Part shown: one piece after another, positions 1-59,242 of the stretch | Numbering within the stretch: position 1 is the first letter of the stretch | Layout of the letters: the number at the start of each line of letters is the position of its first letter | From: a virus | DNA: 59,242 nt | Virus record (IMG/VR): IMGVR_UViG_3300036398_002697 | Coordinates: 1 to 59,242 of that record | Direction: 5' to 3' (one strand) | The notes under the pieces: model-generated | What the model saw: the letters and a program-made list of their open reading frames with translations, nothing else | What the model was told of the DNA's origin: nothing | Database searches by the model: none | Position numbers and translations under genes: made by a program

Positions 1-638
1 TTGATACTATTCTTGACGGAGATTCCGAAAAGAAAAGTTTAGGATCAATGGCAAATGTTTGGAAATCTTTGCTTGAGATTGATTCAACATTAAACATTGG
101 ACTTTCTCCGATTGATGTTGGTCAAGCACTTGTCTATGTTGATAAACCAGCAGCGCGAAGATATTCGAAAGCAAACTTGAATCTTGTGCAGCACAAAGCA
201 AAGATTTTTGAATCAAAAGTTCATCATCTCATCTATCTAAATGAGATGTCTATTCATGATTTTATTCCAGCACTAGATGGTATTATCACTGCGGATATAT
301 GTCCTGGGAAATCAGTGAATAAAGATTTACTTAAATATGTTGATTATCTCTTTATTTCTGATGAAGATATTGATGATGATTTATCTGATTATGTGAAGGC
401 AACAAAAGGATATGTAGTGCTCCATAGTTCGTCAGGAAGCGTTGTATCAAATGGAGAGAATGAGTTCTTCTATAAACTACCAGAAGAACTTATGCTTAAG
501 GGAGTGAACGTTCTTGGTGCTGGTGACACATTCGCTTCTTGCTTATTATATAAATTACTAAGGAATGTGGGAGACATCCATAACTGGATTGAATTTGCTC
601 ATTTAAAGACAACTGAAATTATTAGGAATTCAATATGA
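1..638 (+). CDS. PfkB-family sugar kinase, 5' end cut by window
   Basis: The frame is open from base 3 through the window edge, so the true start lies upstream and the ATG at 48 is internal. The 3' part carries the PfkB second signature, LGAGDTFASCLL, whose Asp is the catalytic base, and the left end (SLGSMANVWKSL) looks like a diverged first signature. PfkB (ribokinase-family) enzymes phosphorylate sugars with ATP. The visible 211 residues lack perhaps 30-90 N-terminal residues of a normal kinase. It overlaps the next gene by 4 bases, so kinase and nucleotidyltransferase/isomerase are translationally coupled. That suggests it supplies a sugar phosphate for NDP-sugar synthesis; the substrate cannot be told. 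Confidence 0.8.
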   Translation, partial: DTILDGDSEKKSLGSMANVWKSLLEIDSTLNIGLSPIDVGQALVYVDKPAARRYSKANLNLVQHKAKIFESKVHHLIYLNEMSIHDFIPALDGIITADICPGKSVNKDLLKYVDYLFISDEDIDDDLSDYVKATKGYVVLHSSSGSVVSNGENEFFYKLPEELMLKGVNVLGAGDTFASCLLYKLLRNVGDIHNWIEFAHLKTTEIIRNSI

Positions 639-1792
639 AACCAAATGTTCTTGTTCCGATGGCGGGACTTGGTAGTAGATTTATTAAAGAAGGATTTAAA
701 GTACCGAAGCAACTTATCAATATTAAAGATAAGCATCTCATTGATATTTCTCTTGATTGTCTTAATTACGAAGATTGTAACTTAATCTTTGTAGTTAGAG
801 ACGAAACTGTCTATAATTTTCATATTGATGAACTACTAAAGAAAAAGTTTGGTGATGATATCAAGATTGTGATTCTTGATAAACTTACTGATGGATCTGT
901 ATGTAGTTGTTTATATGCTGAAGATTATATTGATAACGATGCACCTCTTGTGATTCATACTTTGGATATTGAATTCCGCCCAGTATTTGATCCTCATACA
1001 ATCAATGATTTGGATGCAGATGGACTTCTTTTGACATTCAAATCAAACTCTGCAAACTATAGTTATGCTGATGTTGATGAATCTGGATATGTGAAGAGAA
1101 CTGCTGAGAAAAAAGCAATCAGTTCTAATGCATGTGTTGGAATCTATGGATTCAAAAAAGGTTCTGACTTCTGCAGTTATGCACGAGAAATGATTGCAAA
1201 GGATATCAGAACTAAAAACGAGTTCTATATTGCACCTTTGTACAATCTTCTCATTGATGATGGTAAGAAGATTGTTACTTCAGATGTAGATAAGATGCAT
1301 GTCTTTGGAACTCCTGATGAGTTTCACTTCTATAAGGAGAATGTAATCCGTAAGATTGGTGATAAACCTATTGCAATTTGCTCAGATCATTCTGGATTTG
1401 AAGCAAAGGAAGAGTTCAAACATATTCTTGAAAAGCATAATCTTGAATATATTGATTTTGGAACTATTCTTAATAAGGATTGTGACTATAGTGACTACAT
1501 TGCACAAGCAGTTAAAGCAATTGCTGAGCGTGATTGTGATTATGGATTTGGTTTCTGTCGCACGGGACAGGGTGTAAACATCTGCGCGAACAAATACAAA
1601 GGTATTCGTTCGGCACTTATCTATGATGACTTCTCTATGGAAATGGCCATTCGTCATAATTGTGCAAACTTCTTTGCTATTCCTGCGAAGGATTATACTG
1701 TTGAGAAGTTAGACAAGTACCTAGAACTATGCTCAACTCATAGTTTTGATGGTGGTCGGCATCAAGTTCGCATTCAGGAGTTAGAAAAGTGA
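635..1792 (+). CDS. Sugar nucleotidyltransferase fused to RpiB/LacAB-like isomerase
   Basis: Two domains are visible. Residues 1-240 are a nucleotidyltransferase: the N-terminal PMAGLGSRF with a following conserved Lys (KVPKQL) is the nucleotide-binding loop of sugar-1-phosphate nucleotidyltransferases. From about residue 244 (KPIAICSDHSGFEAKEEF) to the end it is a RpiB/LacAB sugar-phosphate isomerase, with the catalytic Cys in GFCRTGQGVNICANK, the IRHNCANF His motif and the C-terminal FDGGRHQ. RpiB interconverts aldose and ketose phosphates. The fusion, next to a PfkB kinase, puts isomerase, kinase and nucleotidyltransferase activities side by side, resembling the GmhA/HldE heptose route. 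Substrate identity is inference. Confidence 0.85.
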   Translation: MKPNVLVPMAGLGSRFIKEGFKVPKQLINIKDKHLIDISLDCLNYEDCNLIFVVRDETVYNFHIDELLKKKFGDDIKIVILDKLTDGSVCSCLYAEDYIDNDAPLVIHTLDIEFRPVFDPHTINDLDADGLLLTFKSNSANYSYADVDESGYVKRTAEKKAISSNACVGIYGFKKGSDFCSYAREMIAKDIRTKNEFYIAPLYNLLIDDGKKIVTSDVDKMHVFGTPDEFHFYKENVIRKIGDKPIAICSDHSGFEAKEEFKHILEKHNLEYIDFGTILNKDCDYSDYIAQAVKAIAERDCDYGFGFCRTGQGVNICANKYKGIRSALIYDDFSMEMAIRHNCANFFAIPAKDYTVEKLDKYLELCSTHSFDGGRHQVRIQELEK

Positions 1793-2109
1793 TTCAAGCA
1801 AATATTACTGACTTTAAAGCAGGATGGTTTGTTGGTGATTTTGAACCATCTATTTTTAAGAATCCATTCTTTGAAGTAGCACATCATAAGCATAAAAAGG
1901 GATGCAAAACTTTTCCTCATACTCATAAGGTTACCAATGAGTTAAACTACATTGTCTCTGGTGATCTTAAAGTTAATGGTAAATTTATGTCTACAGGTGA
2001 TATGTGGATTTATGAACCAAATGAAGTATCAGATGTGGAGTTTCTTGAAGATTCTGAATTGATCATTGTTAGATGGCCATCTATTCCTTCAGATAAGTAC
2101 ATGGTATGA
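1789..2109 (+). CDS. Small cupin-domain protein
   Basis: This 106-residue single-domain protein has a cupin pattern: FPHTHKVTNELNYIVSGD (metal-binding His pair and Glu) followed by a glycine-containing second strand (STGDMWIYEP). Small cupins bind metals and act as sugar isomerases, epimerases or sensors. In this operon a sugar-modifying role is plausible but unproven. The start is GTG at 1789, overlapping the upstream stop as GTGA, the coupling seen across this operon; no ATG lies nearby. Confidence 0.7.
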   Translation: MIQANITDFKAGWFVGDFEPSIFKNPFFEVAHHKHKKGCKTFPHTHKVTNELNYIVSGDLKVNGKFMSTGDMWIYEPNEVSDVEFLEDSELIIVRWPSIPSDKYMV

Positions 2110-2558
2110 AACTGATAGCACATAGAGGTAATACCACAGGACCTAATCCTTTAGAGGAAAATAAACCAGAATATATTGAGAGTGCAATCTCAGAAGGTTA
2201 TGATTCTGAGATTGATTTGTGGTATAAAGACAATTCTTTCTACCTAGGACATGATGAACCTCAGTATGAAATTAGTGCTCTATGGTTATACAAAAATAAA
2301 GAATCTTTATGGATTCATTGTAAAAACTACGACGCTCTTGAAAAAATATCAAACTCACCTGTAGATTATAATTTCTTCTGGCACGAAACAGATAAGTTTA
2401 CTCTCACAAGTAAAGGATATATCTGGACTTATCCTGGACAATCAGTAGGATGCAATTCTGTAGTAGTGATGCCAGAAACTACTAAAGATGGTATAATAAA
2501 TGTAAGTAACTATGAATGCTATGCTGTTTGTAGTGATTATGTGAGAGAAATAAAATGA
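2106..2558 (+). CDS. Glycerophosphodiester phosphodiesterase-like (PLC-like) protein
   Basis: The N-terminus MKLIAHRGN with ENKPEYIESAISEGYDSEID and YLGHDEP matches the core of the GDPD family: the HRG histidine, the Glu/Asp metal ligands and the following GHD. These enzymes cut phosphodiesters of glycerol or head groups using a divalent metal. At 150 residues it is shorter than usual GDPDs (about 240), so it is a minimal TIM-barrel half or a diverged binding protein. It starts with an ATGA overlap to the cupin gene and ends with an ATGA overlap to the next gene. It may act on phosphoglycerol decorations of a surface glycan (inference). Confidence 0.6.
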   Translation: MKLIAHRGNTTGPNPLEENKPEYIESAISEGYDSEIDLWYKDNSFYLGHDEPQYEISALWLYKNKESLWIHCKNYDALEKISNSPVDYNFFWHETDKFTLTSKGYIWTYPGQSVGCNSVVVMPETTKDGIINVSNYECYAVCSDYVREIK

Positions 2559-3295
2559 AAGTAGCATTATGTTTATCTGGTCAACCTAGAGTTGTTGATG
2601 TTGGATTTCATAAATTAAATCAGGCAATTCTTCAACACAACGATGTTGATGTATTCATTCATACTTGGTTTGATTCAGAAAATCTCAGCACTAATTCAGT
2701 TATACCTGGAAGAGAATCTCATAGATTAGATCCTCAAGCAATTGATAAACTTGTTCATTATTATCAACCAAAAAGAATAATGGTTGAGAAACCGAAGAAA
2801 TGGACAAGAAGATATGAATTTCCTGATAAGGTATTCACTCATTCTCATACATGGGCACTTGAAGTTCCTTCTGGATTAGAAGTAGCAAAGGATTATATTT
2901 GCGATACTACGAATAGTATGTTCTATAGTATTATGATTGCAAACCTTTTGAAAGAGCAGTATTCAGTAGAAACTGGCACTGAATATGATTTAGTAATTAG
3001 AAATAGAATTGACTACTCACCTCATGTAGTGTTAAAATTGGATGAGGTATCTGTAAATGATGATACATTAATATATCAAGATCTATACCAACCTGATGGT
3101 ATGATTAGTGATTGGTTTGGTATGGGTTCAACAAATACAATGAATGTATTCTGTGGTGTCTATAATCAAATAGGACAACTCATTCGACAATCAAATGAGA
3201 TTGATGGATATTGGTGTAATGAACTTCTTCTAAAACACCATATTGCAAATAACAAAATCAAAACAAATCCCGTAGATTATCAAGTTCATTACTAA
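2555..3295 (+). CDS. Putative glycosyltransferase-like protein (ALCLSGQPR family)
   Basis: The 246-residue protein opens with [12 protein letters not shown], an N-terminal motif I associate with glycan-cluster proteins of bacteria and giant or large viruses, followed by [26 protein letters not shown] segment around residue 145 is the usual acidic/basic core of that group. No enzymatic proof can be read from the sequence. It is embedded in the sugar operon, overlapping the upstream gene by 4 bases and ending one base before gmd. A role in glycan assembly is likely; glycosyltransferase activity is inference. Confidence 0.5.
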
Positions 3296-3296
3296 T

Positions 3297-4322
3297 ATGA
3301 AAAAAGCACTTATCACTGGTATTACTGGGCAAGATGGATCTTATCTTGCGGATCTCCTTTTAGGTAAAGGATATGAAGTTCATGGAATCATTCGTAGGAA
3401 TTCTACATCTGATTGTACAGATAGAATTAACTATCTTCTAGGAAATCCTAAGATTACATTGCATTATGGAGATCTAACTGACTTCTCTAACATCACCTCT
3501 ATCATTCAAGAAACACGTCCTGATGAGATTTATAATCTTGCAGCACAAAGTCATGTAAAAGTATCCTTCTCAAATGCACTCTATACTGCTGATGTAGATG
3601 CTCTTGGGGTGTGTCGCATTCTTGAAGCAATTAGAATTCTTGGATTGATTAATACAACTAAGTTTTATCAAGCAAGCACATCAGAAATGTATGGACTTGT
3701 TCAAGCAATTCCTCAAAGAGAAGATACAAAGTTTCATCCACGCTCTCCTTATGGCGTAGCAAAACTATATGCACACTGGATCACGAAAAACTATCGTGAA
3801 GCATATGGTTTATTTGGATGCAGTGGTATTCTTTTTAATCATGAAAGTCCTCGTCGTGGAGAAACTTTTGTGACGCGCAAGATTACCAAAACTCTTGCAG
3901 AGATTAAAAACGGTAAGCGCACTGCTCCACTTGAACTTGGTAATATGGATGCAAAACGTGATTGGGGTCATGCAAAGGACTATGTTGAAGCAATGTGGTT
4001 AATGCTTCAGAACGAAGAACCTGATGATTATGTCGTTGCCATGGGCGAGCAGCACTCTGTCCGCGAGTTTGTAAATATTGCATGTAATCATTTTGGATTT
4101 GATATTGAATGGTCTGGTAAGGGCGTAGAAGAAGTCGCAACTATCAAAGATACTGGCGAAGTTTTGGTTAAGGTTAATCCTGAATTTTATCGTCCTGCGG
4201 AAGTAGATTCTCTAGTTGGAGATCCTACTTATACTAGAGAAAGAATTGGATGGAAACCTAAGTATTCTTTTGCGGATCTTGTAAAAGAAATGTGTGATAG
4301 TGATCTGGAGGCAACAAAGTGA
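3297..4322 (+). CDS. gmd: GDP-mannose 4,6-dehydratase
   Basis: This full-length (341 aa) extended short-chain dehydrogenase has the NAD(P) loop GITGQDG (G8, G11, G14), the Gmd-typical [10 protein letters not shown], the catalytic Thr128 and Glu130 in STSEMYG, and Tyr152/Lys156 in [11 protein letters not shown]. The [17 protein letters not shown] segment is diagnostic for Gmd. It converts GDP-mannose to GDP-4-keto-6-deoxymannose, the precursor of GDP-fucose, GDP-rhamnose and GDP-perosamine. The GT11 fucosyltransferase three genes on would use GDP-fucose. No recognisable GDP-fucose synthase (Fcl) is here, unless the SDR at 6991 does that step or the host provides it. Confidence 0.95.
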
Positions 4323-5254
4323 AAAATAAGATTGTATTTTGGGTAGAGAATAAACCATATCAAACCTTTTCTTACATCTATGCTGGAATGAAGAAAGCAT
4401 TTGAAAGGTTGGGATGTGAAGTTTATTGGTTTAGTGATCAATCTTTTCCTTCACAATCTGAATTTGATTATTCAAACTGCATTTTCTTTGTAGATAATCA
4501 AGGACCTCTTGATTATAATGTGCCTATTGTTAATACTGGAATCTATTTTGCATATGATAAATTTACCAATGTTAACAAATATCTTGATAAAGTTAGATGT
4601 TTGGTAAATTATCGAGTCGCAGAGTTTAAGAAACCTATTCCAGATGATGATCGTTATGTTGAGATTGAAAAGGGCGTAACTTTTGATACTCAAGCACCAG
4701 AACCTTATAACGTTGTTTACTTTAGTTGGGCAACAAATTTAATGCCTGAAGAAATTGATTTGGACTGGGTAAACAAAGAACGCAATAATGAATATAACTT
4801 CGTAGGAACTATTCATGCTCCTAGATCAAATGCAGAACCACTTCATCAACAATTCATTGAGATTGTAAAGAATAAAGGTATTCCATTTAATCATTATGAT
4901 CCAAATATAAATCCTGCAACAGATGAAGAGCATGTGAATATTCTGCAGAGATCAATGTTTGTTCCTGACTTCAGACCACAAGAACAAAAAGACAATTGGT
5001 ATCTTCCTTGCAGAGTTCTAAAAGCAATTAGTTATGGATGTCTTGCAGTTTCTGATGCACCATACCTAAAGCACTTTATTGATGACAGCATTCTTACTTC
5101 AGAAAATGCTCAGGAAATTTTTGATCTTGGTATGGAAAATCAAAACAATAAAGAACTCATCCTTCATCAAATGGAAATTGTAAAGAGAGATCATACATAT
5201 TTGAATCGTTGTAGAGGTATTCTTAAAATCGTAGAACAGGTTAGATGTCAATGA
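4319..5254 (+). CDS. Putative GT-B-type glycosyltransferase
   Basis: The 311-residue protein starts with [22 protein letters not shown] and its C-terminal half has [20 protein letters not shown], the pattern of a GT-B donor-binding domain (variable loop, then ..A.S.G...VSDAP). FVGTIHAPR in the middle fits the interdomain strand. The start is GTG at 4319, overlapping the gmd stop as GTGA. Donor and acceptor are unknown. It lies between two nucleotide-sugar dehydratases, so a deoxysugar transferase is reasonable. Confidence 0.55.
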
Positions 5255-6186
5255 TATTTGTAACTGGTGGCGCTGGATTTATTGGAAGTAACTTTGTTCA
5301 TTTTTTAACAGAAAGAACGGATGAAGAAATAGTTGTTGTTGATAGGTTTAGTTATGCAGCAGACATGATGAATTTATATCCACTTTCACAACATAATATT
5401 GCAAGAGTGGATATTAGTAATCTAGAAAATCTTAGAGATCTGTTTGAAAGATATAAACCTTCAAAAATTTTTCATTTTGCTGCAGAAAGTCATGTTGATA
5501 ACTCAATTAAAGATGTTACACCTTTCATTGAATCAAACGTTATTGGAACAGTAAATCTTCTTCGTCTTTCTGTTGATTATGGAGTGGAGATGTTTCATCA
5601 CATTTCTACAGACGAAGTTTATGGATCACTTGGATATGATGATTCTTCTTTCACAGAAAAAACACCATATGATCCACAAAATCCATACTCTGCATCAAAA
5701 GCAGCAAGTGATCATTTTGTGATGGCATTTCACAACACATATGGACTTCCAGTTAAGATTACAAACTGCTCCAATAACTATGGTCCAAGACAAAACGTAG
5801 AGAAACTTATTCCTAAGACAATCACAAATATTTTGAAAGGAAATAGAATTCCTGTTTATGGTAAAGGAGAAAATATTCGTGATTGGATTTATGTTGAGGA
5901 TCATTGTGAAGCAATTTACGAAGTTTTTAATCATGGAAGAGTAGGTGAAAAGTATAATATTGGCGGAGAGTGTGAAGTCAAAAATATTGATCTAGTTAAA
6001 ACACTTTTAAATCTTCTTAATGCATCAGAAGAATTGATTGAATATGTTCAAGATCGTCCAGGACATGACTTGCGATATTCGATTGACAATGCTAAGATAC
6101 AATCAGAACTAGGTTGGACACCAAAGTATTCGCTGGAAAGTGGATTAGAAAAAACTATTAAATGGTATAGGAATGATAGGTTTTAA
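5251..6186 (+). CDS. rfbB: dTDP-glucose 4,6-dehydratase
   Basis: The protein starts [15 protein letters not shown]. The ATG at 5251 overlaps the previous stop as ATGA and fits family N-termini better than the ATG at 5245. Seen are the NAD loop GGAGFIG (6-12), AAESHVDNSI, the catalytic STDEVYG (T120, D121, E122), Tyr146/Lys150 in NPYSASKAASDH, and the RmlB-typical NNYGPRQNVEKLIP and RDWIYVEDHC. It makes dTDP-4-keto-6-deoxyglucose, precursor of rhamnose, fucosamine and many other deoxysugars. RmlA, RmlC and RmlD are not recognised here, so the host or genes outside the window must supply neighbours in the pathway. Confidence 0.93.
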   Translation: MIFVTGGAGFIGSNFVHFLTERTDEEIVVVDRFSYAADMMNLYPLSQHNIARVDISNLENLRDLFERYKPSKIFHFAAESHVDNSIKDVTPFIESNVIGTVNLLRLSVDYGVEMFHHISTDEVYGSLGYDDSSFTEKTPYDPQNPYSASKAASDHFVMAFHNTYGLPVKITNCSNNYGPRQNVEKLIPKTITNILKGNRIPVYGKGENIRDWIYVEDHCEAIYEVFNHGRVGEKYNIGGECEVKNIDLVKTLLNLLNASEELIEYVQDRPGHDLRYSIDNAKIQSELGWTPKYSLESGLEKTIKWYRNDRF

Positions 6187-6994
6187 TTATCTTGGTAAAA
6201 TGGGTCAACTGGGAAATCAAATGTTCCAGTATGCATCTCTTCGTGGAATTGCAAAAAATCTTGGGTATAATTTCTGCATTCCATATCACAATGAAGTAGT
6301 TTCTGATGGACTAGGTAATAAATTGAGGATTGAATTATTCGATCCTTTTGTAATGTCAAATGTTACTCAACTCAATATTCAAACCATTGACCAAGACAGA
6401 CCGACTGTTGTAGAAGAAGGATTTGCCTTTGATAAAAATATCTTTGATGAATGTCCAGATTGGGTAAATCTTCAAGGATATTTTCAAACTGAAAAATATT
6501 TTAAAAATATTGAAGATGAAATTCGTCAGGACTTCACCTTTAAAAATGAAATCTCTCTTCTTTGTAAACATAAAATGAGTGAAGTTGATAGACCTGTTGC
6601 ACTTCATATTCGTCGTGGTGATTTTCTAATCAACTCTGCAAATCATAATAATCTTGGACTTGATTATTATGAGGCATCTTTGGAAAAGTTTGATAGCAAT
6701 AGAACAGTCATAATCTTTTCCGATGATCCTGAATGGTGCAAAGAACAATCTCTATTTGAAGATGATAGGTTCTTGGTTTCAGAAGGAAATGATAGTTATA
6801 CTGATCTATGTCTAATGAGTTTGTGTGCAGATTTTATTATTGCTAACTCAACTTTCTCTTGGTGGGGCGCATGGTTATCTAAGAGCGTAAACAAGGTAGT
6901 GTGTGCTCCTGATCCAAAGAAATGGTTTGGTTCTAACAATGCACATCTCGACACAAGTGATTTGATTCCTGAGGAATGGACTATCGTTAAATGA
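6173..6994 (+). CDS. GT11 alpha-1,2-fucosyltransferase
   Basis: The three hallmarks of the GT11 family are present: LGNQMFQYA near residue 15, HIRRGD at 145-150 (GDP-fucose binding) and NSTFSWWGAWL at 225-235, plus QGYFQTEKYF at 101-110. GT11 enzymes add fucose alpha-1,2 to a terminal galactose, the H-antigen reaction in animals. The length (273 aa) is full. It overlaps rfbB by 14 bases and the next SDR by 4. Gmd upstream would feed GDP-fucose synthesis, and the GT6 gene one position downstream could use the fucosylated product. The acceptor glycan is unknown. Confidence 0.92.
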   Translation: MIGFNYLGKMGQLGNQMFQYASLRGIAKNLGYNFCIPYHNEVVSDGLGNKLRIELFDPFVMSNVTQLNIQTIDQDRPTVVEEGFAFDKNIFDECPDWVNLQGYFQTEKYFKNIEDEIRQDFTFKNEISLLCKHKMSEVDRPVALHIRRGDFLINSANHNNLGLDYYEASLEKFDSNRTVIIFSDDPEWCKEQSLFEDDRFLVSEGNDSYTDLCLMSLCADFIIANSTFSWWGAWLSKSVNKVVCAPDPKKWFGSNNAHLDTSDLIPEEWTIVK

Positions 6995-7776
6995 TTTACG
7001 TTACAGGTGCTAATGGATTAATCGGATCAAGATTTTTAGAAATTTATGATGGAGAAGTCACTACAATTTCTTACAGAGATGAAGTTGTTGATGTCTTTGA
7101 ATCTCATGAAAATTCTTGCTTGATTCATCTTGCATGGTCTTCTACAACTAGAAATACCTATGATGAATTTAAAAAAGTTATTAAAAATGATGTAACTAAT
7201 AGCAAAACTTTATTTGACTACTATGTAAAGAAGAATCCAAATGGAAAGGTTATATTCATTTCCTCTGCTGGAGATTTGCATCTTGGCCACAATAGAACTG
7301 TTTGGGAACAGCATGAACCATCACCACACTCTTTATATGGAGAGTGTAAACTTCATGTAGAAAATATGCTAAAGGAACTTTCATGTAAAACCGTTGTGCT
7401 TAGAACTTCTAATGTTTGGGGAGCAAATGTTAGTGACAGCAGAGTAAATGGTTTAGTTGATAAACTTATTAATTCATTGAACACTGATAGAGTAATTGAA
7501 ATTTTTGCAGATCTAAAAACAAGAGTAGATTTAATTCATATTGATGACTTTGTTGATCTACTCATCAAAGTTGTTGATAAAAATTTAGAAAACCAACACG
7601 AATTGTTTCTGGTTGGAAGACAATCTTTGTCAATATGTGATATAATAGATATAGTATCAAAACGTGGATCTTTAAATCTTAGAATCAATCAAAAAGCAGA
7701 AAAGACGTATTTGCATATTGAAAATTCTAAAGTTAGAAGAACTTTTGATTGGCAACCAAATCATATTTTAAAATGA
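6991..7776 (+). CDS. NAD-dependent epimerase/dehydratase (extended SDR)
   Basis: The N-terminal MIYVTGANGLIGSRF has the Rossmann glycine motif; ISSAGDLHLG and SLYGECKLHVE give the Ser and Tyr-x3-Lys active site. At 261 residues it is at the short end, like RmlD or GDP-fucose-synthase-type reductases. It sits directly after the fucosyltransferase, so it could complete GDP-fucose from the Gmd product or reduce the RmlB product; this is inference. Coupled by ATGA overlaps on both sides. Confidence 0.75.
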   Translation: MIYVTGANGLIGSRFLEIYDGEVTTISYRDEVVDVFESHENSCLIHLAWSSTTRNTYDEFKKVIKNDVTNSKTLFDYYVKKNPNGKVIFISSAGDLHLGHNRTVWEQHEPSPHSLYGECKLHVENMLKELSCKTVVLRTSNVWGANVSDSRVNGLVDKLINSLNTDRVIEIFADLKTRVDLIHIDDFVDLLIKVVDKNLENQHELFLVGRQSLSICDIIDIVSKRGSLNLRINQKAEKTYLHIENSKVRRTFDWQPNHILK

Positions 7777-8504
7777 AAATTGCAGTTACATTTTGGGGAA
7801 CTCAAAAATATATTGAGTTTCTTCCTCAGTGGTATGAAAGATTGGAAAAGTATTTTATTCCTGAAGTAGAAAAAAAATACTTTGTTTTTACTGATGGAGA
7901 TCTTGAAGGATCTCCAGATAATATTGTGAAGATGAAAATTCCTCACTATGGATTTCCAACAACTTATCATAAGACATTTGAAGAAATGTTAAAATTGAAG
8001 CATAAAGTTTCTGATTGTGATTGGTTGATATCTGTTGATGCTGATCTTTATGCATGGGAAGAAATTGAATATTCCGATTTCTTTGATGATGCTAAGAAGT
8101 ACATTGGTGTCCATCATCCTTGCCACAAAATTGGATTTCAACCACACAATCAATATCCAGGATCATACGACATAAATCCATTGTCAAATGCTTGCATTGA
8201 TGATAGTATTATGGATATGTCCGTGTATTATCAAGGATGTTTATGGGGAGGAAAAGTTCCTTTTATCTTTGACATGATAGAACAAATTGATCTTTGGACT
8301 AAAAAGGATGTTGATAATAATGTCTCTGCAAGATATTATGAAGAGAGTTATATGAACAAGTGGTTTCTAACTCATCGTGATGAAACACATACACTTGCTC
8401 CTGACTATGCTTTTCCAGAAATGTTCGAACAGTATTGTGAATTCCCCAAGAAAATGGTTCACCTTGCAAAAGATAATAAAGCATTAGAAAATAATCAGTG
8501 GTAA
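7773..8504 (+). CDS. GT6 (ABO/alpha-1,3-galactosyltransferase family) glycosyltransferase
   Basis: The start at 7773 (ATGA overlap) gives 243 residues. The order of motifs matches family GT6, which includes human A/B transferases: VFTDGD near 38-43, the metal site SVDADLY (D89, D91) equivalent to the human DVD, YYQGCLWGGKV at 152-161 equivalent to YYLGGFFGG, ARYYEESYMNKWFL with E191 at the place of the catalytic Glu303, then LAPDYAFPE and HLAKDNKALENN. GT6 enzymes move Gal or GalNAc to galactose with retention. Many bacterial GT6 lack the DxD metal motif; this one keeps it. A GT6 gene in cyanophage P-SSM2 has been noted before. Confidence 0.88.
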   Translation: MKIAVTFWGTQKYIEFLPQWYERLEKYFIPEVEKKYFVFTDGDLEGSPDNIVKMKIPHYGFPTTYHKTFEEMLKLKHKVSDCDWLISVDADLYAWEEIEYSDFFDDAKKYIGVHHPCHKIGFQPHNQYPGSYDINPLSNACIDDSIMDMSVYYQGCLWGGKVPFIFDMIEQIDLWTKKDVDNNVSARYYEESYMNKWFLTHRDETHTLAPDYAFPEMFEQYCEFPKKMVHLAKDNKALENNQW

Positions 8505-8508
8505 TTTT

Positions 8509-9273
8509 ATGAGAGTAAATGTTTACTATCACATTTGGTCTCCTGCAGATACTGATCTGTGGAAGATCATGGTTGATGAACAAATTAAAAGATTATATCG
8601 TTCAGGACTTACTGAAGTAGCAACTGTGAAGTGTGCTATTAATGGAGCACAAGCATCTAGAATCAAAGAGTTTGTTTCTCTCTATGATTGGATTAATATT
8701 GTGGATTGTAGAGATAGTGATGAAGAGTATGAAGGTTTTACTCTTAAACATCTCTACGAAGATTGCGTAAATGAACGAGCACACAAAGTGATGTACTTTC
8801 ATACAAAAGGAATTAGTCATTTTTGTGGTGTGAGAGACGTTTATTCTGATCGTAGAGTGCGAGCAATAAATAGTTGGAGACACCTCATGGAATGGGGTTG
8901 TATTGATAAATGGAAAGAAAATCTTGATAGGTTAGATACCTATCAGGTTACAGGAGTTAATTACTGTTTAGATCCATGGCCACATATGAGTGGTAATTTT
9001 TGGTGGGCGAGAGCAGATTATATTTCAACTCTTCAACATCCAACTAAACAAGCATTCAATCGTGAAAAAGAAGATTTTGGTCCTATTGAAAGAATGAATT
9101 TTGAAAAGTGGGTCGGTATGAAAGATCCATCAGTATTCAGTTTTTATAATCCTCCATTTAGTTACGACTTTAAGGATATGGTGCCTGATGTGCAACCTAC
9201 TCCTCCAGGTGAACCACATTGGTTCTGGTTATATCGTGACGACATTCATCCACACTATCTGAAAGAATCATGA
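8509..9273 (+). CDS. Putative glycosyltransferase (HTKGIS family)
   Basis: The 254-residue protein contains VMYFHTKGISHF, NSWRHLMEWGCIDKW and HMSGNFWWARADYI in order, a set I recognise from uncharacterised sugar-cluster proteins of phages and bacteria in which HTKG and GNFWWA are invariant. No classical DxD can be assigned with certainty. It lies four bases after the GT6 gene and overlaps the next by 4. Glycan assembly is inferred from context and family. Confidence 0.55.
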   Translation: MRVNVYYHIWSPADTDLWKIMVDEQIKRLYRSGLTEVATVKCAINGAQASRIKEFVSLYDWINIVDCRDSDEEYEGFTLKHLYEDCVNERAHKVMYFHTKGISHFCGVRDVYSDRRVRAINSWRHLMEWGCIDKWKENLDRLDTYQVTGVNYCLDPWPHMSGNFWWARADYISTLQHPTKQAFNREKEDFGPIERMNFEKWVGMKDPSVFSFYNPPFSYDFKDMVPDVQPTPPGEPHWFWLYRDDIHPHYLKES

Positions 9274-9998
9274 CTGTAAAATTTGGATGTTTTCATACCG
9301 TATATGAAAACAAAAAAGCAACTGAGTTTGTACTACAAGAATTTAGAAAGTATCATCCAGATGCACCATACACTATCTGTTGTGATGGTGGTGTGGATTA
9401 TTCTGACTTGTGTGAAAAATATAACGTCAACTATGTTCATTCTTATATGAGAATTGGGCGTAGAAATTCTGGTCATCCATCAGGAGTATATGGATTCACT
9501 AAGGATGAGAGTTTACATTGGATTCATATGTTTAGAGAGGCTGCTAGACATGTGAAAGCAAATGGTGGAACTCACATGATTATGATGGAGGACGATGTTC
9601 TCACTCAGGGTGAAGTAAAGATCAATCCTATCTGGGAGTGTGCGGGATTTGAAGTTCCTGGAAATACAATAGCACCAGCACTTTTAGATTTCATTCGTGA
9701 TAAGTACGGTGCAAATCCAAATGTAGATTGGTATGGAGCGGGTGGGGGTAGCATTTATAATATTGAGACCTTCCTTAATAATTACCACAAAATCTATGAC
9801 TTTATTGATTTTGATTTTGAGAATATTCTAAGCAATATGGATTATCGATTTGGATGGTTAGATCTTTACATGCAGATTGCATATTTTGTAATCGGCAAGC
9901 ATTATTCAATTAATACTAATCTCACTGAAGTATGGAAAACACCTAATTTCCGCGAAAGTGATTTCACTCTTGTTCATGCATATAAGGAATTGTACTGA
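9270..9998 (+). CDS. Putative GT-A glycosyltransferase
   Basis: The protein has THMIMMEDDVL with an EDD metal-binding triad at residues 107-109, preceded by a Rossmann-like first half (FGCFHTVYENKKATEF, YTICCDGGVDYSD). DWYGAGGGSIYN and RFGWLDLYMQ follow, as in GT-A fold acceptor regions. Family assignment is not possible by eye. It is coupled by short overlaps to both neighbours in the glycosyltransferase block. Confidence 0.55.
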   Translation: MTVKFGCFHTVYENKKATEFVLQEFRKYHPDAPYTICCDGGVDYSDLCEKYNVNYVHSYMRIGRRNSGHPSGVYGFTKDESLHWIHMFREAARHVKANGGTHMIMMEDDVLTQGEVKINPIWECAGFEVPGNTIAPALLDFIRDKYGANPNVDWYGAGGGSIYNIETFLNNYHKIYDFIDFDFENILSNMDYRFGWLDLYMQIAYFVIGKHYSINTNLTEVWKTPNFRESDFTLVHAYKELY

Positions 9999-10969
9999 TG
10001 AAAATTGGATTTATTGGACCTGGTATTATGCCCATTCCGCCTGATGGATGGGGTGCTGTTGAATCTCTAATTTGGGAGATTGCTTGTGAACTTGGTGAGA
10101 AAGGTCATGAAGGAATGATCATTAATGTTCCTGATCTCAATGAAATTGTAAAGACCGTTCAAGAAAATGACTTTGATTTTATTCATCTCTTCTATGATGT
10201 TTTTCATCCAGTGATGGATGCTATTAAACAAGTATCACCAAAATCTGTAACTGCGATTAGTAGTGCATATCCTTATGTTGATCAGTTTGAATTTCATCAG
10301 AGAGACGGATATACTGCTACTTACAACTGGTTAGTGAATCAGAAGGATCACTATAATTTCTGTCTCTCTGATAAAGATCTTGAAACTTATAAGAATGGTG
10401 GTGCTGATACTTCTAAACTTCTTCGCTTAGGTCTTGGTGCTCAGCACAAGAACTTCAAGTTCAATGTTGAATGTGAGAAACCAGATAAAACTCTGTACAT
10501 GGCAAAGATTGAAGTCAGAAAGCGTCAGTGGATTTATCAATCAATTGATAGTATTGAATTCGTTGGTCGTTATTCTCCAACTACCACGTTTGATCGTCTT
10601 CATAAGAGTTATATTGGTGAATGGACCACTGAAGAAAAGCATGAAAATGTAACCAAATATGCAAACTTAATGCTTCTCTCCGATGGCGAAAATGGAACAC
10701 CACTGGTAATCAAAGAGGCATTAGTTTCTGGTATTGGTATTGTGTGCTCCAAGTATGCTGCATATGATCTTGATGTTTCTCTTCCTTTCATTACTATCAT
10801 TCCTGACGATAAACTGAATGATCTTGAATATGTAGAGAATGCAATCAAAGAAAATAGAGAAGTTTCTGTTGGTATGCGCGAAGAAATTCGTGAGTATGGT
10901 GTAAAGAATTTCTCATGGGAGAATATCGTCAATCAATATGAAAAGGACATTCTTGAAATTCTAAAATGA
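9998..10969 (+). CDS. GT4-like glycosyltransferase, first of a tandem pair
   Basis: The GT-B fold is indicated by the N-terminal IGFIGPGIMPIPPDGWGAVE and the C-terminal donor site SDGENGTPLVIKEALVSG, a variant of the retaining GT4 E-x7-E motif. The next gene is a clear paralogue with the same PIPP.GWGAVESLIW opening and the same KRQ..QSIDS and LLSDGE segments, so the two arose by duplication. The start overlaps the upstream TGA as TGATG. Confidence 0.75.
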   Translation: MKIGFIGPGIMPIPPDGWGAVESLIWEIACELGEKGHEGMIINVPDLNEIVKTVQENDFDFIHLFYDVFHPVMDAIKQVSPKSVTAISSAYPYVDQFEFHQRDGYTATYNWLVNQKDHYNFCLSDKDLETYKNGGADTSKLLRLGLGAQHKNFKFNVECEKPDKTLYMAKIEVRKRQWIYQSIDSIEFVGRYSPTTTFDRLHKSYIGEWTTEEKHENVTKYANLMLLSDGENGTPLVIKEALVSGIGIVCSKYAAYDLDVSLPFITIIPDDKLNDLEYVENAIKENREVSVGMREEIREYGVKNFSWENIVNQYEKDILEILK

Positions 10970-11916
10970 GAATATCAATTATTGGACCAGCACTTCCAAT
11001 TCCACCAAAAGGTTGGGGTGCTGTTGAATCTTTAATTTGGGATATGAAATTATCCTTGAACAAACTTGGACACGAAGTTCAGATCGTAAATGTTGGTGAT
11101 CCTTATCAGATTATCAATATGATTAATCAGTTTCGTCCAGATTTTGTTCATATTAATTATGACGACTGGATTGGTTTATATCCTTATATTCAATATCCTT
11201 GTGCAGTTACAACACACTTTGCATATATTGAACGTCCAGAACTGATGGGTGGATATAGACAAAGAGTATTTGATCAGTTTACTAACATTAAACCAAACGT
11301 TTTTGGTTTATCGGATGGTATTAATAATATCTACAATACACTTGCAGAGATTCCAGAAGATAAACTTTATCTGAATCCAAATGGTGTAATGATGGAAAAC
11401 TTTAGATTTTCAGAGAGTCCTGAGTTTCCTAATAGATCAATCTATCTTGCAAAAGTAGATCATAGAAAGCGTCAGTTCTTATTTCAAAGTATTGATTCTC
11501 TTTGGTATGCTGGTAATATTGCAGAAGATAGATTTGATCAATCTAAAAACTACCTTGGCGAGTGGCAAAAAGAAGTTCTTTACCAAAACTTAACGGATTA
11601 TGGTAACTTAGTTCTTCTTTCTGATGGAGAAGCACATCCTCTTGTTTGTATGGAAGCATTTGCTGCTGGACTTGGTGTAGTTGTAAGTGAATGGGCTACT
11701 GCAAATCTTGATCTTGATAGAGAATTTATTTCTGTAATTCCTGAAAATAAAATTGAAGATTCTTCATTTGTTGAAGAAGTAATTGTAAAAAATAGAGAGT
11801 ATTCTATTCAACACCGACAAGAAATTTTGGACTATGCAAAAGAGTTTGAATGGTGTACAATACTTAAAAAGCATTATCTACCAAATATAGAAAAGATTGT
11901 CAATGGATATCATTAG
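10966..11916 (+). CDS. GT4-like glycosyltransferase, second of a tandem pair
   Basis: This 316-residue protein aligns by eye along its whole length with the gene before it: IIGPALPIPPKGWGAVESL, AKVDHRKRQFLFQSIDSLW, YLGEWQKE and LLSDGEAHPLVCMEAFAAG, the last holding the GT4 acidic pair. Diverged donors or acceptors are the likely reason for keeping two copies. Coupled by an ATGA overlap. Confidence 0.75.
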   Translation: MRISIIGPALPIPPKGWGAVESLIWDMKLSLNKLGHEVQIVNVGDPYQIINMINQFRPDFVHINYDDWIGLYPYIQYPCAVTTHFAYIERPELMGGYRQRVFDQFTNIKPNVFGLSDGINNIYNTLAEIPEDKLYLNPNGVMMENFRFSESPEFPNRSIYLAKVDHRKRQFLFQSIDSLWYAGNIAEDRFDQSKNYLGEWQKEVLYQNLTDYGNLVLLSDGEAHPLVCMEAFAAGLGVVVSEWATANLDLDREFISVIPENKIEDSSFVEEVIVKNREYSIQHRQEILDYAKEFEWCTILKKHYLPNIEKIVNGYH

Positions 11917-12715
11917 AGACAAAAATAAATCTGCACATAAACTCAAAAACTTTGGTCCAATCTATCTGATCAATTTAGATGGACAACCAGAGCGTTGGGA
12001 GTATATGAAAGAACAGTTTGACTACTGGGAACTCACTGATTATCATCGTGTATCTGCATATGATGGTAGAGAAGATGATTTGAGTGATATTATCAAAGGT
12101 AGGTATCCGGAAAATATGACTTCTGGTGAAGTTGGTTGTGTTACCTCTCATCTAAAAGCAATTAAGTATTGGTATGAAACTTCTGATAGTCCATATGCAA
12201 TTATCATGGAAGATGATTGTAACTTAGATCTTGTCCAATATTGGAACTTTACTTGGCAAGATGCTATTGCAAGAGTTCCTTATGATTGGGATGTAGTTCA
12301 ACTTGCTATTATTTGTACTGGCGATATTCATGTAAAAATTCACAAAAGATTTGTGAATGAATTCTCTACAGCATGTTATGTGATTACAAGACACCATGCA
12401 CAAAAACTGATCAATTTACATTGTAGAGGTGACAAGTTTAAACTTGATAATGGAGTTCGTCCTCGTCCAGTTGCTGATGATTTGATTTACAATTCGGGCA
12501 ATACTTATTCAATTCCAATCTTACTTTACAAAATTGAGTTGGGATCTAGCATTCATCCAGATCATATTGATACTTTCCATAGGGGTAATCATCAAGCAAT
12601 TTCTAACTTCTGGGTCACCTCTGGTTCAAACTATCCTATTGATGAATTGATGGATTACAATCCATATCTTGGAAGAGTGACAGAAAGTTCAGCGGTACAA
12701 CAACAAAACTCTTGA
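11903..12715 (+). CDS. GT25 family (LOS/LPS) glycosyltransferase
   Basis: From ATG 11903 (270 aa) the protein shows the GT25 order: YLINLDGQPERW (residues 21-32), GEVGCVTSHLKAIKYW (75-90) and YAIIMEDDCN with an EDD metal site at 103-105. GT25 enzymes such as LgtB add galactose to lipooligosaccharide. A TTG at 11897 in the same frame is a weaker start. It is the last gene of the sugar operon; its stop lies inside the -35 box of the porin promoter, which marks the operon end. Confidence 0.85.
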   Translation: MDIIRDKNKSAHKLKNFGPIYLINLDGQPERWEYMKEQFDYWELTDYHRVSAYDGREDDLSDIIKGRYPENMTSGEVGCVTSHLKAIKYWYETSDSPYAIIMEDDCNLDLVQYWNFTWQDAIARVPYDWDVVQLAIICTGDIHVKIHKRFVNEFSTACYVITRHHAQKLINLHCRGDKFKLDNGVRPRPVADDLIYNSGNTYSIPILLYKIELGSSIHPDHIDTFHRGNHQAISNFWVTSGSNYPIDELMDYNPYLGRVTESSAVQQQNS

Positions 12716-12740
12716 CAAGGTTAAAGGTTCGTACTAAACT
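12712..12740 (+). promoter_or_regulatory. Sigma-70-type promoter of the porin gene
   Basis: TTGACA (12712-12717), a 17-base spacer, then TAAACT (12735-12740). The -35 box overlaps the stop codon of the GT25 gene. The predicted leader of about 60 bases contains a perfect 9-bp inverted repeat, TTAAGAATT/AATTCTTAA at 12751-12759 and 12767-12775, which could stabilise the mRNA or control translation. Confidence 0.65.
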
Positions 12741-12809
12741 AAATAAGTACTTAAGAATTCTGTTGTAATTCTTAATAATCTAAATGTCGTTTAGTACTAA
12801 AACACTTTT

Positions 12810-14276
12810 ATGAAACTCAAACAACTGATGCTCGCACCTGTTGCTCTGGGTATGGTTGCTCCTGTTGCTGCGAATGCCGCAGATCTTAATATGGTAGCAG
12901 TCAACCAATACTCCTCTGAGCAGGTCACAAGCGTCACTCAATTTTCTGATGTGCAACCTACCGATTGGGCATATCAAGCACTCTCGCAACTGGTAGAGCG
13001 TTACGGTTGCGTTGCTGGTTATCCTAACGGCACTTTCCGTGGTGTTCGTGCCATGACTCGTTATGAGGCAGCAGCACTTCTGAATGCTTGTCTTGACCGT
13101 GTGACTGAAGTTACCGATGAACTCAAGAAGCTTCTTGCAGAATTCGGTGCTGAACTCGCTGTTCTGAAAGGTCGTGTTGATGGTCTAGAAACCAAAGTTG
13201 GTGTTCTGGAAGCACAACAGTTCTCCACCACCACCAAACTGCGTGGTGAAGCAAACTTTGTTCTTGGTGGTGTAGATAACTACCAAACCAAAAGTGGTGA
13301 CATCACTCGTACTGCATTCAACTATGATCTGCGTCTGAACCTGGACACTTCATTCACCGGACAAGATCTTCTGAAAACCCGTCTGCGTTCTGCTAACTTT
13401 AGCAGCAATCCTTTCGGTTCCAGTTCTTCGATCTTCAAACTGGATAAGGCAGATAACACCTCTGGTGAAAACGGTAACAACGTAGTTATCGACCGTCTGT
13501 ATTACCAGTTCCCTGTATTCAACGGTAGCACTACTCTTACTGCTGGTGCTCTAGTTCGTAACACAGAGATTGCCTGGGTTCCTACTGCTTATAAGTCGGG
13601 TATTCTTGACTTCTTTGCTGTTGCTGGTGCTCCTGGTGTATATAACAAAGCAGTTGGTTCTGGTTTCGGTATCCAGTATGGTAAGAAAGGTCTTGTTGCT
13701 GGTGTAAACTATGTGGCACAGAATGGTGCTGATAGTTCTAAGGGTGAGTTTGATCGTTCTGGTGCTCTGAACACTCTGGCACAGATTGGTTATCGTGGTA
13801 CTAACTGGGGTGCTGCTTTCGGTTATCGTTATGGCACCGAAGGCACCCGTGTTCGTACCTACAACGGTCTGAACGGTGCTTCTGGCACTCTGGTTCCAGG
13901 TCAAACCTCTAATGGTTATGCCCTGAATGCTTACTGGCAACCTACTCAATCTGGTTGGGTTCCCTCCATCTCTGGTGGTTACGGTTGGAATACTGTAAGT
14001 GGCACTCAAAGTGCTGCTACCAACAGCCAGTCCTGGTTTGCTGGTCTGACTTGGGAAGATGTGTTTGTTGATGGTAACTCTGCTGGTGTTGCTATCGGTC
14101 AAGCACCTACAGGCGAGAACCTTGAGAAGTCCACGATGCTTGAAATCTTCTACAAGTATCAAGTGTCTGATAACATCAGCGTCACTCCTGCTATCATCTA
14201 CGGAAGTGACAATCAGCGCCTTGCTGGTAACTCTTCTAACTGGGGTGGTGTGATTCAGACGACCTTCAAGTTCTGA
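12810..14276 (+). CDS. Cyanobacterial-type porin with signal peptide and SLH domain
   Basis: The 488-residue protein has a signal peptide (KLKQLMLAPVALGMVAP..., cleavage likely after AANA), an SLH domain at about 44-97 (FSDVQPTDWAYQAL, GYPNGTFRG, MTRYEAAALLN), a coiled coil at about 98-137 (VTDELKKLLAEFGAELAVLK), then a beta-barrel of OprB/Som type ending in Phe (TTFKF). This is the architecture of major outer-membrane porins of marine picocyanobacteria. Codon use is richer in C and G than the sugar operon, fitting acquisition from a host. It has its own promoter and terminator. It would change outer-membrane permeability or replace the host porin in infected cells (inference). Confidence 0.9.
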   Translation: MKLKQLMLAPVALGMVAPVAANAADLNMVAVNQYSSEQVTSVTQFSDVQPTDWAYQALSQLVERYGCVAGYPNGTFRGVRAMTRYEAAALLNACLDRVTEVTDELKKLLAEFGAELAVLKGRVDGLETKVGVLEAQQFSTTTKLRGEANFVLGGVDNYQTKSGDITRTAFNYDLRLNLDTSFTGQDLLKTRLRSANFSSNPFGSSSSIFKLDKADNTSGENGNNVVIDRLYYQFPVFNGSTTLTAGALVRNTEIAWVPTAYKSGILDFFAVAGAPGVYNKAVGSGFGIQYGKKGLVAGVNYVAQNGADSSKGEFDRSGALNTLAQIGYRGTNWGAAFGYRYGTEGTRVRTYNGLNGASGTLVPGQTSNGYALNAYWQPTQSGWVPSISGGYGWNTVSGTQSAATNSQSWFAGLTWEDVFVDGNSAGVAIGQAPTGENLEKSTMLEIFYKYQVSDNISVTPAIIYGSDNQRLAGNSSNWGGVIQTTFKF

Positions 14277-14300
14277 TAAACTACTCATAATCTGAGTGAA

Positions 14301-14327
14301 GGCACCCCTCTCTGGGGTGCTTTTTTT
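14301..14327 (+). terminator. Rho-independent terminator after porin
   Basis: The 7-bp stem GCACCCC/GGGGTGC (14302-14308 with 14314-14320) with loop TCTCT is followed by seven T. It closes the porin transcription unit. Confidence 0.92.
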
Positions 14328-14348
14328 ATGACTTCCTGACAGAGGGGC

Positions 14349-14377
14349 TTGACATCTCTTAAGATTTCCTATATACT
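14349..14377 (+). promoter_or_regulatory. Near-consensus sigma-70 promoter for hli/ferredoxin unit
   Basis: TTGACA (14349-14354), exactly 17 bases, then TATACT (14372-14377). The hli start codon is 27 bases downstream. Such a host-type promoter would allow expression by unmodified host polymerase early in infection. Confidence 0.8.
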
Positions 14378-14403
14378 TGTGTTGTAAATCTTTACAAAAG
14401 ATA

Positions 14404-14613
14404 ATGACCGTTACAAAAAACGAGTTTGGGCAAATGAATATGTTTGCTAAAGAACCTGCGATGTATATGACCAAGGAAGACCTTGAGCGTTATGGCATCG
14501 AACCCTATGCCGAAAAGGCGGAGAAAATGAATGGACGCTGGGCTATGGTCGGTATTGTTGCTGGGCTTATTTCTTATACTTTCACTCACAAGTTTTTCTT
14601 CGGGGTCCTCTGA
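14404..14613 (+). CDS. hli: High-light-inducible protein (Hli), long form
   Basis: The 69-residue product from ATG 14404 has the chlorophyll-binding helix AEKMNGRWAMVGIVAGLISY at about 39-58, matching ExxNGRxAMxG, and a soluble N-terminal extension of about 35 residues. Hli proteins bind chlorophyll and carotenoid in the thylakoid and protect photosystem II or newly made chlorophyll. An upstream TTG at 14377 in the same frame overlaps the -10 box, so it cannot be the start of mRNA from that promoter. Confidence 0.93.
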   Translation: MTVTKNEFGQMNMFAKEPAMYMTKEDLERYGIEPYAEKAEKMNGRWAMVGIVAGLISYTFTHKFFFGVL

Positions 14614-14622
14614 GGGTTGACA

Positions 14623-14709
14623 ATGACTTCACTCTTGTTTACAATAACATCAGTTGCCTTCTTCGTATTGTTGGCAGCATCTGTAGAAAAACTTTGTGAC
14701 ACTTACTAA
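14623..14709 (+). CDS. 28-residue single-membrane-helix miniprotein
   Basis: The ATG at 14623 opens a 28-codon frame ([20 protein letters not shown] then an acidic tail with one Cys) ending in TAA that overlaps the ferredoxin ATG as TAATG. It consists of one hydrophobic helix, like the small subunits of photosystems and cytochrome b6f, but I cannot match it to a named one. It fills the gap between hli and ferredoxin exactly, and the coupled stop/start supports translation. No strong Shine-Dalgarno motif is seen. Confidence 0.5.
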
Positions 14710-15002
14710 TGACTGTTTTTAACATTACTCTTCAATCTCCTGATGGCACCGAAACTACTATTGAGTGTCAAGATGATCAATACATTCTTGAAGCTGCTGA
14801 AGAAGCAGGAGTAGATCTTAATTATTCTTGTCGTGCAGGTGCTTGTTCTTCTTGTGCTGGAAAACTTATTTCTGGTACTGTAGATAACGAGGAGCAATCG
14901 TTCCTTGATGATGAGCAAATCGCAGAAGGATTTATTCTTACTTGCGTTGCTTATCCTACAAGTGATTGTGTTGTTCTGACTGAACAGGAAGAGAACCTGT
15001 GA
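14709..15002 (+). CDS. petF: Plant-type [2Fe-2S] ferredoxin
   Basis: The 97-residue protein has the four cluster cysteines C41, C46, C49 and C79 in [14 protein letters not shown] and LTCVAYP, the standard CX4CX2CX29C spacing of photosynthetic ferredoxins. It accepts electrons from photosystem I and passes them to FNR, thioredoxin reductase or bilin reductases. Cyanophages often carry petF to support bilin reductases or ribonucleotide reduction. It starts in a TAATG overlap and ends in a GTGA overlap. Confidence 0.95.
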
Positions 15003-15277
15003 GCACTGGAGATATGCTTGGGCAGTTTGCAATTGCCCTTGAGAAACTTGGGTGGGATGCTGATGATGAAATCTCTGTTGAGATTGGTGGAGTAGCAGTA
15101 ACAGGAACTGCAACTCATCCAGATGCAAATCCAAAATGGGCAAAACCGTTTGGGACAGTATCCTATCAAAATGATGCATTTATTGTCATCAAAAACAAGT
15201 CAAGGAACCCAGTTGTTCCTTCACAACCAAATCCCGAACTTAAACAAAAACACCCCTATCAAGGAGAAAACAAATGA
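14999..15277 (+). CDS. Conserved-looking hypothetical protein
   Basis: The 92-residue protein starts with GTG at 14999 (GTGA overlap with petF). An N-terminal helix ([15 protein letters not shown]) is followed by beta-rich sequence ([14 protein letters not shown]) and a proline- and lysine-rich tail. No motif I can name. Its position between ferredoxin and an hli gene, with overlaps on both sides, implies co-expression with the photosynthesis genes. Confidence 0.6.
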
Positions 15278-15381
15278 ACGAACGTGCAGAACGTATTAAT
15301 GGTTGGGCAGCGATGATTGGTATCGTTGCCGCTATGGGTTCCTATGCCCTGACTGGACAAATCATTCCTGGAATTTGGTGA
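15274..15381 (+). CDS. hli: High-light-inducible protein (Hli), short form
   Basis: The 35-residue product is [20 protein letters not shown] followed by YALTGQIIPGIW. It is the minimal phage Hli: one helix with ExxNGxxAMxG and the C-terminal TGQ. The usual Arg of NGR is Trp here (NGW), as in several short cyanophage Hli. It starts in an ATGA overlap with the gene before. Confidence 0.9.
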   Translation: MNERAERINGWAAMIGIVAAMGSYALTGQIIPGIW

Positions 15382-15382
15382 G

Positions 15383-15526
15383 ATGAAGTGTAAAGTGCAG
15401 TTGTATGTGGCAGGTAAAGTTTTCTACGAAACCTTAGAGGCAAGAGATTATAAAGATGCAAGAGAAACTGCACTTGCACGAAATCCGAATGCTAAAGTTG
15501 TAGGAGTTACTGCTGTCTTTGATTAA
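15383..15526 (+). CDS. 47-residue conserved phage-type protein
   Basis: A 47-residue frame from ATG 15383, one base after the hli stop. The sequence has an alternating strand start (KCKVQLYVAGKVFYE), a helix (RDYKDARETALARNP) and a final strand (KVVGVTAVF), so it folds as a small beta-alpha-beta unit. It resembles short unnamed proteins I recall from cyanophages. Function unknown. Confidence 0.6.
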   Translation: MKCKVQLYVAGKVFYETLEARDYKDARETALARNPNAKVVGVTAVFD

Positions 15527-15531
15527 TACTT

Positions 15532-16104
15532 ATGTTTAATATTTTTAAAAAGAATGAAATGACTATAGAGGTTACTATGCGTAGAGAAGGTTATCAAGTT
15601 CCTCAAGTGGAACTTGCTTTCCGTGAGAACGGAGAATTTGTATATCGTACATCCAAAGAACTTTTCGATAAGAAGCGTGTGGTCATTTTTAGCCTGCCTG
15701 GTGCTTTCACTCCTACTTGCAGTGCCTATCAGTTACCTGGATTCGAAGAGAAATTTAACGACTTTATTGGTAGCGGCATCGACGCTATTTACTGCATCTC
15801 TGTTAATGATGGGTTTGTGATGAATGCATGGGCCCAAGATCAAAATATCAAGAATGTTCAACTCATTCCTGATGGAAATGCATACTTCACTCGTGGCATG
15901 GGTCAATTGGTAATGAAGTCCAATCTTGGTTTTGGTGAGCGTTCTTGGCGTTATGCCGCAGTTGTTGATAATGGTATCATTGAGAAACTGTTTGAAGAAC
16001 CTGGAAAGAGTGATAATGCAATTAATGATCCTTATGTTGAAACCACACCAGAGAAAGTTCTGGAATATGTAAAATCTACAGTAAAAGAAGCAGTCGCTGC
16101 TTGA
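15532..16104 (+). CDS. Peroxiredoxin, Prx5 (AhpC/TSA-type) family
   Basis: The peroxidatic Cys63 lies in PGAFTPTCS, and YQLPGFEEKFNDF follows as in the Prx5 group. Later CISVNDGFVMNAWA and RSWRYAAVVD carry the conserved Thr/Arg network. It reduces peroxides using thioredoxin, glutaredoxin or glutathione; a phage glutaredoxin is encoded at 23422. The N-terminus has a short Lys-rich extension. As the last gene of the light-stress unit it probably protects the photosynthetic apparatus from peroxide during infection. Confidence 0.9.
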   Translation: MFNIFKKNEMTIEVTMRREGYQVPQVELAFRENGEFVYRTSKELFDKKRVVIFSLPGAFTPTCSAYQLPGFEEKFNDFIGSGIDAIYCISVNDGFVMNAWAQDQNIKNVQLIPDGNAYFTRGMGQLVMKSNLGFGERSWRYAAVVDNGIIEKLFEEPGKSDNAINDPYVETTPEKVLEYVKSTVKEAVAA

Positions 16105-16107
16105 TTG

Positions 16108-16133
16108 AAGGAGGGGTAAAACCCTCCTTTTTT
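16108..16133 (+). terminator. Rho-independent terminator after peroxiredoxin
   Basis: AAGGAGGG pairs with CCCTCCTT around a short GTAAAA-type loop and runs directly into a T tract. It closes the hli-ferredoxin-peroxiredoxin unit. Confidence 0.88.
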
Positions 16134-16141
16134 CATAAATA
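16134..16141 (+). promoter_or_regulatory. T4-type late promoter (CATAAATA)
   Basis: CATAAATA directly after the terminator and 24 bases before the C39 peptidase start. T4 late promoters are TATAAATA at -13 to -6, so transcription would begin near 16147, suiting a lysis or virion gene made late. Confidence 0.6.
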
Positions 16142-16164
16142 TAGTGCAGGGTTTAGATACAATA

Positions 16165-16863
16165 ATGCTCATAGATCTCCATAATTTTTTCAAGCACTAC
16201 GACGAAAAAAATCCAAAGCACGTTGCTGCTGTTGAGCAACTAGAAAAAGATTTGCAACTGAAAGCCCAAGATTTAATGCAAGATGATGCAAATTGGGTGA
16301 GAATTTATAGATCTAAAGAAGACAAACCTCAAACTTCAATTTTACAAGTTCCTTTTTATCCACAGACAGACAACTATAGAGATGCAAATAGAACTTGCAA
16401 CTCTTCTGCTTGTGCAATGTGCCTTGAGTATTTCAAACCCGGTACACTAAAAGGACCTAAAGGCGATGACGCCTATGTACAAAAAGTTTTCTCAATCGGT
16501 GACACAACTGACCACTTGGTTCAGACCAAAGTTCTTGCGTCATACGGTATTAAGTCCAGTTTCAGTTATAGCCTTTCTTTTGCTGATCTTGATAGAGAGC
16601 TTGCCTCTGGTAGACCTGTTGTTATTGGTATTCTTCATCGCGGTCCTCTATCGCGTCCCACAGGCGGACACATGGTAGTTGTGATTGGCAAGACCCCTTC
16701 AGGTGATTATGTGGTCAATGATCCATACGGTTCACTAAATGATGGATACACTGGTTCAGTTAATAATGGTAAGGGTGCTGTTTATAAGAGAAGCGAACTT
16801 TCTCGCAGATGGTGTCCAGGTGGTAATGATGGTTGGGGTAGATTATTTGATGCAAAAAAGTAG
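16165..16863 (+). CDS. C39-like cysteine peptidase, 0-frame product of a frameshift pair
   Basis: From ATG 16165 (232 aa) the protein has a helical N-terminus, then a papain-like C39_2 core: LQVPFYPQTDN, RTCNSSACAMCLEYF with the likely nucleophile C78, GGHMVVVIGK with H169, and VVNDPYGSLN with D186. Such domains in phages cleave peptides of the cell wall. A GTG at 16144 would lie at the late promoter start site, so ATG 16165 is preferred. The gene ends in GCA AAA AAG TAG, a slippery site followed by a hairpin; a -1 shift joins it to the lysozyme domain downstream (391 aa in total). Confidence 0.75.
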   Translation: MLIDLHNFFKHYDEKNPKHVAAVEQLEKDLQLKAQDLMQDDANWVRIYRSKEDKPQTSILQVPFYPQTDNYRDANRTCNSSACAMCLEYFKPGTLKGPKGDDAYVQKVFSIGDTTDHLVQTKVLASYGIKSSFSYSLSFADLDRELASGRPVVIGILHRGPLSRPTGGHMVVVIGKTPSGDYVVNDPYGSLNDGYTGSVNNGKGAVYKRSELSRRWCPGGNDGWGRLFDAKK

Positions 16864-16895
16864 AAACGCCAACTAATAATGTTTCGTTAGTTGGC
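16854..16895 (+). promoter_or_regulatory. Programmed -1 ribosomal frameshift signal
   Basis: The heptamer A_AAA_AAG is at 16854-16860, in register with the upstream frame and directly before its TAG stop. After a 7-base spacer comes a perfect 9-bp stem, GCCAACTAA (16868-16876) with TTAGTTGGC (16887-16895), loop 10 bases. A_AAA_AAG is the most efficient bacterial -1 site (as in E. coli dnaX), and a stem 5-9 bases beyond is the known stimulator. Shifting enters the GH24 frame at 16860 with no stop until 17337. There is no T run after the stem, so it is not a terminator. Confidence 0.75.
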
Positions 16896-16901
16896 ATTAA
16901 A

Positions 16902-17339
16902 TTGATAAAAGAATTTGAAGGATGTCATCTGAATGCTTATCCTGATCCATTAACAGGTGGACTTCCAATCACTATTGGTTGGGGAAGCACTAAAGATTTT
17001 AATGGCGATTTCTTCAAACTTGGTAGAAAGATTACTCAAGAGTATGCTGATAAACTTTTGATATTTGATATTGAGCAAAGGTTTCTCCCTTCGCTACAAA
17101 AAATTCCATATTGGAATGAGATGAATGAAAACCAACAAGGTGCTCTACTATCTTTTGCTTATAATCTTGGTGCTCTCTTTTACGGGTCTTCTGGTTTCAA
17201 TACAATAACTAGAGTTCTTAAGAATAAAGAATGGAATAAAGTACCTGATGCTCTTTATCTTTATCGCAATCCAGGAACTAAAGTTGAAAAGGGATTAGCA
17301 AGAAGAAGAAAAGCAGAAGGTGATTTGTGGTCTTCTTAA
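16902..17339 (+). CDS. GH24 phage-type lysozyme domain, -1 frame of the frameshift pair
   Basis: The domain has LIKEFEGCHLNAYPDPL (catalytic Glu), PITIGWGS (the Asp/Thr strand), NQQGALLSFAYNLG and GLARRRKAEGDLW, the four conserved blocks of T4-lysozyme/endolysin GH24 enzymes. No ATG exists in frame. A TTG at 16902 is the only standard-type start, it lacks a Shine-Dalgarno motif, and it would remove the conserved residues SLVGIK that begin GH24 domains. The frame is open back to 16860, so the coding part made by the -1 shift is 16860-17339 (159 residues after the peptidase). Expected role: endolysin. Confidence 0.85.
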   Translation: MIKEFEGCHLNAYPDPLTGGLPITIGWGSTKDFNGDFFKLGRKITQEYADKLLIFDIEQRFLPSLQKIPYWNEMNENQQGALLSFAYNLGALFYGSSGFNTITRVLKNKEWNKVPDALYLYRNPGTKVEKGLARRRKAEGDLWSS

Positions 17340-17662
17340 TCTTCTTCTACTTTTGTTCTTAACGCGATTACAGTAGTCAATATAGTTAATAAAGTTTCAT
17401 ATCCTCTTCTTTCAGATTCTTTACAATCTAAAGGAGGAGGATTTTTTAATTCTCCTTTTACATTTGCTTTATTGATTGTTCCTGGAACCATAAAGTTACA
17501 AGCAACAAAGTTAACGCCAACAAATCCAATAATAGAACAGCAAACAATAAAGATAAGTTTATTTAAAATAGAACCCTTTCTTCTTACCTCTTTTTGCTGG
17601 TCTTCTGATGAACCTGATGACTTCTGCTGGTTGTCTTTTTGGTTGAGGTCTTCTTCCTTCAT
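17336..17662 (-). CDS. Small membrane protein next to lysis genes
   Basis: The 108-residue protein has a charged N-terminus, a strong membrane helix at about 33-57 (KLIFIVCCSIIGFVGVNFVA), a proline/Cys linker and a second hydrophobic stretch (YETLLTILTTVIAL) before an acidic end. GAGG precedes the ATG. It converges on the lysozyme with a 4-base overlap. Size and two hydrophobic segments fit a holin, antiholin or lysis regulator, but no family is recognised, so this is context only. Confidence 0.6.
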   Translation of the reverse strand: MKEEDLNQKDNQQKSSGSSEDQQKEVRRKGSILNKLIFIVCCSIIGFVGVNFVACNFMVPGTINKANVKGELKNPPPLDCKESERRGYETLLTILTTVIALRTKVEED

Positions 17663-17726
17663 TAAATACTCCCTCGTTTGTTATCAATCTTATTGCCAAC
17701 AATCCAACCAGAAATATTTTTTTCAT
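17559..17726 (-). CDS. Candidate overlapping gene, 55 residues
   Basis: On the minus strand the ATG at 17726-17724 overlaps the stop of the gene at 17723 as ATGA and has GAGGGG just upstream. It encodes MKKIFLVGLLAIRLI, a short signal-like helix, then a basic tail rich in Arg, Lys and Pro, and ends at 17559. Most of it overlaps the 108-residue gene in another frame, an arrangement like spanin pairs, but there is no lipobox Cys. It could be real or a by-product of the overlap. Confidence 0.35.
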   Translation of the reverse strand: MKKIFLVGLLAIRLITNEGVFNEGRRPQPKRQPAEVIRFIRRPAKRGKKKGFYFK

Positions 17727-17914
17727 CTCCCCTCTGTTTTATGTATCCATGTCTTAAGTTCTGTAAGATAGTTTCTCAACATATCCGCTTTTTCTAAATG
17801 CCATTTGTCACCACTCTTGAAGTATTCTTGAGTGTGATTATCTATTGCTTTGAGTGTATTATGTATAGGTGCGTTCCAAGGCTCTCTGACAGGAGTATTC
17901 CATTCCCTTGGCAT
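17723..17914 (-). CDS. 63-residue conserved phage-type hypothetical protein
   Basis: A small soluble protein with NAPIHNTLKAIDNHTQEYF and DKWHLEKADMLRNYLTELK, giving two amphipathic helices. The run of conserved-looking charged and aromatic residues resembles short unnamed cyanophage proteins. Minus strand, first of the small minus-strand cluster, with the next start coupled to its stop. Function unknown. Confidence 0.6.
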   Translation of the reverse strand: MPREWNTPVREPWNAPIHNTLKAIDNHTQEYFKSGDKWHLEKADMLRNYLTELKTWIHKTEGR

Positions 17915-17990
17915 TGGTGGGAAAGCAGTTTTAATTATTTAGATTTTTTGTGTCCGTATTTATAAGTGACCACCTTGAGAACTGGACCTA

Positions 17991-18019
17991 TTGACAGCGT
18001 TTCAAAACAATGCTATGAT
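17991..18019 (+). promoter_or_regulatory. Near-consensus sigma-70 promoter of psbA
   Basis: TTGACA (17991-17996), 17-base spacer, TATGAT (18014-18019). It sits about 170 bases before the psbA start, giving a long leader, and is of the host type, suiting early expression with host polymerase. Confidence 0.8.
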
Positions 18020-18024
18020 AAATA

Positions 18025-18186
18025 GGTAAACAAATGTTACGGACCTCTCATAATTCGTAACATTGCAACTCCCATTAACCGAGACCTATGGGGAGTATAA
18101 AGTACGTCTCTCATATCCCGCCTGAGGGTGGCGGGAGCATAGTAACTCCACCATTTCCCTGATGGTCTTACTAACTGTTTAAAACA
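18025..18186 (+). ncRNA. Structured psbA leader, PhotoRC-II-like RNA element
   Basis: The 160-base untranslated leader holds an 8-bp inverted repeat ATGTTACG/CGTAACAT (near 18033-18062) and a GC-rich hairpin TCCCGCC/GGCGGGA (near 18116-18136). A conserved structured RNA, PhotoRC-II, is known upstream of psbA in marine cyanobacteria and their phages; position and style fit, but I cannot run the covariance model. A 24-codon frame starting ATGGGGAGT also lies inside and could be a leader peptide. Confidence 0.45.
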
Positions 18187-19266
18187 ATGACTGCTACACT
18201 TTCACAACAACGACAATCAAATACTTGGGAACAATTCTGCCAGTGGATTACATCAACCGATAACCGACTCTATGTTGGTTGGTTCGGTACTCTGATGATT
18301 CCTACTCTGCTCGCAGCAGCAATCTGCTTCATCGTTGCGTTCATCGCAGCACCCCCCGTCGATATCGATGGTATTCGTGAACCTGTTGCTGGTTCTCTAA
18401 TGTATGGAAACAACATCATCTCTGGTGCTGTGATTCCTTCGTCCAATGCTATTGGACTGCACTTTTACCCAATCTGGGAAGCCGCTTCACTTGATGAGTG
18501 GCTTTACAACGGTGGTCCTTTCCAACTCGTTGTCTTCCACTTCCTGATTGGTATCTATGCTTACATGGGTCGTGAGTGGGAACTCTCTTACCGCCTAGGT
18601 ATGCGTCCTTGGATCTGCGTTGCATACTCTGCACCTGTTGCTGCTGCTTCTGCGGTGTTCCTGGTTTATCCTTTTGGTCAAGGTTCTTTCTCTGATGCGA
18701 TGCCCCTGGGTATCTCTGGTACTTTCAACTACATGCTTGTGTTTCAGGCAGAGCACAACATCCTGATGCACCCTTTCCACATGCTTGGAGTTGCTGGTGT
18801 GTTCGGTGGTTCTCTGTTCAGTGCAATGCACGGTTCTCTGGTTACTTCCTCACTGGTTCGTGAAACCACTGAGAACGAGTCACAGAACTATGGTTACAAG
18901 TTCGGTCAAGAAGAAGAGACCTACAACATCGTTGCTGCTCACGGTTATTTCGGACGCCTTATCTTCCAATATGCTTCCTTTAATAACTCACGTTCACTAC
19001 ACTTCTTCCTTGCTGCCTGGCCCGTTGTAGGCATCTGGTTCACCGCTCTTGGTGTATCCACGATGGCATTCAACCTCAACGGTTTCAACTTCAACCAGTC
19101 CATCATTGACTCACAAGGTCGTGTGCTCAATACCTGGGCCGACGTTCTGAACCGTGCAGGTCTGGGCATGGAAGTGATGCACGAGCGCAACGCTCACAAC
19201 TTCCCTCTTGACCTTGCTGCTGCTGAGAACACTCCTGTTGCTCTCACTGCACCTGCAATCGGTTGA
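18187..19266 (+). CDS. psbA: Photosystem II D1 protein
   Basis: The complete 359-residue D1 has all cofactor residues at standard numbers: TyrZ Y161, D170, E189, H190, H332-E333, D342, and A344 followed by a 15-residue C-terminal extension removed on maturation. Residue 130 is Glu (YMGREWELS), the high-light D1:2 type rather than Gln. No intron interrupts it. The phage copy replaces photodamaged host D1 so photosynthesis continues during infection. It is transcribed from its own promoter and ends at a strong terminator. Confidence 0.99.
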
Positions 19267-19286
19267 TACGGGTTACAATCTAATCT

Positions 19287-19308
19287 AGGGGTCTTCGGAC
19301 CCCTTTTC
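19287..19308 (+). terminator. Rho-independent terminator after psbA
   Basis: AGGGGTC/GACCCCT closes on a C(TTCG)G tetraloop, one of the most stable loops, followed by TTTCTTTT. It isolates psbA from the downstream genes. Confidence 0.92.
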
Positions 19309-19335
19309 TTTTCCACATTAATGTAAAGTTTTATT

Positions 19336-19518
19336 ATGCCCGACCTTATTGAACTGCTGACTTATTATGTTATTGTTGCCGTGCTCTTCATCGGAGCACC
19401 TGCAGTATTTTTCACAATCGTCTTTATGCCAGCACTGATGAATACTAAAGGTGCTGTAGTTGGTTATAAAATTCACCGCGACTATGGTGATACTACAATC
19501 TACGATAAGGTAAAGTAA
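19336..19518 (+). CDS. 60-residue single-helix membrane protein
   Basis: One strong membrane helix (YYVIVAVLFIGAPAVFFTIV) is followed by a short polar tail (GYKIHRDYGDTTIYDKVK). It lies between psbA and psbD. Size and location suggest a thylakoid or photosystem-associated small subunit, but I do not recognise it as PsbZ, PsbN or another named protein. It follows the psbA terminator, so read-through or another promoter must express it. Confidence 0.65.
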   Translation: MPDLIELLTYYVIVAVLFIGAPAVFFTIVFMPALMNTKGAVVGYKIHRDYGDTTIYDKVK

Positions 19519-19528
19519 ACTAACAAAA

Positions 19529-19558
19529 TGGATAAATAATAATATAAGTTTTTATCCA
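19529..19558 (+). promoter_or_regulatory. Late promoter inside an inverted repeat, endonuclease leader
   Basis: TGGATAAA (19529-19536) pairs with TTTATCCA (19551-19558). GATAAATA at 19531-19538 is a late promoter whose start would be near 19544, in the loop. Read-through RNA would form the hairpin just before the endonuclease start; late RNA would lack the left arm. Confidence 0.5.
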
Positions 19559-19568
19559 AAATAATAAG

Positions 19569-20018
19569 ATGAATACTAAAGTTTGCTCTCAATGCTCAAA
19601 GGAAAAAGTCGTAACTGAATTTTATAAAAGAAAGAATAGACCATCTGGTTATCTTTCCGAGTGTAAAGAATGTACCAAACAAAGAAACTTGAATAGGTAC
19701 AAAGATAATCCAGATAAAATAAACGACATGCGAGCAGCAAAAACATATGGAATACCATATGATGATGTTGTAAAAATGAGAGAGGAAGCAAATGGTATTT
19801 GTAAGATATGTGGCAGAGAAGGTGTGAAGCACCATTCACGATTAGTAATTGATCATTGCCACAAAACTGGAAAGGTTAGAGGATTGATTTGCAGTAAATG
19901 TAATACAATACTTGGTTATTGTAATGATGATCCATCTATCTTGAATAAATTGTCCACTTACTTAGAAAAAAATGGTAGCATCAACATTAACACAACAACA
20001 AACACGGGGGTGGTTTGA
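19569..20018 (+). CDS. Endonuclease VII-like (HNH/His-Me) homing endonuclease
   Basis: The 149-residue protein has an N-terminal zinc finger (CSQCSKEK..., [10 protein letters not shown]) and a C-terminal treble-clef His-Me core: [26 protein letters not shown] and [10 protein letters not shown], as in the endonuclease VII family. It is free-standing between psbA and psbD, and its last 15 codons overlap the 5' end of psbD, so the insertion took its stop from psbD sequence. It probably cuts phages lacking it near psbA/psbD. A true T4 gp49 resolvase role is less likely. Confidence 0.85.
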
Positions 20019-21030
20019 TGTCCTGGATGATTGGGTTAAACGAGATCGTTTCATATTTGTTGGCTGGTCTGGACTTCTTCTTTTTCCCACAGCTTATCTT
20101 GCTCTTGGTGGTTGGCTTACTGGGACAACTTTCGTTACGAGTTGGTACACTCATGGCCTTGCATCCTCCTATCTTGAGGGTGCAAACTTTCTTACTGCGG
20201 CAGTTAGTACTCCAGCAGATTCTATGGGTCATTCTCTTCTTCTTCTCTGGGGCCCTGAGGCTCAAGGGGACATCGTTAGATGGTTCCAACTTGGGGGACT
20301 CTGGACTTTTGTGGCATTACACGGATCTTTCGCTTTAATTGGTTTCATGCTTCGCCAGTTTGAGATTGCCCGTCTTGTAGGTATTCGTCCTTATAACGCA
20401 ATCGCATTCTCTGGTCCTATCGCTGTGTTCGTCAGCGTGTTCCTGATGTATCCCCTGGGTCAATCCAGTTGGTTCTTTGCTCCATCGTTTGGTGTGGCAG
20501 CAATCTTCAGGTTCCTTCTGTTCCTACAAGGTTTCCACAACTGGACCCTGAACCCCTTCCACATGATGGGCGTGGCAGGTATTCTTGGTGGTGCTCTGCT
20601 CTGTGCTATTCATGGTGCTACAGTAGAAAACACGCTCTACGAAGATGGCGAACAAGCAAATACTTTTAAGGCTTTTGAACCCACGCAAGAGGAGGAAACT
20701 TATAGTATGGTCACTGCGAACAGATATTGGTCTCAAATCTTCGGTATTGCTTTTAGCAATAAGCGTTGGCTACATTTCTTTATGCTCTTTGTTCCCGTCA
20801 TGGGTTTATGGACATCTTCTATCGGGATTATCGGATTGGGATTAAACCTGAGGGCTTATGATTTTGTAAGTCAGGAGATTCGTGCTGCTGAAGACCCGGA
20901 ATGGGAAACTTTTTACACGAAGAACATATTATTAAACGAAGGGCTTCGTGCGTGGTTAGCACCAGTAGACCAACCACACGAAAATTTTGTATTTCCAGAG
21001 GAAGTTCTTCCTCGCGGAAATGCTCTTTGA
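19972..21030 (+). CDS. psbD: Photosystem II D2 protein
   Basis: A complete 352-residue D2: an N-terminal segment ending [20 protein letters not shown], five membrane helices, quinone and iron-site histidines in [17 protein letters not shown] and [12 protein letters not shown], and the [10 protein letters not shown] end typical of D2. With D1 it forms the reaction-centre core. The first 47 bases overlap the endonuclease frame. A terminator follows. Confidence 0.99.
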
Positions 21031-21048
21031 TAATCATCTTTAATAATC

Positions 21049-21070
21049 AAGACCCGAAAGGGTCTTTTTT
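21049..21070 (+). terminator. Rho-independent terminator after psbD
   Basis: AAGACCC/GGGTCTT with a GAAA tetraloop, running straight into a T tract. It ends the psbD transcript. Confidence 0.92.
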
Positions 21071-21081
21071 ATTGACTACTT

Positions 21082-21129
21082 TTCCAAACTATGATAATAT
21101 AAATAATATAAGTTATTCATAGTTTGGAA
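21082..21129 (+). promoter_or_regulatory. 13-bp hairpin with late promoter in its loop
   Basis: TTCCAAACTATGA (21082-21094) pairs perfectly with TCATAGTTTGGAA (21117-21129). The loop contains TATAAATA (21098-21105), which would start RNA near 21111, beyond the left arm. The right arm holds the Shine-Dalgarno GGAA for the ATG at 21134. Read-through RNA hides the ribosome site; late RNA exposes it. Confidence 0.65.
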
Positions 21130-21133
21130 AGTT

Positions 21134-21634
21134 ATGTTGTGTATTTTAGATATAAAGTCCGCACCAAAAGGTAGAATAGCAAAATGTCTTTGTGAATGTG
21201 GGGTTGAGAAAAATATATTTTTATATTCTATAAAACCTGGTGGTAAAGTTAGAAGTTGTGGATGTTATAGGAAGAAAGAGCGGGCAAGAAGAAATGTGAT
21301 AGAAAAACCTGTAGAAGAAAGGAAGTGTGATGATAGAAGATATAAGATGTTTCATAATGCTCAACACAGAGCAAAAATAAAAGGTATTCCTTTTAGTATA
21401 ATTATAGATGATATTATTATTCCAGAAACTTGTCCTTTGCTTGGAATACCTTTGGTTTCTACTAATAATAAGAGAGACCCAAGAAACCCTAGTTTAGATC
21501 AAAAAGTTCCTGGTAAAGGATATACCCCAGATAATATTTGGGTTGTGTCTTCACGAGCAAACTGGATAAAGTGTGACGCATCCCTACAAGAACTAGAACT
21601 CCTAGTAGAAAATCTCAAATGTCACTCATTCTAA
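21134..21634 (+). CDS. Putative homing endonuclease with zinc finger
   Basis: The 166-residue protein opens with a CxC..SCGC zinc-finger pattern (AKCLCECGVEKN, RSCGCYRKKER), found before the nuclease domain in phage homing enzymes. The second half (CPLLGIPLV, PSLDQKVPGKGYTPDNIWVV, SSRANWIKCDASLQEL) matches an HNH-like phage endonuclease family with SLDR..P.KGY..NV. Its 3' end overlaps a 26-codon membrane miniprotein frame. Expression looks late-controlled by the leader hairpin. Confidence 0.75.
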   Translation: MLCILDIKSAPKGRIAKCLCECGVEKNIFLYSIKPGGKVRSCGCYRKKERARRNVIEKPVEERKCDDRRYKMFHNAQHRAKIKGIPFSIIIDDIIIPETCPLLGIPLVSTNNKRDPRNPSLDQKVPGKGYTPDNIWVVSSRANWIKCDASLQELELLVENLKCHSF

Positions 21635-21699
21635 TATTCTTCATATTATTTGGCATATTCATGGTTGTGCTATCACTCACAGACCATTATCATTATTAA
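21619..21699 (+). CDS. 26-residue single-helix membrane miniprotein
   Basis: An ATG at 21619 encodes MSLILIFFILFGIFMVVLSL plus DHYHY and stops at 21699. It is one hydrophobic helix with a polar end, like the frame at 14623. It overlaps the last 16 bases of the endonuclease. It may be the original gene downstream of psbD, with the endonuclease inserted in front. No named family. Confidence 0.4.
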   Translation: MSLILIFFILFGIFMVVLSLTDHYHY

Positions 21700-21702
21700 T
21701 AA

Positions 21703-21733
21703 AATAAATACTCATAAGTCGCAAGCACTTATG
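21703..21733 (+). promoter_or_regulatory. Late promoter and start-codon hairpin of HNH gene
   Basis: AATAAATA (21703-21710) would start RNA near 21716, inside the left arm CATAAGT (21713-21719) that pairs with ACTTATG (21727-21733). The right arm includes the ATG of the HNH gene. Read-through RNA would lock the start codon; late RNA would keep only part of the left arm. Confidence 0.55.
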
Positions 21734-22102
21734 GGACCTCTCCAATCGCCCGAAGAATACTTGTTCAATCTACAAGCAACAAGTCAATCAGAAGCAAAAC
21801 GATTATGGAGAAAACAAATAAAAGAAAGTTGGGATCATAAATGTGCTTATTGTGGTTCAGAAGAAGATTTAACTCTTGACCATGTTATTCCACAATCAAA
21901 AGGTGGATTGGATATTACAAGGAACGTTGTATGTTGCTGCAAATCTTGCAATCAATCCAAAGGACATGACCATTGGAAATTGTGGTATGTTCAGCAAGAT
22001 TTTTATTGTGAAGGTAAATTTAACTTGATAGAGGAATGGATGGAACCACCAAAACCAACCAACCTCTATGCATATCGTCCAAGGAAAAATATTAGATATT
22101 AA
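21731..22102 (+). CDS. HNH endonuclease
   Basis: From ATG 21731 (123 aa) the protein has a complete HNH domain: CAYCGSEEDLTLDHVIPQSK, GGLDITRNVVCCCKSCNQSKG, with two CxxC zinc pairs and the DH catalytic motif. Compact HNH enzymes of this type recur in cyanophages as homing nucleases or packaging aids. An in-frame upstream TTG-type start at 21650 would overlap the late promoter, so 21731 is preferred. Confidence 0.88.
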   Translation: MGPLQSPEEYLFNLQATSQSEAKRLWRKQIKESWDHKCAYCGSEEDLTLDHVIPQSKGGLDITRNVVCCCKSCNQSKGHDHWKLWYVQQDFYCEGKFNLIEEWMEPPKPTNLYAYRPRKNIRY

Positions 22103-22136
22103 ACCCTTAATACATAAGAAGGTTGCTTTTATACTA

Positions 22137-22298
22137 ATGAAAACCTTATCACTTTCAGAAGACCAGATTAAACTTCTGGCAGATGCTCTTTGGATGCGTC
22201 AGAGGTGCTTTATTGCAGGAGATAGAAGATTTAAAGAATATGGTATAATGTTGGATGAACTACTTGAAGGAATGGAGTATACTCCCAGTAGATATTGA
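22137..22298 (+). CDS. 53-residue hypothetical protein
   Basis: From ATG 22137 the product is a small helical protein (SEDQIKLLADALWMRQRCF, then RRFKEYGIMLDELLEGMEY). The frame extends upstream to 22068, but that part overlaps the HNH gene and lacks the character of coding sequence. It ends two bases before the phosphoesterase start. Function unknown. Confidence 0.5.
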   Translation: MKTLSLSEDQIKLLADALWMRQRCFIAGDRRFKEYGIMLDELLEGMEYTPSRY

Positions 22299-22300
22299 TT

Positions 22301-23005
22301 ATGACTTACGATACAGTTTTCATCTCTGATGTTCATTTAGGAACACCTAGATGTAATACTCAAAAATTTTACAAGTTCCTCAAAGAACTAAAAACAAAAA
22401 AGTTAGTGATGGTGGGTGATATTATTGACATCTACTGTATGGAAAAATATAATACTCGTTGGACAAAGGAACATACAGAGTGTGTTCACCAGATTCTAAA
22501 CCTAGTCAAGAAAGGTACGGAAGTCATTTATATTCTTGGAAATCACGAAGGTCAGATTCGTCGCTATTGTGATTTCAAACATAAGAACTTCCAAATGGTG
22601 GATGAATATGTTCATGAAGATTCGAATGGAAATAAGTTTCTTTGTATTCACGGTGATAAGTATTCTGAGTATTCTTCTGGGTCTTGGAAACAACTTATCT
22701 TCAACAAAGGATATGAGATTATTACGCCTTTGAGTTTGTGGTTAGAACGATTCTTCCGATTTTCTTTGGTTTATGCTTTAAAGAACAGTGTGAGGGGAAA
22801 GAACTATATCAATCAATACGAAACTGATATTGCTTCTTTTTGTGTCCAAAGAGATAAGAAATATGATGGGGTTATTTGTGGACACATTCATTCTGGAAAT
22901 ATTCGTAACTTTGGAAAGATTACTTATATGTGTTGTGGAGATTTTGTAGATACTTGCTCTGCGATTGTGGAGAAGAATGGAATTTATTCACTTGAAAAAT
23001 ACTAA
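22301..23005 (+). CDS. Metallophosphoesterase, LpxH-like
   Basis: The 234-residue protein has the calcineurin-like metal motifs in order: ISDVHLG (D10, H12), VGDIID (D40), ILGNHEG and ICGHIHSG. The size and CGHIH ending resemble UDP-2,3-diacylglucosamine diphosphatase (LpxH) of lipid A synthesis. LpxH function is possible and would fit an interest in the host outer membrane, but a general phosphodiesterase is as likely. ATG 22301 is chosen over TTG 22295. Confidence 0.8.
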   Translation: MTYDTVFISDVHLGTPRCNTQKFYKFLKELKTKKLVMVGDIIDIYCMEKYNTRWTKEHTECVHQILNLVKKGTEVIYILGNHEGQIRRYCDFKHKNFQMVDEYVHEDSNGNKFLCIHGDKYSEYSSGSWKQLIFNKGYEIITPLSLWLERFFRFSLVYALKNSVRGKNYINQYETDIASFCVQRDKKYDGVICGHIHSGNIRNFGKITYMCCGDFVDTCSAIVEKNGIYSLEKY

Positions 23006-23124
23006 TGATTACAACTGAAACACCATACAAACTCGCAGAAATTATCAGAGATACCTGGCCAAATCTTTACAGACCAGCAAAAGAAACCTATAATACAAAG
23101 AGTAAGACAAAAAAGAATGTATGA
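23005..23124 (+). CDS. 39-residue hypothetical protein
   Basis: ATG at 23005 overlaps the phosphoesterase stop as TAATG; the 39-residue product (YKLAEIIRDTWPNLYRPAKE, basic tail) stops at 23124, overlapping the next gene. The tight coupling and absence of other content here support it. Function unknown. Confidence 0.45.
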   Translation: MITTETPYKLAEIIRDTWPNLYRPAKETYNTKSKTKKNV

Positions 23125-23401
23125 TTATTGGGTGGTGATAGATAAAACCACAGGTAGAGTGATTGCTCACTGTGGTGAAGAAAAGGATGCTTTAATGTTA
23201 GTTGGATTTGATAAGGACAAAAGAACTTATCGAAAGCAAAAGTTCATTATGGATCAAGTCATTACAGTAACATCGACAACAGACAAACAACTTCCGGGTC
23301 AACAAGGACTACCTGCCGCGAAAGAAGAACTACCTCCTGTAGATTTTCAACAACAAGTATGGTTGCCTGAAGGACAAGGAATTCCAGTTAATGCTAAATA
23401 A
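23117..23401 (+). CDS. 94-residue hypothetical protein
   Basis: Starts at ATG 23117 inside the previous gene. The N-terminal half looks folded (YWVVIDKTTGRVIAHCGEEK, strands with one Cys), while the rest is rich in Gln, Pro and Leu, probably disordered. No recognised family. The glutaredoxin gene follows after 20 bases. Confidence 0.55.
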   Translation: MYDYWVVIDKTTGRVIAHCGEEKDALMLVGFDKDKRTYRKQKFIMDQVITVTSTTDKQLPGQQGLPAAKEELPPVDFQQQVWLPEGQGIPVNAK

Positions 23402-23421
23402 CTTTCAGTTTATTAAGAATC

Positions 23422-23658
23422 ATGAAGTTTACAGTTTATTCAAAAGACGGTTGCCCATATTGCACAAAAGTCCAACAAGTGTTAGAGTTAGCAGAACTAC
23501 AACATGTAGTTTACAAACTTGGTGTTGATTTTAATCGTGAAGAATTCTATGCAGAATTTGGACAAGGTTCTACTTTCCCCCAAGTTATTGTAAATGATAA
23601 ACATATTGGAGGGTGTACTGATACTGTTCAATACCTTAAGGAGCAAAACTTAGTTTAA
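23422..23658 (+). CDS. grx: Glutaredoxin
   Basis: A 78-residue thioredoxin fold with the dithiol active site CPYC at residues 11-14, the cis-Pro loop STFPQVIV and the C-terminal GGCTDTVQYL that binds glutathione. It reduces disulfides and can supply electrons to ribonucleotide reductase or to the phage peroxiredoxin. It overlaps the following gene by one base. Confidence 0.95.
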   Translation: MKFTVYSKDGCPYCTKVQQVLELAELQHVVYKLGVDFNREEFYAEFGQGSTFPQVIVNDKHIGGCTDTVQYLKEQNLV

Positions 23659-24017
23659 TGAATAGCAATTTTCACGAAGTTTACAATGATGTTGAGAAAG
23701 CCATTGATTATGCATTCAATGGTCAATTTGTTTTAAAGTTTTATGATTACTTAAAAGTTCGTGGAACTAAAAGAGTAGAAGTTGAAGAGTTTATTGAAAG
23801 TGCAACTGCAAGTGAACTTAATAATCTTGTAATGGATCTTGATGATTATCTTGAGGGTGGTTCTGATGAAATGCACAAACAACTTCGTGAAGGTTACGGA
23901 CACATTCCAAAACCACAAGCAAGAAAAATCAGAAATTACTTGTATGGCATCTTAGAAGATGCATGGAAATATAGTCATGACAAAAGACCAGGGCGACGCA
24001 AAAAGCAAACTAAATAA
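23658..24017 (+). CDS. 119-residue conserved phage-type hypothetical protein
   Basis: A mostly helical soluble protein (DVEKAIDYAFNGQFVLKFY, KRVEVEEFIESATASELNN) with a basic C-terminus (KRPGRRKKQTK) that could touch nucleic acid. Start overlaps the glutaredoxin stop. No named family recognised. Confidence 0.6.
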   Translation: MNSNFHEVYNDVEKAIDYAFNGQFVLKFYDYLKVRGTKRVEVEEFIESATASELNNLVMDLDDYLEGGSDEMHKQLREGYGHIPKPQARKIRNYLYGILEDAWKYSHDKRPGRRKKQTK

Positions 24018-24183
24018 ATCAGAACCCCAAATCAACAGGGGTGTTGAGTTATTACTACGCAATAGGAGGAGAAGATCAGAAAGACCCAAAACTTTTCAAG
24101 TGAAGTTTGGTAAAATGATCTCTCTCTTCAAAAGAGAGTTTCATTTCTTTATCGACTTTCATTTCGACATAAGGAAAAAATAG
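23977..24183 (+). CDS. 68-residue basic hypothetical protein
   Basis: ATG 23977 lies inside the previous gene and yields a basic protein with RNRRRRSERPKTFQVKFGK and an aromatic tail (EFHFFIDFHFDIRKK). The aromatic C-terminal block looks like a family signature I recall from related phages. Function unknown. Confidence 0.55.
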   Translation: MTKDQGDAKSKLNKSEPQINRGVELLLRNRRRRSERPKTFQVKFGKMISLFKREFHFFIDFHFDIRKK

Positions 24184-24202
24184 AACTCTCTGGAGAAGAC
24201 AA

Positions 24203-24427
24203 ATGCTAGCAGTAACTCTAACCATAGGAACACTAGTTTCAATAATGTTCTTTTTTGTAGGAGGAGTAGTAGGATGGTTGGCGAAAGAACACTTCTACCA
24301 AACTCAACCAGTTTACACCCACCCAGAGATGTTTGATGTTAATGGGAATGTAATACCAGACGAAATTTTAGCAGTGAGATTTGAAAATGACTACGACTAC
24401 GACGAAGACGAAGAAGACGACGACTGA
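24203..24427 (+). CDS. Small N-terminally anchored membrane protein, acidic tail
   Basis: A membrane helix at 3-26 (AVTLTIGTLVSIMFFFVGGV), a tether (WLAKEHFYQTQP) and a very acidic C-terminus of Asp, Glu and Tyr repeats. The acidic tail is read from the same DNA that encodes the Thr/Lys-rich start of the next gene in another frame. Shine-Dalgarno GGAG is near 24191. Function unknown. Confidence 0.65.
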   Translation: MLAVTLTIGTLVSIMFFFVGGVVGWLAKEHFYQTQPVYTHPEMFDVNGNVIPDEILAVRFENDYDYDEDEEDDD

Positions 24428-24962
24428 AAAACCAATCGAAGCTCTTCCTATAAATCCATTCATATATGAAATTTTAGAACTTGCTTCTAAACAAAGAAGC
24501 AACGCTAAAAAAGTGGAAGTTCTAAAAACTTATGAGCATGATTCTCTAAAGACCATTTTTATTTGGAACTTTGATGAATCTGTAATATCTCTTCTTCCTG
24601 AAGGAGATGTTCCTTATGCGAATGCAGAGGAACAATCTGTCTATTCCGGAACTCTATCAGATAATTTGAGAATGGAAGCTGCTGGAGGAGAATCTGCTAC
24701 AGGTCAAGACCTTGATGGTAGAGGAAAAACTTCTCTTCGTAGAGAATATCAAAATCTTTATCATTATGTAAAAGGTGGTAATGCTGGTCTTAACACTATT
24801 CGTCGTGAGATGATGTTTATTAATCTTCTCACAGGTCTTCATCCTAAAGAAGCAGAAGTATTAATTCTTACAAAAGATAAGAAGTTGGCGGATAAATATA
24901 AGATAACATTGGAAAATGTTAAAGAGGCATATCCCGATATTCAATGGGGTGGGCGCTCATGA
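24387..24962 (+). CDS. Conserved cyanophage-type protein, DUF6433-like
   Basis: From ATG 24387 the protein starts with a Thr/Lys repeat, then a well-conserved-looking body (PINPFIYEILELASKQRSN, LLPEGDVPYANAEEQSVY, LRREYQNLYHYVKGGN, GLHPKEAEVLILTKDKK) ending AYPDIQWGGRS. I recall this family as DUF6433 in T4-like cyanophages; the name is from memory. The body has no catalytic motif I can point to. It ends with an ATGA overlap into the next gene. Confidence 0.7.
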   Translation: MTTTTTKTKKTTTEKPIEALPINPFIYEILELASKQRSNAKKVEVLKTYEHDSLKTIFIWNFDESVISLLPEGDVPYANAEEQSVYSGTLSDNLRMEAAGGESATGQDLDGRGKTSLRREYQNLYHYVKGGNAGLNTIRREMMFINLLTGLHPKEAEVLILTKDKKLADKYKITLENVKEAYPDIQWGGRS

Positions 24963-25297
24963 CAGTAATTGTCGGAGAAGATGTAAAAATGGTAGATCAA
25001 TCAGAAAATCAAAAACTTGTTCTGCCGCATGAATATGGATGTGAAATTCTTCTAGAAAAAACAACATTGTCTAAAGCGAAGGATTCTTCATTTCCAAGTG
25101 ATGCATACTTAATTTGGTATATTGCTAATGGCGAAAACCATATTGATTTAACTAGATGTGCGAAGAGAGTAAATCTCTTTGACATGTATTATGATAAGTA
25201 CGGTCCAGGATCAGTGCAAAAAATTGATTTTGGGTATGGTAGAGTGAACCCTAAACTTTGGGGATATAAACAACCTGAGAAAAAGAAAAAGAGATGA
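24959..25297 (+). CDS. 112-residue hypothetical protein
   Basis: ATG 24959 overlaps the previous stop (ATGA), preferred over 24944. Mixed alpha/beta content with SDAYLIWYIANGENHIDLTR and FDMYYDKYGPGSVQKIDF and a Lys-rich end. A similar protein follows DUF6433-like genes in related phages as far as I recall. Function unknown. Confidence 0.6.
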   Translation: MTVIVGEDVKMVDQSENQKLVLPHEYGCEILLEKTTLSKAKDSSFPSDAYLIWYIANGENHIDLTRCAKRVNLFDMYYDKYGPGSVQKIDFGYGRVNPKLWGYKQPEKKKKR

Positions 25298-25512
25298 GTG
25301 AAGGTTTTAAAGGTTTTGCTAAATCAGCAGAAGACAAAGAATTTCGTCTTTATATTAAAAACAGAGAAGTAAATAAACTTATCAAAGAATATAAGAAACT
25401 TAAGAAGTATCAAAAATCATCTATTTTTGAAATTGAAAAACTTTCGGGTAACGAAACAAAGATAGATAAACTTATTAACGAATATGGGATAGACCCCGAA
25501 GCAATTGAATAA
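25294..25512 (+). CDS. 72-residue helical hypothetical protein
   Basis: Starts in an ATGA overlap. Highly charged helices (FRLYIKNREVNKLIKEYKK, KSSIFEIEKLSGNETKIDKL), probably a coiled coil. Its TAA shares a base with the speD ATG (TAATG), so it is coupled to speD. Confidence 0.55.
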   Translation: MSEGFKGFAKSAEDKEFRLYIKNREVNKLIKEYKKLKKYQKSSIFEIEKLSGNETKIDKLINEYGIDPEAIE

Positions 25513-25838
25513 TGGGAAAGCATTATCTTCTTAATTTGTATGGATGCTCGTTTGTCCTTTTGGACGACGAGCGTTGTCTTATTGACCTTCTTGAAAATGC
25601 AGCAGTTGCCAGTGGTGCTACTGTGATTCAAACAATCTCAAAAAAGTTTGAACCACAGGGAGTTACTGTAATCTGTTTACTATCAGAAAGTCATATTAGT
25701 ATTCATACTTGGCCTGAGGAAGGTAAGGCTGCAGTAGATGTTTATACTTGTGGTGATTGCAATCCAAAGATTGGTTGCGATATCATCATTCAACAACTTT
25801 ATGCTACAGAACACACGCTCAGTTATATTGAGCGATAA
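25512..25838 (+). CDS. speD: S-adenosylmethionine decarboxylase proenzyme
   Basis: The 108-residue protein has the self-cleavage site LSESHISIHTWPE, cutting between E59 and S60 so that S60 becomes the pyruvoyl group. CGDCNP with the catalytic Cys follows. It is a single-domain prokaryotic SpeD that supplies decarboxylated AdoMet for spermidine synthesis. speD is a frequent cyanophage gene; polyamines help package DNA and stabilise photosystems. Confidence 0.95.
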   Translation: MGKHYLLNLYGCSFVLLDDERCLIDLLENAAVASGATVIQTISKKFEPQGVTVICLLSESHISIHTWPEEGKAAVDVYTCGDCNPKIGCDIIIQQLYATEHTLSYIER

Positions 25839-25865
25839 CTAAATACACTATATCTGGAGAAGTAT

Positions 25866-26183
25866 ATGCTCTCTACTCAGTATCGCTTGCGCCTTGAAGC
25901 AATTTGTGAACGTATTGCAAAAGGTGAATCAGTAGAGTTAAGTGATATGATTTGGTCAGAAAAACTTGCAAAATCAAATCGCTCTGCTGCAACTATTCTT
26001 AGACAAGCAAGAAGACGTGCAGCAAACCCTGATATGCAGGAAGATAGTCTTGATGGTTTTATGAATGCTTTAGATTTGGGAGATCCAGACCCATCTAATC
26101 ATAGAAATAGATTTGATGGTGCGGATGATATTATTGACTTTTTCACTGGTGACAAACCAGATGACTGGAGACAAAGAGATTAA
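25866..26183 (+). CDS. 105-residue conserved phage-type protein
   Basis: An N-terminal helical part (MLSTQYRLRLEAICERIAKG, SAATILRQARRRAANPD) is followed by an acidic C-terminus (LDLGDPDPSNHRNRFDGADD). A CTAAATA box and GGAG precede the start. I recall similar proteins near speD in marine T4-like phages. Function unknown. Confidence 0.65.
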   Translation: MLSTQYRLRLEAICERIAKGESVELSDMIWSEKLAKSNRSAATILRQARRRAANPDMQEDSLDGFMNALDLGDPDPSNHRNRFDGADDIIDFFTGDKPDDWRQRD

Positions 26184-26220
26184 GAAATAATAAAATTGGT
26201 ATAACACTTTACAAACTTAC

Positions 26221-26249
26221 TTGCATAACTAGATTGATAGGTCTATAAT
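26221..26249 (+). promoter_or_regulatory. Sigma-70-type promoter of the riboswitch unit
   Basis: TTGCAT (26221-26226), 17 bases, then a perfect TATAAT (26244-26249). Transcription would begin near 26256, right at the first base pairs of the aptamer. Confidence 0.8.
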
Positions 26250-26254
26250 GACCT

Positions 26255-26350
26255 TACGTTCATCCAGTTAACTGGACGCAAGTAGGACGGCGGAACGGGA
26301 CGTTCATTCGCTATTCGCAAATAGCGAACGCAAACCGACTGAAGGAACGG
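26255..26350 (+). ncRNA. Glutamine riboswitch (glnA / Downstream-peptide class)
   Basis: Conserved blocks of the cyanobacterial glutamine aptamer are in order: CGTTCATCC (26257-26265), GGACGCAAGTAGG (26274-26286) and CCGACTGAAGGAACG (26335-26349). CGTTC pairs with GAACG as P1, and an inner stem GCTATT/AATAGC follows the CGTTCATT repeat. These motifs were described as the glnA and Downstream-peptide RNAs that bind L-glutamine. It is followed by a short peptide gene, as expected for the Downstream-peptide type. Confidence 0.88.
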
Positions 26351-26386
26351 GACCTAAAAATCTCATTTCTTTGGAGTAAAAAAACA

Positions 26387-26524
26387 ATGGCAAAAGTAGT
26401 ATATCGCGGTGTTGAGTATGATACCCAGAAGCGTCTGGAGTATCAGCAACAAATGATGCAACAACCCCAACAATACAACGAAACCTATCGTGGTGTTAAG
26501 TTTGTAAAGGAGGGACATAAGTGA
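26387..26524 (+). CDS. Riboswitch-controlled downstream peptide (DUF4278-like)
   Basis: A 45-residue product with two YRGV motifs (VVYRGVEYDTQKR and ETYRGVKFVKEG) flanking a Gln-rich middle. YRGV repeats mark the small proteins found after cyanobacterial glutamine riboswitches. GGAG lies 11 bases upstream. By analogy with cyanobacterial glutamine-controlled factors it may tune nitrogen assimilation in the infected cell, but the target is unknown. Confidence 0.8.
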   Translation: MAKVVYRGVEYDTQKRLEYQQQMMQQPQQYNETYRGVKFVKEGHK

Positions 26525-26622
26525 TGAAAAAACTCAACGTACTTCAACTTATTAAAGAAAAGAAGCAAAAAGAAGAAAGGCTTAAACAAGCATCTCTTGC
26601 TACACTAGTAGCAGCAAAATGA
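26524..26622 (+). CDS. 32-residue peptide coupled to the downstream peptide
   Basis: ATG overlaps the previous TGA (TGATG); the product KKLNVLQLIKEKKQKEERLK plus an Ala-rich end is one amphipathic, basic helix. It is the second gene of the riboswitch unit and stops 3 bases before the terminator stem. Function unknown; it could bind nucleic acid or a host protein. Confidence 0.5.
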   Translation: MKKLNVLQLIKEKKQKEERLKQASLATLVAAK

Positions 26623-26625
26623 TTA

Positions 26626-26656
26626 AAGAGGGTTCTTGACGAACCCTCTTTTTTTG
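26626..26656 (+). terminator. Rho-independent terminator of the riboswitch unit
   Basis: AAGAGGGTTC (26626-26635) pairs fully with GAACCCTCTT (26641-26650), loop TTGAC, followed by a T run. It makes the riboswitch, two peptides and terminator a single RNA of about 400 bases. Confidence 0.93.
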
Positions 26657-26664
26657 TGTATAAT
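26636..26664 (+). promoter_or_regulatory. Promoter overlapping the terminator
   Basis: TTGACG (26636-26641) is mostly the terminator loop; 17 bases on is TATAAT (26659-26664). Together they form a near-perfect sigma-70 promoter for the gene at 26688, with its -35 box inside the terminator hairpin. Confidence 0.7.
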
Positions 26665-26687
26665 TACCTTTGTCGAGGTTAATAAAG

Positions 26688-26915
26688 ATGGATAGAGAAA
26701 AGCTTAAGTTAATTGTCAAAAACCTTGAATCTCTAGTAGAATGTCTAAAGTCAGAAGTTTATTCTGATGTAGATTCATATAAGATGAACTACGAAGAGAT
26801 TTCACAACACATTACTGATTACGACGAAGTATTTTATGACGGAGATGATGACTACGATGATGTGAGAATAAATCAGAGATATAAAATTATGAATGATGAT
26901 GGAGATGGAATTTAG
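26688..26915 (+). CDS. 75-residue acidic hypothetical protein
   Basis: From ATG 26688: a helical first half (REKLKLIVKNLESLVECLKS) and a strongly acidic second half (YDGDDDYDDVRINQRYKIM). Its own promoter lies 24 bases upstream. A DNA-mimic or inhibitor role is conceivable because of the charge, but nothing proves it. Confidence 0.6.
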   Translation: MDREKLKLIVKNLESLVECLKSEVYSDVDSYKMNYEEISQHITDYDEVFYDGDDDYDDVRINQRYKIMNDDGDGI

Positions 26916-26928
26916 AGGTGCTTATTTC

Positions 26929-26957
26929 TATAAATAATATTATAGTTCAAATAAATA
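26929..26957 (+). promoter_or_regulatory. Two late-promoter boxes before endonuclease
   Basis: TATAAATA (26929-26936) and AATAAATA (26950-26957) both precede the endonuclease ATG at 26964. The first lies within a 6-bp palindrome CTATAA/TTATAG. Unlike the other endonuclease leaders, no hairpin covers the start codon. Confidence 0.5.
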
Positions 26958-26963
26958 CCACTA

Positions 26964-27479
26964 ATGTCTAATTGGAAAATTATAGAAGAACTTGGAATAA
27001 GAGAGTATTGTGGAAGAAACAGACCATATGTTATTGCAATTTGTCCATACTGTAATCAAAAAAAGGAAATGATGTATTATCACACAAGGAATAAATCTTG
27101 TGGTTGCCTTAAAAAAGAAAGTGCTATAAAAAGAGGTCAAAAGCAAAGGACTGAAGATGGTCATATTAATTCATTAATTACTAGATACAAAAAATCAGCA
27201 AAAGTAAGAAATATAGAATGGAACTTGAATTTTGATGATTTTTCTACTATAGTAAAATCAAATTGCTTTTATTGTGGCAAAGAACCCATATTGAGAAAAG
27301 GTAAAACTCAATATGGAAAAGTAATACCAACCAATGGAGTTGATAGAAAAATAAACTCCATTGGATATGTAAAAGAAAATTGTGTTCCTTGTTGTATTAC
27401 TTGTAATAAAATGAAATTGGACCACGATATAGAAAACTTTAAAAATCACATTTCTAAAATATATGAACATTTCAGATAA
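26964..27479 (+). CDS. HNH homing endonuclease with zinc finger, upstream of thyX
   Basis: The 171-residue protein has an N-terminal finger (AICPYCNQKKE, KSCGCLKKES) and an HNH-like domain: CFYCGKEPILRKGK, NGVDRKINSIGYVKENCVP, CCITCNKMKLDHDIENF. NGVDR..N..GY..NCVPCC..CN is the standard phage homing HNH pattern. Its 3' end runs up to thyX and overlaps any longer reading of that gene, so thyX is probably its target locus. Confidence 0.85.
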   Translation: MSNWKIIEELGIREYCGRNRPYVIAICPYCNQKKEMMYYHTRNKSCGCLKKESAIKRGQKQRTEDGHINSLITRYKKSAKVRNIEWNLNFDDFSTIVKSNCFYCGKEPILRKGKTQYGKVIPTNGVDRKINSIGYVKENCVPCCITCNKMKLDHDIENFKNHISKIYEHFR

Positions 27480-27489
27480 ATTTGAATAT

Positions 27490-28179
27490 ATGAAACCAGA
27501 AGTCAAATTTGTATCTGCTACTCCTGATGCAGAAAAACATATGGCTTATTGTGCAAGAGTTTCAAATCCAAGTAATCAGAACTCTGATTCCTTTTCTGGT
27601 CTTTTAAAATACTGCATCAAGCATCAGCATTGGTCAATCTTCGAACAAGCTTTTCTTACCGTAGAGATCAATACTACTCGTGGTATCGCAGCACAAATAC
27701 TCCGGCATAGGAGCTTTACATATCAGGAATTTTCGCAACGTTATGCTGACAGCACTCTTCTTGGTAAATCAATTCCTCTTCCTGAACTTCGTCGTCAGGA
27801 TACAAAGAACCGTCAGAACTCTATTGATGACATTCCTGCATATCTGAACCTAGTTTTGAGTGAGGACATCCGTGTTCATTTTGAGCACTCTCTACGACTC
27901 TACAACCGTCTTCTAGAGAAAGGTGTGGCAAAGGAGTGTGCAAGGTTCGTACTGCCTCTAGCGACCCCTACACGACTCTATATGACCGGTTCTGTGCGTT
28001 CTTGGATCCATTACATTGATCTACGCTCTGCACACGGTACACAGAAGGAGCATATGGAGATTGCTGAGCTGGTACGTTGTATTTTTACTTGTCAGTTCCC
28101 TGCAGTATCTGAAGCACTTGGTTGGACTCGTGAAGGATGTCCTGAATGCACAGACGCTCCTTCTATTACTATTGAATAA
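27490..28179 (+). CDS. thyX: Flavin-dependent thymidylate synthase
   Basis: From ATG 27490 (KPEVKFVSATPDAEKHMAYC) the 229-residue protein has the ThyX signature RHRSFTYQEFSQRY, the Ser/Arg network in RFVLPLATPTRLYMTGSVRS, and HGTQKEHMEIA. It makes dTMP from dUMP with FAD, NADPH and methylene-tetrahydrofolate. An ATG at 27463 in the same frame lies within the endonuclease gene and adds non-homologous residues. GC content rises over this gene relative to the endonuclease, consistent with the latter being an insert. Confidence 0.96.
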   Translation: MKPEVKFVSATPDAEKHMAYCARVSNPSNQNSDSFSGLLKYCIKHQHWSIFEQAFLTVEINTTRGIAAQILRHRSFTYQEFSQRYADSTLLGKSIPLPELRRQDTKNRQNSIDDIPAYLNLVLSEDIRVHFEHSLRLYNRLLEKGVAKECARFVLPLATPTRLYMTGSVRSWIHYIDLRSAHGTQKEHMEIAELVRCIFTCQFPAVSEALGWTREGCPECTDAPSITIE

Positions 28180-28207
28180 ATATTTGCATACAGAATGGAG
28201 GTTTAAA

Positions 28208-28456
28208 TTGCCAACTTATCCCGTAGTTAATAAAGAGACTGGTGAACAAAAAGAAGTGACAATGAGTGTTCTTGATTGGGACCAATGGAAACAAGACAAT
28301 CCTCAATGGGAAAGAGATTGGTCTGATCCAAGCACTTGTCCTTCATCAGCAGAAGTTGGTGAAGTATATGACCGACTTCGCAAATCACATCCTGGTTGGA
28401 ATGATGTACTTCACAAAGCATCAAAAGCACCAGGTTCTAAAGTAAAACCAGTTTAA
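28208..28456 (+). CDS. 82-residue conserved phage protein with TTG start
   Basis: The product reads (M)PTYPVVNKETGEQKEVTMSV, then WDQWKQDNPQWERDWSDP and KSHPGWNDVLHKASKA, a family I recall from T4-like cyanophages. TTG 28208 has GGAGG 5-6 bases upstream, and the family begins with MPTYP, so the start is TTG; upstream frame overlaps thyX and is not coding. AATAAATA at 28175-28182 is a possible late promoter. Confidence 0.7.
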   Translation: MPTYPVVNKETGEQKEVTMSVLDWDQWKQDNPQWERDWSDPSTCPSSAEVGEVYDRLRKSHPGWNDVLHKASKAPGSKVKPV

Positions 28457-28460
28457 TCAT

Positions 28461-29219
28461 ATGCCATCTAAGAAAAGAAACACTCCTCAGAACCCAGTTC
28501 CCTTTGGTATGAGTAATCGACAGATGAAAAGGAAGAAGCCAATTAATCTTGATTTGATTAGAGAGATTGAACCTCTTACAGATAATCAAGAACTATTATT
28601 CCAATCTTATAAAAAAGATCAGAACATCGTTGCATATGGTGCTGCTGGTACTGGTAAGACATTCATTACTCTTTATAATGCATTAAGAGATGTACTTGAA
28701 GAAAAATCACCTTACGAAAAAATTTATATTGTACGTTCCCTTGTGGCAACTCGGGAGATTGGTTTTCTTCCAGGTGATCATGAGGATAAGTCCTCTCTTT
28801 ATCAGATTCCATATAAGAATATGGTAAAGTACATGTTTGAAATGCCAGATGATTCTGCATTTGAAATGTTGTATGGTAATCTCAAAACTCAAGGTACGAT
28901 TAGTTTTTGGAGTACTTCTTTTATTCGTGGTACAACTCTTGATAATTCCATCATTATTGTCGATGAATTTCAAAACTTGAATTTTCATGAACTTGATAGT
29001 ATCATTACTCGTGTAGGAGAAAATTCTAAGATCATGTTCTGTGGTGATGCTACTCAATCTGATCTTGTTAAAACTGCGGAAAAGAATGGTATTATCGATT
29101 TTATGCGAATTATGAATGTTATGCCATCAATCGACGTAATTGAATTTGGTGTCGAAGATATTGTCCGTTCAGGTCTCTGTAAAGAATATCTAATTGCAAA
29201 AGCGGAATTAAATCTATGA
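28461..29219 (+). CDS. phoH: PhoH-like ATPase
   Basis: The 252-residue protein has Walker A GAAGTGKT (60-67), Walker B IIIVDEFQN and the sensor MFCGDATQSD. PhoH is a P-loop NTPase/RNA helicase-like protein common in marine phages, linked to phosphate stress and RNA metabolism, but its role in infection is unsettled. It overlaps the nuclease gene by 4 bases. Confidence 0.95.
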   Translation: MPSKKRNTPQNPVPFGMSNRQMKRKKPINLDLIREIEPLTDNQELLFQSYKKDQNIVAYGAAGTGKTFITLYNALRDVLEEKSPYEKIYIVRSLVATREIGFLPGDHEDKSSLYQIPYKNMVKYMFEMPDDSAFEMLYGNLKTQGTISFWSTSFIRGTTLDNSIIIVDEFQNLNFHELDSIITRVGENSKIMFCGDATQSDLVKTAEKNGIIDFMRIMNVMPSIDVIEFGVEDIVRSGLCKEYLIAKAELNL

Positions 29220-29896
29220 CATTTATTCATCATAATTTTTTAGGTGACATTGAACTAGAATGTAAAACAACAGAAAGCATCCGTCTCTATAACATTCCTA
29301 ATGGAGATTGGGTGCCTTCTATTACTTCGGTTACTTCATTTTATAATCGTCAGATCTTTGCAAAGTGGCGTGAGCGTGTTGGTATTGAAGAAGCAAATCG
29401 CATTACAAAAAGAGCAACTGCAAGAGGAACAGATTTTCACCAAGTGTGTCAGGACTACCTTGAAAACAAGGAGTTGAACTGGGATAATTATCAACTCCTG
29501 ACAAAACACATGTTTCATCATGCAAAACCATATCTGGATAAGATAAATAATATTCATGCAATTGAAAGAACTCTATACTCCGAGTATCTTGGACTTGCGG
29601 GTAGAGTAGATTGTATTGCAGAATATGAAGGTGAACTTGCTGTTATTGACTTTAAGACATCAGAAAAAATTAAACCAGAAGCATGGATTGAAAATTACTT
29701 TGTTCAAGAAACATTCTATGCTGCTGCATATTATGAACTGACAGGTAAGGTAGTTAAAAAACTCATTACACTTATGGTTACTCCAGGTGGAGAAGTCAAA
29801 GTATTTGACAAAAGGAACAAAGACGACTATATTAGGTTATTAGTTCGCTACATTAAAGAATTTGTACATCACAATACTGGGTCAAATGGAGAATGA
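29216..29896 (+). CDS. PD-(D/E)XK nuclease, RecB/Cas4-like
   Basis: The core GLAGRVDCIAEYEGELAVID followed by FKTSEK gives the D...DxK active site, and QETFYAAAYYELTGK is the usual RecB-family motif after it. N-terminal GTDFHQVCQDYL carries the early His. Likely an exonuclease in phage recombination or host DNA breakdown. Placed between phoH and late-transcription gp33. Confidence 0.85.
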   Translation: MTFIHHNFLGDIELECKTTESIRLYNIPNGDWVPSITSVTSFYNRQIFAKWRERVGIEEANRITKRATARGTDFHQVCQDYLENKELNWDNYQLLTKHMFHHAKPYLDKINNIHAIERTLYSEYLGLAGRVDCIAEYEGELAVIDFKTSEKIKPEAWIENYFVQETFYAAAYYELTGKVVKKLITLMVTPGGEVKVFDKRNKDDYIRLLVRYIKEFVHHNTGSNGE

Positions 29897-30143
29897 GTTA
29901 GAGAAAGTATTAGAAAGTAAATTCTTTTGTCCTTCTCGATTCGCACAAGAGATTGAATCTTTAGTGCAAACCAACGAAGAGATGAACTATATTGATGCGA
30001 TTGTTTACTTTTGCGAAAAGAATAACATCGATGTAGAATCTGTTCCTAAACTTATCTCAAAACCTTTGAAAGAAAAGATTAAGTATGAGGCAATGGAACT
30101 TAATTTCTTAAAGAAAACTTCCCGTGCAAAATTAATTTTTTGA
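29886..30143 (+). CDS. 33: Late transcription co-activator gp33
   Basis: The 85-residue protein has RFAQEIESLVQTNEEMNYID, AIVYFCEKNNIDVESVPKLI, and IKYEAMELNFLKK, matching the T4 gp33 core (IEKMVEEFGMSYLEA and AIDENLL). gp33 bridges RNA polymerase beta-flap and the sliding clamp so late TATAAATA promoters fire with gp55. Shorter than T4 gp33 (about 112). Start at ATG 29886 overlaps the nuclease gene. Confidence 0.8.
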   Translation: MENELEKVLESKFFCPSRFAQEIESLVQTNEEMNYIDAIVYFCEKNNIDVESVPKLISKPLKEKIKYEAMELNFLKKTSRAKLIF

Positions 30144-30740
30144 ATGATGCCCTTTGATGCCTATCGTCAATATCTTGCTCTGAAGAATCACTTCACTAAA
30201 GACAGTTATGACTATCACAAGTATTGTGGCAAAAGTCGTGCGACTGTCCAATCTTTCTACAAACGTAAGGATAGATTTTGGTTTGAAAAAGTAGCAAGAC
30301 AAAAAACAGATCAAGAAGTTATTGAATTTTTTGTAGCGAACTTTGTATCTTGTCCTGATCCAGAAACTCTATGGATTGGAGAAATGATTAAAGAAGGAGA
30401 GGAAAGATACATAAATTGGAAGAAAAAAGTTCAATCACTCTCTTATATTTTTAAAGAAGAATCAGAGGAACTCTTCAGTCAAACGAAAGTAGATGAAGTA
30501 TTTCAGTGTTCAAAAGGTCATCCTTTGATTCTTAAAAAGTTCCTGAGCGGTAAAATTAGCTTGGAAACTATGGTCATTTACAATAGAATATTCCTGTTCG
30601 GGAATGACTATGATCAAAAATTACAAGACCCGGTGTGGCAAACCGTCAGTCGTAAAATTAGAAAGTATAATCCCTTTCTAAATATTGATGTATTCCGTTA
30701 TCGTAAAATTCTAAAAGAAATTATTCTAGGAGATGCATGA
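30144..30740 (+). CDS. 59: Replicative helicase loader gp59
   Basis: The 198-residue helical protein matches T4 gp59 in plan: YRQYLALKNHFTKDSYDYHK, RKDRFWFEKVAR, FVANFVSCPDPETLWIGEM and GKISLETMVIYNRI in order. gp59 loads gp41 helicase onto gp32-coated forks. It is located with gp33 and gp32 as in related phages. Confidence 0.88.
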   Translation: MMPFDAYRQYLALKNHFTKDSYDYHKYCGKSRATVQSFYKRKDRFWFEKVARQKTDQEVIEFFVANFVSCPDPETLWIGEMIKEGEERYINWKKKVQSLSYIFKEESEELFSQTKVDEVFQCSKGHPLILKKFLSGKISLETMVIYNRIFLFGNDYDQKLQDPVWQTVSRKIRKYNPFLNIDVFRYRKILKEIILGDA

Positions 30741-31081
30741 GTTTCTTTAAATCTGAAGTCGTCCGTGCAGAGATGACTGAAATCTCAGAAATGCAAGAAC
30801 AAATTTATAAAAATGTTTTTGAGTTTCCTCGTATGACTAAAGAGGAAAAGATGTTTCATGTAAATCTTCTTGGACAACTTTTGGAAAAACAAAAGGTGCT
30901 TTATACTCGTCTGAGTTTATCAGATGATCCCGAAGCACAAGAAATGAAAAAACGTATTGCTGAATCCGCGTCAATGATGGGTCTTCCATCAAACGTTGAT
31001 ATGAATGTGATCTTTAACAACATGAGCAAGATGCTTGAAGCAATGCGCGAAAGGATTGACGAAACAGGTTCAGACCTGTAG
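30737..31081 (+). CDS. DUF1825-like conserved protein
   Basis: The protein begins SFFKSEVVRAEMTEISEMQE and contains EKQKVLYTRLSLSDDPEAQE, resembling DUF1825 proteins of cyanobacteria and cyanophages. Helical, soluble, function unknown. Starts in an ATGA overlap with gp59 and precedes gp32 by 50 bases. Confidence 0.7.
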   Translation: MSFFKSEVVRAEMTEISEMQEQIYKNVFEFPRMTKEEKMFHVNLLGQLLEKQKVLYTRLSLSDDPEAQEMKKRIAESASMMGLPSNVDMNVIFNNMSKMLEAMRERIDETGSDL

Positions 31082-31131
31082 AATAACGAAGTACACAAAA
31101 GCCAAATCCGTACAAATACGAGGTAATCCGA

Positions 31132-32070
31132 ATGTCTTTTAACGATCTCAAAAAGCAATCTTCTCTTGGTTCGCTGACTGCGAAACTGGTAAAAGAAGTA
31201 GAGAAGATGAGTACAACTTCTGGTGGTGCTGATGAGCGTCTCTGGAAACCTGAAATGGACAAAACTGGTAACGGTTTTGCAGTGATTCGTTTTCTTCCTG
31301 CACCCGAAGGTGAAGAACTTCCTTGGGCAAAACTGTATACTCATGCATTCCAAGGTCCTGGTGGTTGGTACATTGAAAACTCTCTGACTACTACTGGTCA
31401 GAAAGATCCTGTTTCTGAGTACAACCGCGAACTCTGGAACAGTGGTCATGATTCAGATAAAGAAACTGTTCGTAAGCAAAAGCGTAAACTGTCTTACTAC
31501 AGCAACATCTATGTTGTAAAGGATCCTGCTAATCCTGCAAACGAAGGTAAGGTCTTCCTGTTTAAGTATGGTAAGAAGATCTTTGATAAGATTATGGAAG
31601 CAATGCAACCTGAGTTTGAGGACGAAACTCCGATCAATCCTTTTGATTTCTGGCAGGGTGCTAACTTCAAACTCAAAATCGTAAAGAAAGATGGGTATTG
31701 GAACTACGACAAGTCAGAATTTGACCGCGTTGCACCACTCCTGGATGATGATGATGCTCTTGAAGCCGTCTGGAAGAAGCAATACTCGCTCGCAGCGGTA
31801 ACTGCTCCTGATCAATTTAAGTCCTATGAACAACTTGAAGCACGTCTGAAAATGGTTCTAGGTCAAAAGAGTGCTCGTGCTGCAATTCAAGAACAAGAGG
31901 ATGAGTATGAGTCCTATGTTCAAACTCCTTCTAAAGAAGAGAGTGTGATTGCAGAACTGGAAGAGTCATATGCTCGTTCTAAGTCACCTTCACTTCCTGT
32001 TGTGAATAAGCAAGTTGATGAAGATGAAGATGATGCACTTTCATATTTCCAGCGTCTTGCTGAGGAATGA
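31132..32070 (+). CDS. 32: Single-stranded DNA-binding protein gp32
   Basis: The 312-residue protein starts SFNDLKKQSSLGSLTAKLV, the basic N-terminal cooperativity domain, then the OB core (VIRFLPAPEGEELPWAKLYT, IYVVKDPANPANEGKV, FLFKYGKKIFDKI, NPFDFWQGANFKLKI) and an acidic C-terminus (DEDEDDALSYFQRLAEE) that contacts replication partners. Length is close to T4 gp32 (301). GAGGTAA is a strong ribosome site 7 bases before the ATG. Confidence 0.95.
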   Translation: MSFNDLKKQSSLGSLTAKLVKEVEKMSTTSGGADERLWKPEMDKTGNGFAVIRFLPAPEGEELPWAKLYTHAFQGPGGWYIENSLTTTGQKDPVSEYNRELWNSGHDSDKETVRKQKRKLSYYSNIYVVKDPANPANEGKVFLFKYGKKIFDKIMEAMQPEFEDETPINPFDFWQGANFKLKIVKKDGYWNYDKSEFDRVAPLLDDDDALEAVWKKQYSLAAVTAPDQFKSYEQLEARLKMVLGQKSARAAIQEQEDEYESYVQTPSKEESVIAELEESYARSKSPSLPVVNKQVDEDEDDALSYFQRLAEE

Positions 32071-32739
32071 TTACTGAAATAACCTAATATTATCTCCTTT
32101 CTTCAAGGTAGCATTCACATACTGAGTGCTACCTTTTTTGTATGGCATAATCTGTTCCATATCATTCAGCACAACATTAATATAAGTTGGTTTGAGTATA
32201 AAGATATTTCTCTTATCATTTTGGATCTTTTCTTCATACTCAAGATTGGTTACTTCTTTAGTAATATTATTATTGCTAATTCTTTGTCCAGAATTAACAT
32301 CAAAGTATGAGATATTGTAATCAGATGGAACGGTAAGACCGGCAGGGACTATTGTTGAACCTATAGAATTTTTGACTTGAATTGTTTCATGGTGATGAAC
32401 TTGACCTAAAACTTCTTCAGAACCATACTTATCAATTAAGAAGTTATAAAATGCTTGTTGAGATAGTGGCCATTCTGTTTGAACATTGATGATATTATTT
32501 GCAATCAGAACTAACCAATCAAGAGTTTCATCATCATAAACTTTATATGCAACATTATCTGGTCTTTCGTCACCAATGATTTGATACTTGGTGAAGAATG
32601 AAAGGTCTCCAAAGATATCATCCCGAAGTTTTCCTCTTTTGAAAAGATTTTTTACTCTTGAATAATCGGATATTTTACGACCATCTTTAGTCGTATTGAC
32701 ATATTCAAAATCGGGAACTTGTCGGAAGTAACTTGGCAT
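32071..32739 (-). CDS. 53: Baseplate wedge protein gp53
   Basis: Minus strand, 222 residues: SYFRQVPDFEYVNTTKDGRK, then a LysM-like YKVYDDETLDWLVLIANNI, QTEWPLSQQAFYNFLIDKYG and a final NVVLNDMEQIMPYKKG. This is the gp53 wedge component that joins the wedges to the hub. It follows gp48 on the same strand by one base and converges on gp32. Confidence 0.92.
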   Translation of the reverse strand: MPSYFRQVPDFEYVNTTKDGRKISDYSRVKNLFKRGKLRDDIFGDLSFFTKYQIIGDERPDNVAYKVYDDETLDWLVLIANNIINVQTEWPLSQQAFYNFLIDKYGSEEVLGQVHHHETIQVKNSIGSTIVPAGLTVPSDYNISYFDVNSGQRISNNNITKEVTNLEYEEKIQNDKRNIFILKPTYINVVLNDMEQIMPYKKGSTQYVNATLKKGDNIRLFQ

Positions 32740-32740
32740 T

Positions 32741-34123
32741 TTAGTAACCTATTTCGTAATCATTTAAGGGTCTTGAGGAGTCATAATAATCACTTTCATA
32801 TACTGGATCAACTTCACTAAATCTTAAACTTAACTGATACGATGTCATTGTTCTATCTGTATCAGAAAAAGTCATGTAACTTCCATCTGGAGTATAATCC
32901 ACATCACAACCAATTAAAGCACAAGTTTTAATTCTACCAATTGATGGATGTTCATTTAAAGTATCATCAACTAAGTATCTTATGTCAAATAAATTTGGTG
33001 ATTTTAAAAATACATCTGATGCTGAAGTTTTAATTGACATTCCTTGTTTAAAGAAACGAATTATTTGTTTTACATGACTTGCTTCTGTTTTGTCCCTGGG
33101 AGATAATCTAAAGGTAAAGTTAAATGGTCTAAGTTGCGGACCATTAAATAATAGTTCTAGGTTTGGATTTACAACTGCACCTGTTGCTCTAGAAAGTAAA
33201 TTTTGAACAGATGCTGCTTCTCCTGCTAGATATATTTTAAAAAATTCTCCAAAACCATATTCACCACTTTTCAAAGCTCTTGCTATTTCTTGTGCTATTG
33301 GTAAAGCTGAAGAACCAATTTGTTGATCTCCTTGCAATTTCATTGATGATCCTGCAGCAAGAGCTTGTAATGGATTTAAATTTGATCCTCCCCAATCAAC
33401 TGAATTGCTATCTGTAATTGAAGGTTGAACTGCAAGTGTCACTGAACCTTCTATTGTTTGTGTTGGATTTTTTCTGGAAACTAAATCTCCTCTTAATGAT
33501 AAATTAAATTCACTTCCAACATTTCTTTTCATTGTAAATTTAATTCTGTCCTGCTTGTTACTACTTATTTCAAAAGGATAATACCAATTTCCATAGTCAT
33601 CTCTTATTTTTGTGCTGTCTGGTATTTCTCCAGAGACATTTAAATCTGCTTTATCTAATGCTTCTCTTGCTTGATCTGAAGTTGCGGCCCCTTGGTCATC
33701 TTTAGGTGCTAATGGATCTACAACTGGGGCAGTTGCCGTTTGTGCTGGGCCATTTATTAAATTATTTGCTTGTGTTGACCTTTGTTGATAATCAGTAACA
33801 CCCAAATCATATAAAGATTTTTCTGTGGTTATTTTGGCTTGTTCTTTAACGCCTTTGACTATGTTTGGTTGACTAAAATATTGCAATTCTGTAGATGAAG
33901 CTGCAGAACTTCCTGAAAAAGTTTCTCCTCTTGGTATTGTTCCTACTTCTATTATAGAATTTGGATCGTTTGGAACAGAACTATATACTGTTATTTTGCC
34001 TGGTGTTGTTGAATTTTCATCATCAATGACCAATGAATATTGAACACTTTGTAAGTTTTTTCCAAATTTATTATTTTTATCTGCTCTAAAATAATTTGAT
34101 TCTTTAGATCCGTAAGTTGCCAT
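32741..34123 (-). CDS. 48: Baseplate tail-tube cap protein gp48
   Basis: Minus strand, 460 residues. The C-terminal half has the tube-protein features of gp48 (NLELLFNGPQLRPFNFTFRL, EASHVKQIIRFFKQGM, DSDYYDSSRPLNDYEIGY nearby), and the N-terminus MATYGSKESNYFR is typical of cyanophage gp48. It is longer than T4 gp48 (about 364) by an inserted Ala/Thr-rich middle. gp48 caps the hub and with gp54 starts tube polymerisation. Confidence 0.88.
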   Translation of the reverse strand: MATYGSKESNYFRADKNNKFGKNLQSVQYSLVIDDENSTTPGKITVYSSVPNDPNSIIEVGTIPRGETFSGSSAASSTELQYFSQPNIVKGVKEQAKITTEKSLYDLGVTDYQQRSTQANNLINGPAQTATAPVVDPLAPKDDQGAATSDQAREALDKADLNVSGEIPDSTKIRDDYGNWYYPFEISSNKQDRIKFTMKRNVGSEFNLSLRGDLVSRKNPTQTIEGSVTLAVQPSITDSNSVDWGGSNLNPLQALAAGSSMKLQGDQQIGSSALPIAQEIARALKSGEYGFGEFFKIYLAGEAASVQNLLSRATGAVVNPNLELLFNGPQLRPFNFTFRLSPRDKTEASHVKQIIRFFKQGMSIKTSASDVFLKSPNLFDIRYLVDDTLNEHPSIGRIKTCALIGCDVDYTPDGSYMTFSDTDRTMTSYQLSLRFSEVDPVYESDYYDSSRPLNDYEIGY

Positions 34124-34182
34124 CAGAAATCCTCCCCAACTACAAGAGGATTAAGTATCTCAATTTTTTGTAGAGTATGAGA

Positions 34183-34190
34183 CATTTATA
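34183..34190 (-). promoter_or_regulatory. Late promoter for gp48-gp53 (minus strand)
   Basis: On the minus strand TATAAATG lies 60 bases before the gp48 start. One mismatch from the T4 late consensus; the position fits. Confidence 0.5.
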
Positions 34191-34210
34191 GTTCTTTTTT
34201 ATCTATTTAG

Positions 34211-34594
34211 TTATGGTTTCTTCAAGAACCTAGCATACGGAACAGAACGTAAGTAGTCAATCTCATTGTTTTTTATAATGTGTAATGGTCCAGCAACTTC
34301 TTGCCATGTATAATTTCTTACAGTTCCCCAGTGAAAATTTAATCCTCTAAATCCCCACCTTTGAATATCAATACATGCAATCAATGGGTGAACATCAAAA
34401 GTAATACCTGGTGTTTTTGCAAGATATATGAAAGTGTAATATTTACCAACTTCTGGTATAAATTCAGTTTCACGAAAGATGCTTATGATTTCCATCATAA
34501 TTGAATCCGAATCAGTAAGTCCTCTTATTCTTCTTTTGAGTTGATTTACTCTAGATGAAGAAGACCTAATATCCTTACCGAAACCTTCTGACAT
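34211..34594 (-). CDS. Conserved phage protein next to gp4, likely virion-related
   Basis: Minus strand, 127 residues. The centre VGKYYTFIYLAKTPGITFDV and IACIDIQRWGFRGLNFHWG is a pattern present in many tailed phages near head/tail genes. It starts directly where gp4 ends (one-base overlap), so it is expressed with gp4. No function known to me. Confidence 0.65.
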   Translation of the reverse strand: MSEGFGKDIRSSSSRVNQLKRRIRGLTDSDSIMMEIISIFRETEFIPEVGKYYTFIYLAKTPGITFDVHPLIACIDIQRWGFRGLNFHWGTVRNYTWQEVAGPLHIIKNNEIDYLRSVPYARFLKKP

Positions 34595-35037
34595 TACCTG
34601 ATACCTAAGTGATCTTCTGTGATAACCTTGAACTCAATTAATCTATCAGCACAAAATTCTTCCGCTGCTTTCCATTTTGCTTGATTGACAGCGTAGGTTT
34701 TCATTTCATATAACCATGACTTTGTTTTTCTTTTTGGAACTTTTGGTTCCATTGTTTGTCTTTTTGGTTTTACTTCAATAACGTAAGTTTTAATGTCACC
34801 ATTCTGTTCTCTAACTTTGATAATAAAATCTGGAAAGTATCTGTGAACTTTATTATCAACTGGAGATCGGTAGGGGATCCAAAATTCTTCGCTTCCCCAT
34901 TCTAATACATTCTCATTGAGATCGCACCAGTGACAGAACTTTCTTTCCCAACTACTTCTGCAAATTATATTGTTTGGATCACCCTTATACTTTTTGGGAA
35001 AGGAAGGTTTATATCTGCTCTTAATACTTTCTCCCAT
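34594..35037 (-). CDS. 4: Head completion protein gp4 (gp50)
   Basis: Minus strand, 147 residues, near the size of T4 gp4. Motifs: YKGDPNNIICRSSWERKFCH, VLEWGSEEFWIPYRSPVDNK, HRYFPDFIIKVRE, YVIEVKPKRQT and NQAKWKAAEEFC. The E...D...ExK pattern is that of TnsA/PD-(D/E)XK nucleases, consistent with gp4 acting on DNA ends at head completion. Confidence 0.93.
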   Translation of the reverse strand: MGESIKSRYKPSFPKKYKGDPNNIICRSSWERKFCHWCDLNENVLEWGSEEFWIPYRSPVDNKVHRYFPDFIIKVREQNGDIKTYVIEVKPKRQTMEPKVPKRKTKSWLYEMKTYAVNQAKWKAAEEFCADRLIEFKVITEDHLGIR

Positions 35038-35066
35038 ATCTCTACTACATAATGTATAAGCAAAAA

Positions 35067-35074
35067 TATTTATA
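35067..35074 (-). promoter_or_regulatory. Late promoter for gp4 (minus strand)
   Basis: A perfect TATAAATA on the minus strand, 30 bases before the gp4 start, in the 42-base divergent gap between gp4 and the plus-strand tail operon. Confidence 0.75.
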
Positions 35075-35079
35075 GATAC

Positions 35080-35805
35080 ATGGCTGCACCAGCACCATTA
35101 ACAAAAACGGTATCGGATTTAAAAGCGTCTATTCTCAGACCAGCATTAACTTCTAATTTTCAATGTTGGTTTCAACCACCATCAGAAGTTAATGCTTGGT
35201 TGTCGCAAAGAAAAAATGCGGGTCTTGGTAACTATTCATCATCTCAAGATGATCTAATTTCTTTATCATGCTCTGAGGCAACTTTGCCAGGTTCATCTTT
35301 AGCAACTCATGAAATTAATAATGACTATAGTGGTGTAACAGAAAGACATGCATATAGAAGACAATATGATGATAGAGCTTCATTTACTTTCTATGTTGAT
35401 AGTAATTATGAAATACTTTATTTTTTTGAAAATTGGATCGCATACATTGTAAATGAACAAAGAACTGATTCAAATGCATTTGGACCAGGAATGGATAAAC
35501 CAAATTTTTCTTATAGAGTTAATTTTCCAAAAGATTATCAACAAACAATTTATATTACTAAATTTGAGAAAGATTATACGGGAAGATCTTTAGTATATAA
35601 TTTTATTCAAGCATATCCAATCAGCATTGATTCTATGCCTGTATCATATGATTCATCTCAATTGCTAAAATGCACTGTGTCATTCACTTATTCTAGATAT
35701 ATTATTAATTCTGAAACTATACCAACTTCAAGTTTAACTGAAGATTTAAGTTTGGGTCTTAATGATTTAATAACGAGTCCAACTTCAACATCTCCAGTCG
35801 CTTAA
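35080..35805 (+). CDS. 54: Baseplate tail-tube initiator, gp54/gp19-like
   Basis: The 241-residue protein has a tail-tube fold pattern: LISLSCSEATLPGSSLATHE, RASFTFYVDSNYEILYFFEN, NFIQAYPISIDSMPVSYDSS and KCTVSFTYSRYI. The PISIDSMPVSYD...TFxYxRY end is shared by gp19 and gp54. Position between gp4 and gp26 points to gp54, the first ring on which the tube grows. It is shorter than T4 gp54 (about 320). Confidence 0.8.
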   Translation: MAAPAPLTKTVSDLKASILRPALTSNFQCWFQPPSEVNAWLSQRKNAGLGNYSSSQDDLISLSCSEATLPGSSLATHEINNDYSGVTERHAYRRQYDDRASFTFYVDSNYEILYFFENWIAYIVNEQRTDSNAFGPGMDKPNFSYRVNFPKDYQQTIYITKFEKDYTGRSLVYNFIQAYPISIDSMPVSYDSSQLLKCTVSFTYSRYIINSETIPTSSLTEDLSLGLNDLITSPTSTSPVA

Positions 35806-35811
35806 TAAATA
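35804..35811 (+). promoter_or_regulatory. Late promoter before gp26
   Basis: AATAAATA overlaps the end of gp54 and lies 28 bases before the gp26 start. One mismatch from T4 consensus. Confidence 0.5.
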
Positions 35812-35838
35812 ATCACACTGAAACATCTATAGGATATT

Positions 35839-36558
35839 ATGCCTTTACCAAAGATCTCTACGCCAACATATGAGTTGGAATTGCCTTCAACTGGTCAAAC
35901 AATTCAGTACAGACCATTTTTAGTTAAAGAAGAAAAACTTTTAGTATTAGCACTTGAAAGTGAAAATACAAAAGAGATTACAACAGCAATCAAAAATGTA
36001 ATTAAATCTTGTATTCATACGAAAGGAATCAAAGTAGAATCTCTTCCAACGTTTGATATTGAGTATCTCTTTTTAAACATTAGAGGCAAATCTGTTGGAG
36101 AAGAAATTGAAGTTAATATCATCTGTCCTGATGATGGGGATACTTTTGTTCCTGTGAAGATTAATATTGATGATATTAAAGTTCAAAAGCAAGAAGAACA
36201 TACAAACAAAATTAAGGTTGATGATTCAATCGTAATGGAAATGAAGTATCCATCTCTTGATCAATTCATTAAGAGTAATTTTGATTTTAGTTCTGATACT
36301 TCTATGGATCAATCATTTGATCTCGTTGCTGCATGTATTGATAAAATTTATAATGATGAAGAAGTTTGGACTGCATCTGATTGCACCAAGAAAGAACTTG
36401 TAGATTTCCTTGAGCAAATGAATTCATCTCAGTTTAAAGAAATTGAGAAGTTTTTTGAAACAATGCCAAAACTATCTCATGAAGTTAAAGTTAAAAATCC
36501 AAAAACTGAAGTTGAAAGTACGGTAGTACTGGAGGGACTCTCAAGTTTTTTCGCATAG
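35839..36558 (+). CDS. 26: Baseplate hub assembly protein gp26
   Basis: A 239-residue protein of the T4 baseplate gp26 family: IQYRPFLVKEEKLLVLALES near the N-terminus, FDIEYLFLNIRGKSVGEEIE, IICPDDGDTFVPVKINIDDI, and a helical C-terminus. gp26 helps assemble the hub and tape measure. Its last codons AGT TTT TTC GCA TAG include a canonical -1 slippery site, so part of the product may extend into gp51. Confidence 0.88.
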   Translation: MPLPKISTPTYELELPSTGQTIQYRPFLVKEEKLLVLALESENTKEITTAIKNVIKSCIHTKGIKVESLPTFDIEYLFLNIRGKSVGEEIEVNIICPDDGDTFVPVKINIDDIKVQKQEEHTNKIKVDDSIVMEMKYPSLDQFIKSNFDFSSDTSMDQSFDLVAACIDKIYNDEEVWTASDCTKKELVDFLEQMNSSQFKEIEKFFETMPKLSHEVKVKNPKTEVESTVVLEGLSSFFA

Positions 36559-36576
36559 CACTGGTCCACATGGACC
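36546..36576 (+). promoter_or_regulatory. Candidate programmed -1 frameshift site, gp26 to gp51
   Basis: T_TTT_TTC (36546-36552) is in register with gp26 two codons before its TAG. Ten bases on, GGTCC (36563-36567) pairs with GGACC (36572-36576) around ACAT. A -1 shift enters the gp51 frame at 36552 and reads six codons before its ATG, giving a 299-residue fusion (238 + 61). The gp51 ATG has no Shine-Dalgarno motif. Confidence 0.6.
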
Positions 36577-36737
36577 TTGAGAGTTACTTTAAACTTAATT
36601 TCTCCTTGATGCAGTACCATAAATATTCATTAACTGAGATTGAAAATATGATCCCTTGGGAAAGGGACATCTATGTTGAATTGTTAAAAGCGCACTTAGA
36701 AGAAGAAAAAGCAAAGCAACAACAAAATGGGACCTGA
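36570..36737 (+). CDS. 51: Baseplate hub assembly catalyst gp51, very short
   Basis: The 55-residue frame reads MDLESYFKLNFSLMQYHKYS, LTEIENMIPWERDIYVELL and a Glu/Gln end. This is the gp51-like tail chaperone motif (short helix, ..MPWER.IY...L) also seen in the T part of lambda-type tail chaperones. It overlaps the next gene by 11 bases and is in the -1 frame of gp26. Order gp26, gp51, tape measure mirrors G, GT, H of lambda. Confidence 0.75.
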   Translation: MDLESYFKLNFSLMQYHKYSLTEIENMIPWERDIYVELLKAHLEEEKAKQQQNGT

Positions 36738-38751
36738 CGAACTGGATGACCTACTGGCAAGTATAAGAGCGGAGGGTAAAAAAGAATCCGCTCTTGCTTT
36801 GTATGAGGGAACCAGAGAGGAAGATCTTGTTAATGAAGATGTAGATGAAAGAATATTAAGAATACTTGGACTCGATGAAGTTTTTGATATTGATTATGGA
36901 ACCTACCTAACTCTTCTTCGTGAGAAGTTAGCAGAAGCAAGAATGGTTGATAGAAAAATATCAACTGAAGAGAGTATGCTTCTGACTGATGAATTCAAAA
37001 GAGTCAGGGGGAATGTAGGTAGATTTAGAATTAGAAGAAAGAAAATAACCTCTGAGAACTTAGGAGTAACTGGACCTATCCGAGTATCCACTGAGAAGTT
37101 TTATCTAACTTCAAAGGCAGTTATTCCACAACCAGCAACGCCTGTCACAGAATCTTCTGAGGATATCAAAGATATTAGTGAAGCGATAGACAAAATACTG
37201 AAGAGCTTAACTGATCAAAATAAACTCACAAAGAAAAAAGCAGACGAAGAAAGAAAATCCGACGAACAAAGAAGAAGAACTAAAAGAGAAGCAGAGTTAG
37301 AAAAACCAATTCAAAAAGCAGCAGCACTTGTTAAAAAGATAGTTGCTCCATTCCAAAGTATTCTGGATAGAATCATGAGATTCATTCAGTTTACTTTGCT
37401 TGGTTATTTTGTTGATAAGATTTTAAAATGGTTCGCTGATCCAGAGAATGAAAGGAAAATTAAAGTCCTTGGAAGATTTTTAAAGGATTGGTGGCCTGCA
37501 TTACTTACTGCATATGGATTGTTTGCAACTCCTTTTGGTTTGTTTGTTCGTAGCACTTTGAAAATGCTGCGAGGATTTATTCCTACAATGGCAAGATTTA
37601 TTGCTGCTAATCCTTGGATGGCACCAGCTACCTTGGCAACAATTGGAGCAGCGACAAAGATAAAAGAATCCGAAAGGATGAAACCACTGACAGAAAAATC
37701 TCAAGAAGATATTAATAAAACACTACAAAGTAAAGAATCTCCTTGGTATCAAAAACTTGGAGCATCTTTTGCTGGACAAAGTTTGAATGCTCCTGGAGGG
37801 CCTAAAAATCCAATTGGATTGCCAATGTCAGGGAGTATGTATAATGGTGGTGGTAAAATTAGAAAGGATAATTTTGTAGACGTTAATGATATAGCATTTG
37901 ATGGTGGTGGTGGAATTGATAATGATAGTGGTTTGAGAATTACTGGTGCTGGCCCTGATACTCAATTGATTGCAGCGCAACCTGGTGAAATAATGATATC
38001 TAAAAAAGCAGTTGATAAGTATGGAGCAAACTTCTTCCTTGGATTGAATAAGAGGGCAGGTGGAACTAACATTCCAAGAATGGTGAATAATATTCAACTT
38101 GCTCAAGGTGGTGGAATGGTTGGTGGATTTGGTAGAGTCATGGCACCACAAACTGGAGGTCAAACTCAATGGGCTAAAAAAGGTGCAAGAAGTGTTTTCC
38201 AGATGTTCGGAATGAATGTTCCTGGAACAGAAAGACCTGCAACTTATAGTTCTTCTGATGTCAATAGATATAACCGATTGAATCCAAAGAGATCTATACA
38301 AATGGGACAATCTTATACACCATTGTCTGGTGGCGGTTTCGGTGTTGCACCTACTATCCGAACTATATTAAAAAATGCTGCTACTCAATCTGGTAGTTTT
38401 GTTCGTGATTCTTTTAGAAACTTTGGATCAAATGTTCAAACTATAAAAGGTGCTGCTCAAAGACAAGAAAAAATGATGCGTGAAATGGGTGTCCAACCTT
38501 CTGGATATGTAAATCTTCGCGGACAACCAATCAATCTTGGACCACAATCAAGATCAATGGCACCAGGAACACCTGTGATCAGTAGCAAAACACAGATGAT
38601 TGTTCTTCCACCAACAACTTCCGTTGCACAAAAACCAGCAACACCAACGATATCTGGTACTCAAATACCAGAGTTTAGTATTGTTGCAAATACTGGACAT
38701 AGATCTATGATTTCTGATGCTCTTGGCATTGCAGATCTTGTAGGAGCATAA
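36727..38751 (+). CDS. Tape-measure-like tail protein (gp29 position)
   Basis: The 674-residue protein has a charged helical N-terminus with coiled coil (about 150-200), hydrophobic helices at about 215-310 (IQFTLLGYFVDKILKWF, WWPALLTAYGLFATPFGLF), then a Gly-rich part with DTQLIAAQPGEIMISKKAVD and YGANFFLGLN, a motif common at the end of tape-measure proteins. It follows the gp26-gp51 pair exactly where a tape measure would be. Sets tail length and probably enters the host membrane. It shares FTLLGY..DK with the next gene. Confidence 0.7.
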   Translation: MGPDELDDLLASIRAEGKKESALALYEGTREEDLVNEDVDERILRILGLDEVFDIDYGTYLTLLREKLAEARMVDRKISTEESMLLTDEFKRVRGNVGRFRIRRKKITSENLGVTGPIRVSTEKFYLTSKAVIPQPATPVTESSEDIKDISEAIDKILKSLTDQNKLTKKKADEERKSDEQRRRTKREAELEKPIQKAAALVKKIVAPFQSILDRIMRFIQFTLLGYFVDKILKWFADPENERKIKVLGRFLKDWWPALLTAYGLFATPFGLFVRSTLKMLRGFIPTMARFIAANPWMAPATLATIGAATKIKESERMKPLTEKSQEDINKTLQSKESPWYQKLGASFAGQSLNAPGGPKNPIGLPMSGSMYNGGGKIRKDNFVDVNDIAFDGGGGIDNDSGLRITGAGPDTQLIAAQPGEIMISKKAVDKYGANFFLGLNKRAGGTNIPRMVNNIQLAQGGGMVGGFGRVMAPQTGGQTQWAKKGARSVFQMFGMNVPGTERPATYSSSDVNRYNRLNPKRSIQMGQSYTPLSGGGFGVAPTIRTILKNAATQSGSFVRDSFRNFGSNVQTIKGAAQRQEKMMREMGVQPSGYVNLRGQPINLGPQSRSMAPGTPVISSKTQMIVLPPTTSVAQKPATPTISGTQIPEFSIVANTGHRSMISDALGIADLVGA

Positions 38752-38752
38752 T

Positions 38753-41617
38753 ATGGCAACTATAGATTCCAGAAAACTTTTACCAGCAGGAAGACCAGGT
38801 GGTGCAATAACTGAATCGCAGAAACCTCTTTTGGTTCCTGTAAATAATGTCTTTTATAAAAAAGATGTTAAGATATCACAGAAACTTTTAAAACCAGTAG
38901 ATCAAGAAAGAGAATCCGTTGGTAGTTTAGTTGTAATAAAGAAAAAGATTACAAAGATAAGTGATGTTATAGAAAGCACTTATCTGATTGAACAGAGTGA
39001 AAATAATCGTAAAAGAAAAGAAAGAGAAAGACAAAAATCTGAAGAAAGAGAAAAGCAATTAGAAACAAGAAAACCAATTAAGGTTAATGAAAGGAACTTA
39101 GCAAAGGTATCAATACCCGGAAGAAGTATTCTTGATACAATTAATAGATTTATTGGTTTTACTTTACTTGGTTATTTGTTTGACAAGTATAATCAGTTCC
39201 TACCTAAACTTGCAGAATTTTCTAAACTGATAACTCCTGTTGCACAATTTATTGAAGCATTTGGAAAGAATGTAATCAATAGAGTAATTGATTTTATTGA
39301 TGTTGGATATCAAGCATATGATAAAGTTCGTGCAGAAATTAAAAACATTGGTGGTGAAGGGGCACAAAAAACATTTGATGAGTTTTCCACTAACTTAAAC
39401 AAAATTCTAAATGGCGCAATTGGTGCTGCAATGCTGATTGCAAGCACTGCTCCACGATCTCCAAAGGGAGTTTCTGGTGCTATTGGTGCCGGTATGGGTG
39501 TGGGTAGAGGATATGGATACACTCCAGAACCTTTAACTCCTGGAGTAAAACCAGGAACTACTGAAGGAAGAGCAATTACAAAAGCTCAAAGAGATGCGGC
39601 AAGAAACGCTGCTAAAGCAACTAGAAGAAATGCTGGTGCGGCAATAAGAAGAGGAATTGCGGGAGAGACAACAGAACAAGCAGCAAAACAACTAGCATCA
39701 CAAGGTGCAAAGCAATCTTTAAAATCATTAGTCGGGGTTCCTGTTATTGGTTCTTTAATTGGTTTTATTATCGATACCGTTGTTTTCAGAGAGAAACCAA
39801 CAAGAGCTGCTGCAGGAGCAGTTGGAAGTGCTCTTGGTCAAGGTATTGGAATTTTTCTTGCGGGTTCAACTACATTTGGACTTGGGGCTGGAATTGGTAT
39901 GTTTGTTGGTGGTTTTGTTGGTGATATGTTGGGCAAAACAATATATGATAGTTTGACTGGATTTAAACCAGAACCAATACCTGCTAAAGCACAGGGAGGT
40001 CAAGTTTCTGGAGGTCAGTCGAGAGTTGCTACTTCTAGAAGAATTAAAACTACTCCAAGAAGAACAAGAAGAAGTTATATTCCACAAAAAACACAACCAG
40101 GAAAAGATATTGGTGGAAAGCAAAAGATTGAACAATTATATGGTAAGGATGAACCCGGAAAGAGAAGCGCACTAAGAGCACTTAGAAAGAGTTCAGAAGA
40201 CCTTAAGAAGATGAGGTCACTGAATGGTGTTGCTGGTGCTATGTTTGGTGCTGGTATTGATATGTCACTGGGACAGAAACCAGACAGAAAACTTGCAGCA
40301 TCTCTTGGAAATACCTTCGGTTCTGTGATTCAAGCTGCTGTTGATGCTGAACTTGATTCTTCATTCAATGATATTTCAAGAACTATTGCAATGGCAAATG
40401 GTGGAGTAGTTCCATCAAGAGAAATTAAAGGTGGTATGAGTATTGGTGAGAAGATTGGTAGATATATTTCTAATGCATTTTCAATTGCGTTGGAAAGTTC
40501 TGCTGCTAAAGTACTGCAGAACTTAAATCAAGAGTTTAATTTAAAAGGTGGTGCTCCTGGCACAATTCCAAGTGGTGGTTTTGATGATGGATCTCCTCCA
40601 GGAGATTTTTCAGGTGATGTTAAAGCGATGAAAGCTTTTAATTACTTTAAGAGTCAGGGATATACGGATTTCCAATCTGCAGCTATTGTTGGTAATTTGC
40701 TACAAGAAAATAGAGCAATGAATCCTAGATTGATGAATAGTATTGGTATGAAAGGTATCGCACAATGGGATGCTAATAGATGGTCTAATTTGGAAAAATT
40801 TGCTGCCAATAAAAAAATAGATCCATATTCTTTTGAAACACAACTTCAATTTATTCAACACGAACTGAGAACAGGTGATGGTGGACTAAGTGCATCTGTA
40901 TTTAAAGGTACAAAGAATCTGGAAGAAGCCACTGTTATGTTTAGAAAAAAATATGAAAGACCTGGGGAAGCAGAAGCAAATGATGCTGCTAGAATAAAAT
41001 ATGCAAAAGGTGTATTGCAATCTACCAAATTTGAGTATGTTGCTCCTGGAAAAGTTTCTCCAGTTGTCACTGGTAGATTTGGTGAAACAAGAAGCACTGG
41101 AAGTCATGGTGGAAGTGATCTTGCGGTGCCTGCAGGGACTCCATTAAGAGCAATTTCCGATGGTAAAATAGTAGAATCTGATTATGAATCTGGATGGGGC
41201 AACTATACCGTTTTCGTAGACAAAAGCGGAATTTATCATCTCTATGGTCACATGAGTGCCAGAGGAAGAGGTAAAGGAAATATTAAAAAAGGTGATATTA
41301 TTGGGTATGTTGGTATGACAGGAAGAACTTCTGGTCCACATTTACATTGGGAAACTGGAACTGGATGGAATGGAACGATCACAGGTGCATTTGATCCATT
41401 AAAGAGATATAGTGTAAATGCACCTTTCAACACACAAAAAGAATCTTCCAAAAAAACAGATAAAAATAAACCATCAGAAATTTTTAATTGGAATAATCAG
41501 TCATCATTAGCACCATCTCAACAAACAAGAGAGGTTGCATCATTACAACAAAGTCCATCATATGCATTAGTTGAAAATAACACCATCCTTTATCAGAAGG
41601 AATTTGTTCTTACTTAA
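38753..41617 (+). CDS. Large tail protein with lysozyme-like and M23 peptidase domains
   Basis: The 954-residue protein begins with charged helices and FIGFTLLGYLFDKYNQFLPK, paralogous to the tape-measure gene before it. Glycine-rich hydrophobic segments (about 220-410) follow. Residues about 626-749 are a phage-tail-lysozyme domain (FNYFKSQGYTDFQSAAIVGN, SIGMKGIAQWDANRW). Residues about 775-881 are an M23 zinc endopeptidase with HGGSD, LYGHMS and GPHLHWE ligands. It can cut both glycan and peptide parts of peptidoglycan during DNA entry. Confidence 0.85.
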   Translation: MATIDSRKLLPAGRPGGAITESQKPLLVPVNNVFYKKDVKISQKLLKPVDQERESVGSLVVIKKKITKISDVIESTYLIEQSENNRKRKERERQKSEEREKQLETRKPIKVNERNLAKVSIPGRSILDTINRFIGFTLLGYLFDKYNQFLPKLAEFSKLITPVAQFIEAFGKNVINRVIDFIDVGYQAYDKVRAEIKNIGGEGAQKTFDEFSTNLNKILNGAIGAAMLIASTAPRSPKGVSGAIGAGMGVGRGYGYTPEPLTPGVKPGTTEGRAITKAQRDAARNAAKATRRNAGAAIRRGIAGETTEQAAKQLASQGAKQSLKSLVGVPVIGSLIGFIIDTVVFREKPTRAAAGAVGSALGQGIGIFLAGSTTFGLGAGIGMFVGGFVGDMLGKTIYDSLTGFKPEPIPAKAQGGQVSGGQSRVATSRRIKTTPRRTRRSYIPQKTQPGKDIGGKQKIEQLYGKDEPGKRSALRALRKSSEDLKKMRSLNGVAGAMFGAGIDMSLGQKPDRKLAASLGNTFGSVIQAAVDAELDSSFNDISRTIAMANGGVVPSREIKGGMSIGEKIGRYISNAFSIALESSAAKVLQNLNQEFNLKGGAPGTIPSGGFDDGSPPGDFSGDVKAMKAFNYFKSQGYTDFQSAAIVGNLLQENRAMNPRLMNSIGMKGIAQWDANRWSNLEKFAANKKIDPYSFETQLQFIQHELRTGDGGLSASVFKGTKNLEEATVMFRKKYERPGEAEANDAARIKYAKGVLQSTKFEYVAPGKVSPVVTGRFGETRSTGSHGGSDLAVPAGTPLRAISDGKIVESDYESGWGNYTVFVDKSGIYHLYGHMSARGRGKGNIKKGDIIGYVGMTGRTSGPHLHWETGTGWNGTITGAFDPLKRYSVNAPFNTQKESSKKTDKNKPSEIFNWNNQSSLAPSQQTREVASLQQSPSYALVENNTILYQKEFVLT

Positions 41618-41633
41618 ATAGTAATAAAAAGAT

Positions 41634-42983
41634 ATGGGAAGCAAGGAGTCATTACAATTTAATAAGTTTGAAGTTTTTTCAAACAAAAATAAAAAATCAG
41701 TAGACATGAGATCTATTCCAAGAATAGAGTATCGTGAAAGTGTTTTGTCTCCTTTTGTAATGATAACAGCACAGATTGTTGAAACAGGAAGCACAATGTC
41801 TGCAGATGATGGATCTGGTGCTACAATATCTGCACTTGAAGGACTTAATCTTCAGGGAACTGAGAAAGTTTTATTTGAAATTGAAGATGCAAATGGAAAT
41901 AAAATAAAACTTACTGATAATAATGATTTGAGAATTGCTACTGTATCAAGAGTTGCTCAATCATTTAAAAATATCTCATATCAATTGAATATTGTTTCTA
42001 AAGAAGCATATGACAATACTCTTCTTGATACAAGAGTCAGAACTAAATTTGATGGAAAAATATCTGATAGTGTTCGTAGAATACTGACTCAGTTTTTGAA
42101 AACTCAAAAAGATATTGAAGTTGACGAGACAATCAATACTTATGAAAAGTGGGGTATAGATGACTATCCATTTGATAAAATATTAGAACTACAGCAGATT
42201 GGTATTCCAAATATTAAAGATGCTCTCGGAAAAACTTGTGGATATCTTTTCTGGGAAACTTCTGAAGGATATAAGTTTAAGTCAATAGATAATCTTTTCA
42301 AAGTAACTGGATCATTCCCCAATTATAAGGACAGTAGAGGAAGAATAATTAAAAACTATATTGAGAATAAAAAAGTTGATCGAACATCTATTCCTCAAGG
42401 ATTTGATGACAAAATACTTCACTCTAAAATTGATAGAACAATAGATGCACTTGGTCAATTTGAATCTGGTGCATATGGAACTGTTCTTGAATTTTTTGAT
42501 GAGGTCAATAAAACATACACTAAAAAAGATCCATTTATTCCACCACCAGATGGTAATGGTGAAATTGCAGGAAAAGAACTACCACAATTTAATGAAGAAT
42601 ATAGTGGAAAAGCAACTGTTAGAGTAGTCGCCCAAAGAGATGTTGGTCAAACTTTTAGTTCTGGTGATTCTATAGAAAAACAAGTAGAACAGAATACAAA
42701 AGAGGGTGTTGTGATTGAGGATGTTTTACAACAATCTCAGCAAAATTATAGACAAAAGTTTAATATGTCAGCAGAGATTATAATAGCTGCTGACTTTAGT
42801 TTACATGCAGGTGATTTAATTTATTGTGAGTTTCCTGAACTATCTACAAAAAGTACTCTCACAAAAACTCCTAAAGATAGTGGCATATATATGATATCGG
42901 ATCTATGCCATTATGGTGATAAGTCACAAACTTACACGGGACTGCGACTGGTAAGAGATTCTTTCGGAGTAAAGGTAACCTAA
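41634..42983 (+). CDS. Baseplate hub-like structural protein (possible gp27)
   Basis: The 449-residue beta-rich protein has segments typical of hub proteins: VSRVAQSFKNISYQLNIVSK, an EKWGIDDYPFDKILELQQIG region and a final MSAEIIIAADFSLHAGDLIY, CEFPEL, SGIYMISDLCHYGD, TGLRLVRDSFG. The last block resembles the second barrel of gp27/gpD/VgrG-N hubs. The call rests on the position between the tape-measure genes and spike-like genes and on this pattern. Confidence 0.5.
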   Translation: MGSKESLQFNKFEVFSNKNKKSVDMRSIPRIEYRESVLSPFVMITAQIVETGSTMSADDGSGATISALEGLNLQGTEKVLFEIEDANGNKIKLTDNNDLRIATVSRVAQSFKNISYQLNIVSKEAYDNTLLDTRVRTKFDGKISDSVRRILTQFLKTQKDIEVDETINTYEKWGIDDYPFDKILELQQIGIPNIKDALGKTCGYLFWETSEGYKFKSIDNLFKVTGSFPNYKDSRGRIIKNYIENKKVDRTSIPQGFDDKILHSKIDRTIDALGQFESGAYGTVLEFFDEVNKTYTKKDPFIPPPDGNGEIAGKELPQFNEEYSGKATVRVVAQRDVGQTFSSGDSIEKQVEQNTKEGVVIEDVLQQSQQNYRQKFNMSAEIIIAADFSLHAGDLIYCEFPELSTKSTLTKTPKDSGIYMISDLCHYGDKSQTYTGLRLVRDSFGVKVT

Positions 42984-42984
42984 C

Positions 42985-43200
42985 ATGGAAAGAAGTATTC
43001 AACAACACATTAATGATGATAGAGATGAACTAGATAATCCACAACTTTCTTCTCAGCGCCGCCGTCACTTAGAAGGTGAACTTAATTCTTTAGAGAAATA
43101 TCAAGCAAACCATCCTGATGAAGATCATGATCCAACTCCCTTAGAATTATTTTGTGATGAAAATCCAGATGCATCTGAATGCAGAATTTATGAGGATTAA
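42985..43200 (+). CDS. cp12: CP12-like protein, C-terminal-domain type
   Basis: The 71-residue protein ends TPLELFCDENPDASECRIYE plus D, the CP12 C-terminal motif: two cysteines (C57, C66) eight residues apart, with Pro and the ECR.YED end that inserts into GAPDH. The N-terminal Cys pair of plant CP12 is absent; the front half is a charged helix. CP12 joins GAPDH and PRK into an inactive complex and stops the Calvin cycle, letting the phage divert NADPH and ATP to nucleotide synthesis. It lies, unusually, inside the tail operon, coupled to the next gene by TAATG. Confidence 0.82.
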   Translation: MERSIQQHINDDRDELDNPQLSSQRRRHLEGELNSLEKYQANHPDEDHDPTPLELFCDENPDASECRIYED

Positions 43201-45443
43201 TGTCAGAATCAGCACAAAATAGATATTTTAGAAAGCAACTAGAGAAACGACTTGGCAAATCCATTATTGGAATAGGTCAAGTTGTTTCGGAGGAGTTTGA
43301 AGTTGCACAAAGAACAAAAGAAAAATTTAAATCTTATAAGCAAACTGGTATTCTCCTTAAAAAATATAAGGTCAGAATTTGTTCTGCAACAAATGACACT
43401 GATAGAGTTGATGATTTAATAGATGCTTTTGGTCAAGCATCTACCTCTGGATTGAGAGGTGAAATGTCTTTGACTCCATCTTATCCAGTAAATACCTATG
43501 TAACAATATTTCAAGATCCTTTAACCGAACTTTATTATATTGAACATGTACACATAAACACAAAGATAGATCTTGCAAAGATAAAGGAATTTGCTGGTTG
43601 TGGTGCCGCAAGTGGATTTATTCCTGGATCTGTAGAGTTCAAAGTTTCAGATGCTTGCACTGATTATGATGGAACTAAAGTTGCTCCAGGATCTGAGATT
43701 CCTGCAAACCCAGTTCCATGTAAAGCAGATAAAAAACAAAATACTCATAATGAAAGTATAGAAATACCAAGTCCTTGTATTCCAGTTGATACTGCTGCAA
43801 TCAATAAAGAACTTGAAGGACTTATTAAGTTTGTAGAGGAACTTAGAACAGGAGTTTTAGGTGAAGATAGTTTTCTTCAAACAAGTCAAGAATTTTTAGG
43901 TGAAGTTCAATCAAAAGTAAATGATGCATCGCAAGCAATTGCAAATGCTATTACTTGGTTGATTAATGAAATAAGAAAAGAAGTTATTAGAAGAGTTAAT
44001 TCGATTGTTAACAATACAATCGGAAATCTCTATTTAAATGCAAGATATGCTGCGCTCGAAGCAAATGACGAAGCACTGAGTTTAATATCTTGTCTATTTT
44101 TAAAAATTTTAAATAATCTTGCAAACGTCATTGCTGATTTTTTAAACTCTTTTATCGACACTTTTTTAAATACTGGTCTTTGTGTAATAGAATCACTTCT
44201 GTCAACTCTTCTTGGAAATATTATATCTCAAATCATAGGTGCAGTTAATCAAATTTTAGGAGCACTTTCTAATTTGTTAGGAATTGCTGTGAATCTTACT
44301 AATGACATTTTAGGATTCCTTGAATCTCTCATTGATCTTCTTTCTTGTGATATTGAGCAACTCTGTCCTGTTACCAATGAATGGAATTTCCTTGAAGGTG
44401 GAGTAGATTCATCTCAATTCTCTTTATCTACCTTTGATTTTAGGGGCATCTTTGAAAACGCAAAGTCAATTGCAGAAACAGCAATTGCACTTGGTGAGAT
44501 CCCAGGAAATCTTTTGGAGGACGTTTTTGCTGTTGATCTTCAGTCAGCTATTGATTTGGCACTAGATTGTGTTGGACTTTTCCAATGCGGTGTTCCTACA
44601 GTATCTTTCTGGGGTGCTGATGGTTCTGGTACAACTGGTAATGCTGTTGTTAGTGCCGCAGGAGAAATTCTTGGTATCAACATTGTGACACCAGGAACAG
44701 GGTATTCTATTCCACCAGTTGTTTCGATTGATGATGCTTGCGGAACAGGAACTGGTGCATATGGAACTGCAGTAATTGGTGATTATGAATATACAGATCC
44801 AGAAACAGGAGAAATCAGCACACAAACTGGAGTTCTTAATGTTATCATGAATAGTTCTGGTTATGGATATCTACCATCTCCTGACGGAAGTGTTGGTGGT
44901 ATGGGTAGAACCATTGCAAATCGTTGTCAGAGTTTGATTCGAAGAGGTGATACAAAGAAATGGGAAGGTCCATTTGATTCTGGTGAAGTGATTGATATTC
45001 GAGTTGGAGACATTGTTCGACTTGCTGGAGTTCCAGAATATATCTCAGAAGAAAATACTTCTATCACTGCTCCACCTTGTCCAGATCTTGTTTCTTCATC
45101 CTCTCCATCTTCATCATATCCTGTTGCAATTTCTATTGGAGATGTTTACATTGAAGATCCTGGATTTGGATTTAGTAATGGAGACACTATTACTATCACG
45201 CCAGATAATGGTGCAGAACTTGTTCCTGTAATAGGTGGTAATGGTAGAATTATTGATGTTAATATTGTTAAACCTGGTATTGGATTTACAGGAACACCCG
45301 TACTCAAACTAAATACCAGTACTGGATACAACGCTACTTTAATTCCAATTCTGTCATTTAAGAGAATTGGTGAAGATGATGCATTTAGTGTTCCTACTGG
45401 AACTCAGTTGGTTCAAGTTATTGATTGTGTAGGTAAGAACTGA
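43200..45443 (+). CDS. Large virion structural protein with hydrophobic helical middle
   Basis: The 747-residue protein has an N-terminal beta domain (about 1-150), then from about 235 to 400 a run of hydrophobic helices (FLKILNNLANVIADFLNSFI, LLGNIISQIIGAVNQILGAL) with scattered Cys, then beta repeats of the form G.I..VNIV.PG.G(Y/F)...P.V (at about 495-515 and 680-705). The repeats recur in the giant fibre at 51446. Likely baseplate; the helical part could cross the host membrane. No T4 match recognised. Confidence 0.6.
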   Translation: MSESAQNRYFRKQLEKRLGKSIIGIGQVVSEEFEVAQRTKEKFKSYKQTGILLKKYKVRICSATNDTDRVDDLIDAFGQASTSGLRGEMSLTPSYPVNTYVTIFQDPLTELYYIEHVHINTKIDLAKIKEFAGCGAASGFIPGSVEFKVSDACTDYDGTKVAPGSEIPANPVPCKADKKQNTHNESIEIPSPCIPVDTAAINKELEGLIKFVEELRTGVLGEDSFLQTSQEFLGEVQSKVNDASQAIANAITWLINEIRKEVIRRVNSIVNNTIGNLYLNARYAALEANDEALSLISCLFLKILNNLANVIADFLNSFIDTFLNTGLCVIESLLSTLLGNIISQIIGAVNQILGALSNLLGIAVNLTNDILGFLESLIDLLSCDIEQLCPVTNEWNFLEGGVDSSQFSLSTFDFRGIFENAKSIAETAIALGEIPGNLLEDVFAVDLQSAIDLALDCVGLFQCGVPTVSFWGADGSGTTGNAVVSAAGEILGINIVTPGTGYSIPPVVSIDDACGTGTGAYGTAVIGDYEYTDPETGEISTQTGVLNVIMNSSGYGYLPSPDGSVGGMGRTIANRCQSLIRRGDTKKWEGPFDSGEVIDIRVGDIVRLAGVPEYISEENTSITAPPCPDLVSSSSPSSSYPVAISIGDVYIEDPGFGFSNGDTITITPDNGAELVPVIGGNGRIIDVNIVKPGIGFTGTPVLKLNTSTGYNATLIPILSFKRIGEDDAFSVPTGTQLVQVIDCVGKN

Positions 45444-46060
45444 TGGCAGAAGAAAAGGTTTATTCTTTTAATAATATAGGAACTACCGAAGGTGAAGTTC
45501 GTTTTGGTGATGTGATGAAGAATAATGCCAAAATGGCAGTTATTGTTCGCAATATATTTCCAAGTTCTTTCAGAAGATCGCATTATATGGGTCTTCAAAT
45601 GACAGGTAAACTTGCAGGATCTACTATTAATAGTGCTCCTGCTTGCTATCAAATCTTGTGCGGAGAACAACCAGTTGATGGCGTCTCATTTGTTGCATAT
45701 GCAGAGAATGGTGACATGATTATTGGAGCACCAAAAGGAAGAATTCGAATGTTTGCTCAGGACATTGATATTATTGCTTCTGGTAATGGAACTGATACTG
45801 GTTGGGTTAATGTATTATCAAATGCAAAAGTAAATGTTGAATCTGGAACAATTCAGATGCAATCTTCCGATGCTTTAAGTTTGGGTACGGAAAGAAATCT
45901 AAACTTAAATGTTCCAGGTAGATATAAAATTACTTGTGGATCAATGAAAGTCGTTGAGGGTGCTGATGTTTCACCAGTTACTAGTCCTCTTGGAAGTGGA
46001 GTAAATACTGTTAAACAGCAGTTAGAAGGTCTTAAAAAGTTGATTGAGAGTATAGCGTAA
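45443..46060 (+). CDS. Spike-like beta-helix baseplate protein
   Basis: The 205-residue protein has short beta repeats: ENGDMIIGAPKGRIRMFAQD, IDIIASGNGTDTGWVNVLSN, AKVNVESGTIQMQSSDALSL, as in the triple-stranded beta-helix of gp5 C-terminal and VgrG spikes. No lysozyme domain is fused; that activity is in the gene at 38753. It starts in a TGATG overlap. Probably the central membrane-piercing spike. Confidence 0.6.
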   Translation: MAEEKVYSFNNIGTTEGEVRFGDVMKNNAKMAVIVRNIFPSSFRRSHYMGLQMTGKLAGSTINSAPACYQILCGEQPVDGVSFVAYAENGDMIIGAPKGRIRMFAQDIDIIASGNGTDTGWVNVLSNAKVNVESGTIQMQSSDALSLGTERNLNLNVPGRYKITCGSMKVVEGADVSPVTSPLGSGVNTVKQQLEGLKKLIESIA

Positions 46061-46061
46061 T

Positions 46062-47012
46062 ATGGAAGTCGGAGATCTACACGTTGGTAAACAATTACAA
46101 GTTGTTTCTAATCTTCCTGGAGGGGTTCCTGGTCCACCTAACGTTGCTCATGGTGTAGGACCTACTGCAGTTCCTGGTGCTGTTTGGGCAGATGGAGGAC
46201 TTCATGTGGGTTCTCCAATTTTTGCTCTAGCAGAAACCTGTGTTGGTTTTACAAGACCACCAGTTACTAATACTAAAGCAGCAATAGTAAAATCAATTCT
46301 ATCAATTACTAGTAGAGGATTTACTCCAACACCTATCGATGTTGTTGTTGGTGATCCTAGTGGTCCTGTTGGAGTAAGTGTCAATTCTATTCTTATCAAT
46401 ATTATATCTCCAATTACAAATGGAATTGGTCTTTTAAATTGGACTGGAGCAAAAACTTTTGTTGGTGTTAAACAACAAACAGGTTTGGAATTAAGAGCTG
46501 GTGCTGTTGCTGACGTTGGTAAAGAATCAACAATAGGAAATGTAGTTGAAAGTGGTTCAAGAGTTATTAATGGATCTCTTTTAGTTAATGGTGCAACGCA
46601 CATTAATGGATTCTTATCTTTTAATAGTTCCATTGTAGGAACTACAAAGAAATTTGATATACCACATCCAACTAAAGAAAATCACCGACTTGCTCATGCA
46701 TGTATTGAAGGACCTGAAAATGGAGTTTACTATAGAGGTAGATTAGTTGATGCAAATGTGATACAATTACCTGAATATTGGAAAGGTTTAGTTGATCCAG
46801 AAACAATTACTGTAAATCTCACTCCACATGGAGTTTATCAGGAGTTGTTTGTGAAAAGCATTGAATGGGGAACTAAAATTAATGTCTTAAATAACTCTGG
46901 TGGTCCAATTAATTGTAGTTATACTGTTTATGCCAAGAGAAAAGATGTTGCTGATTTGGTTGTTGAGTATGAAGGAAATGAAGCAAAACACTGGGATTTG
47001 AAGGGGAAATAA
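46062..47012 (+). CDS. Baseplate/fibre protein with conserved tip domain
   Basis: The 316-residue protein starts with Gly/Pro/Val-rich sequence (VSNLPGGVPGPPNVAHGVG), has ..SRVINGSLLVNGATHINGFL, a fibre shaft pattern, and ends in a domain FDIPHPTKENHRLAHACIEG, PENGVYYRGRLVDANVIQLP and KRKDVADLVVEYEG. This last domain is common at fibre ends in marine phages and is duplicated as the separate small gene at 48473. Confidence 0.65.
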   Translation: MEVGDLHVGKQLQVVSNLPGGVPGPPNVAHGVGPTAVPGAVWADGGLHVGSPIFALAETCVGFTRPPVTNTKAAIVKSILSITSRGFTPTPIDVVVGDPSGPVGVSVNSILINIISPITNGIGLLNWTGAKTFVGVKQQTGLELRAGAVADVGKESTIGNVVESGSRVINGSLLVNGATHINGFLSFNSSIVGTTKKFDIPHPTKENHRLAHACIEGPENGVYYRGRLVDANVIQLPEYWKGLVDPETITVNLTPHGVYQELFVKSIEWGTKINVLNNSGGPINCSYTVYAKRKDVADLVVEYEGNEAKHWDLKGK

Positions 47013-47015
47013 AAA

Positions 47016-48476
47016 ATGGGAATCGCGTCGGATATTATCTCAGAATTAAGTGAAAAGAAACAACAAGCATATGAAGGAATTGAGTTTCTTCAGAAAAATA
47101 TTCTTCTTAAGGATAGTGAAAAAGAAAAATATGATGCTGCAATTGTAAGTATCGATGCAGATCTTTTTGCTGAAATAGAAAATGTTAATGATAAACTTCA
47201 AGATACAAAAGATGCATATCAGGCAAGAGTGAATGTTGGATGTAGAACAGATATATTTTGGAGAGTTGCTGGAATAAGCACTAGTCCTGTAGTTTATTAC
47301 TTAGTAGCAACTAAACTATCTCTTGTGGGATATTCTACTGTAGGTTTAGGAACTATTAGTGGAGTTGGTCTTGGTACTGACGGTAGTGTTGCATTTTTAA
47401 ATCCTAGTGGAGGTATTACTACATATCCTCCTAGAAGTTTATTTGGATTTGAAGAAAAAAATCTTTATGGTCTTAAGTATTATGATGAACCGTCACAAAA
47501 AGATATTGGTGATACATTTGTGACAAGTTTTATTGGAACTATTAGTATTGGATCTAGTATCCTAACTGTTATGTCTCCAATTGGATCTGGAGTAACGATT
47601 GGAATTGAACCAGGTCAGTTTGTAAGTGCATCTAAAACTGGAATATTTCCTTTAGGTTATGGTGAGGTTGTTGGTCTCGGAACAACATTTGCAGATCTAA
47701 GTGTCTTGTCTGGAGTTGGAAATACGGTTGGTGTTGGAACTACTTCCGAATTGGTTAGCATTATAACTTTAAGTTCTTCTGTTTCTGTAGGTGCTTCTGC
47801 TCCAGAACAAGATGGTTCTTATGTAACTTTTACAGTTTTCCAAAGTCCCGCAGGAATAGGAACAACAGCAATCAGTTATTTTAGATTACCTTTTACTTCC
47901 AATCCTTTTAGTCCAGAAAGAATTGGAATCATGACAGGTGGGCAATATGGTATTGGAAAATCAATTTTTTATGATAACTCTGGATTTAATCCAAACACAC
48001 AATCATGGAGACCAGAGTTTGCTCATGATCAAATAAATTTAGGAGATGGAGATAAAGTTGCAGCGATCAAAGAACCAAATGTAGGTGCAGGAAAGATTTA
48101 TTATACTGTTGGATTTGCAGATTATCCTATAAATCCATTTACTTTACAGAGAGCAGTTGAGGGAGAAACTGCATCATCTCTCTTTATTGGACTTGGAAAT
48201 TTATATCAAACTTCAACTCCATGTCCAACTCAAGAAACAAATCTGACAAATGCGATTAATGCTGCAAATACTGCAGAGTCAAACATTCAATCAGATCTAG
48301 GTGATTTTAATTACAAAATAGATGCAGTAAATGCAATTAGAGATTTAAGAACTGATATTCAATTAGAGATCTGGGGGAATCGTCAAGCAATTGGTGGTCT
48401 GGCAGATGATATAGATAAGTATGATACTGCTATTGAGTATCTTGGAGTCACAACTATTACATCACTATTACCATGA
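47016..48476 (+). CDS. Structural protein with coiled-coil ends, tail or fibre
   Basis: The 486-residue protein has helical ends (SELSEKKQQAYEGIEFLQKN; NAINAANTAESNIQSDLGDF) and a beta-rich Gly/Ser/Val/Thr middle with repeated GVGTT/GIGTT/GLGTT motifs (VGYSTVGLGTISGVGLGTDG). The same motifs occur in the giant fibre at 51446. Likely a trimeric fibre or baseplate component. No T4 homologue recognised. Confidence 0.6.
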   Translation: MGIASDIISELSEKKQQAYEGIEFLQKNILLKDSEKEKYDAAIVSIDADLFAEIENVNDKLQDTKDAYQARVNVGCRTDIFWRVAGISTSPVVYYLVATKLSLVGYSTVGLGTISGVGLGTDGSVAFLNPSGGITTYPPRSLFGFEEKNLYGLKYYDEPSQKDIGDTFVTSFIGTISIGSSILTVMSPIGSGVTIGIEPGQFVSASKTGIFPLGYGEVVGLGTTFADLSVLSGVGNTVGVGTTSELVSIITLSSSVSVGASAPEQDGSYVTFTVFQSPAGIGTTAISYFRLPFTSNPFSPERIGIMTGGQYGIGKSIFYDNSGFNPNTQSWRPEFAHDQINLGDGDKVAAIKEPNVGAGKIYYTVGFADYPINPFTLQRAVEGETASSLFIGLGNLYQTSTPCPTQETNLTNAINAANTAESNIQSDLGDFNYKIDAVNAIRDLRTDIQLEIWGNRQAIGGLADDIDKYDTAIEYLGVTTITSLLP

Positions 48477-48811
48477 TTACTATCGGTCATCCATCAGTTA
48501 AAGATTATAACTTAAACCTTGAAAGTTTACTTGGTCCAGAAAATGCAGTATTCTTTAGAGGTAGAGTTACAAGTAAAAATGAAATTACTCTTCCAAATTA
48601 TTGGCAAGAGTTTGTTGAGCAAACATCAATCTCAGTTCACCTAACTCCCATTGGTGCTCATCAAAATGTGTTTGTAAAAAGAATTGGAGAAAATAAAGTG
48701 TTCCTTCAAGCACAAGGAGGAATGCCCGTGGACTGCTATTACTTAATCATCGGTGAGCGCAAGGATGTGCCACGTCTCAAAGCGGAACAGAGGGTTGCCA
48801 CAGAGGACTGA
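48473..48811 (+). CDS. Stand-alone fibre-tip domain protein
   Basis: The 112-residue protein matches the C-terminal domain of the gene at 46062: GPENAVFFRGRVTSKNEITL, PNYWQEFVEQTSISVHLTPI and GERKDVPRL. So the tip domain also exists as its own gene. It may cap another fibre or act as a chaperone. Starts in an ATGA overlap with the gene before and closes the tail operon. Confidence 0.7.
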   Translation: MITIGHPSVKDYNLNLESLLGPENAVFFRGRVTSKNEITLPNYWQEFVEQTSISVHLTPIGAHQNVFVKRIGENKVFLQAQGGMPVDCYYLIIGERKDVPRLKAEQRVATED

Positions 48812-48824
48812 GGGGTGCTATACT
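48795..48824 (+). promoter_or_regulatory. Sigma-70-like promoter for accessory genes
   Basis: TTGCCA (48795-48800), 18 bases, TATACT (48819-48824), overlapping the end of the tail operon and 26 bases before the next start. It marks a switch from late to host-type promoters. Confidence 0.55.
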
Positions 48825-48849
48825 ACTAAGGTAATCAAAGGACGACCGA

Positions 48850-49032
48850 ATGCAAGACGAGTACCTCTCACGCTGCGTGGTGGACCCTGTAAAGCGTACA
48901 GTGTATCTGTACTCCAACGAAGGGTCGGAAAAAGAAGTAACCTGTGAGACCGTGGAAGAGTTTATGAACGTGCTTGATTTCGTTCGTGCCACAGTGGATG
49001 CGGAGACACTCTCATACGCAAATCCTCTATGA
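48850..49032 (+). CDS. 60-residue conserved phage-type hypothetical protein
   Basis: A small acidic protein (YLSRCVVDPVKRTVYLYSNE, TVEEFMNVLDFVRATVDAET) with beta-beta-alpha content. Its end overlaps the next start. I recall relatives in marine T4-like phages but no function. Confidence 0.65.
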   Translation: MQDEYLSRCVVDPVKRTVYLYSNEGSEKEVTCETVEEFMNVLDFVRATVDAETLSYANPL

Positions 49033-49235
49033 ATCCTTATCGCATTAACTACAAAGCACTGAAAGAAGAACCAGTGAAAACAACTCCAGAAAATGTGAAA
49101 GAGGCAAATGAAAATCTGTTTCGTGCTAAATGGAATCTTCCTCAAGCAGCAAAACACTGCGGAATGTCGCAAAAAGAAATGAAGTTGACATTCTGGGAGT
49201 TTCTCAAGTATAATCCTAGTACTTACCAAGCGTAA
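49029..49235 (+). CDS. 68-residue protein with helix-turn-helix look
   Basis: ATGA overlap start. The C-terminal half (AKWNLPQAAKHCGMSQKEMK, LTFWEFLKYNP) reads as a Fis-like helix-turn-helix (..A...CGMS..E...), suggesting DNA binding. Its last 50 bases hold the strong promoter for the tRNA that follows. Confidence 0.65.
   Translation: MNPYRINYKALKEEPVKTTPENVKEANENLFRAKWNLPQAAKHCGMSQKEMKLTFWEFLKYNPSTYQA
49185..49214 (+). promoter_or_regulatory. Consensus promoter upstream of the tRNA
   Basis: TTGACA (49185-49190), 18 bases, TATAAT (49209-49214): both boxes are perfect. It would start RNA about 20 bases before the tRNA at 49242. Confidence 0.8.
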
Positions 49236-49241
49236 GTTTTT

Positions 49242-49315
49242 GCCCGTGTGACCCAGCGGAATGAGGTTCTCGACTTAAAATCGAGCAGTCGGCGGTTCGA
49301 ATCCGCCCACGGGTA
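49242..49315 (+). tRNA. tRNA with UAA anticodon (Leu), short variable loop
   Basis: The cloverleaf folds: acceptor GCCCGTG/CACGGGT (G1-U72 wobble), D stem ACC/GGT, anticodon stem CTCGA/TCGAG with loop CTTAAAA (anticodon TAA), five-base variable loop CAGTC, T arm GGCGG-TTCGAAT-CCGCC, discriminator A. TAA reads UUA leucine. tRNA-Leu normally has a long variable arm, so this 74-base molecule is unusual. CCA is not encoded. Confidence 0.85.
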
Positions 49316-49359
49316 TTAGAGTTCTACTCTAAATATTCAAAAGTAATAGGAATATTACT

Positions 49360-49629
49360 ATGAAGTACAGAATTGATGCCGCTTATGTTTGGTACAATCG
49401 TGGAAGACAAATTGTTTTAATGTACTTTATAAATTCAATCCCATTTACTTTCGATGAGTTACCAGATGAATCTATATTCGATTTGGAACTTATCAAATTA
49501 GCAGACAATGAAAGACGCTTTGAACCTGAGGACTTGTATCAATCTTCTTACTATCTTATGTTAGAAGAATGTCATCCTTTGCTTTATGAGTTGGATTTAG
49601 AAAATCCAGAAATGTTGCCTGTTGATTAA
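49360..49629 (+). CDS. 89-residue hypothetical protein between tRNAs
   Basis: Soluble protein with aromatic strands (YRIDAAYVWYNRGRQIVLMY, FINSIPFTFDELPDE) and an acidic helical end. A TCTAAATA box (near 49327) and GGAATATTACT precede it. Stops one base before the tRNA-Thr. Function unknown. Confidence 0.6.
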   Translation: MKYRIDAAYVWYNRGRQIVLMYFINSIPFTFDELPDESIFDLELIKLADNERRFEPEDLYQSSYYLMLEECHPLLYELDLENPEMLPVD

Positions 49630-49630
49630 T

Positions 49631-49704
49631 GCCCTTGTAGCTCAGTTGGATAGAGCAGGAATTTTGTAAATTTCAGGTCACCCGTTCAAGTCGGGTCAGG
49701 GGCT
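49631..49704 (+). tRNA. tRNA-Thr (anticodon UGU)
   Basis: Acceptor GCCCTTG/CAGGGGC, D arm GCTC-AGTTGGATA-GAGC, anticodon stem GGAAT/ATTTC with loop TTTGTAA (anticodon TGT, reads ACA), variable AGGTC, T arm ACCCG-TTCAAGT-CGGGT, discriminator T. ACA threonine codons are frequent in this AT-rich phage but rarer in GC-richer hosts, the usual reason phages carry it. CCA is not encoded. Confidence 0.93.
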
Positions 49705-49724
49705 CTGAGTTCTTTATAACTCCA

Positions 49725-49880
49725 ATGTCACTTATTTCACAACAAGACCGTCAAATGGTCATTGAAGCACTTGAATATTATGTTCAAAAACTTAAGGACG
49801 ATAATTGTACAGATGCTTCCATCACGGCATTTCAAACCCTCCTTAACTGGGTCGAACTTGAGCATTTCAAGCATGAATAA
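49725..49880 (+). CDS. 51-residue hypothetical protein
   Basis: ATG 49725 to TAA 49880 encodes SLISQQDRQMVIEALEYYVQ, KLKDDNCTDASITAFQTLLN, a two-helix acidic protein. It fills the space between the tRNA-Thr and the endonuclease leader. Function unknown. Confidence 0.55.
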   Translation: MSLISQQDRQMVIEALEYYVQKLKDDNCTDASITAFQTLLNWVELEHFKHE

Positions 49881-49890
49881 ATACCATTAC

Positions 49891-49963
49891 CTGTGACCGG
49901 CAAACTTACAGGAGGAGGGTGAAAGTCCCTCCATTTTAATATAAATAATAATGCCGGTTACAG
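49891..49963 (+). promoter_or_regulatory. Long hairpin with late promoter, endonuclease leader
   Basis: CTGTGACCGGCA (49891-49902) pairs with TGCCGGTTACAG (49952-49963), one G-U pair. Inside is a second hairpin GGAGGG/CCCTCC (49914-49932) and TATAAATA (49940-49947), which would start RNA near 49953, removing the left arm. The start codon is 10 bases after the right arm. Confidence 0.6.
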
Positions 49964-49972
49964 AGTAGAATT

Positions 49973-50515
49973 ATGTCAAAGTATAATTTTCTTCATCAAC
50001 TTGAAGATGGTGAGGAGTGTAAAGAAATAAAAGATTATCCTGGTTATTTTATTACAACAAAAGGAAGAGTTTGGAGTAGTATAAAAGGAAAAGGTAGATG
50101 GTTAAGTTCATATAGACAGAGAGAATATTATTGGGGAGTTATGATTGGTGGAAGAAGTGGTGGAAATAAACTAATTCACCAATTAGTTGGAAGAAATTTT
50201 CTAAAAGAATATAAAAATGGAATGTATATTCTTCATAAAGACGAAACATTAAATTATCCTAATGTGAATTTCCTAGACAATCTTTACATTGGCACACAGC
50301 AAGATAATATTATTGATAAAAATATAAAAAATAGAGGAAGACACGGAGGCAAATCTCATTTAACTATTGAACAGGTTGACGAAATAAAATCTCTATGGAA
50401 TAATAGTAGTGGTGAAACAATTAACAAATTTTCCACAAGAATATGTGGTCTTTACAATGTAAGTAGAACTACTATCTCTTGCATTATAAAAGAAAAAACT
50501 TGGAATTATGTTTAG
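49973..50515 (+). CDS. HNH homing endonuclease (NUMOD4/HNH_3 type)
   Basis: The 180-residue protein begins with a NUMOD4-like domain (EECKEIKDYPGYFITTKGRV, WSSIKGKGRWLSS), then an HNH_3 core (KLIHQLVGRNFLKEYKNGMY, ILHKDETLNYPNVNFLDNLY), and a C-terminal helix-turn-helix (GLYNVSRTTISCIIKEKTW) that binds the target. It ends just before an intact ribosome site of the next gene. A free-standing mobile endonuclease. Confidence 0.88.
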   Translation: MSKYNFLHQLEDGEECKEIKDYPGYFITTKGRVWSSIKGKGRWLSSYRQREYYWGVMIGGRSGGNKLIHQLVGRNFLKEYKNGMYILHKDETLNYPNVNFLDNLYIGTQQDNIIDKNIKNRGRHGGKSHLTIEQVDEIKSLWNNSSGETINKFSTRICGLYNVSRTTISCIIKEKTWNYV

Positions 50516-50530
50516 TAAGGAGGTAAAACC

Positions 50531-50704
50531 ATTAATATAAAACTTTGGTATTGTGAAGGTATGAATCAGTGGCGTTGGACTTTGACAGATAGTTCAAGAC
50601 CTATTCGCAAACAAGAATCTGGTCAACAACCATTTCTTCGTGATGCTATGAATGATGTAGCAAACACTGTAGAATATATGTTAGAATGCAAACAAATTGA
50701 GTAA
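50531..50704 (+). CDS. Conserved phage-type protein, apparently with ATT start
   Basis: The reading frame IKLWYCEGMNQWRWTLTDSS followed by QPFLRDAMNDVANTVEYML is a family I recall from cyanophages in which residues before MNQWRW are conserved. AAGGAGG (50517-50523) sits 7 bases before ATT 50531, while ATG 50561 has no ribosome site. So ATT is the probable start (57 aa); ATG 50561 would give 47. Confidence 0.55.
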   Translation: MNIKLWYCEGMNQWRWTLTDSSRPIRKQESGQQPFLRDAMNDVANTVEYMLECKQIE

Positions 50705-50713
50705 AAATACTTA

Positions 50714-51334
50714 ATGAAATCAGATTTTTACATAGATAGAGTAGGTAAAGAAGAAATCAAAGAACTTCTTTATACTTACCATTATCTAAAAGACGAATCC
50801 AAAGATTTTAAATCTGGTTTCAATTATGGACTATATCGTAAATCTTTCACAGACATCCTTAGGGTTGGCAGTTGCCTTGGTGCTTGCATTTTTACTGGTC
50901 TCCCAGTTCCAGAAATAGCAGTTGGTGCTTTTGGTTTAGAAAGAAATCAACAAGAAGGAATATATGAACTCTCACGTTTGTGTATTCATCCAGATTTACA
51001 AAAAGAAGAGTATAATATCACATCTTGGTTCGTCAGTCGTTGTATAAGGAGATTTAAAAAAGATGCCCGCGTTTCTTGTATTCTTAGCTACGCTGATGCT
51101 AATCACCACTCTGGAACTATATACAGAGCTTGTAATTTTGGTTACTATGGCTTAACTGACAAGAAATCTGATTTCTGGATTAAGCAATCTGATGGTTCAT
51201 ACATAAAACATTCAAGAGGACCAACAAAAGGTGTGGAGGGTGAATGGAGAGAGCGTAGTCGTAAACATAGATACTTAATGATATTTGATAAAGAACTTAA
51301 AAAACGCTTGACATGGGAAGAGGAGAAGTGGTAA
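50714..51334 (+). CDS. Mom-like GNAT-fold DNA modification protein
   Basis: The 206-residue protein shows the Mom pattern: a lead YTYHYLKDESKDF, GACIFTGLPVPEIAVGAFGL, IYELSRLCIHPD, NITSWFVSRCIRRFKKDARV, and CILSYADANHHSGTIYRACN followed by FGYYGLT. In phage Mu, Mom adds a carbamoylmethyl-type group to adenines in DNA and so blocks host restriction. No com-like activator gene is recognised next to it. A general acetyltransferase is the alternative. Confidence 0.72.
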   Translation: MKSDFYIDRVGKEEIKELLYTYHYLKDESKDFKSGFNYGLYRKSFTDILRVGSCLGACIFTGLPVPEIAVGAFGLERNQQEGIYELSRLCIHPDLQKEEYNITSWFVSRCIRRFKKDARVSCILSYADANHHSGTIYRACNFGYYGLTDKKSDFWIKQSDGSYIKHSRGPTKGVEGEWRERSRKHRYLMIFDKELKKRLTWEEEKW

Positions 51335-51337
51335 AAT
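51308..51337 (+). promoter_or_regulatory. Sigma-70-like promoter at end of Mom-like gene
   Basis: TTGACA (51308-51313), 18 bases, TAAAAT (51332-51337). RNA starting near 51344 would meet a strong terminator about 55 bases on, so no protein gene is served. Confidence 0.55.
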
Positions 51338-51343
51338 AATATG

Positions 51344-51403
51344 GTGTGAAGGAAGGCGCACTTAATGTGTAGACAAGCATCCAGGTAACTGGGTGCTTTT
51401 TTC
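51344..51403 (+). ncRNA. Candidate small RNA ending in a terminator
   Basis: Between the promoter above and the T tract lie about 60 bases without a coding frame. The last part is a Rho-independent terminator: AAGCATCCAG (51375-51384) pairs with CTGGGTGCTT (51389-51398, one G-U) around GTAA, followed by T residues. At the least this is the terminator of the Mom-like gene; with the promoter it may make a short RNA. Confidence 0.5.
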
Positions 51404-51407
51404 TTGT

Positions 51408-51415
51408 GATAAATA
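51408..51415 (+). promoter_or_regulatory. Late promoter of the giant fibre gene
   Basis: GATAAATA, one mismatch from the T4 late consensus, 30 bases before the start at 51446 and directly after the terminator. Confidence 0.65.
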
Positions 51416-51445
51416 ATCTATAACAGAACTTATCGTGCAAGTAAA

Positions 51446-54400
51446 ATGCCACTTAGTCGTCTAGATAATTTCCTGAAGAATGCGCGTGGAAATATCTTAT
51501 ATGTCAATCCAAATGATTTAGATGCAACAGATAGTATTGAAAACCAGGGCAACTCTCTCACACGCCCATTCAAAACTATTCAACGTGCTTTGGTTGAAGC
51601 ATCAAGATTTTCATATCAGCGTGGATTAGATAACGATAGATTTGGTCAAACAACAATTCTTGTTTATCCTGGTGACCATTTAATTGATAACCGTCCTGGT
51701 TGGATTCCTGATGGTGCAAGTAGTTTCAAACTTAGAAATGGAACTACTTCTAGTGATTTTTCGCAGTTTGATTTATCCACTAACTTTGATCTTACGACTG
51801 ATGGCAATGCTCTTTATAAACTGAATAGTATATACGGTGGTGTTATTATTCCAAGAGGTACATCACTTGTTGGATTGGATCTTCGTAAGACAAAAATTCG
51901 TCCAAAATATATTCCAAATCCTGAGAATGATAATATTGAAAGATCTGCTATTTTCCGCGTAACTGGTGCATGTTACTTCTGGCAGTTTTCAATTCTTGAT
52001 GGAGATCCAAGCAGCGTAGTATATAAAGATTATACAACTAACACTTTTGTCCCCAACTTCTCTCACCATAAACTCACTTGTTTTGAGTATGCTGATGGTA
52101 GAAATGCTGTAGATATTGATGACGCTTTCTTAACCTATAGTACAACCAGAACTGATCTGGATATGTACTATGAGAAAGTTGGTCTTGCATATGGACCTTC
52201 TTCTGGTCGTGAGATTGAACCCGATTATCCATCATCCTCACTTGACATTCAACCTAAGATTGATGAGTTTCGTATTGTTGGACCAACTGGCGGAGAAGTT
52301 GGTATTAGTAGTATTAAGGCAGGTGATGGTGTAACTTCATCTACAGTAATTACTGTAACAACAACGGATGTATTTGAACAACTTGCCGTTGATACTGCAA
52401 TTCAAATTAATGGTATTACTGCAACGGGATATGATGGTCAATATGTTGTAACTGACGTTGTAAGTGCAAATGAATTTAAGTATCAAGTATCTTCCGCACC
52501 TTTAAATCCTCTTCCTACACCTACTGGAGCAACAGTAAATCTCTCTGTTGATACTGTTGGATCTGCATCACCATATATCTTTAACGTATCATTGAGATCC
52601 GTCTATGGTGTTTGTGGTCTTCATGCTGATGGAGACAAAGCAGATGGATTTAAGTCAATGGTTGTGGCCCAATTCACTGGAATTGGTCTGCAAAAAGATG
52701 ATAATGCTTTTGTAAAGTATGATCCAAATAGCGGAGCATATAAGGATGCAACTTTTGCTGGAAATGAAAATATCCACACAGATTCGTTAGCAGTATACAA
52801 ACCAACATACGAAAATTATCATATTAAGTGTTCTAATAATTCTTTCCTACAAATTGTTTCTGTATTTGCGATTGGATTTGCTCAGCACTTTGTTGCAGAA
52901 ACTGGTGGCGACCAATCAATTACAAATTCCAACTCTAACTTTGGTGCAAAGTCACTGATTGCATCTGGATTTAGAAAAGAAGCATTCCCTAGAGATGATG
53001 TTGGTTACATCACTCATATTATTCCACCAAAAGAACTCACAACATCAACTACAAATATTGAATTTGATGCAATTGACGTTGCAACAACTGTAGGTGTTGC
53101 ATCTACAAACCGTTTATATCTCTACAATAGAACGAACCAAGATATTTCTCCAGACAATGTAATTGAGGGATATCGTATCGGTGCAAAAGAAAATGATACT
53201 CTTAAGTGTTTAATTTCTCAGGGAGGATCCCCTGTAGAATATTCTGCAAGAATTATCATTCCAAATACACAATTTACTTCTAATGAAGCGACTTCTGAGA
53301 AGAAGTTTACAATTGGAAGGTCTGTAGGAATTAATAGCATCTCTTCAAATGTTATTACCCTTACATCACCTCATAGTTTTATTGAGGGTGAATCAATTCG
53401 TTTCCTAAGTGACACTGGGCAACTTCCAGATGGTCTTGAAAATAATAGAATTTATTACTCAATTACTTCTGGTATTGGTACAAATCAAATTAAAGTTGCA
53501 AAAACTCTTAATGATGCACTGAATGGAGAAGAACTTACAATTAATGATAAGGGTGGTAGAATTAGTGTAGTTTCCAGAGTTTCTGATAAGAATTCTGGTG
53601 ATATTGGTCACCCAATTCAGTATGATACTACTCAAGGACAGTGGTATATTAATGTTGCAACTGCATCAACTGATAATAATCTATATTCAACTATTGTATC
53701 TCTTGGTTCTTCAGTTCTTGGTGCTGCTACTCCAAGAACTTACTTCACAAGACAACCAGATACAAGAAACCTTGCAGATACAATTTACAAGCTCAGATAT
53801 GTAATTCCTTCAGGGTCTGGTATTACTTCTGCAAGACCACCTATTGATGGTTTTGTAATTCAGGAATCTGGTGATACAACTGGTCAGACAAACGCTGAAG
53901 TTCAAACATACTTTAGTCCAACAACAGTATCTCTAAGTAATGTAAGTGAGCAGAGAAACTTCAAGTTTATTTCGAATGCAACTTGGGATGGAACTTTTGC
54001 ATATTATCAAACAGAACTTCCACATAATCTTTCAGTAGGATCTGCCGTTGAAGTTTTAAATGTAACCAGTACAAATAATACTAGTGGTATTGCAAGTGCT
54101 GGATTTAACAATACATTTAATGTTGTTGGTGTCAGCAGTGCTAAGTCATTCCAGGTTGCTCTTGGAGAAGATCCTGGAACGTTTACAAACGACTTATCGA
54201 ATAGAACAACTGTACTTCCAAGATTTAATCGTAAGAGATTTAATGATACTTATTACATCTATCGTTCTCAGGAAATTCAGAAGTATGTTCCTGGAGAGCA
54301 AGATGGTGTTTATCACTTAGTTATTCTTAATGCATCTAACAAACCAACAGTAACGCCATTTTCTGGACAGAACTTCTCACAGCCTGTTCAGAATCTATAT

Positions 54401-57280
54401 CCACAAACTAACAGAGATAATCCTGCGTCTGATCCAAAGGAATCTGTATCTTATTCTGTAGCAACTCCAATTGGTCAGGTTGTAATTGATGATCCAAAAC
54501 ACAGTATCACAAAAGAAACTGTTAATAAAACCTTAGATGATATTAATGTTGGATTCGGAATTACAAATATCATCTCAAATGTGGCAGGAACTTCACATAC
54601 AATCTTCACGAGTATTGACCATGGTTTGAATAGAATCACCTCTGTAAGTATCGCAAGCAGTGGTGCTGGTTATGGTAGTGGATCTGCAGTGTCTCTTTAT
54701 AATGCACGCCTTGTAGGATTTGCTGGTTCAACAACTGGTGATTATGCAACTGCAAGAATTACCGTTGATGGTATTGGTGGAATTACTGCTGTCAAGATTA
54801 TGGACGGTGGTTCTGCCTATGGTATTGGTAATACTCTTGCAGTTGTTGGTGTTGCTACCACTGCAGGATTTGTTCAAGGTTATGTTACCGTAACAGATAT
54901 CTATGATAACAGTGGAGATGTAGTCCGAATTACTGGAGTATCTTCAGAATCACTAACACATTATAATCAACTTTATAGAATTACATCAGTTCCAGTTGGT
55001 TCTACAAAAGAACTTATTGTTGCCTCTGCGTCAACTGTTGGAAATGCAAATACAACTGGAGTTGGAGCTGATTTCACAACAGATGCATTTGGTTATCTGA
55101 CTGGTGAAGCACTGAATGTAACTTCTCTGGTTTATGATAATGTATCTGGTCTTGCAACCGTAACAACATCGCAAAGACACGGACTAAGAGTTGATAATAA
55201 AGTCCGTATTGCTGGTGCAGATAGTGAATTCTATAACAGAGATTTCATTGTTACCAGAAATACTGACCTGAACAACTTTGTAATAAACGTTGGTGTTGGA
55301 ACAATCGCTCCTTCAACTTCAGGAACCATTTATGTTTATAGAAATGGTGTTACCTCTAATGAAGGTAACGTAACGATTGAAAATGAGAACATCGGTGGCC
55401 GCCAAGTTGTTGAGTATGCAGGTATCACTACAACTCTATCTGCTGTAATTTCAAGTGCAACTACTTCTGATATTGAAATTCAGGATATTGCAACTCTTGA
55501 TATTAACATTGGTGACTATCTATTAATTGATGATGAGATTGTAAGAGTTAAGACAACTGTAACTGCAAACCCAATCTCAGTATTCAGAGGTGTCCTTGGA
55601 ACAAGAGCAACAACACATGTCATTAATAGTGTTGTTAGGAGAATTCGTGTAAATCCAGTTGAGTTTAGAAGAAACTCAATTCTTCGTGCATCAGGACATA
55701 CTTTTGAATATCTTGGTTATGGTCCAGGCAACTATTCAACTGCACTTCCAGAACGTCAAGATCGTCAACTTTCTCAAGCAGAAGAATTCTTATCACAATC
55801 AATTAAGTATGATGGTGGTATTGTTGTTTATACTGGTATGAACAGTGATGGTGACTTTTATATTGGTAATAAGAAAGTTAGCTCTGCAACTGGTCAGGAA
55901 GAAGTATTTGATGCACCAATTCCTACAGTTACTGGTGAAGATATTGCACCATCTGGAGTAAGTGTTGGATTTGACGTTCTCTCACCACTTGAGGTATCAA
56001 TCAGTCGCTCACTCAGAGTTGAAGGTGGTCCAGATAACAACATCATTTCTGAATTTGATGGACCTGTTATTCTGAACAACAAACTAACTTCCACATCTGA
56101 TAAAGGTATGGAAGCAGCATCAATCTTCCTACAGGGTGATGCTACAGTTTCTAGAAAGTTCACTGTTGGCATCGCAACTCCTTCACTATCGGGCAACCCA
56201 GGAGACGTTGTTTATAATGCAGGACCAGACAAAGGTGGATATCTTGGATGGGTTTATACTAATCAGAATGACTGGTATCGCTTTGGTAATGTAAGCTTGT
56301 CTCAGAGTAGCAACATCGCACTCTTTGACCAAGTAGGAATTGGAACCACTGCTGTTGGTGATTTAACACTCAAAGTTGGTTCTGGTTCTTCTGAGTTCTT
56401 TGTAAATGGGTCAGGACAAGTTGGTGTCGGCACTGACGATACTCAAGGATATAAGATGTATATCAATGGTCCTGTATTTGGTGAGTTTGTTGGAAACGGT
56501 GCAGGATTAACCAACCTTGATAGTATCTGGGTTGAAGATTACACATCTAATTGGATTTTCACAAGAGAAAATGCAGACCTTAAAGTTGGTATTGGTACAA
56601 CTATTGGAGTTACTGCACAACTTCAAGTTGCTGGAACTGCTGCTACATCACTTTATGTCAGAAATGGTTCTAGATTTATTTCTACTGCAACATTTGAATC
56701 TGAAGTTTCAATTGGTGGAACATTAAGTGCAACTAAGTTTAATCTAAATGGACCATCTCAAGGATTTATCAATGCTGGTGTTACGACATCAAATATTATT
56801 CATGTAGGAATTGCTGGAACGGTACTTAATGTAGATGTATCAACTGCAAATGTTGGTATTGGAACATCTGTAGTAAGATCTAAACTTGATGTTGAAGGTA
56901 GAGTTCGACTGAAGACATACTATGAGCACGTTCATGCCATCACAAGTTCATCCAATGTTGTGACAATTGATCTTGCTGAAGCACAAAACTTTACTCTGAC
57001 TGCGACAGAAGATATCAACCAATTCACAATCATTAATATTCCATCAGAGTCGAGTGCATTTACACTTAAGATAACTCAGGATTCTACTGGAAATCATGCA
57101 GTTGGAATTGATACCTTTAAAACTGCTGGTGGTGTTGATATTCCTGTTTACTGGCCAGGTGGTGGAGTTCTTCCAATTGTAACACCAACTGCAGATAGGT
57201 CAGACATCTATTCATTCAAGACATTTGATGGTGGTGCAACATTCTATGGTGTCGTTGGCGGTCAAAATTTCCTTAACTGA
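51446..57280 (+). CDS. Giant tail fibre / baseplate-associated structural protein
   Basis: The 1944-residue protein starts PLSRLDNFLKNARGNILYVN, then TRPFKTIQRALVEASRF and YPGDHLIDNRPG, the opening of a right-handed beta-helix (pectate-lyase-like) domain. The long middle has Ser/Thr/Val beta repeats, including G.GYG.G motifs shared with the gene at 43200. The C-terminal part (FVGNGAGLTNLDSIW, GIGTTIGVTAQLQVAG) is a fibre-shaft pattern. It probably forms a long fibre or wedge-linked connector. Expressed from a late promoter. Confidence 0.75.
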   Translation: MPLSRLDNFLKNARGNILYVNPNDLDATDSIENQGNSLTRPFKTIQRALVEASRFSYQRGLDNDRFGQTTILVYPGDHLIDNRPGWIPDGASSFKLRNGTTSSDFSQFDLSTNFDLTTDGNALYKLNSIYGGVIIPRGTSLVGLDLRKTKIRPKYIPNPENDNIERSAIFRVTGACYFWQFSILDGDPSSVVYKDYTTNTFVPNFSHHKLTCFEYADGRNAVDIDDAFLTYSTTRTDLDMYYEKVGLAYGPSSGREIEPDYPSSSLDIQPKIDEFRIVGPTGGEVGISSIKAGDGVTSSTVITVTTTDVFEQLAVDTAIQINGITATGYDGQYVVTDVVSANEFKYQVSSAPLNPLPTPTGATVNLSVDTVGSASPYIFNVSLRSVYGVCGLHADGDKADGFKSMVVAQFTGIGLQKDDNAFVKYDPNSGAYKDATFAGNENIHTDSLAVYKPTYENYHIKCSNNSFLQIVSVFAIGFAQHFVAETGGDQSITNSNSNFGAKSLIASGFRKEAFPRDDVGYITHIIPPKELTTSTTNIEFDAIDVATTVGVASTNRLYLYNRTNQDISPDNVIEGYRIGAKENDTLKCLISQGGSPVEYSARIIIPNTQFTSNEATSEKKFTIGRSVGINSISSNVITLTSPHSFIEGESIRFLSDTGQLPDGLENNRIYYSITSGIGTNQIKVAKTLNDALNGEELTINDKGGRISVVSRVSDKNSGDIGHPIQYDTTQGQWYINVATASTDNNLYSTIVSLGSSVLGAATPRTYFTRQPDTRNLADTIYKLRYVIPSGSGITSARPPIDGFVIQESGDTTGQTNAEVQTYFSPTTVSLSNVSEQRNFKFISNATWDGTFAYYQTELPHNLSVGSAVEVLNVTSTNNTSGIASAGFNNTFNVVGVSSAKSFQVALGEDPGTFTNDLSNRTTVLPRFNRKRFNDTYYIYRSQEIQKYVPGEQDGVYHLVILNASNKPTVTPFSGQNFSQPVQNLYPQTNRDNPASDPKESVSYSVATPIGQVVIDDPKHSITKETVNKTLDDINVGFGITNIISNVAGTSHTIFTSIDHGLNRITSVSIASSGAGYGSGSAVSLYNARLVGFAGSTTGDYATARITVDGIGGITAVKIMDGGSAYGIGNTLAVVGVATTAGFVQGYVTVTDIYDNSGDVVRITGVSSESLTHYNQLYRITSVPVGSTKELIVASASTVGNANTTGVGADFTTDAFGYLTGEALNVTSLVYDNVSGLATVTTSQRHGLRVDNKVRIAGADSEFYNRDFIVTRNTDLNNFVINVGVGTIAPSTSGTIYVYRNGVTSNEGNVTIENENIGGRQVVEYAGITTTLSAVISSATTSDIEIQDIATLDINIGDYLLIDDEIVRVKTTVTANPISVFRGVLGTRATTHVINSVVRRIRVNPVEFRRNSILRASGHTFEYLGYGPGNYSTALPERQDRQLSQAEEFLSQSIKYDGGIVVYTGMNSDGDFYIGNKKVSSATGQEEVFDAPIPTVTGEDIAPSGVSVGFDVLSPLEVSISRSLRVEGGPDNNIISEFDGPVILNNKLTSTSDKGMEAASIFLQGDATVSRKFTVGIATPSLSGNPGDVVYNAGPDKGGYLGWVYTNQNDWYRFGNVSLSQSSNIALFDQVGIGTTAVGDLTLKVGSGSSEFFVNGSGQVGVGTDDTQGYKMYINGPVFGEFVGNGAGLTNLDSIWVEDYTSNWIFTRENADLKVGIGTTIGVTAQLQVAGTAATSLYVRNGSRFISTATFESEVSIGGTLSATKFNLNGPSQGFINAGVTTSNIIHVGIAGTVLNVDVSTANVGIGTSVVRSKLDVEGRVRLKTYYEHVHAITSSSNVVTIDLAEAQNFTLTATEDINQFTIINIPSESSAFTLKITQDSTGNHAVGIDTFKTAGGVDIPVYWPGGGVLPIVTPTADRSDIYSFKTFDGGATFYGVVGGQNFLN

Positions 57281-57291
57281 GGAGATAACTA

Positions 57292-59223
57292 ATGCTTAAC
57301 TTTAGCAACAGACAAACAACACTGGACCTCAATGGTCCAGTTCTATCAATCGTTCAGCAACCAACATCAGTTTCAATTTGTAATGCAGGAGTTGCCACTT
57401 TTGTTGGACTTGCTACAGTCACTTTTCCAACTCAGACACCAGCAAATAATCCAACAAACACAGGTATCCTAACTCAAAGATGGTATGTTGATGGATATGG
57501 ACCACTTACTGATGGATCTATTGTAGCATTAGGAATTACTGTAGTTGGTTCTGCGACAACAACTCTTACTATTTCTGGTGCAATCAGTCCAACGGCAAAT
57601 GGTCTTGGTTTCTTCATGAGACCAGATTATATTCCATCCGCATATTCACAACCTGTTGGTTCTGCAGTCGTTGCTGGAACTGCAAGGTCAACTGGAAATG
57701 GAAATAATGAACCATACGATTCAAGTGTTGCAACTCTTACAGTATTTCCAACGATGGAAATTATTGATCAACCTCAAAATAGTACGGTTGCTCAAGGTAG
57801 ATTTGCTTCTTTTTTTGTAAATACAGAAATATCTGATACTTCTCAAGGTAATTTATCTTACCAATGGACATATAATGGAAATAATTTGATTGATAGTTCA
57901 AATGTTTTTGGGTCAAATTCTCAAAATTTATTAATATCGTCTGATAATATTGGTGTAGGAACTGTACAATGTATCATATCCCATCCAACTTCATGCGATA
58001 GTCCTTTATATTCAAACGTTGCAACTTGGGAAGTAATTCCATCCAGACAAATAGTTACTTTTGAAAATATATATTCTTCATCTAGTGTCGTAATTACGGA
58101 TAAAAATTTATTTGATGTACCACAAGTTATTATAGGTGTTGATATCCCAAGATCTCTTCTTTCTTTTTATGCCTCCGAAAATGATTTAGATGTTGAAATG
58201 GAATTGCATGGTTCATGGGGTTCTTCTTTTGGATCAAACCGTGGAGGTATTGGTGGATATTCTAAAATTCGATTTACTATGAAAAAAGATGAAGAGTATG
58301 TGATTGCTGGTTTGGGCGCATTTACTGGTCAATCTGTTTTCCTTTATAGAAAATCTAAATTAATTGCAAATGCGGCAAATGGTGGCGATGCTTCTTCTTC
58401 TGGTAGAGGTGGGGATGGTGGTGGAGTTAATGTTGCTGGAGAACGAGGTGGTGGACGTGGTGGTGGAAATGGTGGAAGATTATTTTCTGCAGGGACCCTT
58501 CCTTCTTCTTTTGGTATTTTTGGTTCTCAAACTCAAGGACTTGTTCCTCCAGTTGGGGCCGATAGTGTTGCACCAATTCCTCTTGGTGGACAAGCTATTG
58601 CATGTCCAAGAGGAAACCAAACAGTTTCTCCTTGCACTGATCTTGGTTTAACTCAATTTTTATGGGGACAAAGAACACCAATACCTGGAACAGGAAGAAT
58701 TAATAGGGGATTTAAACAGGGTTATGGTATTCGTAATACTCCAGGTCTTGGCAGTGGTGGTGGAAATGGTGGTGGTGGAACTACTGGTGGTGATGGAGGA
58801 ACCTCTGGTGGTGGCGGAGGTGGAGGTGGAGGTTATACTGATGGTTCTGTTGAAGTCATTGAAACTACATTGGGTGGAAGTCAGTATCAATCTGCGGTAG
58901 CGATATTAAGGTTGGTTTCTCCATCAGTTACTTTTGTTACCACTAGAGAAGCTGCCTTTGAAAATACAATGACATTCGCAAAGGTAAGTGGAACTGGTGT
59001 TGGTGGAATGTCATTCGGGCCCAACTATTCAGTTCAGACATTTGATATTCAACCTGGAGCAGTTTATCGCTTAACAAGTGCTACTGGAAGAATTAGATTG
59101 TTTGGAACTCAAAGAATTGGTCTTGATGATAGTGCTGGTGATAATGATTTCAATGATATTGCAGTTTCTTGTGATGTTGGATCTTTCTATGAAAGTGGCG
59201 GATCAGTTTTCTATACAAGATGA
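57292..59223 (+). CDS. Adhesin with Ig-like domains and glycine-rich region
   Basis: The 643-residue protein begins with beta domains containing Ig-like features (VSICNAGVATFVG; LSYQWTYNGNNLIDSSNVFG), followed by a galectin-like or lectin-like segment, glycine-rich blocks at about 363-393 and 486-513 (GGGNGGGGTTGGDGGTSGGG), and a DNDFNDIAVS acidic motif near 617-626 that could bind calcium. Poly-glycine blocks recall gp38-type tip adhesins of T4-like phages. Following the giant fibre gene by 11 bases with GGAG ahead of its ATG, it is the likely receptor-binding tip. Confidence 0.7.
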   Translation: MLNFSNRQTTLDLNGPVLSIVQQPTSVSICNAGVATFVGLATVTFPTQTPANNPTNTGILTQRWYVDGYGPLTDGSIVALGITVVGSATTTLTISGAISPTANGLGFFMRPDYIPSAYSQPVGSAVVAGTARSTGNGNNEPYDSSVATLTVFPTMEIIDQPQNSTVAQGRFASFFVNTEISDTSQGNLSYQWTYNGNNLIDSSNVFGSNSQNLLISSDNIGVGTVQCIISHPTSCDSPLYSNVATWEVIPSRQIVTFENIYSSSSVVITDKNLFDVPQVIIGVDIPRSLLSFYASENDLDVEMELHGSWGSSFGSNRGGIGGYSKIRFTMKKDEEYVIAGLGAFTGQSVFLYRKSKLIANAANGGDASSSGRGGDGGGVNVAGERGGGRGGGNGGRLFSAGTLPSSFGIFGSQTQGLVPPVGADSVAPIPLGGQAIACPRGNQTVSPCTDLGLTQFLWGQRTPIPGTGRINRGFKQGYGIRNTPGLGSGGGNGGGGTTGGDGGTSGGGGGGGGGYTDGSVEVIETTLGGSQYQSAVAILRLVSPSVTFVTTREAAFENTMTFAKVSGTGVGGMSFGPNYSVQTFDIQPGAVYRLTSATGRIRLFGTQRIGLDDSAGDNDFNDIAVSCDVGSFYESGGSVFYTR

Positions 59224-59231
59224 TATAAATA
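59224..59231 (+). promoter_or_regulatory. Late promoter at window end
   Basis: A perfect TATAAATA directly after the adhesin stop, serving a gene beyond the window. Confidence 0.7.
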
Positions 59232-59242
59232 ATTAAAATCTT

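Follow-up and report, generated by a model that had tools for sequence, protein, structure and literature searches.

Gene layout at the left end of the contig

The window, the whole stretch of DNA analyzed here, is a cyanophage contig that makes up a virus record of 59,242 bases, and a set of sugar-related genes lies at its left end (Table 1). An open reading frame at 3-638, with its 5' end open, encodes a PfkB-type kinase and overlaps by 4 bases (...CAATATGAAA...) a second frame at 635-1792, the 385-aa product of which joins a nucleotidyltransferase (NT) domain to an RpiB-type isomerase domain. This layout had been read from the DNA in the original prediction, and the Pfam matches bear it out. 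The contig's left end cuts off the first ~12 codons of the kinase gene, a truncation that the original prediction did not mention. The named phages closest to the window, judged by identity across the whole fusion, are the Synechococcus phages SynMITS9220M01 (86%) and Bellamy (83%). The fusion gene is annotated as "phosphatase" in both and falls into PHROG 3980, a family without assigned function.

Table 1. Predicted features at the left end of the window, with the evidence for each
Feature	Position	Strand	Evidence
Short PfkB/ribokinase-fold sugar kinase	1..638	+	Pfam PfkB; GAGD motif; AlphaFold2 model of relative L002
NT-RpiB fusion gene, whole; start codon overlaps kinase stop by 4 bases	635..1792	+	ORF; relatives; dN/dS
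NT domain, N-terminal, fusion residues 1-240	635..1354	+	PF00483 borderline; 4evw profile match; invariant residues
RpiB/LacAB sugar-phosphate isomerase domain, C-terminal, fusion residues 245-385	1367..1789	+	PF02502; TIGR00689; invariant residues; dN/dS
Small cupin, 106 aa; closes the conserved block in most relatives	1789..2109	+	Cupin_2 match; neighborhood
Short HRG...HDEP protein, like the start of GDPD-type phosphodiesterases	2106..2558	+	Neighborhood; no Pfam match

A compact kinase and an NT-RpiB fusion

The window kinase was matched by Pfam PfkB (PF00294) at 27.4 bits (cut-off, 25.8), and the catalytic GAGD motif was invariant in alignments of 18 and of 11 relatives. The protein is about 223 aa long in relatives (223 aa in Bellamy gene 205), some 90 residues less than is typical of PfkB enzymes, and its sequence is recognized mainly in the C-terminal half. 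An AlphaFold2 model of the kinase from relative L002 had a mean pLDDT of 80.7, with some middle strands poorly predicted, and aligned with ribokinases at a Z of ~20 over 215 of 223 residues.

In the N-terminal part of the fusion, Pfam NTP_transferase (PF00483) covered residues 10-176 at 21.1 bits, just below its cut-off of 21.2, and a weak similarity to IspD was also present. A profile of the NT-domain family matched PDB 4evw, which is named merely as a nucleotide-sugar pyrophosphorylase, at an E value of 1e-40, and RmlA structures at ~1e-9. The hallmarks of PF00483-type sugar-1-phosphate NTs are all found, namely the GxGxRF...PK loop, the metal-binding Asp and the EK motif (G11, R15, K25, D111, E158, and K159). 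E158-K159 aligns with the EK motif that has a role in sugar-1-phosphate NTs such as RmlA. On the 4evw profile match, the predicted NT assignment is firm.

The C-terminal part was matched by LacAB_rpiB (PF02502) over residues 246-383 at 118.2 bits (cut-off, 24.7; E, 3.5e-34). It resembles the RpiB/LacA/LacB isomerases in being a full-length domain with all catalytic residues, the Asp-His, Cys, His, and phosphate-binding Arg being present in alignments with PDB 1o1x and 3he8, and in scoring above the TIGR00689 family cut-off (107.9 versus 88.3 bits). It differs from them in standing behind an NT, in falling short of the RpiB equivalog model TIGR01120 (105.3 bits; cut-off, 138.65), and in its FCR[TS]GQG loop. 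In all 15 phage copies aligned, the catalytic-Cys loop reads CR[TS]GQG in place of the common CGTGxG. Some bacterial RpiB proteins share CRSG; the loop glutamine was absent from all 12 bacterial RpiB proteins compared.

The fusion recurred at 45 viral loci and was full length (384-385 residues) at nearly all of them; its return in dozens of contigs with a constant length rules out a chance, chimeric, or assembly-made fusion. Among 43 fusion sequences, 234 of the 385 positions were invariant. Eleven diverse fusions, with identities to the window as low as 49%, kept every one of the six NT residues listed above, the loss of which was to have overturned the original prediction, together with RpiB D251, H252, C308, H341, R375, and R379; R15-F16 was likewise invariant across NT-RpiB fusions. 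The isomerase thus has the intact Cys and His motifs first ascribed to it (Cys308, His341, and Asp251-His252). Pairwise dN/dS ranged from 0.03 to 0.10 in the NT half and from 0.03 to 0.13 in the RpiB half, rough values with synonymous sites near saturation, and by these estimates both halves are under purifying selection. Structure prediction, which the original prediction had suggested for both fusion domains, gave a mean pLDDT of 36 and no usable fold on a shallow alignment, so that the active sites proposed for the fusion are read from its sequence.

A predicted phosphatase upstream and the constancy of the set

In Bellamy, gene 204, directly before the kinase gene, encodes a HAD protein of 178 residues, a relative of the KdsC and KDN-9-phosphate phosphatases. 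This upstream HAD matches KdsC-type structures at E values down to 3.8e-15, and its D8, D10, T53, K81, and D104-D105 are invariant. Its score with TIGR01670 (KdsC) is 78.3 bits against a cut-off of 106.95 (E, 5.6e-22), which by family model makes it a KdsC relative rather than a confirmed KdsC. KdsC/KDN-9-phosphate phosphatase is likewise the best family for the kinase-adjoining HAD in relatives; of 80 HAD-kinase junctions measured, 71 have the HAD stop and the kinase start overlapping by 1 base. The window stops short of this gene and carries no phosphatase itself; one is predicted for this phage from its relatives, among them contig L040, a phosphatase carrier with a fusion 97% identical to that of the window. 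With this HAD counted in, the relatives have side by side a candidate for each of the four heptose-route activities (isomerase, kinase, phosphatase, and NT).

How constant this set is was measured in a kinase-seeded table of 82 contigs and a fusion-seeded table of 79; because the contigs are related in sequence, the numbers speak to constancy and do not represent independent events. The fusion directly followed the kinase in 70 of the 82 kinase-bearing contigs. An unfused NT and then a split transketolase followed it in seven, and the remaining five were cut by contig ends. The HAD was detected upstream of the kinase in 81, and in the 82nd (L204) a HAD frame is visible further up. Seeding with the fusion placed the kinase directly upstream in 78 of 79 contigs and detected the HAD in 75; the exception, L286, is cut inside an upstream frame whose end bears a GAGD-containing segment. 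The cupin adjoined the fusion in 65 of the 70 fusion contigs.

The seven transketolase-type contigs (L148, L150-L153, L204, and L209) carry compact halves of ~210 and 160 aa, in two genes, beside the unfused NT (Transketolase_N, 3.2e-11; Transket_pyr, 6.3e-16), and in L153 an additional NT-RpiB fusion lies further along. These contigs form one clade in both the kinase and the NT trees, so the variant is counted once, as a single evolutionary event; repeated swapping of RpiB and transketolase, a possibility that we had considered, was dropped on the same grounds. Elsewhere the two trees disagree in places (e.g., L175/L177 and L212/L220), which implies recombination, and the cassette nonetheless stays complete. 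This pattern supports the view that the set is inherited as a unit.

Distribution of the cassette and relatives of the NT

The cassette was seen solely in viral contigs, both of marine cyanophages and of more divergent phages (L210-L220). A database search for the same fusion, suggested with the original prediction, found it again and again in phage contigs. In 296 Bacteroidota genomes (NT query), 285 Omnitrophota genomes, and 72,556 plasmid records, no NT-RpiB fusion was found beyond a phage contig in a Bacteroidota metagenome-assembled genome (MAG), and kinase relatives in the same Bacteroidota and Omnitrophota genomes were limited to that phage contig (one search, run without a positive-control genome). 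A scan of bacterial genome contigs, limited to what its peptide patterns could match, returned the phage contig, equal to viral contig L018, and one plain RpiB; none of the bacterial loci fetched in these searches had both NT and RpiB domains. A bacterial origin of the fusion is unsupported by these ~580 genomes of two phyla and the plasmids. The contig in question (L057, PACT01000001.1), from a Crocinitomicaceae MAG, carries the phage cassette, agrees with L018 in both its length and its match position, and is apparently phage contamination. Literature searches, with subscription journals outside their coverage, found no published description of the cassette or the fusion.

The fusion NT is about 34 to 36% identical to bacterial members of the 4evw-type family, of which no characterized member was found in this analysis. 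In bacteria, these NT genes lie in polysaccharide clusters together with HAD_2, a homologous cupin, an HRG protein, and often a second NT. These clusters differ from the phage cassette in having the HAD_2 protein, for which the beta-phosphoglucomutase group is the best family, and in lacking the PfkB kinase and the RpiB fusion. Three plasmid records (L221-L223, PLSDB) label members of the NT family "glycosyltransferase family 2 protein," a label that probably misnames a nucleotidyltransferase family.

Cyanophages also fuse the same NT family to other partners, as in the HAD_2-NT protein of S-CAM9, with which one cyanophage group joins the bacterial-type HAD_2 to the NT, and the NT-NT protein of S-SM2. 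S-SKS1 (L050, 7998-9425) fuses it to 3,4-dihydroxy-2-butanone-4-phosphate (DHBP) synthase (RibB), which suggests a route to an unusual activated four-carbon compound.

Surroundings of the cassette

The window cassette is set in a glycan island that encodes GDP-mannose 4,6-dehydratase-type enzymes and glycosyltransferases of families 11, 6, 4, and 25, suggesting that a glycan is made during infection, for the host surface or for the virion. The cupin is a Cupin_2 match (E, 1e-3 in the window and 8e-5 in Bellamy), with homologs also beside NT genes in bacteria. The HRG...HDEP protein adjoins the block in most phage loci and, by weak matches, occurs near related bacterial NT genes. SynMITS9220M01 has 6-phosphogluconate and glucose-6-phosphate dehydrogenases near the cassette.

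Comparison with heptose pathways

Routes to activated heptoses consist of four activities, an isomerase, a kinase, a phosphatase, and an NT (PMC11573728). The cassette resembles the ADP-heptose pathway (GmhA, HldE, GmhB, and HldD) in placing an isomerase, a PfkB-superfamily kinase of predicted anomeric action, a HAD protein, and an NT in series, and in that pathway too the enzymes are often fused. The kinase agrees with HldE in its superfamily (PF00294 and the ribokinase fold), HldE aligning with it only around the GAGD motif. The cassette differs in its isomerase, which is RpiB (PF02502) rather than a GmhA of the SIS type, in its KdsC-like HAD, and in its NT, which is of the GalU/RmlA type. 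No HxGH or (F/L)xxGxSTT motif, as expected of the C-terminal NT of HldE, was present in the fusion NT, and profile comparison with Escherichia coli HldE gave a probability of 0.2%. The fusion there is between kinase and NT; here it is between NT and isomerase, a difference noticed at the outset and upheld by the Pfam and profile matches.

The GDP-heptose pathway (GmhA, HddA, GmhB, and HddC) shares the four-step logic, and HddC-type enzymes share the NT fold, but its HddA is a GHMP kinase and HddC is not among the family matches of the window fusion. At an E value of 0.1, the HddC model NF049965 was absent from the NCBIfam matches of the fusion, and the same model matched Bellamy gene 217 at 4e-17. 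In the same island, Bellamy encodes a separate HddA-type kinase (7e-83) along with this HddC-like NT, and SynMITS9220M01 has its own HddA-, GmhA-, and HldE-C-like genes there; these separate heptose-type genes make a second heptose route in the two phages unlikely. By family membership, the cassette is not a heptose pathway. The proposal of an HldE/GmhA-like route by other parts stands as to logic, with the predicted phosphatase one gene upstream in relatives and the set inherited as a unit, and is weakened as to its HldE-like part by the families of the NT and the isomerase. A candidate sugar-activation route with the logic of GmhA and HldE, drawn from mostly other families, is supported and strengthened.

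A proposed sugar-activation route and its alternatives

These genes probably form one sugar-activation cassette within a phage-encoded surface-glycan island, its isomerase, kinase, phosphatase, and NT leading to an NDP-sugar. The reactions and the sequence in which they run are inferred, as are the anomeric position and the involvement of a sugar and a nucleotide. The RpiB domain would convert a ketose phosphate to an aldose phosphate, the kinase would add a phosphate at the anomeric carbon, the upstream KdsC-like phosphatase would remove the terminal phosphate, and the NT would join the resulting aldose-1-phosphate to a nucleotide, with the isomerase-NT fusion coupling the first step to the last. 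The kinase and phosphatase may jointly do the job of a phosphomutase, by analogy with bacteria, where the same NT family is accompanied by a HAD_2 from the beta-phosphoglucomutase group. In the transketolase lineage, the split enzyme in the isomerase's place would be another way to a sugar-phosphate skeleton; its replacement of RpiB fits a skeleton-supply role, and both can yield, for example, ribose-5-phosphate, without this identifying the sugar. The scheme does not account for the cupin and HRG proteins. More tentatively, the cassette may represent an undescribed phage-borne route in which a mobile core of KdsC-like phosphatase, compact ribokinase-fold kinase, and 4evw-type NT, fed by either the fused RpiB or the split transketolase, makes a non-heptose NDP-sugar for a phage-encoded surface glycan.

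Some NTs of surface polysaccharide synthesis activate non-anomeric phosphates without a kinase, as CDP-6-fructose synthase does (PMC10918830). The NT studied here could conceivably act likewise, in the manner of the CDP-6-fructose, CDP-ribitol, and IspD enzymes, placing the nucleotide on a terminal phosphate, with RpiB adjusting the ratio of ketose to aldose and the kinase and phosphatase having supply or clean-up roles. The weak IspD similarity, the known CTP:fructose-6-phosphate enzymes (PMC10918830), and the S-SKS1 union of the same NT with DHBP synthase, a maker of a four-carbon terminal phosphate, are in keeping with this. We consider it unlikely, since a kinase and a phosphatase would be kept in the block to no purpose, the EK motif indicates sugar-1-phosphate NTs, and the block has no dedicated reductase. 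CDP-6-glucitol and CDP-mannitol synthesis (HS5.18 and Mnp1) is similar in its use of a sugar NT for surface polysaccharide and differs in that fructose 6-phosphate is activated directly, without kinase or phosphatase (PMC10918830).

RpiB enzymes are known for sugars of four to six carbons. This counts against a heptose product after all, in which RpiB would isomerize sedoheptulose-7-phosphate and the kinase, HAD, and NT would carry it to an NDP-heptose, as does the membership of the NT and isomerase in families other than those of HldE-C and GmhA and the presence of separate heptose-type genes in Bellamy and SynMITS9220M01. Such a product is quite unlikely even though the four-step logic is shared with GmhA/HldE/GmhB (PMC11573728), transketolase, which makes sedoheptulose-7-phosphate, sits at the same place in some related phages, and NDP-heptose enzymes have been reported from viruses (PMC11461863). 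Pentose-phosphate genes are frequent in cyanophages, and the dehydrogenases in SynMITS9220M01 would suit an auxiliary RpiB that turns ribulose-5-phosphate into ribose-5-phosphate for phage nucleotides and is merely fused to a glycan NT. We regard that as improbable: in the contigs examined RpiB is always fused to the NT and, L153 aside, directly behind the kinase, the location is a glycan cluster, and transketolase takes RpiB's place in one phage lineage. RpiB enzymes form dimers or tetramers, and proteins are commonly fused to oligomeric domains, so the isomerase domain could be a mere oligomerization module or structural relic without catalysis. This is highly improbable, because the canonical catalytic residues are invariant down to 49% identity and dN/dS in the RpiB half is as low as in the NT half; both observations argue against the relic that was to have told against the original prediction.

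Significance of the proposed phage-borne route

The new elements are the pairing of the domains, a full set borne by phages, and the alternation of RpiB and transketolase, with the chemistry predicted. If the proposed sugar-activation route is correct, phages encode every step to an activated sugar, and not just glycosyltransferases. A commentary on viral NDP-heptose work remarked that the phosphatase is absent in viruses (PMC11461863); here, a putative phosphatase accompanies the phage set. The route would also open a way to test the remodeling of host or virion glycans by cyanophages, besides supplying rare NDP-sugars from a new source, and Bellamy, a named carrier phage with a recorded host strain, makes such a test practical.

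Two further genes of the window deserve mention. The gene at 12810-14276 encodes an OprB-type porin that carries an SLH domain and resembles the outer-membrane porins of cyanobacteria; Synechococcus phage S-SRM01 has a full-length homolog (72%). Within the glycan island, the gene at 9270-9998 has a weak match, below the cut-off (1e-4), to the SseK/NleB glycosyltransferase family.

Follow-up and report, generated by a model that had tools for sequence, protein, structure and literature searches.

The locus studied here raises the question of how a lysozyme is made from a reading frame that lacks a recognisable start of its own. The window, meaning the whole stretch of DNA analysed (59,242 nucleotides, IMG/VR record IMGVR_UViG_3300036398_002697), is a 59-kb viral contig carrying T4-like cyanophage markers, namely gp32, PsbA, PsbD and a tail lysozyme. 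Within it, a peptidase open reading frame ends in GCA_AAA_AAG_TAG (16852-16863), and the -1 frame, which encodes the lysozyme, is open from 5′ of the A-rich heptamer through to a TAA at 17337-17339. Upstream of the lysozyme domain, the window holds neither ATG nor GTG in the lysozyme frame, TTG 16902 being the sole candidate start and having no Shine-Dalgarno-like sequence 5′ of it, and no in-frame internal start with a ribosome site was found in the window. A first-pass annotation had read this arrangement as a programmed -1 frameshift fusing a C39-like peptidase to a GH24 lysozyme, and its description of the site was borne out: A_AAA_AAG lies in the peptidase register directly 5′ of the stop, a hairpin follows after a 7-base spacer, the -1 frame leads openly into a lysozyme devoid of ATG or ribosome site, and both enzyme identities are confirmed by Pfam (Table 1).

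Table 1. Features of the peptidase-lysozyme junction, in window coordinates.
Feature	Coordinates	Strand	Support
NTD, helical, ~52 aa, 'IDLHNFFKHYDEKNPKHVAAVEQLEKDL...WVRIYR'	16165..16320	+	PHROG 3617/10051 N-terminus; helices pLDDT ~90
C39-like papain-fold peptidase domain	16342..16728	+	PF13529 (C39_2) 5.3e-14; Foldseek
0-frame product NTD-C39 peptidase, 232 aa, C-terminus ...FDAKK-stop	16165(ATG)-16863	+	
Slippery heptamer A_AAA_AAG, peptidase-frame register	16854..16860	+	
0-frame TAG stop, abutting the heptamer	16861..16863	+	
Stem-loop, putative stimulator: arms 16868-16877 / 16886-16895, 8-nt loop, 7-nt spacer	16868..16895	+	
-1 frame extension: linker VETPTNNVSLV + GH24 lysozyme; forms the 391-aa fusion together with 16165-16860	16860..17339	+	
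GH24 Phage_lysozyme domain, catalytic Glu-Asp-Thr present	16908..17318	+	match E 7.5e-24; PF00959 2.4e-22

The window stem comprises 10 bp, of which 9 are Watson-Crick pairs and one is G-U, and folds at -16.5 kcal/mol versus -8.2 for shuffles (z -3.7), a value matched by 0/200 shuffles. We propose that most ribosomes would terminate at TAG to release the 232-residue NTD-C39 peptidase, while some, paused by the stem, would slip at the two lysine codons and read ...FDAKK-VETPTNN..., yielding a 391-residue NTD-C39-GH24 fusion. That such slippage occurs, and at what frequency, we infer from sequence. Upstream, a G-run (TGGGG) sits about 20 nt 5′ of the heptamer, farther than the dnaX stimulator and fixed by the protein, as it encodes a conserved WG; no other Shine-Dalgarno-like stimulator candidate was seen by eye 5′ of the window heptamer.

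The catalytic sites of both enzyme domains are conserved. Peptidase residues Gln67, Cys78, His169 and Asp186 are invariant in 41 relatives, and the peptidase model (pLDDT 83) matches, by Foldseek, C39 peptidases, papain-like enzymes and the pseudomurein endoisopeptidase PeiR, while the Glu, Asp, Thr triad of the lysozyme is invariant in the family. The gene product is likely a two-enzyme endolysin. The NTD forms part of the peptidase and, in relatives, is also joined straight to lysozyme; a Pfam search with the NTD alone gave no match, and the AlphaFold model of an NTD-lysozyme chain was poor (pLDDT 57), leaving the NTD fold unassignable.

Several neighbouring genes deserve mention in their own right. 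Tail-to-tail with the lysozyme, with a 4-nt overlap, lies a minus-strand gene (17336-17662) whose 108-aa product contains a single, strongly hydrophobic segment and has no Pfam or PHROG match yet is present in 178 fetched loci; it is a candidate membrane protein of the lysis cassette. Next on the same strand (17723-17914), a 63-aa unannotated protein occurs in 267 fetched loci at identities of up to 95%, a very strong conservation for its size. Elsewhere, positions 48-12715 are dense in sugar-nucleotide and glycosyltransferase genes (GDP-mannose dehydratase, epimerase, GT11 and GT6 family transferases, RpiB-like) and look like a phage-borne polysaccharide or O-antigen biosynthesis cluster, positions 12810-14276 encode a phage-borne SLH-domain plus OprB-type porin of the cyanobacterial kind, and an Endonuclease VII-like gene (19569-20018) lies between psbA and psbD, overlapping the psbD start.

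From 61 phage records and scans of IMG/VR, we assembled 210 distinct loci, each with a lysozyme of the family placed downstream of an NTD or NTD-C39 part. Frameshift coding is apparent in 170/210, a stop-start overlap alone in 21/210, and an in-frame fusion without a recognised site in 19/210, with the caveat that the loci are mutually related and these counts overstate independence. At 127/148 open -1 junctions, the upstream open reading frame carries an in-register X_XXY_YYZ heptamer close to its end. Group I, to which the window belongs, has a C39 peptidase followed by lysozyme in the -1 frame and includes 130 loci, 109 of them with a heptamer at most two codons from the stop: 99 A_AAA_AAG, 7 C_CCA_AAG, 2 T_TTT_TTT (as in S-CAM7) and 1 A_AAA_AAA. 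All 21 group I loci without a heptamer have an ATGA or GTGA stop-start overlap (counted as group V). Lysozyme is the frameshift product in every group I case.

The remaining loci are organised differently. In group II, the peptidase has a gene of its own, and that for lysozyme consists of the NTD and a CPHCGK(P/S)LGK segment ending on G_GGA_AAG-stop (18/18), with lysozyme in the -1 frame, such that the short product is the NTD plus a CPHCGK knuckle, without an enzyme domain. Four different heptamers are counted at the equivalent place, including C_CCA_AAG and, in this peptidase-free gene, G_GGA_AAG. Group III contains 20 in-frame NTD-C39-lysozyme fusions, 6 of which keep A_AAA_AAG followed by one -1 codon and a stop (among them the ACG-2014f type, L147 and L150), and 14 of which lack the site, two of these with seven A; the marine fusions L091-L099 and L198-L203, likewise in frame, were searched for a heptamer and have none. 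Of the 42 in-frame NTD-lysozyme genes in group IV, 34 have A_AAA_AAG, with exactly one codon before the -1 stop, and 3 others have C_CCA_AAG, with two codons before it. Across those 34 loci, the residues at the two positions following Lys-Lys differ (TS, GN, SS, NS, TN, SN, HS, SD, TE), and the heptamer and -1 stop are invariant, against 3% expected from synonymous choice. With the lysozyme in frame and a -1 stop so early, the predicted frameshift product in groups III and IV is the short form. S-CREM1, which lies outside the 210 loci, encodes lysozyme, NTD and C39 in that order and in a single frame. Translation from an in-frame ATG, preceded there by a strong AGGAGG, would yield NTD-C39 by itself, and an internal start of this kind was seen in this permuted gene only. 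S-CBP4, MC09 and S-CRES1 carry related C39 domains with different partners.

Two side observations concern the N-terminal parts. A single CPHCG knuckle lies just 5′ of the frameshift in group II (L161, L165, L169, L172, L187, L427 and others), which could suggest half a zinc site and dimerisation of the short chain. Besides, in relatives with a stop-start ATGA (L065, L077, L079, L174, L214, L251 and others), the N-terminal domain of the lysozyme is another one (F.DA...Y....PHQ..AW.FLQ), akin in motif to the usual NTD, and a similar domain stands 5′ of C39 in S-CRES1 (L628).

Chance does not account for the heptamer at these junctions. In-frame X_XXY_YYZ heptamers occupy 225/44,107 codon positions in the family (0.5%), none of the 173 Lys-Lys pairs within domains is encoded by A_AAA_AAG, and open reading frames ending in xKK-stop use A_AAA_AAG in 99/100 cases, with 8.4% expected from codon usage. 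As to decoding, E. coli ribosomes shift to -1 very readily on A_AAA_AAG, because the only tRNA-Lys of this bacterium forms a weak pairing with AAG (PMC5009743). Synechococcus RCC307, a host-type cyanobacterium that may not be the host of this phage, has one tRNA-Lys, with anticodon UUU; a tRNA-Lys with anticodon CUU, which would weaken A_AAA_AAG, is absent from the RCC307 tRNA genes, and the window itself encodes no tRNA-Lys. Separately, a speD-like gene of the window (25512-25838) contains an in-frame A_AAA_AAG at 25640 followed by one -1 codon and TGA, which could be chance.

Downstream stems differ in length with the presence of an ATGA overlap. Of 90 group I junctions that have A_AAA_AAG but lack ATGA, 85 show a stem of 7 or more contiguous bp, versus 4-6 bp in 7/7 loci where A_AAA_AAG coexists with an ATGA overlap; relative to synonymous-codon shuffles, z averages -2.6 over 65 loci and -0.07 over 6 that have ATGA. 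Good folding is likewise seen for group II and C_CCA_AAG loci (z averaging -1.9 and -2.5, respectively), and the region downstream of the group IV site does not exceed its synonymous shuffles (z averaging -0.56). The conservation of the hairpin, which the first-pass annotation had proposed comparing in homologues, takes the form of covariation rather than of a fixed sequence, with stems in three different registers and sequences across the family. For two of these registers, both sides changed in 7/13 and 6/11 pairs, in sets chosen for having a stem, a choice that biases the percentage paired and affects compensatory changes less. The covariation score was reached by 0/500 shuffles in both registers and drops on sliding the partner.

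Taken together, the exact recurrence of six A, the alternative heptamers, the covarying stems, the short stems where ATGA is present and the single tRNA-Lys(UUU) strongly favour a programmed -1 shift. We consider it very probable, from comparative sequence evidence, that the T4-like cyanophage endolysin gene carries a conserved programmed -1 frameshift cassette by which both chains are made, their ratio probably being under selection. The earlier proposal that one gene yields the peptidase alone plus a 391-residue two-domain fusion is likewise supported by this comparison. An alternative in which the window harbours a sequencing or assembly error, or a decaying pseudogene, and the true gene has seven A and encodes one plain fusion, could appeal to the rare relatives L074 and L083, the only loci with seven A, where the gene is in frame. 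The homologues rule it out to within a negligible residual chance: some 99 distinct loci, and likewise cultured S-PM2 (matched equally by two separate records), have a run of six A and the out-of-frame arrangement, other lineages use C_CCA_AAG or G_GGA_AAG, to which homopolymer miscounting is inapplicable, stems covary, and catalytic residues are conserved in both domains. Separate genes in homologues, the other finding that might have counted against a frameshift, do exist in DSL-LC02/03, but their lysozyme genes hold a frameshift cassette of their own and thereby extend the frameshift case rather than refute it.

Slippage of RNA polymerase on the A-run, adding one A to some mRNA, would also join the frames; A-runs can cause it, variants with T_TTT_TTT or A7 exist, and Thermus dnaX employs it (PMC5009743). 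Six A is short, however, compared with the runs of about 9 cited in the same source, C_CCA_AAG and G_GGA_AAG contain no run longer than 3 bases, and the terminal G, the fixed spacing, the covarying stem and the single tRNA-Lys UUU of a host-type cyanobacterium suit a ribosomal cassette, so that, given above all the short run and the other heptamers, we regard transcriptional slippage as very unlikely. Even less credit is due to a lysozyme made separately, by termination-reinitiation or from TTG 16902, with no frameshifting. Relatives with ATGA overlaps (L044, L065 and others) probably use reinitiation, but the window has no lysozyme-frame start near TAG, and stems are long without ATGA and short where it accompanies A_AAA_AAG; a TTG or reinitiation start in the window was rejected for want of a ribosome site before the TTG. 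The first-pass annotation had argued against this codon from GH24-conserved residues lying upstream of it, which holds for the Gly-Ile at the start of the first helix and fails for the catalytic Glu-Asp-Thr, located 3′ of the TTG, so that a TTG start would keep the active site.

Granting programmed frameshifting, what it is for may be read in more than one way. It might merely throttle a toxic lysozyme, the short product being roleless, in line with lysozyme always being the frameshift product in group I. We find this unlikely, while leaving it an appreciable chance: in 43 in-frame relatives the frameshift would yield the short form as in dnaX, pointless for throttling alone, S-CREM1 with its swapped order has the internal ATG described above, and the G_GGA_AAG group keeps a short product despite its lack of an enzyme domain. 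The inverted versions and this enzyme-less product are thus left unexplained by simple throttling. The selected property is, from the family comparison, most likely the ratio of a lysozyme-less NTD protein to an NTD-bearing lysozyme. The earlier claim that frameshifting sets the product ratio accordingly gains support from the dnaX-like inverted versions, support that stops short of proof.

Our preferred hypothesis, by analogy with two-polypeptide endolysins, is that the short chain would act as a partner to the long one in function rather than as a mere second enzyme or by-product, perhaps through a common wall-binding or oligomerising NTD. Several devices across the family would hold the junction in an out-of-frame or dnaX-like state, such that both chains would normally be made. 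On the lysozyme-domain tree, which rests on a short alignment and has modest support, coding mode changes at least 24 times among 10 states, and close pairs show opposite modes, e.g., L147 (dnaX-like) beside L072 (group I). Frameshifting is not indispensable, as the 19/210 in-frame loci without a site and the 21/210 with an overlap only indicate. A broader reading, which we hold tentatively and at a little under an even chance, is that of an obligate two-chain endolysin family in which -1 frameshifting sets the stoichiometry and the frameshifted chain has been swapped repeatedly, or an overlap or internal start substituted, with both chains kept.

These observations bear on the lysis of picocyanobacteria by marine and freshwater cyanophages. 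The S-PM2 gene annotated as 'putative lysin' (L003, 2457-2675) starts well inside the lysozyme domain, which matches from 2229, and is missing its catalytic N-terminus; public annotations miss the fusion, and some annotated cyanophage lysins are consequently truncated. The family offers a large, well-conserved -1 frameshift candidate in endolysins, where nearly all known two-product coding relies on internal starts and comes from phages of Gram-positive hosts, and, with both dnaX polarities and several devices at one junction, it is suited to separating ratio from attenuation. An earlier description of frameshifting in cyanophage endolysins was not found in the openly licensed literature; within that literature, the mechanism, canonical -1 frameshifting, is known, and its use in these enzymes appears new.

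Among known systems, the lambda-type tail assembly chaperone employs the heptamer G_GGA_AAG. It shares with the cyanophage gene a -1 frameshift in a phage gene and a common N-terminal part, and with group II the heptamer itself, but produces structural assembly proteins instead of a lytic enzyme. E. coli dnaX (tau/gamma) presents the same heptamer A_AAA_AAG, a 3′ stem and two products with a common N-terminus, and its short form, gamma, ends in the -1 frame one codon past the site, as would those of groups III and IV. Unlike the cyanophage family, in which none is established, dnaX has an upstream Shine-Dalgarno stimulator; gene and function are different, and in the window, unlike in E. coli, it is the long form that would be the frameshift product, although reversed dnaX arrangements are reported from some bacteria (PMC5009743).

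Lysins are listed by PRFect among genes with known frameshift, citing a Lactococcus phage (PMC10885494). As far as the citing papers describe it, the lysozyme-like lysin gene of Lactococcus phage phi-vML3 (Shearman 1994; cited in PMC10885494, PMC3111421) has overlapping products, the second being a smaller holin-like protein beside the lysin (PMC3111421); on that account, the resemblance to the cyanophage gene lies in two overlapping products of one lysozyme-like lysin gene, and the difference in a layout that is not homologous. A further parallel is offered by the two-polypeptide endolysins CTP1L, CD27L, Lys170 and LysIME-EF1, from phages of Gram-positive hosts, whose second chain arises by internal start (PMC9430671, PMC4777826), PMC9430671 making no mention of frameshifting, and in the CTP1L type the truncated chain controls oligomerisation and activity (PMC4777826). 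There, as proposed here, one gene gives rise to a full-length enzyme and a truncated chain, in their case forming an active hetero-oligomer; unlike them, with their internal start and common C-terminal wall-binding domain, the cyanophage chains would share their N-terminal part and be set apart by frameshifting.
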